From Phanerodontia chrysosporium (Eukaryota; Basidiomycota; Agaricomycetes; Polyporales; Phanerochaetaceae): a DNA stretch of 64,000 nucleotides. The translations under genes were made by a program, and so were the position numbers. Location of the stretch: the NCBI GenBank assembly GCA_001910725.1, contig MJGA01000005.1, positions 1,178,001 through 1,242,000 on the forward strand, written 5' to 3'. The notes beneath the pieces were generated by a model that was not told the origin of the DNA, ran no database searches, and saw only the letters and a program-made list of their open reading frames with translations. Below are positions 1 to 64,000 of the stretch, one piece after another; position 1 is the first letter of the stretch, and each line of letters opens with the position of its first letter.

Positions 1-1
1 A

Positions 2-870
2 CTAATGTACCGATTCCAAGAAAGCATCACCTCGCCTTTGGCACAAAGGGCCTGGTCACCAATAGCCAACCTTCTTGCGTGGATAGACACCGACAGTATG
101 CTGACCCACTGGAATAGCCCCTTACCTGCTGACGGCGTCCACCCGGTTAAGTTTTTGGCGTCTGTCTTCACATCGAAACCTCTGCTACAGGCTACAAAAC
201 GCAAGGGCATGCCCAACCTGTTCGACTTTGACCTCAGCATCACTGAAGCGCAAGACATTGTCGATGACCAGAATGCAGCAATCGATGACAGCGAGCTGCA
301 GACCAGCCTCGCGGACGTGTTCAATGAGGACTGGATTCTGAACGACCTTGGTGGGGGCATGGACCATGAGGACAAGGCCATGAAGGGCGTGCGATGGAGT
401 GGCAGGGGCGTGCGTGAGATGGTCAGCGTGATAAAGACACAGGCAGTGTTCCAACCAGGTGCAATGCCATTCATGGCAAAGAAGCAGTATCTCGTGTACA
501 ATATCCTCAGTGTCATTGAGGCCACGGACTAGGACACGCACCATGTTGTCTCTGTCGAGTTCCACAACTGCAGCGCATATTGCTCCTACTACTTCATGGA
601 TGCTCACAAGTACGACTTCGCTGCCCTCGGCGAGCGCAGCGTGCCCGAGGGCGCGCATCCAGCACACGTCGCGTACAAGCCCTATGGCACCTGGGCAGTG
701 CAGGTGGAGTGGACATATGACCTTCCTGCACATGATGATGTTATCAAAATGGTATGGCCTGCCATTGCACACCGTTACCTGTTTGCAGCTGGTTTCTCTA
801 ACTTGAAAGGGGCCATTGGTTGGGGATCTTGCTCGGAAAAAACAAGTATAAATGAAGACGTAGAGTATTG
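2..870 (+). pseudogene. Mcl1/Ctf4-like (SepB/WDHD1) replication-adaptor gene fragment, decayed
   Basis: The reading frame from the left edge to about 870 resembles the middle of fungal Mcl1/Ctf4, the trimeric adaptor that links the replicative helicase to DNA polymerase alpha. Recognisable pieces are a WD-repeat-like SPIANLLAWIDTD, the acidic EDWILNDLGGGM, the AKKQYLVYN segment, DTHHVVSVEFHNCSAY, YDFAALGER, HPAHVAYKPYGTW and the WTYDLP motif before the beta-propeller. The frame is broken by TAG at 530-532 in ATD*DTHH, where a Gln codon (CAG to TAG) would fit the family. The match fades after about 815 and no C-terminal HMG or propeller region follows. Recognition is from memory of the family. 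It is a partial, non-functional copy rather than the working gene; the 5' part lies outside the window. Confidence 0.68.
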
Positions 871-2290
871 AAATAACTTGTCCTGGGTGGGCCTGTGTAC
901 AGCATAGAGAAGAGGGACAGGACGGCAAAAGAAGGAGGTGACTGATAATTTAAGTAAAGTGAACAAATAGAGCCAAATTGATCTTCACATACTTGTCAAA
1001 TACACTAGGGTTAAGCATGCTCTCTGAGCTTGCCATGCACCTTGTAGTCAGTCGGAACATCTGTCTGACATGGAAACTCAACTCACCACTGCATACGTAT
1101 GCTAAATGACCTGGAGCGGCTGAATGCATGAAAATACAGAGGCAGACACACTATGAGCTAATATTGGCAAGTACCCAGACCTACCAAATAAACTGTAACC
1201 AGTGACAACAAGCATTCGATGCCGTGCTTGAAGCTTGGACACTCGCCTATGAACTTGGCTGCCATCTGGTCCCAATCAATACACGATACAACTTCCGTGT
1301 TGTCGTCGATGTATTGTGTTGGTCATGAAGTGAATGCTTAAGCCGTATCGCAGAACCGCGTGTGCTGAACAATCATGATTAATGGACAACCCTAAGATAT
1401 GAGCGTACAAGCCTACATCCTACCACGCTGCTCCCCCTTGCATCTGGCCTTCACTTCACTTTTCTAAGCACCCGCGGCGAGCACTTAACTTCATGATGAT
1501 CACACTGTGTTCGCTGTACTCCGCTTGCTCATTTGCTACAAGAATTGTTGATGCTGAAAAGGAGGTAACACAGATATGCTGTACGGCGCCCTTATACATG
1601 AAATGTGTGGTAATATCCAAAAAAAACTGACACATATACAAGTACATCTCAATATCTATACACCCGACTTGGCACTATTGGTACAAATCACAATAATTAT
1701 ATAACTAGACCTGAAAACATGTATCATTCCTTGCGTTGCCAAAATTGGTTTACGCAAGCGAATACACATAGACTGATCTTCCTATATTGACATGAACAAT
1801 ATAACATATGGCGTACCTACTTCTGGACGAATCAGATCGTTATTTGTAGTTGTCGATCTGTTGTTTTACTTTTGAAGCACTGACAAACTGTTTTTACAGA
1901 CTTACTTGCCCGCTGAGATCGGTATTCCTATAACGTCACACGGTCGAATTGTAAATCGCCAGATGTAAAATATGAGAAACAACCATCACATACAAACTGC
2001 GGAATATGTAGATTCGTCCTTGCGGTTTGTCTGCTTTACTATCTCAACTGTAGCTAGCAGCTGAACCATGTTATAGCTGCCATGTCAGATACGGTAACTA
2101 CGCTACATAACATGTCATACAATGCATATTGTGCCACCGTCACAGCTTGGAATAGGGAATAAGTCACGCATCCATAAGCATGAGGTGTCTTATTGACATT
2201 TGAAGACTGGCTCTAACATGTTACCGCTACGTAGCTCCTAATATGACGGTGAAGAGTATATATCAGTACTCACATTCCATCGGTCCTCTA
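871..2290. other. AT-rich gene-poor stretch
   Basis: No ORF with family resemblance, no LTR and no tRNA were seen. One short relic near 1915-1968 reads EIGIPITSHGRIVN before a TAA and resembles the core of the small-protein family described at 20478, 24633, 40252 and 43759; this is a weak, by-eye match. Confidence 0.5.
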
Positions 2291-3225
2291 GGTTCGCCTA
2301 TTCCTGGCAATAGAGTTTGCATTCAATGCCATACCCTCTCAGAACTTTGCCAATCCATGCCATGCAGGAGAGAACATTCTCCCTCCTGGTGTGGATGATT
2401 TTAGCACAGATTTTTGTATCACTAGTCTACTGCAGGAGCTACTCAGCGACTGGCCTACCCATTCCTTTCGCATGTCTGCCCAGCTCACACCCAACCCCGG
2501 CGTCATCACTCTAAACATGGCCAATAACCTTGCCAACCTCAATGCCCTCACTACTTTTGCCAATTTCAATAATGTGGGCAGCTTCAACAGTCGCACTACC
2601 GCTAGCAACTTTCTCAACTTCACTGTTGCAGGCAATTTCGCCAATGTCACCTCTTCGGGAAACTTGGCTGACCTGCTCGTCAGTAACGACCATGGCTTGG
2701 GCAGCGAAGGGGCATTTGATCAGATTGATTCGTTTGCAACTGGAGCGTTGTTTGGTCTGTCTGCGCTGGCCAACATAGAAGGTAACTTGCTTGTGGGACA
2801 CAGGCATGTACACGTTCTTAGAAGTTCTACCATCATTATGAGTGCCTTACCAGCATTGGTGCGTACCTTCACTATGTGTTGTCGAGACATTACTAATAAA
2901 TCCCCTATCAGGGTTTTGATGCTACTGTCTCGCCATCAGTGGGCGTTCAATAGCTATTCAATTTGGTCAGTCTTCTGGTGCAATCCCTGCAGCCTGTCAG
3001 GACGTTCTTCTCACTGTCCCCATCCAAGTACTGACCCCTTGCACACAAACACCTTCGCCATCATGTCCTACTAATTCTGCTGCAGTGGCTACTGCGATTG
3101 ATTACTGCGAGCAGGGCAGGACAGTTTCTCTTCAGGGGCACTTCATTGCAGTACCTGCTCCAGGTATCAACATCGGTCCTGATGGTCCCTCCACTACACA
3201 GACATCATTGACCGTGTCCGATCCT
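2290..3225 (+). pseudogene. 5' part of an unknown host gene interrupted by retroelement A
   Basis: Open coding-like sequence runs from about 2290, with an Asn/Leu-rich stretch (repeated NLAN, NFNN, NFAN) and an SFATGALFGLSALANIE segment, then a probable GT-AG intron (donor near 2792, acceptor near 2912 with an upstream ACTAAT). A second open stretch (IQFGQSSGAIPAACQ to TQTSLTVSDP) ends at a GT donor at 3226. The two stretches do not join cleanly, so either a small intron is missed or there is a frameshift. There is no clear start codon; the frame closes at a TAG near 2292. The exon ending at 3225 joins in frame to 19902, across a 50-nt intron that now contains element A. I do not recognise the product. 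Confidence 0.45.
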
Positions 3226-3256
3226 GTGCATCATGCGTAGCATTGCATTGCGAGAA

Positions 3257-3261
3257 ATAAC
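3257..3261. repeat. Target-site duplication of element A, left copy (ATAAC)
   Basis: ATAAC here is repeated at 19883-19887, immediately outside the two LTRs of element A. The 5-bp length is normal for Ty3/gypsy integrases. Confidence 0.9.
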
Positions 3262-3780
3262 TGTCACAGTTTTCTAATTCCCTACGGTTTTATTTTCGTA
3301 AGTGCCCAGTAGGCGCTAGGGGTTAGGGTTACAGATTAGGATTAGGACAGGCACGCGTCAGAATGCAGTCACGTATTGGTCACGTGTTGGAAATGGACTC
3401 AGAGTCATATGAGGATCTTATCTATGATGTAAATGCTCCGGTACAAGGATATAGTAGGTAACCGGACCCAGAGTCTGGGTAGTGTATTCTAGAATAGCAT
3501 AGAAGGTTCCGGACACATCCGGTACTTGGCTTTAGACTTCGCTGAGCCTGGAGTGTCTTGGCATATATTGCACCATCATCACGTCATCGTGCATGTGATG
3601 GGCAGTATCGGGGGTCTCGGGTAGTACTAGGGGTCCTCCCCTTCATGTATATATACCGGACTCTGCTGGGCTTAAGTTCCCAGTATCATCTACCTCGTTT
3701 TTCACCTACTTCACTTGCACCACTCGCAGTCAAGTCACCCCACTAAGCTACTAAGGTAAGTAGTGGGGTTTACTTTGACA
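3262..3780 (+). repeat. 5' LTR of element A (519 bp)
   Basis: The LTR starts TGTCACAG and ends TTTGACA, giving the inverted termini TGTCA/TGACA. It matches 19353-19882 along its length with numerous substitutions and small indels (for example an extra TTATCT repeat in the 3' copy), so A is an old insertion. U3 contains a telomere-like TAGGGGTTAGGGTTA at 3317-3331, a TATA box (TATATATA, 3648-3655) and a predicted transcript start AGTATCATCTA at 3682-3692. The partner of that start is the primer-binding site at 3783-3793. Confidence 0.93.
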
Positions 3781-3782
3781 TT

Positions 3783-3793
3783 TAGATGATGCT
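3783..3793 (+). other. Self-priming primer-binding site of element A
   Basis: TAGATGATGCT begins 2 nt after the 5' LTR. It pairs with the predicted RNA 5' end AGUAUCAUCUA (3682-3692 in the LTR) over 11 positions, ten Watson-Crick and one G-U. No tRNA-type TGG start is present. This is the arrangement known from Tf1/sushi elements, in which the mRNA 5' end is the primer. Confidence 0.75.
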
Positions 3794-4565
3794 ATACCCC
3801 TTTGCATCGACGTCGGCACCTTTTACCACTTATAATCTTGTGTTCACAAGTTCGTTTCTTCGATGCGCGGCTACCACCTGTAATAGGGTTAGCTATTTAT
3901 TCCTGGGGCTGGTGACTGAGGTCCACCTGTAAAAGGAGGGCTGTACATCATTGGCTTTAGGGTCACATGAGCATTACTCGTCGAATTATCGCGAGTGATG
4001 TTTGTGTAGGCGGGTTTGAAGCGCACATCGACCTGTAATAGGCGATGCTGTACTCAGTCTATTCGGAGATCTAAACAACTTGGGATCTGGGGGATATGTT
4101 GAGCCACCTGACAAGGGACTTGACATGTTGAGACCCACCGTTGGACACGTGGTACCAGGAGTGCGATCACGTGGGCGGGCTGTGCAATACAGCATAGAAA
4201 TCTTCTTGCTGATTCACAGGTGTAAGTGGTCACGCGACGCGTGCAGTGTTAAGTCCACTGTAGGTGACCGTACTGGATGACAAGCGGTAAGACGCTAGCA
4301 TCTAGGAAGTTCATGGAAAGCGTAGCCATAAGGCACAACAAACCATTTGCAGTGGGTGTGGAAATCCGACTGAGATCTGAAACTCCCCCATCGTGCATGT
4401 GCAGAGAGATAATGGCATGCCGTAATGATTCTACCCACGAATGCGCGTGCATCAAAATTCAAACTGCAGCAAGAAAGGGCTGGTAACCCTCATTTTCTGA
4501 GCACTTTTCCTTCCCATAAGCCGTACCTGTAAAAGAATGCTGGTTGATTATGTTATCACACAGAA

Positions 4566-5351
4566 ATGAAGTTCTACAACAAGGCCATCATTGCCCGCAA
4601 TGCCGCCGCCCCCTACCACTCCCTTGCCAAACGCATCTCGCTTCACAAGAAGACCCAAGAAAAGGTCTACGAGGAGGTCAAGGAGAAGCTGGCCGAGATC
4701 GAGCGACCCAAACAGCACGAGAAGTATCTCCTCCAGCCCGAGCATAACTGTCGCACCGTCACCTACCCCGTCCCGAAGGCCGAGCAGGATCACATCAACG
4801 AGGAGTTCGAGGAACGCCTTTGGGCGCTCGAACAGGCCTCCAGGCTCATCATGGAGATGAAGGCGCGCAAGCGTCTCAAGGACCGGATTTCGAATCCTGC
4901 TTCCTCACTCCTGAGTCGCCTGGGCCCCCCTCAGCACCTGTCTCAAGAAGAGGTCGAGGAGACATACGAAAATGACGGTGACATGCAAGACAAGGTCCCA
5001 AAAGAAGCAGGTCGTATGCAGAAGTCGCACATCATCGATCGAACTAAAGAGATAATAAATTTGTTCAATGCAGTAAACCTTCGTTTGGTATGGCACAGCG
5101 ACCACCTCGTCGACATCGACAAGGTCGACAAGGAGCTAGGCAATGAGGTCTCGAAGTTGTTCGTTGACTTCAAAGACTTATACGACCACTTCGATGAGAA
5201 CAAGGGGAGAAAGAAGTTGAAGGGAAAGCACTACAAGTGGATTACGAGGGATCTAAAGAAAATAAAATATGTATTCTTCAAAAACTTTAGTACTCGATAT
5301 ATAGAGATCGCAAGGGAGCTCGTCGCTCTCAATATCTCATTCGAATACTAA
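4566..5351 (+). CDS. Pre-gag ORF of element A, 261 aa, unknown function
   Basis: An intact ATG-to-stop frame between the 5' leader and gag. The protein is charged and mostly helical in appearance, with a Lys/Glu-rich N-terminal half (coiled-coil-like, about residues 25-110) and a C-terminal block around WITRDLKKIK and RYIEIARELV. Element B has a counterpart at the same place (16454-17266) with WKKISRDLKK and HCRELIQEL in the same order, and element C has a more distant one (38037-38747). Conservation of position and of this block in three elements argues for a real protein. It is not gag: it has no zinc knuckle, and gag follows separately 139 nt downstream. Function is unknown; a nucleic-acid or Gag-associated role is only a guess. 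Confidence 0.7.
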   Translation: MKFYNKAIIARNAAAPYHSLAKRISLHKKTQEKVYEEVKEKLAEIERPKQHEKYLLQPEHNCRTVTYPVPKAEQDHINEEFEERLWALEQASRLIMEMKARKRLKDRISNPASSLLSRLGPPQHLSQEEVEETYENDGDMQDKVPKEAGRMQKSHIIDRTKEIINLFNAVNLRLVWHSDHLVDIDKVDKELGNEVSKLFVDFKDLYDHFDENKGRKKLKGKHYKWITRDLKKIKYVFFKNFSTRYIEIARELVALNISFEY

Positions 5352-5490
5352 ATCCACCTGTAACCTGATGAAATAAAAACTCCACCTGACACTGAACTTC
5401 TGTGTGATACATAAGAGTTTTCCTTACTTTCCAACTGTAAAAGTGGAAAGAATTTGTACTAACATACCTTTTGACTAAGACTAAGAAACA

Positions 5491-7056
5491 ATGGCTAACA
5501 CTGATCAAATTGCTGCCATCAACTGGACTGACATCACGTTATCCTCAGACAATATCCAGCTCTCTCACAGGACCACGGTTCAGGCCATCTCCTCAGTCGC
5601 AGCACCGGGAGACATATCAGAGAGCCAAAGGATCTTCATCCAAGAATTGATCTACGTGGGGGTCGTTGAAGCCTCCCGTCAGAATGAGGCCCACGTAAGG
5701 CACCTATTCGATGGGTTCCTCAATATTTTTAACGGGGCTATGATAACGATTCTGGAGAGGGTGGACGAAGTCCGCTATGAATTGGTCGAAACCCAGAAAA
5801 TCACCTATGTCCAGGAAGCTGCGCTGGACAGCGTCAAGGGGATCGCAGACAATGCGATCAAACAGTTGAACACCCTCCCAGCCGGTATCGGTTCAGGAGG
5901 TGGCGCATTTGCTCGCCCCAAGTTCGCCCAACCGCCGCTCTTCTCAGGCAAGAAGAATACGACGAAGTTCCAGGAATGGAAAAACCTGTTCAAACTTTGG
6001 AACAGTACCCAGGGCATCACAACAGACAAACAGCGCATAGTCAATGCGTTGTTCCTGTTGCGCGAACCAGCCCTGAAGCTGATGCAACCACTGTTGGACA
6101 AGAACGCCAGGGGCGAGGACATGGGCTCGGTCGACAGCTTCTGGGCTAGTCTCCAGATGGTATACGATCAAAAGGATGTTACGCGCATGGCAACGAAGGA
6201 CCTCAAGAAGCTACTCAATGACAAGTCGGCTCTCCAGAAGGACATCATCGACTACTTGGTTTGCTTCAAGGTACTTCTCGACAACAGCAGCAAGCCGTTC
6301 ATGGACGCGCACATGATTAACAAGCTGTACGACAACGTCGAGGAGAAGCTGGGCACCTTTGTGCTGGGTCGCGGTCGCTCGAGTTGGCCTACAACCGCGT
6401 CGGAATTCATAACGTATCTCGTTGAGGCATACAAGGAACTCTACCCCGACCGCGCAGCAACGCACATCTTCAGCAAGGGAAACTCGCACGGCTCGGGTTC
6501 TACACTGGACCCGAATGCTATGGACATCAGCGCGGCTCAGACGGGCAAGGGCAAAGGCAAGGGGAAACAACAGGGGAATTCACAAGAAGCCAAGAAGGTT
6601 TCAACTCCCTGCGCCATTTGCACTGAGTTGAAGAAGTTTGCGCATGCTAAAACGCACGTTACTTCGGACTGCTTCTCGCTTAAGAATCAGAAGCCACAAC
6701 AGTCCTCCGGTAACAACAACAATGGCAAGGCCTCCTCCTTGAACGGGGGGAGTAACAATCAAGAAAAAGGCAAGAACACAGCGGCAATTGCCGCCAAGAA
6801 AAACTCCTTCAACCAAGCAAAGGCCAGGATGGCTGAATTGAAGAAGGAGATCGCGGGACTCGAGGCCGACGATGAAGTCGTCATCAATGCGGCCCATATC
6901 CACGAATGGATGGAGGAGGATGAGAAGGAGTTGAAACAGACTCCCCCACAGAAACCTGTTGATAAGCGGAAAGCTGTGCGTGTACGTATGAGGGCCCGAG
7001 CTGCTAAATACGTGAAATCGTCTGACCGAAAAGTGGATTTTTTCAACGAGCTATAG
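5491..7056 (+). CDS. Gag of element A, 521 aa
   Basis: Capsid-type Gag. It has a helical N-terminal part, the gypsy capsid core around PPLFSGKKNTTKFQEWKNLF (about residues 150-170) and a basic GKGKGKGKQQG linker. Near residue 373 there is an unusual Cys/His cluster (CAICTELKKF, then H, H and C) instead of a standard CCHC knuckle. A coiled-coil-like KARMAELKKEIAGLEADD lies near the C-terminus. The frame is intact although pol of the same element is dead. Start ATG at 5491 follows an A-rich leader. Pol continues in the -1 frame after a slippery site at 7035-7044. Confidence 0.85.
   Translation: MANTDQIAAINWTDITLSSDNIQLSHRTTVQAISSVAAPGDISESQRIFIQELIYVGVVEASRQNEAHVRHLFDGFLNIFNGAMITILERVDEVRYELVETQKITYVQEAALDSVKGIADNAIKQLNTLPAGIGSGGGAFARPKFAQPPLFSGKKNTTKFQEWKNLFKLWNSTQGITTDKQRIVNALFLLREPALKLMQPLLDKNARGEDMGSVDSFWASLQMVYDQKDVTRMATKDLKKLLNDKSALQKDIIDYLVCFKVLLDNSSKPFMDAHMINKLYDNVEEKLGTFVLGRGRSSWPTTASEFITYLVEAYKELYPDRAATHIFSKGNSHGSGSTLDPNAMDISAAQTGKGKGKGKQQGNSQEAKKVSTPCAICTELKKFAHAKTHVTSDCFSLKNQKPQQSSGNNNNGKASSLNGGSNNQEKGKNTAAIAAKKNSFNQAKARMAELKKEIAGLEADDEVVINAAHIHEWMEEDEKELKQTPPQKPVDKRKAVRVRMRARAAKYVKSSDRKVDFFNEL
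7035..7044 (+). promoter_or_regulatory. Candidate -1 ribosomal frameshift site, gag/pol of element A
   Basis: In the gag frame the sequence reads GTG GAT TTT TTC, containing two overlapping slippery heptamers, G GAT TTT (7035-7041) and T TTT TTC (7038-7044). The gag stop TAG (7054-7056) follows, and the pol frame is exactly -1 and open through this overlap. GGAUUUU and UUUUUUC fit the XXXYYYZ rule or its known GGA variant. No downstream pseudoknot was modelled. Confidence 0.65.
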
Positions 7057-10000
7057 TGGATCCCTGCGTCTTACAGGTCAGTAATGCTGATCATGTACCC
7101 ATGGCCGAGCCTACACTGGATGTAGATAGAGTAATTGACATTGATGTATTGAATATCTCGCGTAATAAATCATTATTGTTCAAACTTCCTATTACTCTGT
7201 GGGTGTATGGTAAAAAAGCACAGGCAGAAGTCCTGGTTGATTCAGGTGCCACGATGAGTTTTATCAATCACAGCTTCATCGAAAAGAACAATCTGGTAAC
7301 TATTAAGTTGGCAAATCCGTATGAAGTAAAAAATGCGAATGGAACAATCAATAAAGCAGAACAAATCACTCACGCCCTGCGAGCCTACTTGGAAATTGGA
7401 ATGCACAAACACACCCAGTACTTACTCGTGACAAATTTGCATGACAAAGACATGTATATAGGGTACAAGTTCCTACACTGGCATAACCCAGAAATCGACT
7501 GGGCAAAAGCCAATTGGGAGTTCACCAGATGTTCTGAATCATGCAAAGTCTCCAGCATGACACAGAAAGTCCAAGCCCTCGACATCGAAATTGGCAATGA
7601 CGAGGAGCTGACAGAGCTCGAACCAGAGCAACCTTGGGAATCCTCACTGGCCGATATTGAAGAAGAGAATATTCCCCACCACATTGACTGGGTTGATTTT
7701 AGTAACCCAGAGGAACGAACGCAAGCCGAGGCTGTCGCTGACATCCTGGAAAAGGATGACGACGATACAGTTGACACCTCGCAATGGAAATCACAGGTAC
7801 CGAGTTGGGTCCACAAATTTGAAAGCATATTCAGTAAGACCAAGTCTGAACGCATGCCCACCCACAAACCATGAGGTCATGCCATCGAATTTGAGGAAGG
7901 AGCTAAGTTGCCCCCAATCAGAAAGGTGTACCTACTAGACCAGAGACAACGCTCGTCTTTCGACAAGTGGATTCAAGAGGAACGCCGAAAAGGCTACATA
8001 GAAGAGTCAAAAATACCCATCGCTGCATCATTCTTTTTTGTAAAGAAAGCCGATGGCAGTTTGCGACCTTGCATGGATTACTGCCCCTTGAATGGAATTA
8101 CAAAGAAGAACCATTATCCTATTTCTCACATCGCTGATTTAATCGACGCACTATCTCAGGCATCGATATTCACAAAAATTGACCTTCAATGGAGATATAA
8201 CGATGTCCGCATTAAGGAAGGTGACGAGTGGAAAACGGCTTTCATAACCAAGAACGGTTTATTCCAGGCCAAAGTCATGTACTTTGGATTCACAAACGCA
8301 CTGGCAATATTCCAGAATATGATGAATAATATCTTTGAAGACCTTATCCGTCAAGGAAAGGTTATGATTTATCTCGATGATATTCTCATCTTTGGCAATA
8401 ACCACGAGGAATATCGAAAGATCGTACACAAAGTGTTGCAGCGACTGGAAGACAACAACCTCTTCGCAAAAGCAGAAAAGTGTCTATTTGAGAAGGACAA
8501 GCTCGCCTATCTCGGCATGATTATATCCAAGAATCATATAAAAATGGACCCTGCTAAAGTCACAGGCATAACAGAGTGGCCCTTACCGACCAAGGTCAAG
8601 CACATTCAGGCATTCCTTGGATTCGTGAATTTCTATCACAGGTTTATTAAAGACTTTGCGAAGATCACGAAGCCACTCAAAGTACTCGCCAAGAAGAATC
8701 AACCATGGGAATGGGGTTCTGAACAGCAGAAGGCATTTGACGACCTAAAAAAGGTGTTCACTTCTGCACCAATTCTACGAATTCTGAACGATGTTAATCC
8801 GTTCAGGCTCTCTACCGACGTGAGTGACTTCGTGATCGGCTCAGTTTTGTCACAACTCGACCCAAACGATAAGCTTTACCATTCGGTAGCCTTCCACTCC
8901 AAGTCACTCAATGTTCACGAAAGGAACTATGAGATATATGACAAGGAGATGTTGGCCATAATCCGCAGGTTAAAAGAGTATAGGCACTATTTAGAGGGGC
9001 ATCCGGAGAAATTTGAGATATGGTCAGCTCACCAAAACCTGATTTATTTCAAGCAGGCCCAGAAATTGTCTCGCCGTCAAGCTCGTTGGGCATTATACCT
9101 AACAAGATTCCATTTCACACTACACCACAAGCCGGGTAAAACAATGGAAGCTGAAGACCCTCTGTCCAGGAGACCAGATCATGAAGAGGGGGTAGAACTC
9201 GATAATCGCGACCATATTCTTCTGAAGCCAGAATTTTTCGCCAATCTGCTCGAAGTCTGCGCGATCGATGCCTCCCATGACGCTCCAGTAAATGACGATT
9301 TACTGCTTCAAGAGGTTAAGAAGGCTCTATTATCTGATGAAGTCACCAAGAACTATCAGTCGTTACTCAAATCAGACCCACTCAAGTTTAAGAAACCGTC
9401 AGAGGAATGGAACTTTGAAAGTGGATTGCTACTCTTCCAGGGACATATCTACATACCAAAGGATGAGAATAAGGACTTATGACGACGAGTAGTCCAAATG
9501 CACCACGGCCACCCATCAGCCGAATATCTAGGCAGGTGGAAGACCTATGAACTTGTTTCCCGAAACTATTGGTGGCCGAGAATGTCTGTTTTCGTCAAGA
9601 AATACATCACAGGCTGTGACATGTGTCAGCGGATGAAGAATTGCACACAGCAGACCTATGGACAACTCATGCCCAATAAGGTACCTAATGGACCTTGGAA
9701 AGCTATTACCATCGACTTGATTACTCAGTTGATGCCGTCAAGAGGAAAGGATGCCATTCTAGTCGTTGTATGCCGACTTACCAAGAGAGCATGTTTCTTT
9801 GCGATAACAAACAAATTCTCTGCTAAAGATCTCACAAAGATCTTGATGGATAGAATTTACCCTATCCACGGACTACCTTTGCAGATAATCTCAGATAGAG
9901 GAACTCAATTCGTGGCAGAACTCTTTCAAGAATGGTGTAAGCTACTCGGTATCGAGTCAGTGATGTCTACGGCATATCACCCTCAAACAGACGGTCAAAC

Positions 10001-10070
10001 AGAATGAGTAAATCAAGTTCTTAGAACAGTACCTACGCTGCTTCACTGATAATGTCAATCACGAAGACTG
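7057..10070 (+). pseudogene. Pol of element A, 5' part: protease, RT, RNase H, start of integrase (interrupted)
   Basis: The aspartic protease has LVDSGATMSFI. The RT has FVKKADGSLRPCMDY, the YLDDILIF catalytic motif and FLGFVNFYHRFIKDF. RNase H has STDVSDFVIGSVLSQ and YDKEMLAIIR. The integrase zinc domain (H..H..CDMCQRMK) and core (TIDLITQL, ISDRGTQF) follow. In-frame TGA stops lie at 7872-7874, 9480-9482 and 10005-10007, the last inside QTE*VNQ where Arg CGA is expected. A one-base frameshift lies near 10018-10020. RT motif A reads KIDLQWRY, with Arg where Gly is usual. Element B then interrupts the codon run after W-V. Confidence 0.88.
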
Positions 10071-10075
10071 GGTCG
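10071..10075. repeat. Target-site duplication of element B, left copy (GGTCG)
   Basis: GGTCG is repeated at 18176-18180 just outside the other LTR of B. Removing B and one copy restores the integrase reading EDWVDYLPATEFAYNN of element A across the junction. Confidence 0.95.
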
Positions 10076-10675
10076 TATCACAAAAATGCGCTGCCCTAGC
10101 GCCTATACACCAAACCAACCAGCAATACTCACTGGCAAAGGTTTACTTGGACTACAAAGGGTGTAGCCAGGCTTGAAGACGAGGTATAGAGGCTAGAGAG
10201 GTGAGATGCGATGAGATTGAAGCTGGGGAGGCACCCCCAGCCCTCAGGGTTTATATACATGTGCACCAGGTCCCCAGGGACCGGTGTTCAGGGTCCTAGC
10301 TATCTAATACCTACTACGCTATTGGCTAGTGCCCTACAGGCATTCCTACATTCTCCTACACGTTCCTAAATGTTCCTACGATGTCCCAGAAACCTCCAGA
10401 ACGTTCCAGCACTGTCCGGACCTGTCCAGAGACCTCCAGGGCTTTCTAGTCCATTCCGGAGTGTCTCGGCGCTTCCAGACCCTTGCCTGCTTCTAGACCT
10501 TCGACCATGTGACCCTGGGATACCGCACGTGTGCGCATCACGTGACCGCCGTATCACGTGACCAGCCCCGAGCCTAGGGCTGTCACTCCAGCGCTTCTGC
10601 ATGTCACAGTTCGGAGTAATCGCTTCTGTCACCTGCTGCCCCTAACCCTAAGGGTTGAGACGAAAAACTGTGACA
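10076..10675 (-). repeat. 3' LTR of element B (600 bp)
   Basis: It is identical to 17576-18175 except for three positions, all G here and A in the other copy. In element orientation it starts TGTCACAG and ends GTGATA. U3 begins with a telomere-like block (plus strand CCCCTAACCCTAAGGG, 10640-10655). TATA and the R start AGCTTCAATCT are placed as in the 5' LTR. More diverged copies of this family occur at 40946-41545 and 47005-47075. Confidence 0.95.
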
Positions 10676-10683
10676 TTACCCCC
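10676..10683 (-). other. Polypurine tract of element B
   Basis: In element orientation GGGGGTAA abuts the 3' LTR start TGTCACAG. A has GAAGAGGGGGT and C has AGGAGGGGGGTAA at the equivalent place, so this is the likely plus-strand primer. Confidence 0.7.
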
Positions 10684-10710
10684 AATTCTAGCTGAACCTC
10701 CTGGTGAAGC

Positions 10711-13700
10711 CTAAATACCAGTGGAGCCAAAACCATCGCTGCTGCGAATGGTTGAGTCGAGGCGAGAAACCGGAGTTGGTTCGGCGTAGGAGATTCTTTC
10801 GAGCACGAGTTGAGCGACACGATCACCCTTGTGGAAAGTAAAGGTGTCGGGCGAGTTGTTGACGAGTAGAATTTTGAGCTCCCCTCGATAATCTCGGTCA
10901 ATAACGCCTGCTCCTATGTCGATGCCTCTGAGGCTGAGGCCACTCCGTGGTGCGACTCGAGCGTAGGTACCTGGTGGAGTACACATTCGAAGGCCCGTTG
11001 ACGCTAGCTTGCGATCATGGGGCTTGAGCGTAAGGTCTTCCGTGATGAAAAGATCCAACCCTGCGCTTTCTGGCGAGCCACGTGAGGGGAGTTTTGCGTC
11101 CTTGTTCATGAGCTCGACCTCGAACTGGTCGTCTGCTCCCCAAGATTGGAGTAGCGCGAGTTCGCGCACGAAAAACTCATCCTCCTCGTCGTGGTGGCGT
11201 TGCAGAAGGGAAATTGCCTTCGGCGCATCTGGGTATTTCCTGTGGAATTGTTTGACCTTCGCCATAGCGTGCTTGAGATTGGGCAAGTATTCCCATGTGT
11301 CGCTATGCTCATCGTAGCCTCTCCACCGTACTCGGTACATAACACGGCCTTTAGAGTCTGGCTGTGCATCTACGATCTGCTCGACCTCGTACTCCTCGTC
11401 ATCACCCACACGAATGGGTGGTAGGGGTTTGCGCGTGCGATTGGCAACCTCATCCTCGATGTGCTTCGTGAGCTTGCTTGCGTGGAAGACCGGGTGAATC
11501 TTCACATGGGCTGGTAACTTCAGCTTGAAGGTGACCGGTCCCAGCTGCTCTACGATCTCGTAAGGGCCTACTCGCTTTGGTGCCAGTTTCTTGGAGGGAA
11601 CCCGAAGGTTCAGATCCTTTGCGTCAAGCCAAACACGGTCTCCGACCTTGAACAAGGGTTCTGATTTACCCTGGTCGTAGTACCACTTCATTCGCTCTGC
11701 AGCCAGCATGAGCGCGGCTTTCGCCTGATCTTGGGCCTCCTGTCTAAGCTTCGTCCAGTCGTCCAGTTCTGACAACCTTGTAACACGGTCCTGCTCTGGG
11801 AACATGCGTGGATGACGGCCATATTCGACGAAGAATGGCGAGTTCTTGGTGCTTTCATGCGCCTGGTTGTTGTACGCAAACTCGGCAGAGGGCAAAAGGT
11901 ACGCCCAGTCGTCCTGCCTGAAGCTTGTGTAGCAGCGCAGATATTGCTCCAATGACTGATTAACTCGCTCAGTCTGACCGTCTGCCTGAGGGTGAAACGC
12001 TGTAGTCATTGCTGACTTGATCCCCAGGAGTCTGCACCATTCCTGGAAGAGTTTCGCGGCAAACTGCGTTCCTCTATCCGAAATGATCTGTCTGGGTAGG
12101 CCGTGCAAAGGCCAAACACGCTCATAGAGCAAATTTCCCAGATCCTTGGCTGAAAACTCCTTGGTGATGGGGAGGAAATGTGCTCGCTTGGTTAAGCGGC
12201 AAACGACTACGAAGATAGCGTTGTAACCGTCCGACTCAGGCAAGTCCGTGATCATATCGCATGAGATTATCTCCCAGGGTTCCGACGGAACCTCGTTCGG
12301 TTGTAGCAGGCCAGCAGGCTTCTGGTTGACGTTTTTATGCGACTGGCAGACTTCGCAGCCTGCGACGTACTTCTTGACGTAAACCGACATTCCTGGCCAC
12401 CAGTAGTTGCGCGACAGCAACTCCAACGTCTTCCATCGTCCAGGGTGTCCAGCCCCAGGGAAGTCGTGGTGTAACTTGAGTAGATCCGCCCTAATCTTGT
12501 CGTCCTTGGGCACATACACCTTGCCTCGGTGCAGTAGTAGCCCGTCCTCGAGGTGCCATTCTGCTAAGTCCTTCCCGAACTCTCTTGGTCCTTTCAACAT
12601 CAGGTCTTTGTACGACTTGGTGACTTCGTCGTCCAGCAGGGCTTTTCTGATCCTTTCTAGCAGTTTGCTATCGTCCACTATCGATGAATGGGTTGGTTGC
12701 ATGGCTCGAATCGCAAAATATTCTGGCTTCAAAAGGACTTTTTCACGATTGTCGCAATCCACCCCCAATTCATGATCTGGCCTCCTGGACATTGGATCAG
12801 CCCGCTTCATCGTCTTTCCAGGCTTGTGCTCCAACTTGAAGTGGAAACGTGTGAGGAAAAGACTCCAACGTGCTTGGCGTCGCGTCAAGTCTTGCGCCTT
12901 GCGGAAATAGGTCAAATTCTGGTGATCTGACCATATGTCGAATGGTAGAGGGTGTCCCTCCAAGTGGTGGCGCCATTCCTTCAATGCGCGGATGATGGCT
13001 AGCATCTCCTTGTCGTATATCTCGTAGTTGCGCTCATGTACGCCTAGCGCCTTGGAGTAAAACGCGACAGGGTGCCAAAGGCCATCCTCGCCCAGTTGCT
13101 CAAGTACAGCCCCCGTAGCAAAGTCTGACGAATCGCATTCGAGCCTAAAAGGGTGCTCGTCGTCTGGAATCTTGAGAATAGGCGCAGTAGTGAACGCTCT
13201 TTTGAGTGTATCGAAGGCATCCTGCTGCTTAGGCCCCCATTCCCACTCTTTGCCTTTGCGGGTAAGCTCTGACAATGGGCGAACAATCTTGCCAAAGTCT
13301 CGAATAAACCGTCGGTAGAAGTTAGCAAAACCCAGGAAAGCCTGGACATCTTTGACCCTTTTGGGTATGGGCCAAGATAAAACGCCATCTACCTTCGATG
13401 GATCCATCTGAACCGACCCCTTGCTGATGATCATTCCGAGGTATTCAATGCTATCCGTCTCGAAGAAGCATTTTTCTGGCTTAGCGAACAGGTCATTGTC
13501 GCGTAGCCGCTGCAATACCTCGCGAACTAATCGCCGATGGTGGTCCAAGTCATTCGTGAAGATGAGAATGTCGTCTAGGTAGACCATGACATGCCCTTCT
13601 CGAATCAGATCGTCGAGAATATGGTTCATCATGCGCTGAAAGGTTGCTGGTGCATTGCTGAGGCCGAAGAACATCACTGTAGGTTCGTATAAACCGAAAG

Positions 13701-14867
13701 GTGTGATGAAGGCCAGCTTCCACTCGTCTCCTTCCTTGATTCTGACGTTGTTATACCCCCATCTAAGGTCAATCTTGGTGTATATACTAGCCTTAGATAG
13801 TCGATCTATAAGGTCTGAGATCTTGGGTATAGGGAAGCGGTCTTTCTTAACGACTTCGTTCAGCTTTCTGTAGTCCTGCACCAAGCGCAATGAACCGTCC
13901 TTCTTCTTCACGAAAAAGACTGGTGCTGCCAGCGGGGATTTACTCGGTCTGATGTATCCCTTTGCGAGATTCTCCTGAATCCACTCGTCCAGAGAATTCC
14001 TCTCTTCTGGCGACAGCGAGTAATTACGAGCTGGTCGAGGTAGGGTAGCTCCGTCGATAAACTCGACAGCGTGGTCGTAAGGCTTTCGTACGGGTAACCG
14101 TTCGCTTGCACGCTTCGAAAACACGTCCCCATAGTCTTGATACTGTGCAGGGACAAGCTGCTCCCAGCCCTCGATTCCCTCCAGCGAACGAATACTGCAC
14201 ATCGCTGCGATCTTCCGGCAAGTTAATGCCAAAACGCGGCCATCTGGGGTGGAAGGGTCGACCCACTGGAGCCAAGGCTCCTCTTCTTCCTCCTCGAAGT
14301 CCTCATCCATAGGTTCTTCGAGCTCTGCTTGCGCTACTTGAGCCTTGTGGCTGGTAAAGCGACAAGAATCTGGGCATCTGGAGTACTTCCACTCGCCCTT
14401 ATCCCAATCTATCTCGGGATTATGCTTCTTCAAGTAGCTAAAGCCGAGGAACATGTCCTTTCCACCCAGATCTGTAATGAGGCATGCTTGTCTGGAGACA
14501 TGGTCCCCTACGGCTACGTCGAGCCAAGCGTACTCCTCAATACTGCCACACTTGTTCCTGGAGCCATCTGCGTTGTAAACGCGTATCTCCCTGGCCAGCT
14601 GGTTCGTCTTCAGCTTATGCTTCTTGACGAAGCGATGGCTAATGAACACAGCATAGGCCCCTGAATCAACCAGCGCGGTAGTCTGCACTCTGATTTCCTT
14701 ACCCTGACTCAAAGTTACTGGAACGATAAAGCTCGATTTAGAGGGTAAACTAGAGACTTTTCTCGATTCCAAAACTGATCTAATACATTCTACTGAGTCG
14801 GGAGGGTAAAGGAAATCTAAAAACGGACCAGATGTCGCAGACTCTACATCGGTCCCTGCAGAAAATC
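10711..14867 (-). CDS. Pol of element B: protease-RT-RNase H-integrase-chromodomain-dUTPase
   Basis: The frame opens after a TGA just upstream of the slippery site and runs unbroken to 10711; no ATG is needed because it is -1 to gag. Counting residues from 14772: aspartic protease ALVDSGAYAVFI (about 34-45), RT with KIDLRWGYNNV and VYLDDILIF (about 397), RNase H LECDSSDFATGAV, integrase zinc finger (HH..CEVCQSHK, from about 765), and core DDE in CDMITDL, SDRGTQF and QTERVNQ. The chromodomain is near 1125-1175 (VMYRVRWRGYDEHSDTWEYL). A C-terminal dUTPase domain (about 1214-1353) carries all five family motifs: ESAGLDL, RSGLSLRG, GVIDRDYRGE, GDRVAQLVLE and RSSDGFGSTG. dUTPase cleaves dUTP to dUMP and would limit uracil in cDNA. 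All catalytic residues I can check are present. Confidence 0.93.
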
Positions 14868-16424
14868 CTCATCGTCTGAGAATACCACGCGGTTAATCTT
14901 CTGCGCCTTCTCCTTCGAAGACGACTTCTTCTTTTGCTTGGTCTTGGGGGTATCTTCTTCTTCTGAGCTATCTGAGCTCGATTCCTCGTCAGAGGCTACC
15001 TCCTGGAATCTCTCCGAGTCACTGGCGTACACCTCGCGCACGCTGTTCTTCGTGTGGCGAGAGCCCTTATCCTTCTCCTTTCCCTTTGAAGGCGAAGCCT
15101 TTGACGAACTGGCCACCGGTGCATTGGTGGTTTTACTCGACGACGTCGAAGAACCTGGGTTGTTCTTCTTCGATGGACACTCCTTGGCGATGTGGCCTTT
15201 GCCTCCACACTGAGCGCAGCAGCCTTTCTTCTTCGCCTCCTCGAACGACATGGCAACCTTCTGAACTTTGGCTGTCTTGCCTTTACCCTGGGCTGAGCCC
15301 TTCTTCAAGGCGTCGACGTCCATAGCGTCAGGGTCTTTCGACGACTGAGGCTGTCCAGAGAGTACGGTGCCCGTCAAGAGACGTTGATCCTGCAGAATCT
15401 CCTGAACATCCTTCAACCAACCATCCCAGGTCGTAGCCCACTGAGCACGACCACGGGCTGCCAGTACATCGGCGGCGGCACGAGGGGTATGGGCATAGGC
15501 TTTGACCAACAGTTCCTCGTTGGAGAAGCCAGTTTGGCGAGCCAGCGAACGGAAACGAGCAGCAAACTCATTGAAAGTCTTCTCGTTCGTTCCTTTCTTG
15601 CTGACAAGCTGCTCAAACTCTGCCCTTGCCCTGTCCTTCTTGTCGGTCTGTTGGAATCCTTTCTGGAGTTCGTTCACAAAGTTGGTCCAAGTACCAAGGG
15701 GCTTTGAGTCTGCCACCTTGTCGAAGTACTCTTGCATGACCTTCTTTGCTGAACCTCGCAGGTAAGTCATCGCCGTCTCTATCTTCTTTTCGTCGTCCAT
15801 TACGCCACGGTGGCGCAACCAGAGTGCCATCGACTCGAGCCAGTCATCCAGCTTACTAGCCTTATCACCATTAAAGGTGTCAGGCTCCTTCATGGTAGGG
15901 AACAAAGACTGAGACAACCCAACGTTGCCTCCACTAGTGCCTTGCTGAACCAACACTTTCAAGCTCTCGTTCTCCTGCTTCAGCACCTGCATAGCGTTCT
16001 GCAAAACGCGATTTTGGTTCTGAGCCTCTGCTATCTGCGCAGACAAGTGCTGTCTAGTCTGCTCAAGAGTGTCTATCTGCTCCTGAAGTGTCTTGGCCTC
16101 AGTTTTGCGTTTGCGAAGGGCTTCCTTCAAGCGAAGGACTTCTGAACCCATTTCCGACCTTACTTGAGCTATCTCAGCCTTTACCCAGTTACCCAGGCTG
16201 TCAACGAGGGCCTTGAAGTCGCCAGGAGTCAGTCCTTCCTGAGCGGCTTGTACCCATGACTGGCTGTACTCTTCGTAAGAGGTCGAAAGCGGCGCAGCGG
16301 CCAAAACTGGGGTAGGGCCTCCCTCAGCCATAGAGCCGAGTTCTAACGCTCCCCAAGGGTCCATACCACTTGAACTCGCAGCAGAACGCAAACCAAAGTC
16401 AACAGGATTTGAATTGAGCGACAT
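14844..16424 (-). CDS. Gag of element B, 526 aa
   Basis: Capsid/nucleocapsid precursor. A long coiled coil lies at about residues 75-150 (repeated QEQIDTLEQ- and LKQENESLK-like heptads). The capsid core includes EPDTFNGDKASKLDDWLESM. A CCHC zinc knuckle CAQCGGKGHIAKEC (CX2CX4HX4C) follows, then a Ser/Glu/Asp-rich tail (SDEESSSDSSEEED). The start ATG is at 16424, 29 nt after the pre-gag stop. It ends QGPM* and overlaps the -1 pol frame by about 25 nt. Confidence 0.92.
   Translation of the reverse strand: MSLNSNPVDFGLRSAASSSGMDPWGALELGSMAEGGPTPVLAAAPLSTSYEEYSQSWVQAAQEGLTPGDFKALVDSLGNWVKAEIAQVRSEMGSEVLRLKEALRKRKTEAKTLQEQIDTLEQTRQHLSAQIAEAQNQNRVLQNAMQVLKQENESLKVLVQQGTSGGNVGLSQSLFPTMKEPDTFNGDKASKLDDWLESMALWLRHRGVMDDEKKIETAMTYLRGSAKKVMQEYFDKVADSKPLGTWTNFVNELQKGFQQTDKKDRARAEFEQLVSKKGTNEKTFNEFAARFRSLARQTGFSNEELLVKAYAHTPRAAADVLAARGRAQWATTWDGWLKDVQEILQDQRLLTGTVLSGQPQSSKDPDAMDVDALKKGSAQGKGKTAKVQKVAMSFEEAKKKGCCAQCGGKGHIAKECPSKKNNPGSSTSSSKTTNAPVASSSKASPSKGKEKDKGSRHTKNSVREVYASDSERFQEVASDEESSSDSSEEEDTPKTKQKKKSSSKEKAQKINRVVFSDDEDFLQGPM
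14862..14868 (-). promoter_or_regulatory. Candidate -1 frameshift heptamer GGATTTT, gag/pol of element B
   Basis: The gag frame reads GAG GAT TTT CTG, giving G GAU UUU. The pol frame is -1 and has a TGA directly upstream, so a slip must occur in the 25 nt between that TGA and the gag stop at 14844-14846. The same heptamer is used at the equivalent place in A. Confidence 0.65.
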
Positions 16425-16453
16425 CTTGATTCAAAAACGCGCAGATACAAAAA

Positions 16454-17266
16454 CTAATCGAGGTTCTTCTCCAAAAACAACCAATCTTCACCCAACTCCT
16501 GAATCAGCTCCCTGCAATGCTCAGCGAAGCGTGGCTTAAGCTCAGCGAAGCTATGTGCGCCTGCCTTCTTCAAATCCCTCGAAATCTTCTTCCACTCCCT
16601 CGTGGTGTACTCCTTCGTCTCGACGATGGTCTGAAGGTGTTTGCGAATGTTGTCGAACCTCTCCTTGAACAAGCCCAAGGTGTAGAGCTCGTGTTCAGTC
16701 AACCCAACTCGAAAACGCTGCTCGTCTAGCTTCTGAAAGAACGGACCCAAGTGGTTAAGGGCGCCGTTGAACTTTCGTCCGTAGTCGCGCAGCTGATGGA
16801 CCTGAGTGTTGGTGTGAAAACGAAGGTCTTTGGGAATGGGTTTGACTTCGATAGGGGGAGTAGGGGGAGGTTCAATACGTTCGATGAGGGGTAGAGGGGG
16901 AGGGGCGTTCGCGATGCGATCGAGTAGGCGGCGCTTGCGCTGTTCGTTGCGATAGTCTTCGAGCTGAAGCTGGTGCTTGAAGTCGTTCAAGTCTGCTTCA
17001 CGAGCAAGCCTTTCACGACGACCAGGGACAGGGGTGTAGGGTGTAGTGCGAGGTTTGTACGCAGGGCGCGGCTTCCCAACGTCTTTGAAGCGGTGAAGGT
17101 TCGAGATCTTGATGCGCTCAAGCAAGGGTTTGCCAGAGCTCTCGTCCTTAGCAAGGACAAAACGGTTCCTAGCAGCTTTAGGCACTAGTAAACACGGGTC
17201 AGCCTGTGTACACAAGCCAGAAAACTTCTCCACACAGGCAAAGCGCAAGGCTTTCCTGCCAGCCAA
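16454..17266 (-). CDS. Pre-gag ORF of element B, 270 aa, unknown function
   Basis: Complete ATG-to-stop frame between the 5' leader and gag. It is basic at the N-terminus, proline-rich in the middle (PPPLPLIER, EPPPTPPIE) and helical at the C-terminus, with a TTREWKKISRDLKKAG block followed by RFAEHCRELIQEL. The C-terminal block matches the ORF at 4566-5351 of element A and more distantly 38037-38747 of element C. The LTRs of B are nearly identical, so the open frame alone says little about selection; the conservation with A is the better argument. Its relation to known retroelement accessory proteins is unknown to me. Confidence 0.75.
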   Translation of the reverse strand: MAGRKALRFACVEKFSGLCTQADPCLLVPKAARNRFVLAKDESSGKPLLERIKISNLHRFKDVGKPRPAYKPRTTPYTPVPGRRERLAREADLNDFKHQLQLEDYRNEQRKRRLLDRIANAPPPLPLIERIEPPPTPPIEVKPIPKDLRFHTNTQVHQLRDYGRKFNGALNHLGPFFQKLDEQRFRVGLTEHELYTLGLFKERFDNIRKHLQTIVETKEYTTREWKKISRDLKKAGAHSFAELKPRFAEHCRELIQELGEDWLFLEKNLD

Positions 17267-17562
17267 CCCTCAACGAAGAGAAAGGGGTATTACTGCGGGT
17301 TTCCACGCCACGCAGCTAAAACTGGTTGGACAGGGTATTACACCCTTAGTCCAGCACTACAACAGGGGTTACTCGTCCGCAGGCAAAGCCCTCTGAGGTG
17401 GGTTACACCACGTTCCCCTGTCTGTACCTAAAAAGGTACTATAGTGCCCACTTACGCCTGTGGATCGGCAGAAAACTGAACAAAGCGCAAAAGCACTTGT
17501 TCAAACAAGCCCCCAGAACCCAAAGCAATAACCTAGGCCACCAAAGGTGGAGTAGGTTGGCT

Positions 17563-17573
17563 AGCTTCAATCT
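17563..17573 (-). other. Self-priming primer-binding site of element B
   Basis: In element orientation AGATTGAAGCT starts 2 nt after the 5' LTR. It is a perfect 11-nt complement of AGCTTCAATCT, which lies in the LTR at 17714-17724, about 30 nt downstream of the TATA box (17751-17757). That is where the transcript should start. Confidence 0.85.
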
Positions 17574-17575
17574 TC

Positions 17576-18175
17576 TATCACAAAAATGCGCTACCCTAGC
17601 GCCTATACACCAAACCAACCAGCAATACTCACTGGCAAAGGTTTACTTGGACTACAAAGGGTGTAGCCAGGCTTGAAGACGAGGTATAGAGGCTAGAGAG
17701 GTGAGATGCGATGAGATTGAAGCTGGGGAGGCACCCCCAGCCCTCAGGGTTTATATACATGTGCACCAGGTCCCCAGGGACCGGTGTTCAGGGTCCTAGC
17801 TATCTAATACCTACTACGCTATTGGCTAGTGCCCTACAGACATTCCTACATTCTCCTACACGTTCCTAAATGTTCCTACGATGTCCCAGAAACCTCCAGA
17901 ACGTTCCAGCACTGTCCGGACCTGTCCAGAGACCTCCAGGGCTTTCTAGTCCATTCCGGAGTGTCTCGGCGCTTCCAGACCCTTGCCTGCTTCTAGACCT
18001 TCGACCATGTGACCCTGGGATACCGCACGTGTGCGCATCACGTGACCGCCGTATCACGTGACCAGCCCCGAGCCTAGGGCTGTCACTCCAGCGCTTCTGC
18101 ATGTCACAGTTCGGAGTAATCGCTTCTGTCACCTGCTGCCCCTAACCCTAAGGGTTAAGACGAAAAACTGTGACA
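17576..18175 (-). repeat. 5' LTR of element B (600 bp), with promoter
   Basis: Nearly identical to 10076-10675. In element orientation it carries TGTATATAAACC (TATA box, near 17750-17760), then about 27-30 nt later the predicted transcription start AGCTTCAATCT. The termini are TGTCAC and GTGATA, so one end departs from the usual CA. Confidence 0.95.
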
Positions 18176-18180
18176 GGTCG

Positions 18181-19313
18181 ATTATCTGCCCGCCACAGAA
18201 TTCGCCTATAACAACGCAGCACACGAAAGTACAAATGACACACTGTTCTTTCTAGAATATGGTAGACACCCACCGGCAGAACCAACTCTCGACAAGCAAG
18301 CCAAAAGCAAAGACTTGAACGAGATATTCAGACTTAGACAAGACGCCCAAGACAAGGCCAAAACAGCCCTACAACTAGCAGCGGACCGTATGAAGTGGTA
18401 CTATGACCAGAACAAGCAAGAAGGGCCATTTAAAGTCAGCGACAAAGTCATGCTGAATTTAAAGGACTACCAAACCACTCAACGCACGCTGACACCGAGG
18501 TACCTAGAACCGTTAGAAATTATTGAACAACTATCCAAAGTAACCTTTAAGGTAAAATTACCTCCACAATACAGGGCATATCACCCGGTGTTCCATGCTA
18601 GTAAATTAATCCTCTATTCTATACCCTCCATCGTCAGCCAACGAGCTGCACCACCAGAACCAGAAGTTCATGACAAAGAGTTCGAGTACGAGGTTGAGAA
18701 AATTCTCAACCACAAGACTACCAGGTGTGTCAGAAAACAAAACTGGTACATGGTTCGATGAAAGGGTTATGGGCCAGAAGAAGACAAATGGGAATCAGAG
18801 AGTAATCTGAAAGGTGCTAAAAAGAAGATTGCGGAATTTTGGCGCATTCGGAATGAAGAAACACCTATGGAAACAGACGGTTTAGAACTCGATGAAGAGG
18901 AAACCCTTCAGATCATTCTAGATGGTGGAAAAACACCATCCAAGAGCACCACCAAGGCAGCAGGCTGAGACCTGTATGCAGCAGAAGATGCAATAATTCC
19001 AGCAGGAGACTGCAAACTCATCAGCACTGGTATTCACATCCGAGTCCCAACTGGAACCTATGGACGAATTGCACCACAATCAGGACTTGCACTCAAAGGC
19101 ATTCATGTTGGCGCAAGTGTTATCGACTGGGACTACACAGGCATTGTCAAAATACTACTCCTTAACACAAGCAACAGTGACTTTACAGTCACGACTGGAG
19201 ATAGGGTGGCTCAATTGATTCTAGAGAAAATTGCCGATGCTGACATAGAAGTTGTCGAAACAGTACAGTCAACTGATCGTGGTTCAGTTGGGTTTAGATC
19301 CACTGGAAAATAA
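18181..19313 (+). pseudogene. Pol of element A, 3' part: integrase C-terminus, chromodomain, dUTPase
   Basis: It resumes the integrase after element B (DYLPATEFAYNNAAHEST). The GPF/Y-like region (KVMLNLKDY, PVFHASKLI) follows, then a chromodomain interrupted by TGA at 18759-18761 where Trp (TGG) is expected (MVR*KGYGPEEDKWE). A dUTPase has a TGA at 18966-18968 inside motif I (AAG*DLYAAE). The remaining motifs APQSGLALKG, SVIDWDYTG, GDRVAQLILE and GSVGFRSTG are readable. The domain order equals that of B. Confidence 0.88.
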
Positions 19314-19339
19314 AAGTCTTCTCTCGGGAGTTCGAATCT

Positions 19340-19350
19340 GAAGAGGGGGT
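19340..19350 (+). other. Polypurine tract of element A
   Basis: GAAGAGGGGGT lies just before the 3' LTR start TGACACAG at 19353. Confidence 0.65.
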
Positions 19351-19352
19351 AC

Positions 19353-19882
19353 TGACACAGTTGTTTAATTCCCTACGGTTTTATTTTCGTAAACACCCAG
19401 TAGACGCTAGGGGTTAGGGTTATAGATTAGGATTAGGACAGGCACGCGTCAGAACGCGGTCACGTGTTGATCACGTGTTGGGAATGCACTCAGAGTCATG
19501 TGAGGATCTTATCTTTATCTTATCTATGATGTAGATGCTCCGGTACAAGGTTATAGTAGGTAACCGAACCCAGGATCCGGGTAGTGTATTCTAAAATAGT
19601 GTAGAAGGTTCCGGACACATCCAGTACTTGGCTTTAGACTTCGCTGAGCCCGGAGTGTCTTGGAAAGTATTGCACCATCATTACGCCATCGCGCATGTGA
19701 TGGGCAGTATCAAGGGTCTCAGGTAGTACCAGGGGTCCTCCCCTTCATGTATATATGCCGGGCTCTGCTGGGCTTAAGTCCCCAGTATCATCTACCTCGT
19801 CTTTTACTTACTTCACTTGCACCACTCGCAGTCAAGTTACCCCACTAAGCTACTAAGGTAAGTAGCAGAGTTTACTTTGACA
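19353..19882 (+). repeat. 3' LTR of element A (530 bp)
   Basis: Counterpart of 3262-3780, with an extra short TTATCT-type repeat and scattered substitutions. It starts TGACACAG, ends TTTGACA, and is followed by the TSD ATAAC (19883-19887). Confidence 0.92.
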
Positions 19883-19901
19883 ATAACTGACTATGTTTCA
19901 G

Positions 19902-20396
19902 TGTTCTGTACCTGTTAATCACCCTCCGCACGCCACACACCCTAATGTCGGCTCCACCTGGGTGATTGTCGACACGCGTGACACAGATGACGAACAAGAC
20001 ACATCTAAAGTTCCACCCTTGATCGACACAACTGGCAACGCCTGCTAGTCTGGGAGCGAAGGCATCAACGTGAGCCATGACAGTGACATGAATACATTGT
20101 CAGACAGTGACGCTGCAATGAATAGTGCTACTCCGACCAGGTCGGATGCCAGCATTGGTGATATCGATCACAACGCGGATGACGATGCAAATGATGACAA
20201 CAATGGCAAAGACGAAGATGACGAAGTAGAAATGGAGCACACGGACGATGACATCAACTTCAGCCTCGATGACATGGACATGGACTTTAACAATGAAGAC
20301 GATGCTGATGACCATCTTTCTGCCCTTGGTGCTATGGCATACCATCCTGAATTCAAGCTCAATACTGTCCTTACCACTTACATGGTGAGTGATGTT
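19902..20396 (+). pseudogene. 3' part of the unknown host gene interrupted by element A
   Basis: It begins right after TGACTATGTTTCAG, the acceptor of the intron holding A. In frame with the exon ending at 3225 it reads CSVPVNHPPHATHPNVG and WVIVDTRDTDDEQ, then TAG (20046-20048). The same frame continues past the stop into a very acidic stretch rich in Asp/Asn (20070-20380), ending at a good donor GTGAGT and a 51-nt intron-like segment ending ATTATAG. Product unknown. The stop makes it likely that this copy is dead. Confidence 0.4.
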
Positions 20397-20477
20397 ACCT
20401 CTCACTCACATAGTACATTTATTTATTGATTATAGTTCTAAATACGCGGACTATAGTGGCACAGCCCTACAGATCAA

Positions 20478-20770
20478 ATGCGCATCATCGATGTTGTCAG
20501 TCGTAATAATCCCAAAGGCATACATTCTGTCCAAGACGCAAGTGTAGGAATATTGTGGGGTTCTTCAGTGGTGAACGAGGGGGATTTGAAACTGTTCGTG
20601 CTCAGGCACGAGACCATGCAGATTGCAACATGGCACGTTATTGGAGAAATAAAGAAGTGCTCTTTCATCAACGCCTGCGGTCAACCACACAAGACCAGCT
20701 TTATCGCGCTGAAGCCTCTCCACGTTGTCGACACGGTAGTGTTGATTACTCTCATATTCACATTCTGCGC
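20478..20770 (+). pseudogene. Member of an unrecognised small-protein family (copy 1)
   Basis: Open frame from ATG 20478 with GIHSVQDASVGILWGSSV, VLRHETMQIATWHVIGEI and SFIALKPLHVVD. The pattern hhC/R-x(4-5)-I-x-T-x-V-x-G-R/E followed about 20 residues later by L-x-L-x-P-L is shared by eye with copies at 24633-25278, 40252-40494 and 43759-44514. Beyond about 20770 the reading becomes hydrophobic and arbitrary. The function is unknown; an OB-fold-like strand pattern is one possibility. It is likely a decayed copy, possibly part of the same gene as 19902-20396. Confidence 0.4.
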
Positions 20771-20893
20771 ACTGACTTCCTGTATGTTTTGCTCCGGTTT
20801 ATGCATTCTTTTACACTTCCTTACGTCATTGACAGACCCTGTATACAGTCCTGACCCCACTTTTGTGTGGATAGCTTCGCGTTCCAACCAGGG

Positions 20894-20898
20894 GGCAC
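20894..20898. repeat. Target-site duplication of the fold-back unit, left copy (GGCAC)
   Basis: GGCAC is repeated at 22113-22117. With the unit and one copy removed, an open frame FAFQPGGTTYVTLLFLRN reads through the site. Confidence 0.9.
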
Positions 20899-22112
20899 TG
20901 TCACGGATGTGACGGCGCAGCCCTATTTTTCGCCGATTTCTGGCTATTTTCCTCGATTAATCCAACGGGCAAGCAGCCCTCGCGCCGTCTGGAGTCCTAG
21001 CCGCCCACACTCAGCGCCTGGCCATTCAGCGCCAGCGCCCTGATGGCGCATCACCCCTAGACGCCAGCGCATCCCGCCGCGTGCTCAGACACTGCCCGGA
21101 TCACCGGTCTGCCTTGCAACCGGTTCCCTGGATCGCCGAAGTGGCACTGTCATCCCTGATGACTCCCTTCGCCAAGACACGCCGAGCTGATCAGCCTGAT
21201 GACACAGCCTCGGCCCGACGCAGCCTCGAGACACTGCCAGCTGACCCTGCCTCGTGACATAGCCCCCGCACAGCCTCGCCGCGCAGTCCACGTCGCAGCC
21301 TCGCTGGCTATGCCAAGCACTGCCCATCAGCTTAGGTAATCGTACAGCCTGCCCTAGAGTACTGTAGTATATAAGGGTAGCTCCCCTCGCTCCTGTCCAT
21401 TATCTCGACCTAATATTGCGGAGCAAGGGCTCAACGCCGCACGAGGGAGGGCAGATGGGGAGGACGATGACGAGGCGCGGCGGAGCGAGTCACGCAGCGA
21501 CGGGCAACTTATTCAGCTGTCCGTATTGACCAAGATACATTAGCACGCTATGCTACTATACAAACTGAGCCTCAGCTTACCTGTCCATATTGACCAAGAG
21601 GTCGAGATGATGGACAGGAGCGAGGAGTGCTACCCTTATATACTACAGAGTCTTTAGGGCAGGCTGTACGATTACCTAAGCTGATGGGCAGTGCTCGGCA
21701 TAGCCAGCGAGGCTGCGACGCGGACTGCGCGGCGAGGCTGTGCGGGGGCTATGTCACGAGGCAGGGTCAGCTGGCAGTGTCTCGAGGCTGCGTCGGGCCG
21801 AGGCTGTGTCATCAGGCTGATCAGCTCGGCGTGTCTTGGCGAAGGGAGTCATCAGGGATGGCAGTGCTGCTTCGGCGATCCGGGGAACCGGTTGCAGGGC
21901 AGACCGGTGATCCGGGCAGTGTCTGAGCACGCGGCGGGATGCGCTGGCGTCTAGGGGTGATGCGCCATCAGGGCGCTGGCGCTGAATGGCCAGGCGCTGA
22001 GTGTGGGCGGCTAGGACTCCAGACGGCGCGAGGGCTGCTTGCCCGTTGGATTAATCGAGGAAAATAGCCAGAAATCGGCGAAAAATAGGGCTGCACCGTC
22101 ACATCCGTGACA
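20899..22112. mobile_element. Fold-back unit: C-family LTR + PBS + inverted U3
   Basis: Both ends are the same LTR terminus (TGTCACGGATGTGACGG and its complement), and a 5-bp TSD GGCAC flanks the unit. 21414-22112 is a complete minus-strand LTR of the C family (699 bp). 20899-21410 is an inverted copy of only its U3 and first R bases, about 512 nt. The two are joined by ATCTCGACCTAA (21402-21413), which on the minus strand is the C-family primer-binding site TTAGGTCGAGAT. The inverted copy starts exactly where the 10-nt PBS/R complementarity ends. It has no coding capacity. The arrangement LTR-PBS-inverted U3 fits a PBS that folded back on its own R sequence and was extended, then integrated by integrase. 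Confidence 0.88.
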
Positions 22113-24588
22113 GGCACCACATATGTAACTCTATTGTTTCTTCGCAACCCTTACTTCATTCCACACTCCCTGGAGTAGTACGAGATGTTTACGGAGTGCT
22201 ACGACTTCACTACTTGCAGCATACACACCAGAACTCCTATGAAAACAAATGCCACGCTGCTGGCCACCAATGACACTGTTGTGATTGAATTCTGCATTCG
22301 CAAAAATGGCCTTCAAACTCGCAAGTACGAAACTCTCTTTCTTGTGACACATATTGTGTGCATTGCCAAGTCTAACTCTAACCCCCCCCCCCTGCTACGT
22401 GATTACTCATGCAATTTGTCCTTGTATTTGTAACTTTGTCCTGCCCATGCTCAAATCAATGCCACCCACTGCCAACTATAGCAGTATCTCAGCCTCCAAA
22501 TGTGTACTTGTACTTGTATCTTTGTCCTGCCCTGCTCTGAATGTGAAATCATTATGGAATTGTATCACGACGTTGCAGAATGTACGTAGGACATGAGTGA
22601 TGCTACGTGGTATGGTGGCTGCCCATAATCCTTCGCCTGCGTTGAAGTCAGCATGATTTGATGCGACGTCTGCGATGCTCATCAGTGAGAACATGGCCCA
22701 TTATATCACCTCCCTGTGATGCGTATGGCAGGTAAGCCATACCATCCTGACAAGCCAGGTTGTCCACGAATGTTGTCAGCAAGGAGTCAGTCTGAGTGCA
22801 CGGTCACATACCCATTGTCCGGTTGTTTTCCATTACTGGTCCACGTGAGTTGGGATTACAATAGTTCAGTCTTCGATTGTCCAATGCTGTAATCGGCCGA
22901 ACGATGTTAAGGCTACACTTGTTCGTCCTTCACGCTTCACACCCTGCTCCCAATATCCTTCTCACATGTTCCTTTGTTTCACGTCACGTAGTCTCCAATT
23001 GCACCGACTATCCTGTCAGTCAGGTCAGAGGCAATGACTCCTTGCCTGGCCTCTTATCGTTGGCGAGGTAGAGACAAATGGTTCATTCCCACTCTCAACT
23101 GTTAACATTCTCCCTTAGTGTTGACCTCAACAATGTTCATTATCTGCAGCGGTTGACAAGATACAGTGCTTCAAGTGGAGTCGCTCCCTCTCACATTGGG
23201 TCAATGTAGGTCGGAGTGGTACTTGTTTCAGGTCAGTCTGAGTATTTAATGCCTTGCTTACTACTCGCCGAGCCCCCGTTACACTTCCTAACGTCTATGC
23301 AGCACAAATTATTGCAAGATGCAACAGATCTTGTCCTTTGCTGCCAACCTTCTTTGCTGGTGACTACGCCCCGTGAGATATTGACCCATGTAAGTCGTCT
23401 ACTCGTTTATGTACTCTGTTTAACAAAGTATCTTCACCAGGTCACTTTCCACCTGCAACCATTGGACTTACTGAATCTCAGGAAGACATGTCGCAACCTA
23501 CGTTTTGTGGTGTTCAGTCAACATTTCAGACGGTCATGGACCATCGCATGAAGTAACTTCACATCACCGTTATTCCACTGTCTGCTGTTTCTGTCAGAGT
23601 CCGCTCTTGCGAGTCTTCTGTTCTGCTCCGTCTGCGCAGTAACTTCCACAATTCTTCTATTGTGGAAGTTGTCCTAATCATCAGGACTAGGTCTATGGAA
23701 AAGATACCCACACGCACCTTTTCTGAAACATTTATGCTCGACACTGCAATGATTGCGTTTCATGGTAAACATCGTGTTCATCTCCTTTTTATATCTTGGA
23801 TCTCATTATTATCTCATAGGCTGATCACATGCATTCACAATGATCCGTACATCCACAAATTGCTCGACGCTGACATTCTGTATCCCCTATCCCACCTGAA
23901 ACCTTGGATGGTCGTACCAGTTGTCCTCCACTACCACACCAACCTCATTCACTCATTACAGAATAGAACACCCAGCATATACCAGTACGACTATAGCATT
24001 GTTACGTTCTGGTTACAGGAGTTGGACAATGCACTGAAGGAAACATCGCTCGAAGGGCAGTGTGGGTTAATCGTAGAAAGGGTAAAAGCATTGAGAGCCA
24101 CTAGAGAAGTACGTATCTGCCCACATTTGCATCACTGCTACTCTGACAGAGATAATAATGTCTCATTACTCTTATGAAGTGGTGGGACGCTTACGAGGAC
24201 ACTGTATTCAGTTGAAAGAACGTCCTTAGTCGGAATCGAACCACTTTCTTTTTTAGACTGCACAATATAGATGGCCGAGCAAGACCATGTAAGATCTGAG
24301 CCATATATTATGAGGTTGATAAACACCTGCCCTAATGTATATTGCGTGTGGACAGTTCTGTAGTTTTCACAAATATGTACCATATGGTGCCCAACGCTGT
24401 GAATTCAGCTCGTCGTCTCGGTACACGCATTAGTGTTTTGTGCAGAGCATTATATCTGTTCTCACTGTACAGTCCAGCACTTTGCACGCTCATACGTCAT
24501 CTGCTACACACGCTCGACATCGACAGTTCTACTGTACAGGCATCTGTCCTTGGCTGAGAATGTTGGTTCTGCGTATGGTGTCACTAGG
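22113..24588. other. Gene-poor region with scattered decayed ORFs
   Basis: It contains a poly-C run near 22384, an imperfect local duplication around TTTGTCCTGCCC (22434 and 22523), and several short ORFs without recognisable motifs. 23662-24177 is open for 171 aa (VVLIIRTRSMEKIPTRTF, YDYSIVTFWLQELDNAL) but I recognise nothing. No LTR, complete tRNA or conserved domain was seen. Confidence 0.4.
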
Positions 24589-24596
24589 TATATAAG
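24589..24596 (+). promoter_or_regulatory. TATA box upstream of small-protein family copy 2
   Basis: TATATAAG lies about 40 nt before the ATG at 24633. Confidence 0.45.
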
Positions 24597-24632
24597 CCCC
24601 TGATAGATTCTCGTCCTCCAGTGTCACTGAAC

Positions 24633-25278
24633 ATGGCATCCTTGCGTTACCTTGAGATTGTACCACGCTCTCTGACCCTGTCCTCCACAGATATTTCTTG
24701 CAAAGAAGAAGGCAAGATCGATGTCATTGCACCTGGGGTAATTATTCCTGGCATTCTCGTGATTGCATTCATTAAAGTTGAACCAATGGTAATAGGGAAA
24801 AATCCGATACATCAGAAAGCTATCCATCTCCAAAGTTTATGAACTTCACGTGGCTATGAATTGTGTTCTTGCCATCGTGAACAAGTACCCTGTGCAGTTC
24901 GCACCTACGCCGTTGTACTGGGGTTTACGCCATGCTACACCCAATAATCTGACTACTTGTCAAGTGCACTACGACTCTGTCAATATGAGGAATGTACTTT
25001 GTTTCAAAAACAAACATGTAGTCTTGACAATCGCCGGTCGACTTCTGTCTTGCCACTTTGACGACAGTGACAAGGTGCGACACTCCGCCAAGCTTTATCT
25101 CAATCCCCTTCGGTCAACCGACAATGACACCATGCGAACTGTGCTGCCCGACCACGCGTACGATTACCGAGAAGGTATGTGTTCCTGTCAAACAGTGTTT
25201 CGTACTTCTAACTTTGCTCTCAGTTCCTACCGTGGACTTTGTCATTTTCACAAGTCCCTGTCCATTGAAAGGTGGTGA
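24633..25278 (+). pseudogene. Member of an unrecognised small-protein family (copy 2), with one frame slip
   Basis: ATG 24633 opens SLRYLEIVPRSLTLSSTD and GVIIPGILVIAFIKVEP. After about 24790 the coding sense moves to another frame (ISKVYELHVAMNCVLAIVN, then PTPLYWGLRHATPNNLTT). The family core MRNVLCFKNKHVVLTIAGRL and LYLNPLRSTDNDTMR follows, ending with TGA at 25276-25278. It is the longest and best preserved copy of the family left of element C. Whether the frame slip is a real mutation, a missed intron or an assembly error cannot be told. No function is assigned. Confidence 0.5.
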
Positions 25279-25928
25279 AGGCCCTGAGATACAGCACCGT
25301 AATGATTATGCACATTCTAAATACTAACTAGAATGACATGTCCTTCATAGTACATTCCTTTTAATGAAATCTATTATGCACCCTGAATTACATTCATCAA
25401 CCTGGTACAAATGGAGGATATCAGTCACCGCGACCTTCATTGTGATGATGTGCTCATGAGAGATTTTGCTCTCATTTGTCTGCCTATGCAAGACGACTGG
25501 TCACGGAGAGAATGCGAGGACACAGGATATTATGTTGGTTTTAGGATGTACAGAGTCATTCAACTTGTTATTACTTGATGTCTTCTAAAATTTCACCTGC
25601 ACAACCTATGCAAACCCTTCTACAATATTGCATTGCAGACTCGCTGCCTCGCGACATTGAGCTTGATCAGCGTGGTGTGCACTTCACTCTGTCAGTACTC
25701 CTTATTTTGTGGCCAATCGCCATCCATATTGATTAACGTGGCAGGCGGTTCACATGTGATTGATTACACGCAGTGGGTGCTTCAAAAACGACTTTGCAGT
25801 TTCGTCCTATCCTATATCCTCGTTTGAGCATGATGATGGAACTGCACACCTGTCCGATTCTCCTATTATCATCTGACATGACTTCAACACAGTTCTCACG
25901 TCTTCCTTTTGTATTGGTGCCCACAGAA
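25279..25928. other. Gene-poor stretch left of element C
   Basis: Only short unassigned ORFs; no domain or repeat recognised. Confidence 0.4.
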
Positions 25929-26623
25929 TGTCGCGAAGCGAAGGCTCAACGCTTCACAAGGGAGGACAGATGGGGAGGTCGACGACGAGGCGCGGCGGAG
26001 CGAGTCACGCAGCGACGAACAAACTTGTTCAGCTGTCCGTATTGACCAAGTTAACATTAGCAAACTGGTCTACTATACAAGCTGGGGCTTACCTGTCCGT
26101 ATTGACCAAGAGGTCGAGATGACGGACAGAAGCGAGGAGTGCTACCCTTATATACTACAGAGTCTTTAGGGCAGGCTGTACGATTACCTAAGCTGATGGG
26201 CAGTGCTCGGCATAGCCAGCGAGGCTGCGACGCGGACTGCGCGGCGAGGCTGTGCGGGGCTATGTCACGAGGCAGGGTCAGCTGGCAGTGTCTCGAGGCT
26301 GCGTCGGGCCGAGGCTGTGTCATCAGGCTGATCAGCTCGGCGTGTCTTGGCGAAGGGAGTCATCAGGGATGACAGTGCCACTTCGGCGATCCAGGGAACC
26401 GGTTGCAAGGCAGACCGGTGATACGGGCAGTGTCTGAGCGCGCAGCGGGATGCGCTGGCGTCTAGGGGTGATGCGCCATCAGGGCGCTGGCGCTGAATGG
26501 CCAGGCGCTGAGTGTGGGCAGCTAGGACTCCAGACGGCGCAAGGGCTGCTCGCCCGTTGGATTAATCGAGGAAAATAGCCAAAAATCGGCAAACAATAGG
26601 GCTGTACTGTCACATCCGTGACA
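25929..26623 (-). repeat. 3' LTR of element C (695 bp)
   Basis: In element orientation it starts TGTCACGG and ends CGCGACA. It has the same length as 38881-39575. U3 is about 95 percent alike between the two, while the U5 side (plus-strand first 180 nt) is clearly more diverged. The flank CAGAA (25924-25928) does not match the flank at the other end. Confidence 0.9.
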
Positions 26624-26640
26624 TTACCCCCCTCCTAAAA
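26624..26640 (-). other. Polypurine tract of element C
   Basis: In element orientation TTTTAGGAGGGGGGTAA abuts the 3' LTR. Confidence 0.65.
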
Positions 26641-26662
26641 CCGAGCGTCCTCGCGAGGTCGT

Positions 26663-29600
26663 TTAGATGTGGCGCCCCTCCTCCCAATCGAGATTGGCCT
26701 TGGCGCGATCAGAGGCAGAAAGGTGGGAGACGTCGACTTCAGTGACGAACGGGCGAAAGGAGGCAGCGAGGGCTTCGAAGGTGGTGGCAGCGAGCTTGCA
26801 GGGCGCTTCCGGATTTTGGCGATGGAACTTGTTGACCAGAGCTTTGGCGTGCTTGAGGTTGTCTGCCTTTTCCCACATGTCGCCGGCTTGGCCGTAGCCT
26901 TTCCAGCGGACTTTGTACTGCAGTTGGCGGCGGTATATGCAGCTGTCGAGGATCTTCTCGACGACGTATTCTTCTTTGCCGGCAACCTTGACAGGTTTGG
27001 GAGGCAGGAGCTTCTCGACGCCCTGATCGTGCCACGGGCTGAGGCGGTTGACATGGAAAACCGGGTGGATTTTCAGCCAGCTCGGGAGCTCGAGCCGATA
27101 GTCCAGATCGCCGATCTTTTCCAGAACCTTAAACGGACCTAGCTGGCGGGGGCCAAGCTTGAGCGAGGGTTGATCGATGCTGAGGTCCTTCGTGCTGAGC
27201 CAAACCTGATCGCCGACTTTGAAGGAGTGGGCGCGTTTCTTCGCGGCCTCGTACTCTTCTTTCATGCGAGCCTTGGTAAGGCGCAGGGCAGCTTCGGCCT
27301 CTTTGCGAATGTGAGCCATGCGGTCTAGGCGCTCATCGAGGGCGGGAACCTTGGTGTGTTTGCCGGCCAGAATCGTGAAGTCTGGTGTGTAGCCGTAAAC
27401 AATTTCGAAGGGCGTGCGCTCGGTAGCACTAGACACGTGCGAGTTCAGGGTGAACTCAGCCATCGGGAGCCAATCGACCCAGTCGTCTTGGCGCTGGGAG
27501 ACAAAGAGACGCAGGAATTTCTCGACTTCCTGGTTCTTGCGCTCGACCTTGCCGTTGCCTTCGGGGTGATACGCCGTGGTGAGACCGGTAGCGATGCCGA
27601 GGCGCTTGTATAGCGCTCGCATGTACTGGGCTGCAAACTGGGGTCCACGATCGGAGAAGATCTTGCGTGGGAGGCCGTGAAGGCGGAAGATGTCCGTGTA
27701 GTGGACGTCGCCCATGCCGGCAGCGGTGATCGTCGAGTCGACCGGCACAAGGTGGCACTGATCCGAGTAGTGGTCCATGTAGACCGCGATCGAGTCCTTC
27801 TTGGTCTTGGCGTCGCGTGGGAGCTGCGTGATGAGATCCACGCCGACGTGTTCCCAGGGCCCTGAAGGGACATTGTGGGGCTGTAGGGTGGCTTTCGGAT
27901 GTGGGGCGGACTTGTACCGTTGGCATTGATCGCAGCCGAGCACATAGTGGTTAATGTCGGCGGAGATGCGCGGCCACCAATAGTACCGAGAGACTAATTC
28001 GAGGGTGGTGTGCTTTCCAGGGTGTCCGGCAGTCGGCGCATCGTGGCAAGACTTGATGACGTCGTTGCGCAGCGCGGCACTGTTCGGGACATAGACTTTC
28101 CCATGGTAGTACAGAAGGCCTTTGTCTTCTTCCCATTCGAGAACGCCGTTGCGCAGCTTGCGGGGCCCCTTGGTCCGGAGAACCTGCAGAGCATCTGCGA
28201 CTTCCTTTTCCTTTTCGGAACAGTCGCGAATGCGCTTCTCGAGGGGGGAGGGGTTTGCGAAGGCTGCCGTGGTGGCTATCTTAAACAGCTCTGGCTTCAG
28301 TACTACCTGCGAGCGATTGTCTTCTTCATCGGAGACGTGCAGCGAGGAGGGCCGGGAGAGCGGGTCAGCGAGGAGATGCGTCTTGCCGGGGCGGTGGATG
28401 ATGCGGAAGTCGTACTCGGCGAGGTAGGAAGCCCACCGGGCTTGTCGCCGCGTGAGATTCTGCGCAGTCTTCCAGTACTGGAGATTCTGATGATCGGTCC
28501 AGATCTCGAAAGGCTCCGGGAGACCTTCGAGGAACTGGCGCCAGTCCTTGAGAGCTTCGATGATTGCAAGCATCTCACGGTCCCAGATCTCGTAGTTCCG
28601 CTCGGCGGGGCTCATGGTCTGCGAGCGATACGCGATTGGATGCCAGAGACCATCTTCAGGGTTGCGTTGGGCTATGACTCCTCCGGTGGCGTAGCCAGAA
28701 GCATCGGTCTCGACGCGAGTTGGCCGATCAATGCTCCACATGGCGAGCACGGGCTGAGTCGTGAAAGCGTGCTTGAGCGTCTCGAAGGCTTCTGCCTGTG
28801 CGGGACCCCAATTAAACGGAGTGTCCTTCTTCGTCAGATCGTGCAGCGGGCGGCAGATCTTTGAGAAGTCTTTGATAAAACGGCGATAGAAGTTGGCGAA
28901 CCCGACAAAGCCTCGTACGTCTTTGAGGTTCTTCGGGGTCGGCCACTCGGCTACAGCCTTAACCTTGCCAGGGTCCATGCCGACTTGTCCTTCGCTGATA
29001 AGGAGCCCAAAATATTCGATCTCTGAGCGCTCGAACTCGCACTTCTCGGGCCGGAGGTACAGATCGTACTTGGCGAGGCGTGCCAGGACCTCGTGAACAA
29101 TCTTCCGATGCGAAGCGAGATCGTTCGACCAGATGAGAATGTCGTCAAGGTAAACTGCGACCTTGCTCTCAGCGATGAGGTCGGCGAATATGTGGTTCAT
29201 AAGGGCCTGGAACGTGGCGGGGCTGTTGCACAGACCGAAATACATGACTCTGGGCTCGAAGAGGCCGCGGTTGGTGACGAAGGCAGCTTTCCACTCGTCA
29301 CCTTCCTTAATCCGGACGTTGTTGTAGCCCCAACGGACGTTGAACTTAGTGAAGATCTTAGCACCCTGGAGCTTCCCAATGATGTCGGAGGCGAGCGGGA
29401 GGGGGTACCGATTCTTCACAGTGATGTTGTTGAGCTTGCGGTAGTCTTGAATGAACCGGAGCTTGCCGTCCTTTTTCTTGATGAAGAAGACAGGGGAAGC
29501 GATCGAAGACTTGCTGGGGACGATATAGCCCTTGGCGAGTGCATCGTCGATGAACCGCTGTAGTTCTTCATTCTCGATCAGGGACATGGGATAAACCTTC

Positions 29601-29903
29601 AATTTGATCGAGGCCGGGGCGTCCGGAACGAGATCTATCGCGTGATCCCAGGGCTGATGCTTCGGAAGGCGGTGTGATTCCTCTTCAAAGAACACCTTCT
29701 TGTGTCGGTGGTACTCTTTGAGAACCAGCTCTTCGAACGTCTTGGTGTACTTCTCGCGATTGGCTTCAACAGCGATCGCTTGCGAGTAAGTGTAGCCGGC
29801 GAGAATCCAGACTTCGTCCTTGGCGTCCTCAACAATGCCTGCTCGAAGCCATTCACGGCGTTTGGAGCGGTTGGCATCAATCTGATGGATACCGAAAACC
29901 GGG
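26663..29903 (-). pseudogene. Pol of element C, 3' part: RT-RNase H-integrase-chromodomain
   Basis: Continuous open frame from the junction with D (GIHQIDANRSKRREW) to the stop at 26663. RT: FFIKKKDGKLRFIQDYRKLN and VYLDDILIW are present, but motif A reads FTKFNVRWGYNN with Asn in place of the catalytic Asp. RNase H: VETDASGYATGGVI. Integrase: HDAPTAGHPGKH, CDQCQRYK, GVDLITQL, SDRGPQF, GNGKVERKNQ. Chromodomain: YKVRWKGYGQAGDMWE. It ends EEGRHI* with no dUTPase. The frame is otherwise undamaged, so the Asp-to-Asn change is a specific lesion, unless it is a sequencing error. Confidence 0.87.
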
Positions 29904-29908
29904 GTGAG

Positions 29909-30339
29909 TGTAACCCGACTGCTCGGGTTACAACGGACTTTCTAGCACAACAACGGACTTTCTAGCACAACAACGGACTTTCTAGCACAACCACGGACTA
30001 TAGTAGCGTACCTGACTCAAACACGGACCCATAGCTACACATAACGCGCCCGCGCATCACACTCCTTCCCCTTTCGTATTGCTCCCGCTACTCTTTCCCC
30101 TTTTATCCAGAACCCGCCTTCGTCGTCATCGCCCCTCCGTCCAAACCTTGTTTTTCGTTCCCTTATATTCCTCGCCCTCGAGCCGTGGTCTCTAGTCTCT
30201 TTCCCCCGGCTCGAAGGTATGCCCCCTTTTATGTCTCTTGACCAACTTGTATTGAGTCTCTTTCCCCCGGCTCGAAGAATATATCTTGTGCCCGTTCATT
30301 GCTCGAAATTGAGTGACTCGCATGCACCGCGAGCTTACA
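29909..30339 (+). repeat. 5' LTR of element D (431 bp)
   Basis: It starts TGTAACCCGA and ends CTTACA, with TGTAA/TTACA termini. It matches 35450-35860 with two substitutions; the 20-bp length difference is one extra unit of a tandem repeat (ACGGACTTTCTAGCACAACA; three copies here, two in the 3' LTR). Positions 29909-29932 form a perfect inverted repeat, TGTAACCCGA and TCGGGTTACA around 4 nt. CTCTTTCCCCCGGCTCGAAG occurs twice near the 3' end. Confidence 0.93.
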
Positions 30340-30649
30340 CTTTTTTTTGAACGTCACACAAGTTTTCGAAGAGCTGGTGGTACCCCGCGCTACCACCGCT
30401 ACCGCCTCCGTCTTACGTCTCCGTCCCTCCGTCGTCGCACCGTAACCGCAACAGCCGTTCGTCACTCTGGCGGACGACCTGAGCTTCGCATCCGATCTCA
30501 CACCGATATCGGATGAGTTGGAATCTGAGTTCGAGCAGGAAGAGGTGCAGTACCTCCCGTTGCCACCCTCGCCCTCTCCCTCTACGTCCTCTTCGTCATC
30601 CTCTTCGTCTTCCGACTCCGCATACACCGCATATACCCAACCGCACACG

Positions 30650-33600
30650 ATGGATCCGAAGAAGAAGATCGCTACTGTCATGTCGCAAGGCGCCAAGCAC
30701 GTCCCGAGGCTCTCTCCGGGTACGGTCACGCCTGATGCGCTGCTCACGTTCCAAATGGCGTGTATGCACTTCTTCAACCACAAGGAGGTCGCCGACGACA
30801 AGCGAGTGGCCGCGATCGCACCCGGGTTCGAGGACCCTTATATCGCCACCTGGTTGTTCACCAACGAAACCCGCCTCAAGGCTCTCACCTATTCAGACTT
30901 CTGGGTAGAGTTCAAGAAGCGTTGGTTGAAGAAGACCTGGGCGGACGATATCAAGGCGGAAATCGTCCACGCGCACATGTCCGACGACCAGGACTTCGAT
31001 GGTTGGGTGGAGAACCTCGAACGCCGAAACACGCTCCTCGTCGACACCGACCAACACTTGTCGGAAGCCGCCCTACGCGAACACATTAAGACGCATGCCT
31101 GTCAAGATCTCCGCAAGTATGCGATCTCCGACGTAGGCAAGGCCGTCACCGACTATGACGAATTCAAGGGCAAACTGTCCGAACTCGACGAGGACCGCCG
31201 TCGTCGCCGCGCCGAAATTCTCGCTGCCATCGCCGCCGCGGCACCTGCCCGCAAGCCGGCTACGACGGTCCCGAAGTCAAACTCGAACAACGCCTCGACT
31301 TCGGCGACGCTACTGCCCAAGCTCACCCCGGCGGAACGACAGTACCTCGATGCCAATAGCGGATGTTACAAGTGTCGCAAGGTCAACGTCACTCATCGTT
31401 CCCGAGAGTGCCCAAACGGATACCCGGACGCGCGCACCTACGTCTCGCCCATGCCCGGCAACGCCACTACGACTAAACCGACCCGTGTCGCCGCCGTAAC
31501 GACCGTCGAAGATTCCGCGCCTACGGCACCGGAGCCCATCGTCATCGCTGCGGTCAAGGGCCCGAGCGCGCTCCCGTCTTGCGTGCTTAGCTCCCCCGAC
31601 GATGATCAGTCCTCGTCAGACGACGACACCGGGTGCGTCCCCGCCAATCTTACATCACACCACATCCCCTTCCGTGCTGTTGTCCATTCGCCCATCACCA
31701 TCTCCCATGAAGTTCCCATGCTGATCGACTCTGGTTCACCAGCCGTACTGGTTGACGCTGCCTTCGCGTCAGCTATCGGCTTGCGTCTACGCAAGCTACC
31801 AGAACCAAAGTCAATGGGAACCGCTTGGGGTGGAAATGAACAGCATGCATCAGAGTGGTGTAAGATTAGGGTGTCTCTACCGGATATGTCATGGACATCG
31901 CGCACCGTCTCCGCGATCGTCGTCGACAATCTCTTCGTCCCTGTAATATTAGGACTCCCCTTCTATAAGCATAACGACCTGTTAATCGATCCTGTCCACG
32001 ACGCGCTCGTCATCCGCTCCACCGGACGCGATATTCTACACGATCCTCCGCCACCGCCGAAGCCACCCTCATTGTCGCCCAAGCAACGGCGTGCAGAGCA
32101 ACGAGAGCGCGAGATCGAACAACAGGAACACGAAGTGTTAGAAGCGTGGCGAATTTGGACCATACAACGAGACGTCTTGCGCGAGCTCAAGATGCTCTTC
32201 GGCGAGCCCTTGCACCCGCAGGGCGACACGACAACCCAAGTCGACGTCCTCGCTGCGGTCCGCACACGCGTCGAAGAGTTGGCCATCGAACAACGTCTCC
32301 AACGCGAGAACGAGATGTTGCGCGCACAGTTCGCGGACTGCTTCCCCGACGACATTCCACCCGTGCACCAACTGCCCGACAATATCCTTCACCGCTTCCG
32401 CCTGAAGAACCCTGATATGGTCATCGCTAGACGGCAGTATGAATGTCCTCGCAAATATCGGGAAGCCTGGAAGCAACTACTCGAGCAACACATCGCTGCC
32501 GGTCGGATCCGCCCCTCGTCCAGTCCCTACGCGTCACCTGCCTTCCTCATTCCAAAGTCTGATCCCACCGCCCTTCCCCGTTGGGTTAACGACTACCGCG
32601 CCTTGAACGCCAACACCATCGCTGACGTTCACCCGCTACCGAGCATAGCGGAGATCCTGGCCGACTGTGGAAAAGGAAAGATCTGGGGCAAGATCGACAT
32701 GACGAACTCGTTCTTCCAGACTCGCGTACATCCCGACGACGTACCCTACACCGCTGTCACTACACCCTTCGGCCTGTTCGAATGGACAGTCATGCCCCAA
32801 GGCTGCCGTAACGCACCAGCGACACATCAGCGACGCATGTTCTCAGCACTGCGCCAACACATCGGCACCATCTGTCACGTCTACCTTGACGACATCATTA
32901 TCTGGTCCAACTCCATCGACGAACACCGCGACAACGTTACACAAGTCCTCGAAACCTTACGACAACACCAACTTTATTGCTCCCCCAAGAAAACCCAACT
33001 TTTCGCCTTCGAAATCGACTTCCTCGGACACCACATCTCTCAACGCGGCATCGAAGCGGACGGCTCCAAAGTGGACAAGGTACTCGCATGGCCGCGGCCT
33101 CGAAACGCTAAAGACGTTCGTTCCTTCCTAGGCCTGGTTCGCTACATCTCGAACTTCCTACCGGCACTTGCTGACCATACGAGGATATTGAACGGGTTGA
33201 CAACCAAGGAATCTGACCGCGATTTCCTTTGGACAGATGCACACGAGACCGCGTTCAACGCTGTCAAACGCCTCGTCACTTCACGCGAGTGTCTCACGGT
33301 CATCGACCATCAGAACATGGGCGACAACCGCATCTTCGTCTCCTGCGACGCCAGCGACTGGTGCACAGGCGCCGTTCTCTCGTACGGACCGACCCTCGCC
33401 ACTGCGCGACCGGTCGCCTACGAGTCAACCACTCTCAAGGCCGCCGAGCTCAATTACCCCGTCCATGAGAAGGAACTCCTCTCGATCGTGCACGCACTCA
33501 AAAAGTGGCGAGTAGACCTGATCGGTGTTCCGTTTACAGTCTACACTGATCACCGCACGCTCGAGAACTTTGAGACGCAAAAGCATCTCTCGCGCAGACA

Positions 33601-35416
33601 AGCCCGGTGGCAGGAAGACCTGTCCCAGTACGATTTCGAGATCGTCTACATCGCGGGCAAAAACAACGGTCCCGCGGACTGCATGTTTCGCCCTCCGAAC
33701 GTCGTGCCCGCGGAGGTCATCGGCGCCGTTTGGACCGCCACACGGTCCCTCTGCAACCGGCCTAACCCGGTCGAGTCCGCAGGGGCTGTGCACGGTTCGT
33801 TCACCGTCCGTTCTGACCCAGATTGGTTGGCTACCATATCTGCCGGTTACGAACAGGATAACTGGTCGCGCAAATTGCTCGACGTCCTCTGGGACTCAGT
33901 CGCAAAAGACGCACAGCCGGTCGAGCACCGCTCCATGCCTGCCGGGCATGCGCTCCGCGCTGGCTGGCTCGACGGCTGTTCGCGCATGGGCATCACAGCG
34001 CGCAACGCTTTACTCTATGTCGGGAACCGCTTGGTCATCCCTCGAGTTGGACACTTACGCGAGGATTTATTCCGCCTCGCACACGACGCTCTCGGGCATT
34101 TTGGGACTGACAAATCTTACGCCTCCCTACGGTCAGGTTACTATTGGCCCAACATGCGAAAAGAACTCGACGACCTTTACGTCCCGGCGTGCCCTGACTG
34201 CCAACGGAACAAAGACCGCAACCAGAAACCCACCGGTCCGTTACACCCTCTCCCCGTCCCAGACGGCCGGTGCGAAAGCATCGCGATCGACTTCGTCGGC
34301 CCCTTGCCTGAGGACGACGGGTACAACAGCATCTGTACTATCACCGATCGCCTAGGCTCGGATCTACGCGTCTTTCCATGTCGTACTGACATTTCTGCGG
34401 AAGACTTTGCAGACCTTTTCTTCCGCGAATGGTACTGCGAGAACGGCCTCCCACTAGACATCATCTCCGACCGCGACCACCTCTTCATTTCTCGCTTCTG
34501 GCGCGCACTTGCTCGGCTCACCGGCGTCCGACTCAAGATGTCCATGTCTTACCACCCGCAGACCGACGGCTCGAGCGAGCGCTCCAACCGCACCATCATC
34601 CAGGCCATACGCTACCACGTCCAGCGCAACCAGCGCGGCTGGGTGAAGGCCTTACCGATCATCCGGTTCAACCACATGAACACCGTCAACGCGTCCACGG
34701 GCTATACCCCCTTCCAACTCCGCTACGGCCGCTCACCGCAGATAATCCCACCTCTCGTCCACGCCGACCAGGCACCGACCATCGACGCGCTCGGGCCTAC
34801 CGCAGCAGACGCACACAACCTCCTCACCCGCATCGAGACCCAAGTACTGGAGGCGCAAGACAACTTACTCTTGGCCAAAACCCAACAGGCCTTCGCTGCT
34901 AACCGACACCGCGGTCCCGAACAGGTCTACCACGTCGGCGACAAGGTCCTTCTCTCGACTTTCCACCGTCGGCGGGACTACATGCAGCGAGGCGACCATC
35001 GCGTTGCGAAATTCATGGTCCGTTTCGACGGCCCCTTTGTCGTCACCGACGCGCGACCTGAGGCGTCGGTGTACACGCTCGACTTGCCCGATCACATGGA
35101 CATTCTGCCTACGTTCCACGCCTCGTTGCTCCGTCCATGGGTCGCCAATGACGACACGGCTTTCCCCTCTCGGGCTCTCGCAGAACCCGGCCCCGTCGTC
35201 ACCGACGACGGGGAACGTGAATGGCTAGTCGACCGCGTCCTCGATCGTCGCCGCCGCGGTCGCGGTTACCAATACCTCGTCCGCTGGCATGGATACGGCC
35301 CCGAACACGACACTTGGTTGCCCGGCCGCGAGGTTGCTGACCTCGAAGCACTCGCGGCCTGGGCGGCCGAGAACGATGTCGTCGATCTCCCACCTGAAAG
35401 TTCCGCTCAGGGTTAG
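30650..35416 (+). CDS. Gag-Pol polyprotein of element D, 1588 aa from the first ATG
   Basis: The frame is open from 30446 but the first ATG is 30650 (MDPKKKIATVMSQG). Gag: QMACMHFFNHKEVADDKRV core and one CCHC-like knuckle CYKCRKVNVTHRSREC (about residue 238). Protease: MLIDSGSPAVLV (about 357). RT: FLIPKSDPTALPRWVNDYR, KIDMTNSFFQTRV, VYLDDIIIW (about 743). RNase H: VSCDASDWCTGAVLSY. Integrase: HDALGHFG and CPDCQRNK, then DFVGPL, SDRDHLF and SSERSNR (about 1143-1310). C-terminal chromodomain: YLVRWHGYGPEHDTWLPG (about 1521-1580). gag and pol are in one frame, unlike A, B and C. All catalytic residues appear intact. There is no dUTPase and no pre-gag ORF. Confidence 0.93.
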   Translation: MDPKKKIATVMSQGAKHVPRLSPGTVTPDALLTFQMACMHFFNHKEVADDKRVAAIAPGFEDPYIATWLFTNETRLKALTYSDFWVEFKKRWLKKTWADDIKAEIVHAHMSDDQDFDGWVENLERRNTLLVDTDQHLSEAALREHIKTHACQDLRKYAISDVGKAVTDYDEFKGKLSELDEDRRRRRAEILAAIAAAAPARKPATTVPKSNSNNASTSATLLPKLTPAERQYLDANSGCYKCRKVNVTHRSRECPNGYPDARTYVSPMPGNATTTKPTRVAAVTTVEDSAPTAPEPIVIAAVKGPSALPSCVLSSPDDDQSSSDDDTGCVPANLTSHHIPFRAVVHSPITISHEVPMLIDSGSPAVLVDAAFASAIGLRLRKLPEPKSMGTAWGGNEQHASEWCKIRVSLPDMSWTSRTVSAIVVDNLFVPVILGLPFYKHNDLLIDPVHDALVIRSTGRDILHDPPPPPKPPSLSPKQRRAEQREREIEQQEHEVLEAWRIWTIQRDVLRELKMLFGEPLHPQGDTTTQVDVLAAVRTRVEELAIEQRLQRENEMLRAQFADCFPDDIPPVHQLPDNILHRFRLKNPDMVIARRQYECPRKYREAWKQLLEQHIAAGRIRPSSSPYASPAFLIPKSDPTALPRWVNDYRALNANTIADVHPLPSIAEILADCGKGKIWGKIDMTNSFFQTRVHPDDVPYTAVTTPFGLFEWTVMPQGCRNAPATHQRRMFSALRQHIGTICHVYLDDIIIWSNSIDEHRDNVTQVLETLRQHQLYCSPKKTQLFAFEIDFLGHHISQRGIEADGSKVDKVLAWPRPRNAKDVRSFLGLVRYISNFLPALADHTRILNGLTTKESDRDFLWTDAHETAFNAVKRLVTSRECLTVIDHQNMGDNRIFVSCDASDWCTGAVLSYGPTLATARPVAYESTTLKAAELNYPVHEKELLSIVHALKKWRVDLIGVPFTVYTDHRTLENFETQKHLSRRQARWQEDLSQYDFEIVYIAGKNNGPADCMFRPPNVVPAEVIGAVWTATRSLCNRPNPVESAGAVHGSFTVRSDPDWLATISAGYEQDNWSRKLLDVLWDSVAKDAQPVEHRSMPAGHALRAGWLDGCSRMGITARNALLYVGNRLVIPRVGHLREDLFRLAHDALGHFGTDKSYASLRSGYYWPNMRKELDDLYVPACPDCQRNKDRNQKPTGPLHPLPVPDGRCESIAIDFVGPLPEDDGYNSICTITDRLGSDLRVFPCRTDISAEDFADLFFREWYCENGLPLDIISDRDHLFISRFWRALARLTGVRLKMSMSYHPQTDGSSERSNRTIIQAIRYHVQRNQRGWVKALPIIRFNHMNTVNASTGYTPFQLRYGRSPQIIPPLVHADQAPTIDALGPTAADAHNLLTRIETQVLEAQDNLLLAKTQQAFAANRHRGPEQVYHVGDKVLLSTFHRRRDYMQRGDHRVAKFMVRFDGPFVVTDARPEASVYTLDLPDHMDILPTFHASLLRPWVANDDTAFPSRALAEPGPVVTDDGEREWLVDRVLDRRRRGRGYQYLVRWHGYGPEHDTWLPGREVADLEALAAWAAENDVVDLPPESSAQG

Positions 35417-35436
35417 CCCCCCTGATGAATTTTTCG

Positions 35437-35449
35437 GGATGGGGGAGAG
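35437..35449 (+). other. Polypurine tract of element D
   Basis: GGATGGGGGAGAG directly precedes the 3' LTR. Confidence 0.65.
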
Positions 35450-35860
35450 TGTAACCCGACTGCTCGGGTTACAACGGACTTTCTAGCACAACAACGGACT
35501 TTCTAGCACAATCACGGACTATAGTAGCGTACCTGACTCAAACACGGACCCATAGCTACACATAACGCGCCCGCGCATCACACTCCTTCCCCTTTCGTAT
35601 TGCTCCCGCTACTCTTTCCCCTTTTATCCAGAACCCGCCTTCGTCGTCATCGCCCCTCCGTCCAAACCTTGTTTTTCGTTCCCTTATATTCCTCGCCCTC
35701 GAGCCGTGGTCTCTAGTCTCTTTCCCCCGGCTCGAAGGTATGCCCCCTTTTATGTCTCTTGACCAACTTGTATTGAGTCTCTTTCCCCCGGCTCGAAGAA
35801 TATATCTTGTGCCCGTTCATTGCTCGAAATTGAGTGACTCGCACGCACCGCGAGCTTACA
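35450..35860 (+). repeat. 3' LTR of element D (411 bp)
   Basis: Matches 29909-30339; it has two instead of three copies of the 20-bp repeat near its start. Confidence 0.93.
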
Positions 35861-36291
35861 GTGTCCTCAGCTCCGCCGCGGAGCTTAAATTGGACATCTC
35901 CCGTTTCCCAGTCAATGTTCGGATTCCATTTCTTGAGCCATGGAAGTCCGAGGATGACATCCTCTGGACCGATGTTCGTGACAAGAAACTCCTCCTTAAA
36001 CGTGTACGAACCCACAGTGAGCTGGAGTCTAGCACAGCGCGTGATAGATCCTGCTTCATTCTTAGTTCCGTCGATGTTGTACAGTGTGATCTCCTTCTTG
36101 AGTGGTATCGTGAGGATCTTGTGCTGCTTACAGAAATCCTCGTGGATAAACAGTGAAGTTGCACCGGAGTCAATCATTGCGGGTGTGCGAATAGTTTTAT
36201 TGAGTCCGGTGAGCTTTACAGGTACACGATAATGATTGGAGAAAGGATCTAGCACTGATATTGTACACGAGCGGATGACGTCAGAAATGTC
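35861..36291 (-). pseudogene. Pol of element C, 5' part: aspartic protease
   Basis: Minus-strand frame with RTPAMIDSGATSLFI (protease active site) and DVILGLPWLKKWNPNIDW, the usual gypsy protease C-terminal signature. It ends at GGAEDT against the LTR of D. Upstream in the same -1 frame lies a TAG (36292-36294), so even with frameshifting pol would stop about 28 codons after gag. Confidence 0.83.
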
Positions 36292-36371
36292 CTATGGTTC
36301 TAGCGACGGTGCCGGAGTTGAATCCGGGCTTGACGAAACGGGGACCGACGATGCGGCGTCACTCCGGCCCC

Positions 36372-37607
36372 TTAAGCAAAACCCCCGAGCTGCTTTTGTA
36401 TCAGAGCCAGCTGATCACGGAGGGCGGCGAGCGCGGCGGCTTGGTCGTCAGACGAGCTGCCAGAAGACGAGGAGGCCGGAGACGAGGTATCCGAAGACGA
36501 GGCGCGGACGGCGGCGGTAGCGGGGGCGGTTCTCGGCTTGCCCTCGAGGCGAGCGCGACAGACGCAGGACCAGTGACCCTTCTTGCTGCAGTGGTTGCAG
36601 ACCGAGTCGCGGTGAACGGGGTCCGTAGACTTGTGGGACTTCGAGCCGCAGACCTTGCAGCGATCCTTCATAACGGCGTCGAACTGGCGCTTGAGATCCG
36701 TGCCAGTGAGACCCTTAAACAGCTCGTCGATGTTTGCGGCGTCGATGTCCATCGCGTTCGGGTCGCGGAAGGCGCGCGTCGACGAGCTAGCCGGAGTCGA
36801 GGACGTCTTGCCTTGCTGCGCCAAGAGATCCTGCGAGAGCTTGTCCTTTGAACGATCGACGGCGAAACCAGCGTTCTTGAGCTCGTCGTACGTCTCGGGG
36901 CCTTTGCCGGTGCTGAGGTTGACCATGTACGAGATCCGTTCGAGGTAGTCCTTGTTGAACTTCGTCTGTAGCCGGGCCGCCAGGTCTTCCGGAGTGAGCT
37001 TCGTGCGACCGGCGAGGGCTTGGAACTCTGCAAAGAACTCCGCGAACCAACGATTGCCTTGTGTGCACGCCTGCAGGTTGCTGAGGGCCTCGGCCTTCTT
37101 GTCCATGGGCTCGAACCGGTTCTTGAAAGCCTCCCAGAACATAGCACGAGAGCCGTCGAATATTTGAGTGCCGTCTGCCGCTTGCTCAATGTACTGCCGT
37201 GCCCATTCGGCCGCTTCATCCTGCATGAAGGAGAGAGCGCCGACGATCCACTTCTGGCCGTCTACCAAGATCTTGCCGGATTCGGGGTCCCGCTGGAGGT
37301 TGCCGTTGACGTCACGCTTGCCGAATTTCTCCAGCTGTCCATTGGCGTAGATGCAATAGGCGGCGCAGAAGAGACGGGCCGTGTCCGAACCTTTCCCTTT
37401 GAACGGGACGGGCTTCTCGACGAAGGGCAGCTCCTTGTTCGCATTAACCGTGGCGTTGACCGTTGTGTGATTGTTACCGATGGCCTGGGCCAGAGTGTTG
37501 ACCGTATTAGTGAGCTGCGTCATCGCCTGGGCCATTTGCAGGAGCGCAGCAGAAACGGAGTCGGGAAGCGCCGGACCGGGCGGCGCTTCACTGGGAGTGC
37601 TCGACAT
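36372..37607 (-). CDS. Gag of element C, 411 aa
   Basis: Intact frame. The capsid-like core includes KPVPFKGKGSDTARLF, FWEAFKNRFEPMDKKAEAL and TKLTPEDLAARLQTKFN. Two Cys/His clusters follow: CKVCGSKSH...C and CNHCSKKGHWSCVC, the second a CX2CX4HX4C knuckle. A Ser-rich and Ala-rich tail ends QKQLGGFA*. The start ATG is at 37607; pol lies in the -1 frame. Confidence 0.88.
   Translation of the reverse strand: MSSTPSEAPPGPALPDSVSAALLQMAQAMTQLTNTVNTLAQAIGNNHTTVNATVNANKELPFVEKPVPFKGKGSDTARLFCAAYCIYANGQLEKFGKRDVNGNLQRDPESGKILVDGQKWIVGALSFMQDEAAEWARQYIEQAADGTQIFDGSRAMFWEAFKNRFEPMDKKAEALSNLQACTQGNRWFAEFFAEFQALAGRTKLTPEDLAARLQTKFNKDYLERISYMVNLSTGKGPETYDELKNAGFAVDRSKDKLSQDLLAQQGKTSSTPASSSTRAFRDPNAMDIDAANIDELFKGLTGTDLKRQFDAVMKDRCKVCGSKSHKSTDPVHRDSVCNHCSKKGHWSCVCRARLEGKPRTAPATAAVRASSSDTSSPASSSSGSSSDDQAAALAALRDQLALIQKQLGGFA
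36378..36384 (-). promoter_or_regulatory. Candidate -1 frameshift heptamer GGGTTTT, gag/pol of element C
   Basis: The gag frame reads GGG GGT TTT GCT TAA, so G GGU UUU sits two codons before the stop (36372-36374). This is a canonical XXXYYYZ heptamer, and the protease frame is -1. Confidence 0.65.
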
Positions 37608-38036
37608 GTTGGGGGGACGGGGAGTGTTGGCTCCTGAGTGAGCGCGAGAGAGATCAAGGGGCGAAGGGACTGGTTCGTGATCGGAGAGGACGGAGCCGAG
37701 CGATGTCTCGGGAGACGAGTGGTGGCTGCTGTCCGGGGGACTGTGATCGGGAGTGTTCGGGGTAGTGGCGGAGGCGTGGGCGAACTCTAGCCGTTGCGCG
37801 AAACGAGGGTGCTCAAATTATGTCTCTCGGTCGCTAGGTGGAACCGGGAGGAGCGGAGGAGCAGTCTCTCGATGTGGGCAGGGCTGTTGACTGCACTCTC
37901 TGGCTTCTCGAGACCTGTTGTTCTCTTCGATGTGGAGATCAACGACAGCAGTGACACCGTTCTCTGTGGTTCGCCCAAAGAAATGCCGACAATTCGAACA
38001 GTCAAAATCCAGAGCGACAGAAAGTGTATTTATAAA

Positions 38037-38747
38037 CTAATCGAAATAGCCAGCCTCGTACACTATGTCCAACTGTCCCACGATACGGCGGAAGTTTCGC
38101 CTTAAACCGATGAACGAAATGTCACCAATTTGAGCGAGACCGAGCTCGTATTGGTGCCACTCCTTAAACGTGGTGGTGGGGGCGAGACGGCTGAGCTCGG
38201 CGCGGATTTGGCAAAGTCGCTCGAGCAGGAGGTGAAAGTGGTGGGCGTGGTCGCTGTTGACGATGTGGAGCAGGTCGACTTCCTCGACGGCCTTGAGACG
38301 CTTGATGGTGGCGTTGAGCTTGGGCGTGAAGATGCCGACGAGGTCGGTAGGGGAATATTTGGGGATATCGATGCCGACAGGCTTGCGGACGATGGGCTCG
38401 TACGTTGGGGCGGCACTGAGGCGCTCTGCCAAACTGAGCTTCGAGGAGGAGGCGGCTATGGCTGCCTGGGCTTCTTGCGCCTCTCGTTGGCACTGCTCGC
38501 GGATGCGGTTGCCTACGTGTTGTTCGGCCTCACGAGCCTCGCGAACGGCAGTCCAATTGATGGAGGGGACGGAGGGCGGAGGCTGGGGGAGCGTGGACAC
38601 GTATTTGACGACCGCCTTGACTTTGCGGTCCGTCCACTTGACGGGGTTGCCGGCCTCGCGACGACGTTGGAGGCGGTCGAAGATGCGCTGGGGGATGTGG
38701 TCCTTGAGCTGGACGTCTTTCGGCCCTGCGAATGCAAGCCTCAGCAA
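38037..38747 (-). CDS. Pre-gag ORF of element C, 236 aa, unknown function
   Basis: Complete frame between the 5' LTR and gag. It has a basic N-terminus (QRIFDRLQRRREAGNP), an Ala/Gln-rich helical middle (QCQREAQEAQAAIAAS) and a C-terminal block TTFKEWHQYELGLAQIGD followed by GLRRNFRRIVGQLDIVY. The TT-x-EW then R-x-F-x-x-hh layout parallels the C-terminal block of the B ORF at 16454-17266. Similarity to A and B is low and was judged by eye; position, length and layout are the stronger evidence. It is intact although pol is dead. Confidence 0.6.
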   Translation of the reverse strand: MLRLAFAGPKDVQLKDHIPQRIFDRLQRRREAGNPVKWTDRKVKAVVKYVSTLPQPPPSVPSINWTAVREAREAEQHVGNRIREQCQREAQEAQAAIAASSSKLSLAERLSAAPTYEPIVRKPVGIDIPKYSPTDLVGIFTPKLNATIKRLKAVEEVDLLHIVNSDHAHHFHLLLERLCQIRAELSRLAPTTTFKEWHQYELGLAQIGDISFIGLRRNFRRIVGQLDIVYEAGYFD

Positions 38748-38868
38748 TGTGTACGGAGTGAGCGGGCTGCTCGACTACGACGTACTCACTTTAATCGGTG
38801 GGGATAAACTTTTTTTAAACGGTATTGTGGGGGAGCGGTAGGGGAAAAATGTCTAGGGCACCCAAAAG

Positions 38869-38878
38869 ATCTCGACCT
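38869..38878 (-). other. Self-priming primer-binding site of element C
   Basis: In element orientation AGGTCGAGAT starts 2 nt after the 5' LTR. It is complementary over 10 nt to ATCTCGACCT in the LTR (39062-39071), about 30 nt downstream of the TATA box TATATAAGGG (about 39098-39105). The same PBS is the junction of the fold-back unit at 21402-21413. Confidence 0.8.
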
Positions 38879-38880
38879 AA

Positions 38881-39575
38881 TGCCGCGGAGCAGAGGCTCA
38901 ACGCTACACGAGGGAGGGCGAATGGGGAGGTCGACGACGAGGCGCAGCGGAGCATGTCACGCGGCGACGAACAAACTTGTACAGCTGTCCGTATTGACCA
39001 AGTTATTATTGAGAGATAGTAAAGAATACAAAGTGCGGCTTACCTGTCCGTATTGACCAAGAGGTCGAGATGACGGACAGGAGCGAAGAGTGCTACCCTT
39101 ATATACTACAGAGTCTTTAGGGCAGGCTGTACGATTACCTAAGCTGATGGGCAGTGCTCGGCATAGCCAGCGAGGCTGCGACGCGGGCTGTGCGGCGAGG
39201 CTGTGCGGGGGCTATGTCACGAGGCTGTGTCAGCTGGCAGTGTCTCGAGGCTGCGTCGGGCCGAGGCTGTGTCATCAGGCTGATCAGCTCGGCGTGTCTT
39301 GGCGAAGGGAGTCATCAGGGATGACAGTGCCGCTTCGGCGATCCGGGGAACCGGTTGCAAGGCAGACCGGTGATCCGGGCAGTGTCTGAGCGCGCAGCGG
39401 GATGCGCTGGTGTCTAGGGGTGATGCGCCATCAGGGCGCTGGCGCTGAATGGCCAGGCGCTGAGTGTGGGCGGCTAGGACTCCAGACGGCGCGAGGACTG
39501 CTCGCCCGTTGGATTAATCGAGGAAAATAGCCAAAAATCGGCAAAAAATAGGGCTGTACCGTCACATCCGTGACA
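38881..39575 (-). repeat. 5' LTR of element C (695 bp), with promoter
   Basis: In element orientation it starts TGTCACGG and ends CGCGGCA. The TATA box and R start are placed as described for the PBS. It shares the family with 25929-26623 and 21414-22112. Its right flank is GCTGG (39576-39580). Confidence 0.9.
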
Positions 39576-40251
39576 GCTGGCACAGTCTTGGATCAGCCCA
39601 GCACATGGCTACACACTTCTCCTTTGCTGGCATGAGCCGGTCCCGAGTACGTATACGCAATATTCACTATGTTAGTAGTGGTGTGATTGACATTGTCCCA
39701 AATATATAGCGCCCCACGCACCTGTGCCCCCAAAACACGAAGCTCCAGCTGGGAGCAGTACTGTGACAAGCGCGTTGCAAATGTCACCTAATCCACGTCG
39801 AGTGTCATGGGCCCGTACCAGTGTTTAACTACTTCTTCCCCAACGTTTTTGTGATCAAATCAAATATGCTTTGTGTATTATACAGCTTGAGCATTCTTTT
39901 TGTGAAAGCTACATGAAAAGGCGGTAAGTTGAATTTTCTGTTCTTCAGTTTTGTCCAGTGCTTGCTGGCCCATCTCGCCCGTGATTCCTTAGCATCGTGA
40001 AGTGGCTGTCAACATGAGTGATGTAAGAATATACCATGTACGGCTACACTGCTGACTACTATATAATCGCTTGTTTTCTGCATTGATTCGTTCTCACTTC
40101 CAGGGACCTTGTATTCGCCAACACGTGTCCACATCCTCTACTGTGTTGCACACCTCCCTCCCACACTACACAACGTAACTGTTCCCATATAGCCATGGCC
40201 TCCGTATAAAACATAACTGCCACACCAGTATCACGGAGCGCATTATTCACC
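39576..40251. other. Gene-poor stretch right of element C
   Basis: No recognisable gene. A weak TATA-like GTATAAAAC lies near 40204, upstream of the ATG at 40252. Confidence 0.4.
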
Positions 40252-40494
40252 ATGGCCACCGCAACAATTCGCTCACAAGAAAATATGTACAACATCTCTG
40301 ACACTCCACAGAATTTGTTGTTCGGGTCACATCACCATGACAATGTCGTGTGCTTGGACGATAAACCAATCACATTCACTGTTGTGGGCAGGCTATTACA
40401 TACACATATGTACAAAAACTTCAGCAAACGTGTACATTCCCTTCGCTTCTCTATCGAACTGATCTGGAATAAAGACCTCATTGCAATCCAATAA
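40252..40494 (+). pseudogene. Member of an unrecognised small-protein family (copy 3), short
   Basis: 80-aa ORF from ATG 40252: DNVVCLDDKPITFTVVGRLL then LRFSIELIWNKDL. It matches the core of copy 2 (VLCFKNKHVVLTIAGRL) and copy 4 (LCNDGIPIITTLVGRV) in spacing and hydrophobic pattern. It lacks the N-terminal and C-terminal parts seen in copies 2 and 4 and is probably truncated. No function assigned. Confidence 0.42.
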
Positions 40495-40945
40495 CTTACT
40501 CATGTGCTTCATCCGTTCACTCTCGTCCAAGGCTTAGATAAATCTGTAACATTCTTTGGAGTATACAACCAACCCATCAACACCTACTGTGTATGCCTCA
40601 TCTCCTTTGTCTGCGAGTGCAACACATCTGATAATACACAGCGCTGCTCGCATCTTCGTCACGTTCGCGATGTGGTTTCCCTTGTCCCTGACCAGTCCAC
40701 CGATCTTCACAACCTTGACATCAGACGTCTCCAACCTAGTGATGTACTCCTTCTGGCATTCCAAGCAGTACATCGAAAAGAGATGTCATCATTGGCATTC
40801 AATATGTCAGCGTTGACCCAACTCGCTTCTGATGATGCAGGTCAAGGTGAGGGTTGCTTGTCACAGTTATGCAGCGTAATCAGTTGAATCCCCCAATCAC
40901 ATCCTTCATCCGCGCCATGAACTGTGTCCATCTCTGTATATCCGC

Positions 40946-41545
40946 TATCACAAAAATGCACTGCCCTAGCGCCTATACACCAAACCAACCAGCAATACTC
41001 ACTGGCACAGGTTTACTTGGACTACAAAGGGTGTAGCCAAGCTTGAAGACGAGGTATAGAGACTAGAGAGGTGAGATGCAATGAGATTGAAGCTGGGGAG
41101 GCACCCCCAGCCCTCAGGGTTTATATACATGTGCACCAGGTCCCCAGGGACCGGTGTGCAGGGTCCTAACTATCTAATACCTACTACACTATTGGCTGGT
41201 GCCCTACAGACATTTCTACATTCTTCTACACATTTCCAAATGTTCCTACAATGTCCCAGAAACCTCCAGAACGTTCCAGCACTGTTTGAATTTGTCCAGA
41301 GACCTTCAGGACTTTCTAGTCCATTCCAGAGTGTCTCAAGGCTTCCAGACCCTTGCCTGCTTCTAGACCTTTGACCATGTGACCCTGAGATACCACACGT
41401 GTGCGCATTACATAACCGCTATATCACTTGACCAGCCCTGAGCCTAGGACTGTCACTCCAGCACTTCTGCATGTCACAGTTCGGAGTAATCACTTCCGTC
41501 ACCTGCTGCCCCTAATCCTAAGTGTTGAGATGGAAAACTGTGACA
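40946..41545 (-). repeat. Solo LTR of the B family (600 bp)
   Basis: Same length and orientation as the LTRs of element B, from TATCACAAAA to AACTGTGACA, with many transitions, so it is an older insertion. The flanks TCCGC (40941-40945) and TCCAC (41546-41550) are a 5-bp duplication with one change. No internal sequence is present, so it arose by LTR-LTR recombination. Confidence 0.9.
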
Positions 41546-41640
41546 TCCACATGTACAACTGTCAACAGTACGTCACCTTTCTCTACAAAATTGATGTCTT
41601 TCTAAATGCTTCACACAGTCTCCTGGTAGAGCTGTGATGC

Positions 41641-42501
41641 ATGATTGTGTCCCACTGTTGTCTGCAAACCCAAATCGCACTTCTGGGCACTTGTGCCTAC
41701 CTCCGAAGTCTATTTTGCGTTGAACTGCGCTGGTTTTGGAAAGCACATCTGTCCACCTATACGTGCTACCCAGACTGTATGGTGGAAGCCATGCAATACA
41801 CCGGCAGCATGGTGTCTGGATCAACAGCTCTACAGTGGCTCCTATGTGACATCGCAACATGGAAAACTATCGACCTCGACTTCTACTGCCCTTACGAAAC
41901 CTTTTCAGTGTTTCTCGCCATGTTGACCCATATTCCAGACATCACCCACTGTGCTACCTTTTGTCTTCACGAACCAACACTCGCGTATGTATGCAATAAC
42001 GGATTCTGCCAGTACGCGGTCCTCATGACAAAGAGGGGGAAGATAGACATTCTTCGCAGTATCTCTATGTCACCCACATACCCTCTCTCATACTTTTATT
42101 TGACACCTATGATGAATTTCGTCAGCGCAGATTGTTTCTCTGTCACGTACCCTCTTCTCACCCTCAATTACCAGGGCATAGTTCTCTACTACTGATTAGG
42201 CCGTAAAGATGTTGATGCTCTTGCCAAATATATTGGCCATGGTTTTGAATATCACAATTGCTTCATGAATTGGGGCAACCCACACTCCAGACTATCTCTA
42301 CATGACTATTGCACTCACGCAGTCCGCCGCTTTGGTGATTCAACCTTGCTTACCATTTACTTTGGATCCGGTCCAATCCACTCGCTGTCTCCCCTTGTCT
42401 GGAACATGATGTGGGTACTAGGTGGTATTATTTGTGGCAGAGAAACTTGTACGTTTCCACTTGCATTCACAGTCACAAACCTGCTTAGTACTATTCAATA
42501 G
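41641..42501 (+). pseudogene. Nucleotidyltransferase-fold-like protein of a multi-copy agaricomycete family, with internal TGA
   Basis: The frame reads GSMVSGSTALQWLLCDI and TIDLDFYC, resembling the hG(S/G)-x(8-14)-DxD core of nucleotidyltransferase-fold proteins and the SGSTALQFF/DLDLY signature I know from expanded, uncharacterised agaricomycete families. Later conserved-looking parts are GKIDILRS, TPMMNFVSADCFSVTYPLLT and, after the stop, KYIGHGFEYHNCF and AVRRFGDSTLL. TGA at 42193-42195 interrupts the frame and the same frame continues to TAG near 42499. No intron is obvious at the stop. Likely a pseudogene; catalytic activity of the family is not established to my knowledge. Confidence 0.5.
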
Positions 42502-42993
42502 ATTCACACATTATATACTGTGGTCATTCATTACGTAGATGAGAATAGAACATTTATTGCATCATTAAGCCACCTACCTGCTCTGCTCCCCTTCGTGCTA
42601 GCGTGACTATTTCCCACTATAGATGATACCAACTAAGCAAATCTTATCACTGGGAAAGCCAAAACTGAAGCGTAGGGCAACAGCAACTCTCGCAACCCAA
42701 TCTCTCTTTACGAATCTGTCACTTCAAGCTGTACACCATTGTTATCATATCTGCCTATAACCACGTTCAATATATGTGTGTTTGTCAATTGTGCACAGCT
42801 TATGAAACTGGGGCTCATCCGTTCAAGGTATGCTGAATATCTTAAAACCTGTACAAGGCCCAGTTACAATCTGCGTCCACTCGTGCTCTTTCACTCTACC
42901 TATTTTGCGCTGCCACCCTGGAATGTGTGAGAGCACACGTATGGAGGCCGGCGCAAATATGTCAATCACGCTTGGCAGCCTTACATAATCATA

Positions 42994-43125
42994 GCGCTTC
43001 AAAAACATATTGGAAGCACTTCCAAAATATCTTGGAAGCGCTTCAAAAACGTTGTGCGAGCGCTTCAAAAACGTTTTGCAAGTACTGCAATAACGTCATA
43101 CAAGCGCTCCAAAAACGTTTAACCT
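42994..43125. repeat. 22-bp minisatellite, six units
   Basis: Six head-to-tail 22-bp units with consensus close to GCGCTTCAAAAACGTTTTGCAA, starting at 42994, 43016, 43038, 43060, 43082 and 43104. The two middle units differ at only three positions, the outer ones at more. Most units carry AACGTT or a variant of it. Confidence 0.9.
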
Positions 43126-43758
43126 GCTCGTGCATCCCCACTACTTGTCTGCCCACCATGCTTCTCCTACATTGCTACTCAAGACTTCTGCGAATGTAGC
43201 ATTTCACCTAGTTGCAATTACCAGCTCGTACAACCATTCTCAGACATCCTCCCTACCTCCTCAACCTCTGTACCAAACCGATTAATTCCTTCCAACACAA
43301 TGTGGTCCTGGAGGCTCACGTCTGTGTCTCTGTCACATTTCTATGATAAGTTGTCTTTTTATGCGAACTATATATACCTTTTGTACCTCCGCTGTACACA
43401 TAGCAATCCTACCAGTTGCACTCGACATATTGTAACCCCCACTTGTCTCCATGTGCTCTCTCGATATACGTGCCACAATGGTCCCTGAATCCCAATACTC
43501 ATCTTCGCCAGATGTACAACCTATGTGACTCTGTATAATTGCAATCTTGCCCTTCCGGTTCCGCGTCTCCTATCTACGTGAGTCACCACTATGATCGCGT
43601 GCTGAACGCTGCTTTACTTGTTGCACTGTAGACTAGTAGCACCTTCTTCGTTCCTTCGTTGATCTCTGCCAGTTCTTCCTCTGTTCTGTCATTGATCTCT
43701 GGTTACTCTCGTTCTTCACCTTCCCACCATTTGGTCGTGCCAACTTCAAGGAACGGCA

Positions 43759-44514
43759 TTGAGGTATGTGTGTACTTACTCTCACCCAAGTCAATGTGTT
43801 CACAACTGTCATCAGACCGCGCTTCATTGTCAATGTGATGCACTCGAAGAACTGCGTTCGACTATGACTCTGGCTAATGAACATTGCCATATTTATCCAG
43901 TCTCTGCCATTGCCCTGCATTTGGGCTGGGGTATGAGCTTCCTGGAGCATTTCCTGTGCAACGACGGCATTCCTATAATCACCACACTGGTTGGACGTGT
44001 GGTGAACACCAGCTTCGTCAACACACGGAAGTTACCCCTCCCCAAGGTTGACCTCGCCATAATGCCTCTCCGTGTGAAAGATCTCTGGCACTCCCGTGAT
44101 CTCCAATGCTATTTACATTCAGGAGGTTACAGTGTGCATGCTATGTACCCTGCATCGCCGTACATTGTGTTTGAAAAGCAACAACCTGTGTGCAACCTTT
44201 ATCCGTTTTTCTTGGTAATTTGTTGTACCTGCTGAAATGACAACATGACTCATATTTCTTCATCTCAGTTTGCCAAGTTTTTGCACGTCTACGATGCGCC
44301 CTTTGGCATTGTTCACACTTATCCATTCCTGAAGCGGATCGACCCCACAATACTCGACATAGGTGACGTGGTCACTGTTTATTTTCAGGTTGTCCGCGAC
44401 GGGGTTACCAAGTACCTTCTTCATCATGTGGTTCACCTTTATGGAAGCAATGACCCTGCTATCTGCGACATCGATCCTTACTTCAACATTGAAAATGCAT
44501 ATGCTTCTGCATGA
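43759..44514 (+). CDS. Member of an unrecognised small-protein family (copy 4), two exons
   Basis: Exon 1 (about 43759-44214) and exon 2 (44269-44514) join in frame across a 54-nt intron with GTAATT donor and CATCTCAG acceptor. The product has the family core FLCNDGIPIITTLVGRVVN then KVDLAIMPLRVKDLWH, then YSVHAMYPASPYIVF, and in exon 2 FAKFLHVYDAPFGIVH and DIGDVVTVYFQVVRDG, ending AYASA*. This is the only copy that remains open with a plausible intron, so it may be the functional member. The true start could be the ATG at about 43864. It is beta-rich in appearance, with no signal peptide or membrane span. I do not recognise the family. Confidence 0.45.
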
Positions 44515-47004
44515 CTGTACTGGCCCTGTGTACATTCAGTCCCCTACATTTTTTCCTCACTATCGTTGTCTGTCTAATGTGTCGATTTCTGCTCCCAAGT
44601 TCTTTGTTGTGACGTTCTCCCTGCACTTGGTCAGTTAATCCAGCAATGTCTATGAGTACAGCCTCGCGAATCAACACAAAGTCTCCCCCTTTCATTTTCT
44701 CTTCGTCTTCCTTTCCTGTCATATGTTATGAATAATCATCCTCTTGGCCTTCCTCTCTGCATCGCTTGCATGCAACAGATGTCTACACTCCCGGTACGCC
44801 CATACTCTTACTGTTGCTGATCAAAAAGAAAGAAAAAATATTGTGGTTGTTATGGAACTCCAAAAACATCCTGTCTGTTTTACAATTTCACATCATGTTG
44901 CAGATGTGCTGAGTTACATTTCAGGTGCCCATTACATTTCGTACAGTATATATACTCTGCTCAATCAACATCGACTTCCTACCTACCCACTTCTATTTCT
45001 ATGGTTGACATCCCACTTGCTATCATTGCAACCGTTCTCTTGTTCTTGCATGGTGATCGGTAAGACTTCTCGCCTTCTTACTTGTCATATAACCTGACCA
45101 TGTTTGTTTGTAGGCAGATACTCCTCGTGTCGCATGCGTCTGTCAGATGTGGCAAGTTCTCATGCAAGTCGCACTGTTTAGATATGTCAATCTGTTCATC
45201 CGCTATCCAGATGCATTTGCATCTTTGCTTGACGTTCTTCACTCACTCTGATCTCTGTGACATTGTGCAAGCCATCTCCATCCATAGCACCCAATGCTGT
45301 ACACATCGGTTACGATCATGCGCTTCTTGCTCATACTGTGAAGCTATCGATGTCTGCAGTTTATACGAAGCTTTGACTTTACTCCTGTTGGTCCGAACTA
45401 TCTCCCTTAGACATCTTCAATTGCGCTGGTGCTCCCGAGTCCATGAAAGCGGTCATACATGCGCAATGCCATCATCCTTCCCCACCATAATAAAACTGTC
45501 GCTTTTGCTTCTTTTCCTATGCGACCCATTGTCGGAGGCCATGCGCATCCTTGCTTTCACCCCTTCCATTGCCCACGTTGTCATGGCCACACACCATCAT
45601 TACCCTAGGTGGAATCCGGCATATTCTCCTCCAATGCCTCTCCACGGACAAGTACTCGACGTACCGGTCATCCAGTTCCCTCACTACATTGTTCACTGCC
45701 TCTCAAGTACAGTCCAAGCTTGCATACTGTACTTGTACAATGTAACTGTTCAACATGCATTACCTGTTACCGCCCTTTTGTGCAAGACACAAACCTCCCT
45801 TGTTGAACTGCATCTTCATTTTGCATGATGCAGCTGTCGTACGAATGTTTTCTTTTCAGCACTTTGTGTTTAGTACTCATGTATATTACAGTCGATGGCC
45901 TAGCGTGGATCGAGCATATACTCTTGGTGCTTTGCACATCACTCGAAGTATTCGCCTTCTGCCTCGAAGTCTCCTTCAAACCTGTGGCGACACTTGCAGA
46001 GCGAGCCAGCATTGTGGCCGTCATGCTCGCATCTGTTCCTGACAGCATGCACCACATTGTTCTTAGGTCCACCTTGGGAACAATGACCCTTCTCACTGTT
46101 GTGATGCGCAGACTCTGAGATGGAGGAGAATAGCGAGATGATAATTTTGGGGATTTTCTACAGCTTTTATAACCTACATAGTTTTACTTCCGTGTATCTA
46201 AAGTAGGTAATAATCAAATGGAAAATACTCGCTCTGCAAAAGGCGGAATTTAATCTAGCAGATTGATAAGGGAGTGCTAGAGATTGATAAATACAGAATC
46301 TAATCTACGCATTACTCAGAGCAGGAAAAGAGAATGGGGAAGGCAGCGAGACTTGTCCCGCCACGAGACCTTGTAAGGATACGCCGACGCACATTTTTTG
46401 ATGGGCGCTCGGTGCTTCAGCCCTCTGGGCGCGCCGAGCTTTTGACTTCTGTCTGCATGACAATTTTGAATGCGCCCTGGTGGGGCGACTTTCAACACTC
46501 ACGCCTTGCCTGCATACACGCTCTACCCTGGAATGGCGTCCGCATCCAATTGATGAATGAATGTAGCTGTGCCGTGGTATACATTGCTATCAGGCATCGA
46601 GCACTTGAGGCGAGTAGACGACAAACGTTCCTTTTCGCGTGGATCCATGACTTTCGTTCTGCCATCCTCTAACACCTTCTAGACTTGTAACTATCTCATC
46701 GCCTGCGTTTTGTTCTATAGGTACCTACTCTTCTTCATTTTGCCAACACCTCTATATCAGAACTTACTGTATATTAACTCTTTGTTCCTATTGGTATATA
46801 TCCAGCCTGATAACAACAAATTTGTTGCACGCTTCGACTTCTGGTGCCACGAAGCTCTCCTACCCCAGGTAGTCTATGTCTCAAAATTCGCGTTGAAGCG
46901 AATATATTTGTGGTTGTATTGTGGTTGTATGCCAGGCATCTCTATACCTGGATTTTTTTGTGGTGCGAGGGGAATCGGCGTCGGGTGCTAGCTGACATCT
47001 ACAA
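44515..47004. other. Gene-poor region with unassigned ORFs
   Basis: The longest open stretch is 45082-45828 (248 aa, Cys/His/Leu-rich), followed by 45825-46118 (hydrophobic, VDGLAWIEHILLVLCTSLE). Neither shows a family motif, and the composition looks like chance translation of T/C-rich DNA. No LTR or RNA gene was seen. Confidence 0.4.
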
Positions 47005-47075
47005 GTTACAGTTTGGAGTAATTGCTTCTGTCACCTACTGCCTCTAACCCTAAGGGTCGATAAAAAACTGTGACA
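47005..47075 (-). repeat. Fragment of a B-family LTR (U3 end, about 70 bp)
   Basis: It resembles the last 70 nt of the plus-strand B LTR: G-G-A-G-T-A-A-T, then GCTTCTGTCACCTACTGCC, CTAACCCTAAGGG and AAAAACTGTGACA, with several substitutions. The rest of the LTR is missing to its left. Confidence 0.8.
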
Positions 47076-47630
47076 GCTGCACCTCATTGTCGACCTTTCC
47101 ATTTGCCCTCCTTCATGCAGTGTCAAGCCTTTGCTTCACAACATTCAATGTGACACTGAGATTGGTGAAAGGGTGTAATCAATGTTCTGCATGTTCTGCA
47201 GCTTCAATGCCTCATATATAAGGTCAGTTACTGTACAGTGACAACAAAAACATTCTAGACAAGCTATATAAATATTGTCATGATTTTACCAAGCTTAACA
47301 GGTGAGCAGTTACAGTATAAATGTATCCGAAATCGAGGCACCGGTGTCATTTGGACATTGCAATACCTCCTGTACTAGACACAAGCATTCTGGATGTATA
47401 AGAGTTGGACATTATATAGCTGTGAGCTGTATTCACATAGTAGCACCATCACCTGGTGGCAGACAGGCCACAGACACACACAAAGCCAGTTGTCCCAACT
47501 AGTGGTGGTACACTGTACTTGTTTAGGAATGTTGCCGATTTTGCTTAGGCGCTGTGTCACGTGAGAGTGCTTGGGGAGGCATGGGTCGGTGCGAAGGGCG
47601 GTGAGTGGTCAACGAGCAGAACCAATCACC
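47076..47630. other. Intergenic/5' region before HAP2
   Basis: No gene recognised. The sequence includes TCACGTGA at about 47555 and AACCAATCACC (a CCAAT motif) at 47620-47630 directly before the HAP2 start codon, which could allow autoregulation by the CCAAT-binding complex; that is inference. Confidence 0.4.
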
Positions 47631-49047
47631 ATGGAGAGCGTCGATCAGCTGTTCAACCCCTCGTCTTATCACACATACCGTACGTGCTCTCACTACTCAT
47701 CGTACATTCCTCTACTCATGCCGCACAGAGCACAACCAACCGCAGGTTTTTCCTTTCTATCCATCTCAAACCCATCCCCAGCCTTCAGCTTCAGCAACCG
47801 ATCCGTCCCGCAATTCTTCTCCTGCTCCCAGTGCGCTCCCAGGCTCGTCCTCACATGGCCTCTACCTGCACCAGGCTGCCGTCACGGAGCAACCATCGAG
47901 TCAAGACCAGCCTCCTGAGACTCCTGTAGATCAAATTCAAGACGATACGCCCATCGATGAAGAGCCGCTTTATGTCAACGCCAAACAGTACTACCGTATC
48001 TTAAAGAGAAGGGTGGCGAGGGCTCGATTGGAGGAGGTACACAGATTATCTCGTCAACGGAAGGTGCGTCTTTTGCCGTAGCAGTTGGTGCTTTGCTCAA
48101 TTTCGCAAATGAGCAGCCTTACCTTCATGAAAGTCGGCATAAACATGCAATGCGACGCCCGCGCGGACCGGGGGGTCGTTTCCTCACGTCGGAAGAGATC
48201 GCGGCGCAGAAGAACTCGCAGACACCCGTGGAAGAGCCTTCTGCTTCAAATTCGCAGGATGGGGACGAAGACGAAGATCACGGTGTCGATATGACAATTC
48301 CTAGTCCCGCAGAGCGGCTGCCTACCTCGTCTCTGCCAGAAGTACATCCCGAGGATGCGAACTCTAGCCAGTCACAAGCAATTAGAGCTCCTGCTATCCA
48401 ACCACTTCTTCAGCCTCGCCCGCAAATCCAGATCCAGACGATGCATCCTTTGCAGAAATCGGATCAGGAATTGGCCCACCCCTTACAGTCCCAAAGTACC
48501 CCAGCCCACCTCCCGGTCCAAAGCCCGTTCGGCGAACATGTATCTTTGCCCCACTCTGCGGGCACGCTTGATATGCTCAGCGCGTCGTTTCTATCTCCGT
48601 CCCATCCCACCACCCCGACCGCGCTGTCTCCTCATAATTCCCTCCCAGATGTGATGCCACCACCAGACCGAATCCCGCATGATCATCACGGTGGCCACGG
48701 GCATCCTCACGTGCATCCTCATTCCCGTAGCCATGATCATCAACGTCGGATGAGTACCAACTCACCTGCCACAGCTACGTCATCGCAAGTAAGCCCTGCC
48801 GTTTCCACACCGTCTAGCAACCTCCCTGGTGTGCGTAACACGTATGCCGCGATGCAAATGCACCATGTGCCACACCCTCACGCTCATGCGCGGCACCACT
48901 CTTCATATATAAACCGTGCTGAACGTTTTTATGCAACTAATCCGGGTCAAGGCGAGTGCTCCTTTTCATTCTGTCCCACAATCTAACTTACAATTTGCAG
49001 GTGCAATGAATAATTTGCGCTTCGACAATGCCGTCGATAGACAATGA
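47631..49047 (+). CDS. HAP2: CCAAT-binding factor subunit HAP2 / NF-YA
   Basis: Subunit A of the heterotrimeric CCAAT-binding complex, a nuclear transcription factor; it gives sequence specificity to the HAP3/HAP5 histone-fold pair. Exons 47631-47679, 47729-48063, 48117-48951 and 49001-49047 give 421 aa. The conserved core is exact: EPLYVNAKQYYRILKRR (subunit association helix), RARLEEVHRLSRQRK, then across intron 2 PYLHESRHKHAMRR and RGPGGRF (DNA contact). The flanks are Pro/Ser/Gln/His-rich and low complexity. Introns 1 and 2 are GT-AG (49 and 53 nt). Intron 3 (48952-49000) must start GCGAGT and end TTTGCAG to reach the last exon GAMNNLRFDNAVDRQ*, a GC-AG intron. If it is not spliced, the frame ends shortly after at CPTI*. 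Confidence 0.92.
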
Positions 49048-49202
49048 GACCTGTTATCCTTGTGATTTATATCTTATCTTTTGTCTTGCTTTGAGATACA
49101 ACATCCTAGATGCCTCTGGCCCCTTCCAAGCTCGTTTAATTGATCTTTACATTTGTCTGATTTTGTCCCAATAACCGAAATGTACGCAAGACATGTATTC
49201 AT

Positions 49203-50186
49203 CTATATCTGTTCTACTTCCATGGCGTCGTCATCGTCGAGCGTAATCTCATCTAAAATGCCGTTCTCGAGGTTCTCCGCCTGCATGTTCTGGTCGTCTG
49301 TACCCAGGGAAGGCTCGGTCACCTCCGATGATTCTTCCACCTTGCCAGCGCATTCCGGCAAAGGTAGTGGCAGCACCGGCTTGAAGAGGACCAGTGCTTT
49401 ACTTGAGTCCGGCGAGGTTAGCCCTTCCTGGAAGTCAGGTTCGCGGCGTGACCTCAACCTATCCAGCAGCGCGCCATTCACCTGCACAGCCGGCTCGTCC
49501 GCAGGTTCATCCGTGTCGGAATCGTCCAAATCAACAATTACGATACCTGCGGGGCGACAATTGGAAATAAGCATGTGGATTCGCTGGGCTGCTGGCTCAC
49601 ATGTTACTCACGGTCTTTCTCTGGTTCATACCACGAACGCGATTTCATCGTCACCTCTGGAACTTCTGGCACCGCTGCAGGCGAGGTGGGTTCTTCAATT
49701 GACCCAGGGAATATTACTGGGGAGGTATGATCCACCACCTGGTCGGTGTGGGTGTTCCAGCCAACGGATGTTGGTGGCTGTAACGGTGGGAAGCCAGCCT
49801 TATACTGCGGGCTGACGTATGGGTCGCGATGCGGGAAGCAAGACCTGCGCTGGTGGGGTGGATGCAGGGCAGAGTTAAGGGACAGTTGCGCGAGACCGTT
49901 CTCGAGGGCATCGCACCGACGACGCTTAGGAAGAAAGGAGTCGGCGTCGGAGGAGTCGTCAGAACTATCGAGTTCAGGGTTTTGCGCTTGTTGGAGGGCA
50001 TACGAAACCAAGGATGCATGGAGCAGATAGGATATGTCCAGCTTGCGGCCATGGCGGTATAAGAGTGATGTTCGAAACGGTTGACCCTGTCAAGGATTTG
50101 GAATGTCATCCTTCTCCATATCCGTCGAAACTTCGGGAAGCGCCGAGGAGGATGTCGCTATTACTCCTGCCATGTCCAGTCTCATG
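49203..50186 (-). CDS. Unknown protein, probably nuclear, low complexity
   Basis: Minus-strand gene whose coding sequence joins at a clear intron (49547-49611, GTGAGT...CCCGCAG): YEPEKD continues into RIVIVDLDDSDTDEPAD. Upstream the frame reads LYRHGRKLDISYLLHASLVS, then SSDDSSDADSFLPKRRR, a basic cluster that could be a nuclear signal, and ends AMEVEQI*. A first short exon MRLDMAGG starting at 50186, with a roughly 78-nt intron ending CCTTGACAG, is one workable 5' model. An alternative ATG lies at 50208 but is out of frame after splicing. I do not recognise the family. The tail is acidic (LDDDDAMEVE). It is convergent with HAP2 and lies 130 nt beyond the 3' end of RPS18. Confidence 0.6.
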
Positions 50187-50316
50187 ATCAACCAGCTCGT
50201 ACGCCATTAGATTCCAGTTGAAGCCAGTACTCAGATAGCATAATGGAATGGAGGCATGTACAGACAGCGTGCGATACAGGCATGGAGGAGAGCAGGATAA
50301 CGAGAAAGCAAGACAT

Positions 50317-50947
50317 CTAACCGCGCTTCTTGGAGACACCGACAGTCTTACCACGGCGGCCTGGGGAACATTTTCAGCAACTGCTTCATGATGAGACGGG
50401 TTATCGCGTACCTGTTGTCTTGGTGTGCTGGCCACGAACACGGAGGCCCCAGAAGTGACGAAGGCCACGGTGCGCACGGATCTTCTTCAGACGCTCCAAG
50501 TCATCACGCAGCTTCGAGTCGACGGCGTTGGAAAGAATCTGGCTGTTCTTGCCGTCGACGATGTCCCGTTGCCTGTTCAAGAACCAAGTGGGAATCTTGA
50601 ACTGTGTCGGGTTTTGGATGATGGTGACCAGACGCTCAAGCTCGTCCGAGTTGAGCTCACCGGCACTGGTGAGATGCGATGCGTGAGTCTTGGCTAGCAC
50701 GACTACTCTGAAACCACGCACCGCTTGTTCAGATCGACATCCGCCTTCTTGCAAACAATGTTGGCGTAGCGACGGCCGACACCCTTGATCTCCGTCAAGG
50801 CGTACATGACCTTGCGCTTTCCATCAACGTTAGTGTTGAGGAGACGCAGAATGTGCTGGGAACCAGTATTAGACGAAGCTTCATTGCCTCATAACGGAGT
50901 GAACGCACTTGGAACTGTTGGTGGGCTTCCGGGACGACGAGGGACAT
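50317..50947 (-). CDS. RPS18: 40S ribosomal protein S18 (uS13)
   Basis: Component of the small-subunit head that contacts the large subunit and the P-site tRNA region. Four exons (50909-50947, 50722-50855, 50412-50665, 50317-50360) give 156 aa, the normal eukaryotic length. It begins [13 protein letters not shown], continues [20 protein letters not shown], then [16 protein letters not shown] (helix-hairpin-helix), and ends [19 protein letters not shown]. All three introns are 51-56 nt GT-AG. No defect was seen. The gene lies in tandem with AlaRS on the minus strand; the upstream 430 nt up to the AlaRS stop should hold its promoter. Confidence 0.96.
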
Positions 50948-51379
50948 GGCGGGCAGGAAATGGACGAAGAAACCTATGTGCAGAACGGGTCAGATTAGGC
51001 TGCTGTGGTTCATCCCCCCGCATCGGACTGCATCCAGCCCCTCGCCTCCATCCAGCCCCCCAAATTTTACTCTCCCCGGTATCCCTACGATCCACTTGCA
51101 GCATTCCTGCACAAGATGTGGTTCCCGTTGTAGCAGAATGGCGTACTCACCGGTATCTTGAAGTTCGCCTCCCTCTGGGCCGTCCTGAAACTGGAGACAC
51201 CGTGAATAGGCTGGTTATGTAATCACAAGCGCCCAAAGCGACCATTCCGCGCTAAAGTCTTTGACCTGATCAACACTTCTCACATACTATCACGTTTCGA
51301 CACAGTGTAACGTCAGAGCAGGAGCATTAGCATTCTCAAACAAACGTGGGATAGTACATAGTACAGATGCAAACAAGGC
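50948..51379. other. Intergenic region: RPS18 promoter and AlaRS 3' end
   Basis: Non-coding as far as I can see. A C-rich stretch (CATCCCCCCGCATCGG, near 51010) and repeated CATCCAGCCCC lie upstream of RPS18. No TATA box is obvious, in line with many ribosomal-protein promoters. Confidence 0.45.
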
Positions 51380-54835
<3,456 letters not shown>

Positions 54836-54964
54836 GCGAGTCAGTAATCCGAGATCACCTCTTGATTGGGCATACCACGTGGAGTAGACGCCCAATATCC
54901 CGTGTTCACGTCCGCGTGGGGTCGTTCATGACACTTCCACCATCCTCAGTCTCTTCGCGGCATA
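54836..54964. promoter_or_regulatory. Short divergent promoter between ALA1 and the THO1-like gene
   Basis: Only 129 nt separate the two start codons, so the promoters must overlap. No TATA box is evident. Confidence 0.5.
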
Positions 54965-55965
54965 ATGGAGTCCAAGCTGTGCGTGTGATAGGCCCTACAA
55001 TGCTTGATCTTACTGACATCCAGACGCTAGGAAAGCTCTCAAAGTTGTGGACTTGAAAGAGATCCTCTCGAAGGCTCAAGTCACTGTCACAGGCAAGGCG
55101 AACAAGTCAGACCTAATTACGAAGATTATCGCGTCACCAGAAGCAACTAAGGTATACGAAGAGCAGTACGGGTCCCCTGCAAGCAAAGACGCGTCTACCG
55201 AACCCATTCAGGCTGTTTCGAAGCCAACAAGTGGTGCTGCGGTGGGTACTCACGCTAGCCCTGCTTCGCTCTCATGCATTGACACCGCCTCCCCGCTGAA
55301 CAAGTCTTCCAAGCCGACTGAGTAAGTGGTTTTTGGTTATCGTGGTTGGACAAGGCCACTGATTCGCCTACACAGGCTCTCCGGACAGCTCCCTAACCGC
55401 ACTGAGGCCAAGCCTACGTCGTCAGCGCCACTCTCCACCTCAGCAGCTGCACTCACATCGTCGGCAAAGCCAGTAAGCAACATGTTGTACAACAAAGACT
55501 ATTCTTACATACAGCGCAAAGGTTGCAGACATTGCAGCAGCACCGGCACAGCCCAATGTAGCTGACACTGCGCCAGAAGACCCCGAGCTGGAAAGGCGCA
55601 AGGCCCGTGCTGCAAGGTTTGGGATCCCTCTAGTCGAGCCTACCCTGCCAAAGTCGGTGAAGACGGGTCAACAAAGAAATGTTGCTGCTGACAGCTCAGG
55701 CGCACCTTTGGACGTGAGCAGACTTGTGTTTCCTATCCGTTCCAGGCTTGAAGAGTCACACTCGCAGGATCCCGCTAAACTGGAAGCTCGTGCAAAGCGG
55801 TTCGGCCTCTCTGTTGCCGAGGCTAAGGCCAGGACAACGAAGGAAGACAGCGGTCTCAGCAAGGGTACTAAGCGTTCTGCGCCTGCAGTTGACCCCGAGG
55901 AGGAAGAAAAGCGGAGGAAGAGGGCTGAGCGGTTTGGTCTGCCTGTGACCTCCGTGAATGCCTAA
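54965..55965 (+). CDS. THO1: SAP-domain protein, THO1 / SARNP homologue
   Basis: RNA/DNA-binding partner of the THO/TREX mRNA export machinery. Exons 54965-54978, 55031-55321, 55376-55472 and 55522-55965 give 281 aa. The SAP domain is at the very N-terminus (MESKLKALKVVDLKEILSKA...KSDLITKIIAS), as in THO1. A low-complexity Ala/Ser/Pro/Thr linker follows. The C-terminal half has three repeats of the Tho1 RNA-binding motif: RKARAARFGIPL, LEARAKRFGLSV and RRKRAERFGLPV. Splice choice for exon 1 follows the only join that keeps the SAP domain in frame (acceptor CGCTAG at 55030). Function is from the family; the gene name is assigned by domain architecture. Confidence 0.85.
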
Positions 55966-56461
55966 ACACGCCTACGGTCAGCCATGGTGCAAAATCACTT
56001 GCTCCCTACACAGGACCACTTCGTCCCTTGATGTCAGTGGAATCGCGCTCTGCTACGTTTGTCCCACTTCCAGGTTTTTCGTATAGCACATCCGTAGGCT
56101 ATACGTCACTGGCACATATATACAGAGCCTTTGACTGTGACGGGCAAGCTCTGGGAGCTATGGGTATGGATTCTTGGTGTCCCGTTGTACTTTGTGATGC
56201 ATATATATTTAACTTCGGTTACCATCCTTGGACACGATCCTGGGCATAGGGTCCCACTCTTGTCTTCCTATGGGCGGATCTGACCACAATGTGAGGTCAC
56301 GGCACGGTACCCCGACATCGCTTTGTGAACAGTCAGACATACGGTGGTGACCCACTGCATCGCGTCTCAGAGCAGGGCACAGGGTTCTCCGTGCGGATAT
56401 AAGTGTCAGGGCCTGCAAGATGAAAACCTGAAGGGAACCTCACTGACCTTCACCAAGGAGT
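55966..56461. other. Intergenic region
   Basis: No gene, repeat or RNA recognised between the THO1-like stop and the phosphatase start. Confidence 0.45.
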
Positions 56462-57828
56462 ATGTTCGAGGGCCAGAAAGGGGAATCTGACAATGGATGG
56501 TCAGGATATGGTGGTCCTTGGCCGTTCACCATACTCGACGAGCCCCTTCTGGCACATCATGTTGAACGTCTTTCTGGTCATCATACGATACGGGACGTCG
56601 ACGTGGTTAGTTTTCAGCCCTATCCAGTGCCGGATCACAACCAAGACCGTTATCTCATTGAAGACTGGACTATCCGTGGCCAACGTTGGCGGTGCATCGG
56701 GCTATTTGATGGTGAGCATATCCAACTGTTGCTGCAGCGGTGTATTCATCAGTTAATGTTTAGGTCACTCGGACAGCCGGACTGTAGATTACACCGTGCA
56801 GCATCTTCCTGAAACCATCAAACGCTCCTTACTTGACGCGGTGGCGACAGAGGAGATTCCTTCCACTGCGGAGGTCGAGACGCTCCTGCGAGATTCCATA
56901 ACTGCATTCGACAATGCCATGACCGAGGGGCTGTTAAGCCTCTTTCCCGGAGGTGTCGAGGCTATAGCCAGGATGTCCGAGGAGGAAGTTCTAGCCATAG
57001 CTGTCGTCGATGGCCACCCACACCCGGCTATTGCGCGCTGCATGGGCGGAACAACTGCTCTTATTGCCCTGATCGATCCGGAACGAAACCTGTACGTTGC
57101 AAGCCTGGGGGACTGCATAGCACGTAGGTTATCTCATTCTGCAGATGCGGGTATTGACTCACGACAGCTTGTGCTCTACAGTGCTCGGCCGCCGAGTGGA
57201 CGACGAAACATGGTCAACCACCATCATGAGCAGCAACCACAACGGGAGCGACACTCAGGAAGCGCAGAGAGTAAGGGCTGAGCATCCAACGGAGGACGAG
57301 GCCGTATTCAACGGTCGCGTGTGCGGCGTCATCGCTGTCACTAGAGGTGAGCATCCCGTGTGAAGTAGATGGAATGCGAGCTGCTGACGCCAGCGGGCAG
57401 CAATTGGTGACCACGTCTTCAAATTACCCATGATCTACGCGGACAAGGTTTTCGGGATTGCGGACCCGCAAGCATACATCCTCAAGCGACTCGAGGTTCT
57501 ACGCCCGCGACAGCTCACACCGCCATACCTGTCTAACGTTGCGGATATCCAGCGGGTCTCACTATCGGAGGTTCCAACTGAGGAGACAGTGCTCATAATG
57601 GCTTCGGATGGGCTAGTAGACATCTCGAAGACGCACGAGAAGCCTCTCTCGGAGACGGCGCCACGATGGGTGCAGGCGACGGCGAGGAGCATGGAGGACA
57701 AACCAGCGCTGCGTCTACTCCGGCTGGCAATGGGCGGGGAGGACACGAAGCAAGTCTCGTTCTGGTTGACGGTGGAGATGGATACCCCTTGGGTGGACGA
57801 TACGACTATTCTGGTCACTCGTGTCTAA
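56462..57828 (+). CDS. PP2C-type serine/threonine phosphatase
   Basis: Metal-dependent protein phosphatase. Exons 56462-56711, 56764-57123, 57182-57346 and 57401-57828 give 400 aa; each join is in frame. PP2C motifs: NQDRYLIEDWTIRGQRW, then GLFDG|HSDSRTVD (metal-binding DGH split by intron 1), GGTTALIALIDPERNLYVAS, LGDCIALLGRR, SSNHNG, AEHPTED, GVIAVTRAIGDHVFK, IMASDGLVD and WVDDTTILVTRV. The overall layout resembles mitochondrial pyruvate-dehydrogenase-phosphatase-like PP2Cs of fungi, but no clear presequence is seen in the MFEGQKGESDNGW start, so a missing upstream exon is possible. It is tandem to REI1, with 166 nt between them. Confidence 0.88.
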
Positions 57829-57994
57829 GTCAGCGTGCAATGAAATGATGGATGGCGAACCTGGCACGTGAACGGCGAGCCGTAGGGCGCATCAAACTGC
57901 GGATCAGCGATCAGTCAGCGGGGCCGCCGCGAATTCAGGCAACTTTTCCTCCCTGACTCTCATCTTCCTGTACCACCTCCCCCACGCCGTTAAC

Positions 57995-59561
57995 ATGTCT
58001 GTAGCGACGCAGAGCCACGCAGAGTATTCAAGCCATGGCCTATTCACCTGTCTGTCATGCTCTATTGCTTTTCACTCCGCAGACGACCAGAGTGAGTCTG
58101 CAGACACTTGCTCGAAATAAACCCAGGCCTGATGCATAGTTCTGCAGGGGAACACTACCGTTCAGACCATCATCGATATAACATGAAGCGCCGCGTTGCA
58201 GGACTACCTCCGGTCAGTGCGGAAACGTTCAATCAAAAGGTGCTTGAGAGGAGAGCGGAGACCGCTATCATGGCTTCGCCCAAAGGTTCTACGTGTGAGG
58301 TTTGCAAGTGAGTACTGGAGTTTCTTCCGTTGGTCAATTATTAACATCTCTTATAGCAAAGTCTACACGACTGAGGGCGCATACCGCTCCCATATAAACT
58401 CCAGAAAGCACAAGGAGAACGAGGTCAAAGCCGCTCAGCGTGCTCTTCGCCCTCCTACTCCGAAGGAAGAATTGATCCAAGTAGACGACGTTCCGTCCAT
58501 CTCACCTGACACACAAATCCCTGTGGCTGTCGTCACCGGGAAGATGGCCGCAGTGACGCTCACTGTCGACGCTGATGCCACAGAAGACGATGTGTCCCGC
58601 ACGATCGAGGAGAAGATTGCCGCCGCACGCTCCCGCCTCCAGCCTACGCAGTGCTTGTTTTGTCCTCATAACTCAGACTCCTTGGAGGCGAATATCTCAC
58701 ACATGTCTATCGCCCATTCGTTCTTCATTCCCGACACGGAATACCTCGTCGACCTAACCGGGCTCATCACCTACCTCGGTGAGAAGATCGCCGTAGGCAA
58801 CATTTGCATTTACTGCAACGGTAAAGGTCGCGAGTTTCGCACTCTGGAAGCTGTCCGGAAACATATGGTCGACAAGGGCCACTGCAAAATTGCGTACGAC
58901 ACTGAATCCGAGCGACTCGAACTGTCCGATTTTTACGACTTCACGGCTTCATATCCCGATGCCCACAACCGGAAGAAGGCGAAGAAGAGTGCACACCCGA
59001 AGGTGGAAGACGAGGCAGATGCAGAGTGGGAGGACATGGACGAAGATCAAGATGGCGAAGTAGACGAGGTCGTGGAAGAAGATATGTCGGTGGGCGACGA
59101 AACAGACGAGGAAGAGGACCTGTCAGACAACCAGATCACCTACGGCGACTCCCATTTCGAGCTTGTGCTACCTTCTGGCGCACGGATAGGCCATCGCAGC
59201 ATGAAGAGATACTACGCACAATCGTTCCGTCCGTTGCGTACCGAGCCCGAGGACCCGAACTCTGGCCGTGCCCTTGTTCGCAAGCTAATCGGTGACAAGG
59301 ACTCTGCGCTGGTGCCAAGGAAAGGCGGGTTCGGTGCCTTTGGTGCCGGTACAGACGTTGTGAAGGCCCGCAATCGCGGCGAAGCTCGTGAAGCTGGCAG
59401 ACACATCCGAGAATTCAGGGACCAACAACGACGAGAACAGTTCAAGACCAAGGTTGGATTCATTCATAACAACCAGAAGCATTTCCGCGATCCTCTATTG
59501 CAGGTGCGTAGAAGCCTGACGATACTCATGTCTTCCGCATCGCTAACTTTGCTTTCAGTAA
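57995..59561 (+). CDS. REI1: Pre-60S factor REI1 / ZNF622
   Basis: Cytoplasmic zinc-finger protein that releases and recycles Arx1/Alb1 from late pre-60S subunits and probes the polypeptide exit tunnel. Exons 57995-58091, 58148-58307, 58357-59503 and 59559-59561 give 468 aa. First C2H2 finger FTCLSCSIAFHSADDQREHY...H, followed by the hallmark RYNMKRRVAGLPPVS. Second finger CEVCNKVYTTEGAYRSHINS, third CLFCPHNSDSLEANISHM, fourth CIYCNGKGREFRTLEAVRKH. An acidic stretch precedes the C-terminal tail with SMKRYYAQSFRP and FIHNNQKHFRDPLLQ. The last intron (59504-59558) splits off only the stop codon TAA as a three-base coding exon. Confidence 0.94.
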
Positions 59562-59825
59562 GCTAACCGTCGCGGACTATCAACGTATCCCTGTTGCTCG
59601 CTTGCATGTGACCTGCTTTAGAAGCATCATATGAGATAATTGACAGTAAAGAACGACAATAGCCTAGGAGCGACTGAATTCATGTCATAAGGAAAACGAG
59701 AGAACAGTCACGGCAAATCTAGCTGATAGGATACGGCATGAAATACGTATACGATAACATTGCACAGTAACAGCTGCACGCAGTGTTAAACTTCGAGTCA
59801 ATGATGTTGAAACCACAATCCCAGG

Positions 59826-62800
59826 CTAATAAACATATGCAGCGGGAACAACGCCTTCTCTGCCAGTCCGGGTATCTCGCGCGTACCACCACCTGTGGGT
59901 TACGTTAGTATACACGTTTCGGCGATGATGCTTCAGGAGCACTTACGCAGCATCTCCGTCATCCAGTATCTCTATTTCCTGCCCTGCTGTCATGGGAAGT
60001 TCACCCTCGCCCACTCCGTCGAACGAATATCTTGCATGTGCAGGTCGGCTGGCCTCCTCGCCCCCCATTATGCCACCAATCGCGTCACTGGGAGTCTCAG
60101 CACGCGCGAAATTGCTTGCATCGGGACCGAATGGGTCGGATGTCGTCGCTCCTGCAGCATCCTTCTCGCCGTCGTGGTGCTGAGCATATGGACTTGTACC
60201 GATAATCGTATTACGGGCTGCAGCGTTGATATGTTCAAGGAGGGAGGAGGGGCGATGTGTCGTAGAGTCATCGTCCTCGATCTCAGCGGGGTCGAACTTC
60301 AGGCTATCATCTCTACGCGAGAACAGCGTCCAGAGGATGCCGATTAGGCAGAGGAGAAAGACGACGCCAGCGGCGATGGCGATGGAGATCAAGATGACAA
60401 TCCCAGTTGCCAAGAAGTCTATACATGAAACGTGAGCTGCAGCCAGCGTAAAGATTGGCAGTAGACATACGACGTTGAGTGAAGCTGAAGGACGTGAAAG
60501 AGTGAAACAAGGAGGCTACGACGCCTGGGTTCCCCGAAGAGCTTGAAGTCGCCATGTATGGGATGATCTGCTGTCCATCGAATAGTGCGGATGAGGCATT
60601 ACCGAAGCTCGGGTCAGAGAGCGATCCAGAAATCCATAGCATGCGGTCAGGTTCAACGATGCCATTGGCAGGGTGGGTATTTTGCAAGGGAACCATGACA
60701 AGCTGCGAGAAGTCTGTAGTTTTGTCGAAGCTCGATCCTGTGAACTAGTCAAATCTTGAAATGAGGCGGCTGATTTGGACAGTGCTTACCGACACTACTC
60801 CATGAACGGCCGTTCCAGAAGGATAGGAAGGATGACGAGCCATCCGTAGACTGACCAGCAGCGAATATGCTGCTTGAATTACCATCGTTCACTTCCATGG
60901 CAGTAACAGGACCGGGCAAGTCGGTTGACAGACCTATCGCGGACCATGTGTTGTTAGAGATGGTAAATGCGGCGACGTTTGAGGGAGTGCCGTCCGCAAG
61001 CGCCAGCGAGCCAGCGACGACGATGGTATCGCGGCTGCTGCCAGCATACCCAACGGCGGCGACCTCGCCTTGCACACCGTTGCCCAGCGCACTCCATGTT
61101 CTGGACTGTGAATCATATGCACATACAGCACGGCACGGAGTGCTGCCTGCCTGCGCAAAGCTTCCTGCGACGATGATAGTGTTCGCTTGAGAAGGGCTCT
61201 GAGTGATAGAACGAACTACAACAGTTGCGCCTGAATTCTGGAGTGGTTGGGCGCCGACGGTGTCCCACTGCTTGCGAACAAGATCGTAGATCGCGAAGCC
61301 GTTGAAACCGGTCCCTTGCACATTGAAATTGCCGCCGACGTAAAGCTCGTTATCCACAACAAGGACTGTGCGTACAGTGCCGTTGAGGGCGCTGCCCTCC
61401 AGCGCAGATATCGTTGCCGTGGAAGGATCGTAGATAGCGATATTCTGCGACGCCACGCCGGAATCTGAAATAAAGGAAAAGTTTCCGCCGAGAATGACGA
61501 CTTCGTGAGAGGTGCTAGTATTGGTCCAGAACCCTCCGGCCAGGACAGCGGGGGAAATGGTGGGGAGCGAGGAAGGAGGGGAGCCAGTGTGGCATCTGCC
61601 GGATTCTGCCGCCTGAACAGAGCGGTGATACGGGGTATCCATGCGACGACGGAGGACGAATGACTGGCGCTATGATGCCTCTTGGATCTCGGTACTGACA
61701 CAGAGGTGCCATTTGCAGATCCAGAGGTGACGAACTGCACGTTGAGGGGCATCACCTGAGGAATACCGCTATCGGTGGAATCGCCGTTCTGTAGCATCAC
61801 GAAGCCGGAAGCTCCGAATTGTGAAGCCGCAGCGACATTGCCCGCCAGGATTTGTGCTTGAGTCTGCGCGTTGACGACGTGCCGTTTCCAATGAAGGTCA
61901 TCTTGCCCACCAAGAACCCACCTGGGTTGACCCAGCTGTTAATTGTAGTGTTCCATGCGGCGAATCCAGATATCACATCGCCCCCAACAATGCTCGTAAA
62001 GTTACCTGCGACGAGGAGTACATCGTCGGCGATCGTTAGAGACTCTACTGCGCCGTCAAGCCCAGATTGGAGGGGTATCCACTGCTTCGCATCGGGATCA
62101 TAGGCAGTCACACCACGGAGTTTGTTCTGGAAAGTGGAGGAGGTCGTATCGGTGAACGATCCACCGATAAAAAGAGTATTGCCATGAACGATGACCGAGG
62201 AAACAGGTCCGTTAAGACCAGAGTCTGCAAGTGCGCTGAGTTGTCCATTGTCGTAGAAGACGATATTGGAGGCACCAGAGGCGGTGCCTGAGGCGAGGTT
62301 GAATTGCCCGCCAAGCAATAGAGCGCCAGATGGGTGTTGGACTACAGTGTGTATAGCTGGCTGGGTTGTCTGGATATTGCCCGATCCGACTGCGCTGTAC
62401 AGGTCGAATGCAACGGCGTCCAACGTCGTTAGCGACGTGTTCTGGAGAACGCCGCTCGCATTAACGGAGGAACCAGCATTCAAGGGCCATTCGAAGAATC
62501 CGAAACCGATGGATGAGCCGGCTCCAGAAGGACCATTTGCAGACGAGGAGGCCATGCCCGTGACATTCGCGCTCTTCAAGACGAGCTGGACTCTATCTGC
62601 TACGAGTTCGTAATGGCCATCTTGCCCCTCGCCAACAGGTTGCTCTGCGAGCTCCATGTTGACAGTCATCGAAAAGCTGTCGGACGTCGGGACGACGGGT
62701 CCACTATATATTGTGTAGGTCTCGTCTTGAGCGTTCTGTTGGGATACTATCTGGACGCTTGGCTGCTGGCCACCTCCCGGGAACACGGTGACCTTGACTG

Positions 62801-64000
62801 TTGTGCGCATTTCGCAGTCCTGGAAGTTGGAACAGCCCGGACGAGTAGGTTGACGTCGTAGATCCCGGATGCAGACACGTACGGCTGCCAAGTGAATGTA
62901 GGGCCTTGGGTGGAGGGAGTCCCCACAGCGACATCAGAGACAAGGACAGCTTGTGTCGTGCCCGCGATACTGGTCGCAGCGTTCTTCTGGATCCAATTGC
63001 CAGTGTGGGTGGTATTAGAAGCGCCGGGCGCGAAACAGGACTGGGAGTTGTCGCCTGCTATGGAAGAAGCGAATGCACCTGACGACAAGAGCTGCAGGAG
63101 ATGAAGACCGGCACCGGCACCTGTCCATTCGGAGACGGTGAGTTGAAAGCCAGTGATGTCCAACGACCCATCTGCGAAGAGGAAGTCCTGGTATGGTATC
63201 GAAGGGTCCGTGAGCAGTGGACAAGGATCAGTGCAGGTTTGATTCAATCCAGTGACGGGATCGACGTATTGGAGCTTCCGAACCGCATTGTCAGGGATAG
63301 TGGTAATACTGTGTCTGATGTCAATACGTGAACAGCCGCGCTTGAGCCTGTGAGAACGCACCTGAAACCAGTCGTGCCACGACCTGTCTGGAAGGTATTT
63401 CCAACACGAACCCCACTAGCACTCAGAGAGGCGAACTTGCGAACGGTGACAACGGCCTTAGAACCATCTTGGGCGAACCAACTATCCCCCGGTCCGTCCG
63501 CGCCTGCCGGGCACAGAACATTGTGGATGTTATCGAAACCGGCCTGGTTGCTGGAAGGTAAAGCTTCGATCTGGGCGTCCTCCAAAGGGACAGGGACAAG
63601 GGATGACGAGTACGGGGTGGCCCCAGAGGAGAACGGCACGTTAGGGTTGTTGGTCCCGTTGAGTACCAATGAACCGTTGCCAAAGGTGGTGAGGAAGGAG
63701 CCGGAGAAGAATAGACTCGATTGAGAGGAATTCGATGTGATTGACAATACTTGCGCCCGAGCTCCTGACAGGCCACCGAACGGTGGTGCAGACCAGGACT
63801 GAGACTGTGTATCCCATACGGCTACGGCGGAAGCAGGGAGGTGAAGTCGCCTCCGACCCACACTTGCTTGTGCGAGGCATCGCAATAAAGAGCGTTCACA
63901 GCTCCATTAGGACCAGAGGAGCCTAGAGAAGAGAACGCGGCGCTTGAAGGTTTGTATGACACTATATTAGCTGCAGACACCCCGTTGACTGAGGTGAAGC
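59826..64000 (-). CDS. RAX2: RAX2-like cell-polarity landmark membrane protein, with C-terminal SH3 domain (5' end outside window)
   Basis: Large secreted/membrane landmark protein that marks growth sites at the cell cortex. The ectodomain has repeated beta-propeller-like blades (VWVGGDFTS, LFFSGSFLTT, LLLGGQFNLASG, LFIGGSFTD, LLVAGNFTS, VVILGGNFSFIS, LYVGGNF, IIVAGSFAQAG) and many N-glycosylation sequons. Cys-rich landmarks are NQTCTDPCPLL and PGCSNFQDCEMRT. A transmembrane segment (ATGIVILISIAIAAGVVFLL) lies near 60350-60415, followed by a cytoplasmic tail. The tail joins the last exon (59826-59892) across an intron with a TACTAAC branch site (59893-59946), completing an SH3-like domain: ARYSFDGVGEGELP, EIEILDD, AWWYARD, GREGVVPAAYVY*. 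Clear introns also at 60419-60470, 60738-60789 and near 63295-63347. One-base frame slips near 61880, 62842 and 63838 (and perhaps 61575) break the frame and look like shortened homopolymers. Confidence 0.86.

Follow-up and report, generated by a model that had tools for sequence, protein, structure and literature searches.

A single LTR-PBS-inverted U3 unit in Phanerodontia chrysosporium, a probable by-product of self-primed reverse transcription

Positions 20899-22112 of the window (the whole 64-kb stretch of Phanerodontia chrysosporium DNA analyzed here) are occupied by a 1.2-kb unit which consists of one long terminal repeat (LTR) of the chromodomain Ty3/gypsy retroelement family C, a spacer, a primer-binding site (PBS) and an inverted U3, with GGCAC on both sides. 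Its parts, together with the flanking duplication, are as follows:

20894-20898, no strand: left copy of the target-site duplication, GGCAC, 5 bp
20899-21401, plus strand: inverted U3 arm, 503 bp, with terminus TGTCACGGATGT; 97.1% identical to the U3 in the LTR of the same unit, and its sister in a tree of 51 U3
21368-21377, plus strand: promoter-like TATATAAGGG in the inverted arm, the R-start 10-mer of which begins 34 bp after the start of this motif
21402-21411, minus strand: PBS 10-mer AGGTCGAGAT, the switch point; read on the plus strand, it is the R start ATCTCGACCT
21412-21413, minus strand: spacer between LTR end and PBS, TT on the minus strand (AA/TT), the same in the ordinary family C copies read
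21414-22112, minus strand: complete C-family LTR (U3-R-U5), 699 bp
21599-21608, minus strand: R start ATCTCGACCT, the self-primer sequence
21633-21642, minus strand: TATATAAGGG of the LTR
22113-22117, no strand: right copy of the target-site duplication, GGCAC, 5 bp

This layout, including the 5-bp duplication, agrees with an earlier note on the same DNA, as does the observation that the switch from PBS to inverted U3 lies exactly where PBS and R start, which match over 10 nt, cease to do so. Both outer termini of the unit read TGTCACGGATGT. TGTCAC, which follows the polypurine tract (PPT) in ordinary 3' LTRs, forms the exact end of the arms, and the family C PPT precedes neither end of the unit. 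The unit carries no gag-pol and no second direct LTR, its ends being two U3 termini. The U5 terminus of its LTR is ATA, whereas 48 of the 50 distinct LTRs, with limits set by script, have ACA there. Two facing TATATAAGGG motifs, each followed by the R-start 10-mer, are kept in the unit, so that both sense and antisense LTR transcripts are possible.

The unit fits none of three known classes with which it was compared. It resembles a solo LTR in being a lone LTR flanked by a 5-bp duplication, but retains, between the duplication copies, a PBS and an inverted U3 following the LTR, which LTR-LTR recombination alone would not leave. Assignment to TRIM or other short LTR elements was rejected, given that the second copy comprises U3 only, is inverted, and, like the first, has no PPT before its end. 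Foldback and MITE-like elements have long inverted arms and a target duplication, features shared by the unit; however, the arms here are LTR U3 sequences with no transposase family, and one copy was found instead of several at different sites.

Family C is represented in the window by a second, much longer copy (element C), and the same stretch holds elements of other families:

25929-39575, minus strand: element C, used as comparator; it has gag, pol and an LTR at each end, and a nested plus-strand element with a pol of its own lies within it
29901-35860, plus strand: nested chromodomain element, in which pol is an open frame of 1632 aa and the LTRs are near-identical
10076-18175: family A element, LTRs of 600 bp, 99.5% alike, duplication CGACC, located inside family B
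3262-19882: family B, LTRs 16 kb apart with matching outer 5-mer ATAAC, enclosing the family A element

A domain search of element C (26663-29695) returned RVT_1, RT_RNaseH, rve, SH3_Tf2-1 and Chromo, and gag was recognized too; family C pol has the reverse transcriptase, RNase H, integrase and chromodomain expected of a Tf1/sushi self-priming chromovirus. In Tf1/sushi chromoviruses, such as Tf1 of fission yeast, the RNA has a self-primer at its 5' end, which base-pairs with a PBS lying downstream of the 5' LTR, as described in PMC10085805. The unit shares with this group, as portrayed there, the self-primer/PBS pairing and a parent with a chromodomain integrase, and all its parts derive from such an element; unlike a member of the group, it consists only of the parts listed above, with two U3 termini as ends. 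The family C PBS is complementary to the R start over 10 nt, the complementary sequence beginning 34 nt after the start of TATATAAGGG, and the R start lies 33-34 nt past the TATA motif in families C, A and B alike. In the predicted fold of element C RNA, the first 10 nt pair with the PBS, in the minimum-energy as well as in the centroid structure; compared with 200 shuffled sequences, the complete fold lies 2.0 sd below the mean, and 6 of the shuffles do equally well or better. We thus take family C to be self-priming in the manner of Tf1/sushi elements, on the basis of this predicted pairing and of a transcript that would start at the R start. The same arrangement is present in family A, in which the PBS AGATTGAAGCT and the R start are complementary over 11 nt, and in family B, with a match of 10 out of 11 nt; for the nested element at 29901-35860, no PBS/LTR complementarity of at least 8 nt was detected in the stretch searched.

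Ordinary 5' LTRs of family C are followed by TT-AGGTCGAGAT-CTYTTGG, element C itself reading CTTTTGG after the PBS, as claimed previously, and the 3' LTRs are preceded by a PPT ending GGGGGTAA. The U3 and U5 termini of the family are alike (TGTCACGGATG for U3 and, for the commonest kinds of U5, TGTYGCGGAGC), which makes a U3 end a plausible stand-in for a U5 end and a pair of U3 ends a plausible integrase substrate. Element C has 43 substitutions between its LTRs and unmatched outer 5-mers, unlike most copies read, and the U3 of its 3' LTR groups with the arms of the unit in the U3 tree (96/88). Two other family C copies, on C26 and C36, have a common 3' flank and different 5' flanks, a pattern which suggests recombination or an assembly effect.

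To what extent family C leaves a 5-bp duplication was assessed in copies with both complete LTRs read (16 from the pair list and the L073 pair). The outer 5-mers match in 14 of these 17, the exceptions being the L073 pair, the C26 copy and the window's own element C; the LTRs of C13 (15 kb apart) and C1d (22 kb apart) were paired after their flank agreement had been seen, and without both the count is 12 of 15. Among 13 LTRs listed apart, L011, L037 and L064 carry a PPT, i.e., are 3' LTRs, and were left out; the outer 5-mers match in 9 of the remaining 10 lone LTRs. Thus, the duplication size of family C is 5 bp. Two random 5-mers from the 64-kb window agree with a frequency of 0.00118 (200000 draws). 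The unit has the hallmarks of an integrase-mediated insertion, namely, a family-sized duplication and exact LTR termini. The joined flanks of the unit, used to seek an empty site in this genome of one strain, match only the locus itself, and no empty site was found. Given the self-priming structure of family C and its 5-bp duplications, it is very probable that a single molecule with U3 at both ends was integrated, and the U3 termini at both ends together with the duplication support the earlier proposal of integration, as one event, by the machinery of the family.

Searches of the genome studied (39.0 Mb, 145 contigs) recovered the unit as one copy. Pattern AGGTCGAGATNATGGACAGG, which marks every U3/R border, occurs at 502 places with up to 3 mismatches compared to 9 for the reversed pattern, and there are 132 ordinary LTR-PBS-leader sites of family C at up to 2 mismatches. 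By contrast, the junction of LTR end, PBS and inverted U3 occurs, at up to 3 mismatches, at one place, the unit, and a search with a shorter LTR end and at most 1 mismatch again returned the unit only. An exact LTR-end-PBS sequence lacking the C of the leader next to it is present at 2 places, the unit and C113:166648-166661, but the latter is an ordinary copy with an altered leader base and was rejected as a second unit. The mirror junction, with inverted R before the leader, has 0 matches in family C. In family A (87 exact PBS sites for reference), the best 100 of 178 places at up to 3 mismatches to the fold-back junction all have 3 mismatches and are ordinary U3/R borders; since these matches are ordered from the fewest mismatches up and start at 3, we take it that there are none with 2 or fewer. 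In family B, for which the PBS of the pattern was set fully complementary, one base off the window copy, there were 0 matches at up to 3 mismatches, in a search without a positive control and with B copies uncounted. Diverged or otherwise joined units could escape all these patterns. The class of small mobile inverted repeats envisaged in the earlier note is thus not borne out in this genome, with one copy against 132 ordinary sites and, under the mismatch limits applied, no example from families A and B; the unit is a single by-product rather than a demonstrated mobile class.

Several tail-to-tail LTR arrangements were also considered. On C69 (L070, 2889-4999), a family C 3' LTR abuts an inverted copy at a point 11 nt inside the leader of that copy, and 2 more R-U5 fragments in opposite orientation come next. 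This pair was rejected as a second fold-back, as the LTR end joins the leader of another copy and the locus reads as an ordinary nested insertion. About 7 kb upstream there is an ordinary 5' LTR-PBS site. Tail-to-tail family A LTRs with a constant spacing of about 775 bp are present at 3 places among the matches listed (L081, C64:156900-159200; C2:741431-742234; C48:403-1202). The C64 pair, in which an LTR is followed by 481 nt of internal sequence and an inverted 3' LTR with its PPT, was likewise read as a nested insertion and not as a fold-back, and the 3 sites possibly represent one nested insertion in duplicated sequence.

In the alignment of the arms, suggested earlier as a check, they match, including the 10-mer, over 515 columns at 97.1% identity; they are not identical, with 14 mismatches and one gap. 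For comparison, 72 complete LTRs, some overlapping, were read from the fetched loci and element C of the window, leaving out 8 loci which cover the unit itself. These comprise 50 distinct LTRs, one of which has no R motif and was dropped, so that 49 U3, a part of a family with about 500 U3/R borders, were compared with the 2 arms. The arms are sisters in the resulting tree (support 99/93) and share a state at column 74 which is absent from the 49 other U3. Their differences are clustered at columns 217-253 and 393-505; the first cluster is preceded by 198 identical columns, and 139 more separate it from the second. Different copies, too, can combine long identical runs with many differences: runs of at least 198 columns are found in 35 of 1176 U3 pairs, same-element pairs included. 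Of the 15 differing columns, 11 have alleles that both recur in 2 or more of the 49 other U3, which points either to a pair of related source molecules or to a one-molecule origin followed by gene conversion. A single hairpin product with identical arms is not demonstrated.

As a control, U3 substitutions were counted in 14 ordinary elements with matched duplications (0, 0, 1, 10, 0, 0, 3, 0, 1, 0, 10, 2, 7 and 0); 11 of the 14 have 3 or fewer, compared to 14 in the unit. Three of the 14 have 7 or more and were examined by column. In C1c (C1:1957-1967 kb), both alleles occur in at least 2 other copies at 12 of 13 differing columns, whereas the same measure is 4 of 10 in C111 and 1 of 7 in C137. 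These elements indicate that patchwise change inside one element occurs, though it is not usual.

We consider it probable that the unit is a by-product of self-primed reverse transcription which arose by misdirected plus-strand transfer. Ordinary LTR elements make plus-strand strong-stop DNA with a primer copy at its end, through which it anneals to the identical terminal sequence of the minus strand. In family C, the 3' end of plus-strand strong-stop DNA (U3-R-U5-PBS) would stop at the copy of the RNA's 5' end, and the normal acceptor in the second strand transfer would be the minus strand's 3'-terminal 10-mer ATCTCGACCT. However, the primer of a self-priming element is its R start, so that an identical acceptor lies inside every plus strand. 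The strong-stop end may have annealed to the R start either in cis, on the same strand, or in trans, on another plus strand in the particle, and extension through U3 to the PPT-defined 5' end would yield U3-R-U5-PBS-U3'. The second strand could then be completed, e.g., if a minus strand annealed at the PBS and copied U5-R-U3; a second plus strand might pair with the new U3', with flaps removed after integration, and integrase would insert the product by its two U3 ends, making the 5-bp duplication. Annealing at the R start followed by extension to the PPT/U3 border explains the switch point, the termini and the lack of a PPT at both ends, and the template would have been plus-strand DNA rather than RNA because copying of genomic RNA would continue into the PPT. 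The position of the switch, at the end of the 10-nt match, also supports the earlier suggestion that the junction was set by the self-priming complementarity. Further points in favor of misdirected transfer are the predicted pairing of the first 10 nt of the RNA with the PBS, the distance of the R start from the TATA motif, the family-sized duplication, the likeness of U3 and U5 termini and the sister relationship of the arms. Counting against it are the single case, the non-identical arms, the failure to find such a junction in families A and B and the 0 matches to the mirror junction in family C. Since both alleles exist elsewhere at 11 of the 15 differing columns, an origin from one molecule would need later conversion, or else the event took place in trans.

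A related aberration has been described in HIV-1, in which, according to PMC4668388, minus-strand strong-stop DNA is self-primed with the involvement of the TAR stem. Both cases imply aberrant self-annealing of a strong-stop intermediate; unlike the minus strand and TAR stem of that account, the unit would involve the plus strand and the self-primer match, and is an integrated product. No description of an LTR-PBS-inverted U3 arrangement was found in the open-access literature searched, which is weak evidence of novelty.

The strictest version of misdirected transfer, advanced in the earlier note, is an intramolecular snap-back producing arms which were identical at birth and later altered by gene conversion. 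We regard it as possible yet doubtful, and its probability forms part of that given to misdirected transfer as a whole. The sister relationship of the arms (99/93) and their 198 and 139 consecutive identical columns speak for it, and a conversion-like change inside one ordinary element was seen in C1c, with 12 of its 13 differing columns having both alleles elsewhere. However, the 14 substitutions of the unit exceed the 3 or fewer typical of duplication-matched elements, the arms differ at 15 columns, and the claim of a hairpin with two integrase-ready ends does not hold as it stands: a snap-back hairpin has one duplex end, so that 2 such ends need a further, unseen step, and the hairpin alone leaves the two-ended duplex unexplained.

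The closest competitor to misdirected transfer, which we consider unlikely, holds that a single concerted reaction inserted 2 cDNAs from the same particle into the target, each through its U3 end, after which their tails were joined and the palindromic middle was deleted between direct 10-mers AGGTCGAGAT, one being the PBS of one cDNA and the other the inverted R start of the second. Such an insertion accounts for the duplication, the two U3 ends and the two arm haplotypes, and the same 10-mer provides a ready microhomology, but it takes 3 steps, with most of two elements lost at just this 10-mer, and no intermediate was recognized among the loci viewed in a search that was not systematic. Considerably less probable are 2 independent family C insertions in opposite orientation, later fused by deletion between the same 10-mers. 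The arm differences are indeed alleles common to other copies, and nearby opposite insertions, read as nested, occur in this genome; the GGCAC match would, however, have to be due to chance (0.00118), and the arms are sisters sharing one state absent from the 49 other U3. Host repair of an integrated copy broken just past its PBS, with fold-back priming at the R start and end joining, is hardly credible, for even if the same 10-mer could act as primer, copying would have run beyond U3 into the left flank and left an inverted flank, which is absent, the direct 5-bp repeat being present instead, followed by flank that matches nothing else in the genome.

If misdirected transfer is the right explanation, the unit is the integrated fossil of a second strand transfer gone astray, a failure which depends on self-priming, and two U3 ends can serve as an integration substrate in family C. 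An LTR-PBS-inverted U3 junction with a 5-bp duplication would then be a countable signature of how frequently this failure occurs in any genome bearing Tf1/sushi elements. More speculatively, self-priming LTR elements may carry a built-in hazard, in that the acceptor of the second transfer is also the R start, such that a small share of particles would yield inverted units with two U3 ends which integrase accepts. The facing TATA/R-start promoters of such a unit could give sense and antisense LTR RNA, and these accidents might thereby seed RNA silencing of the family.
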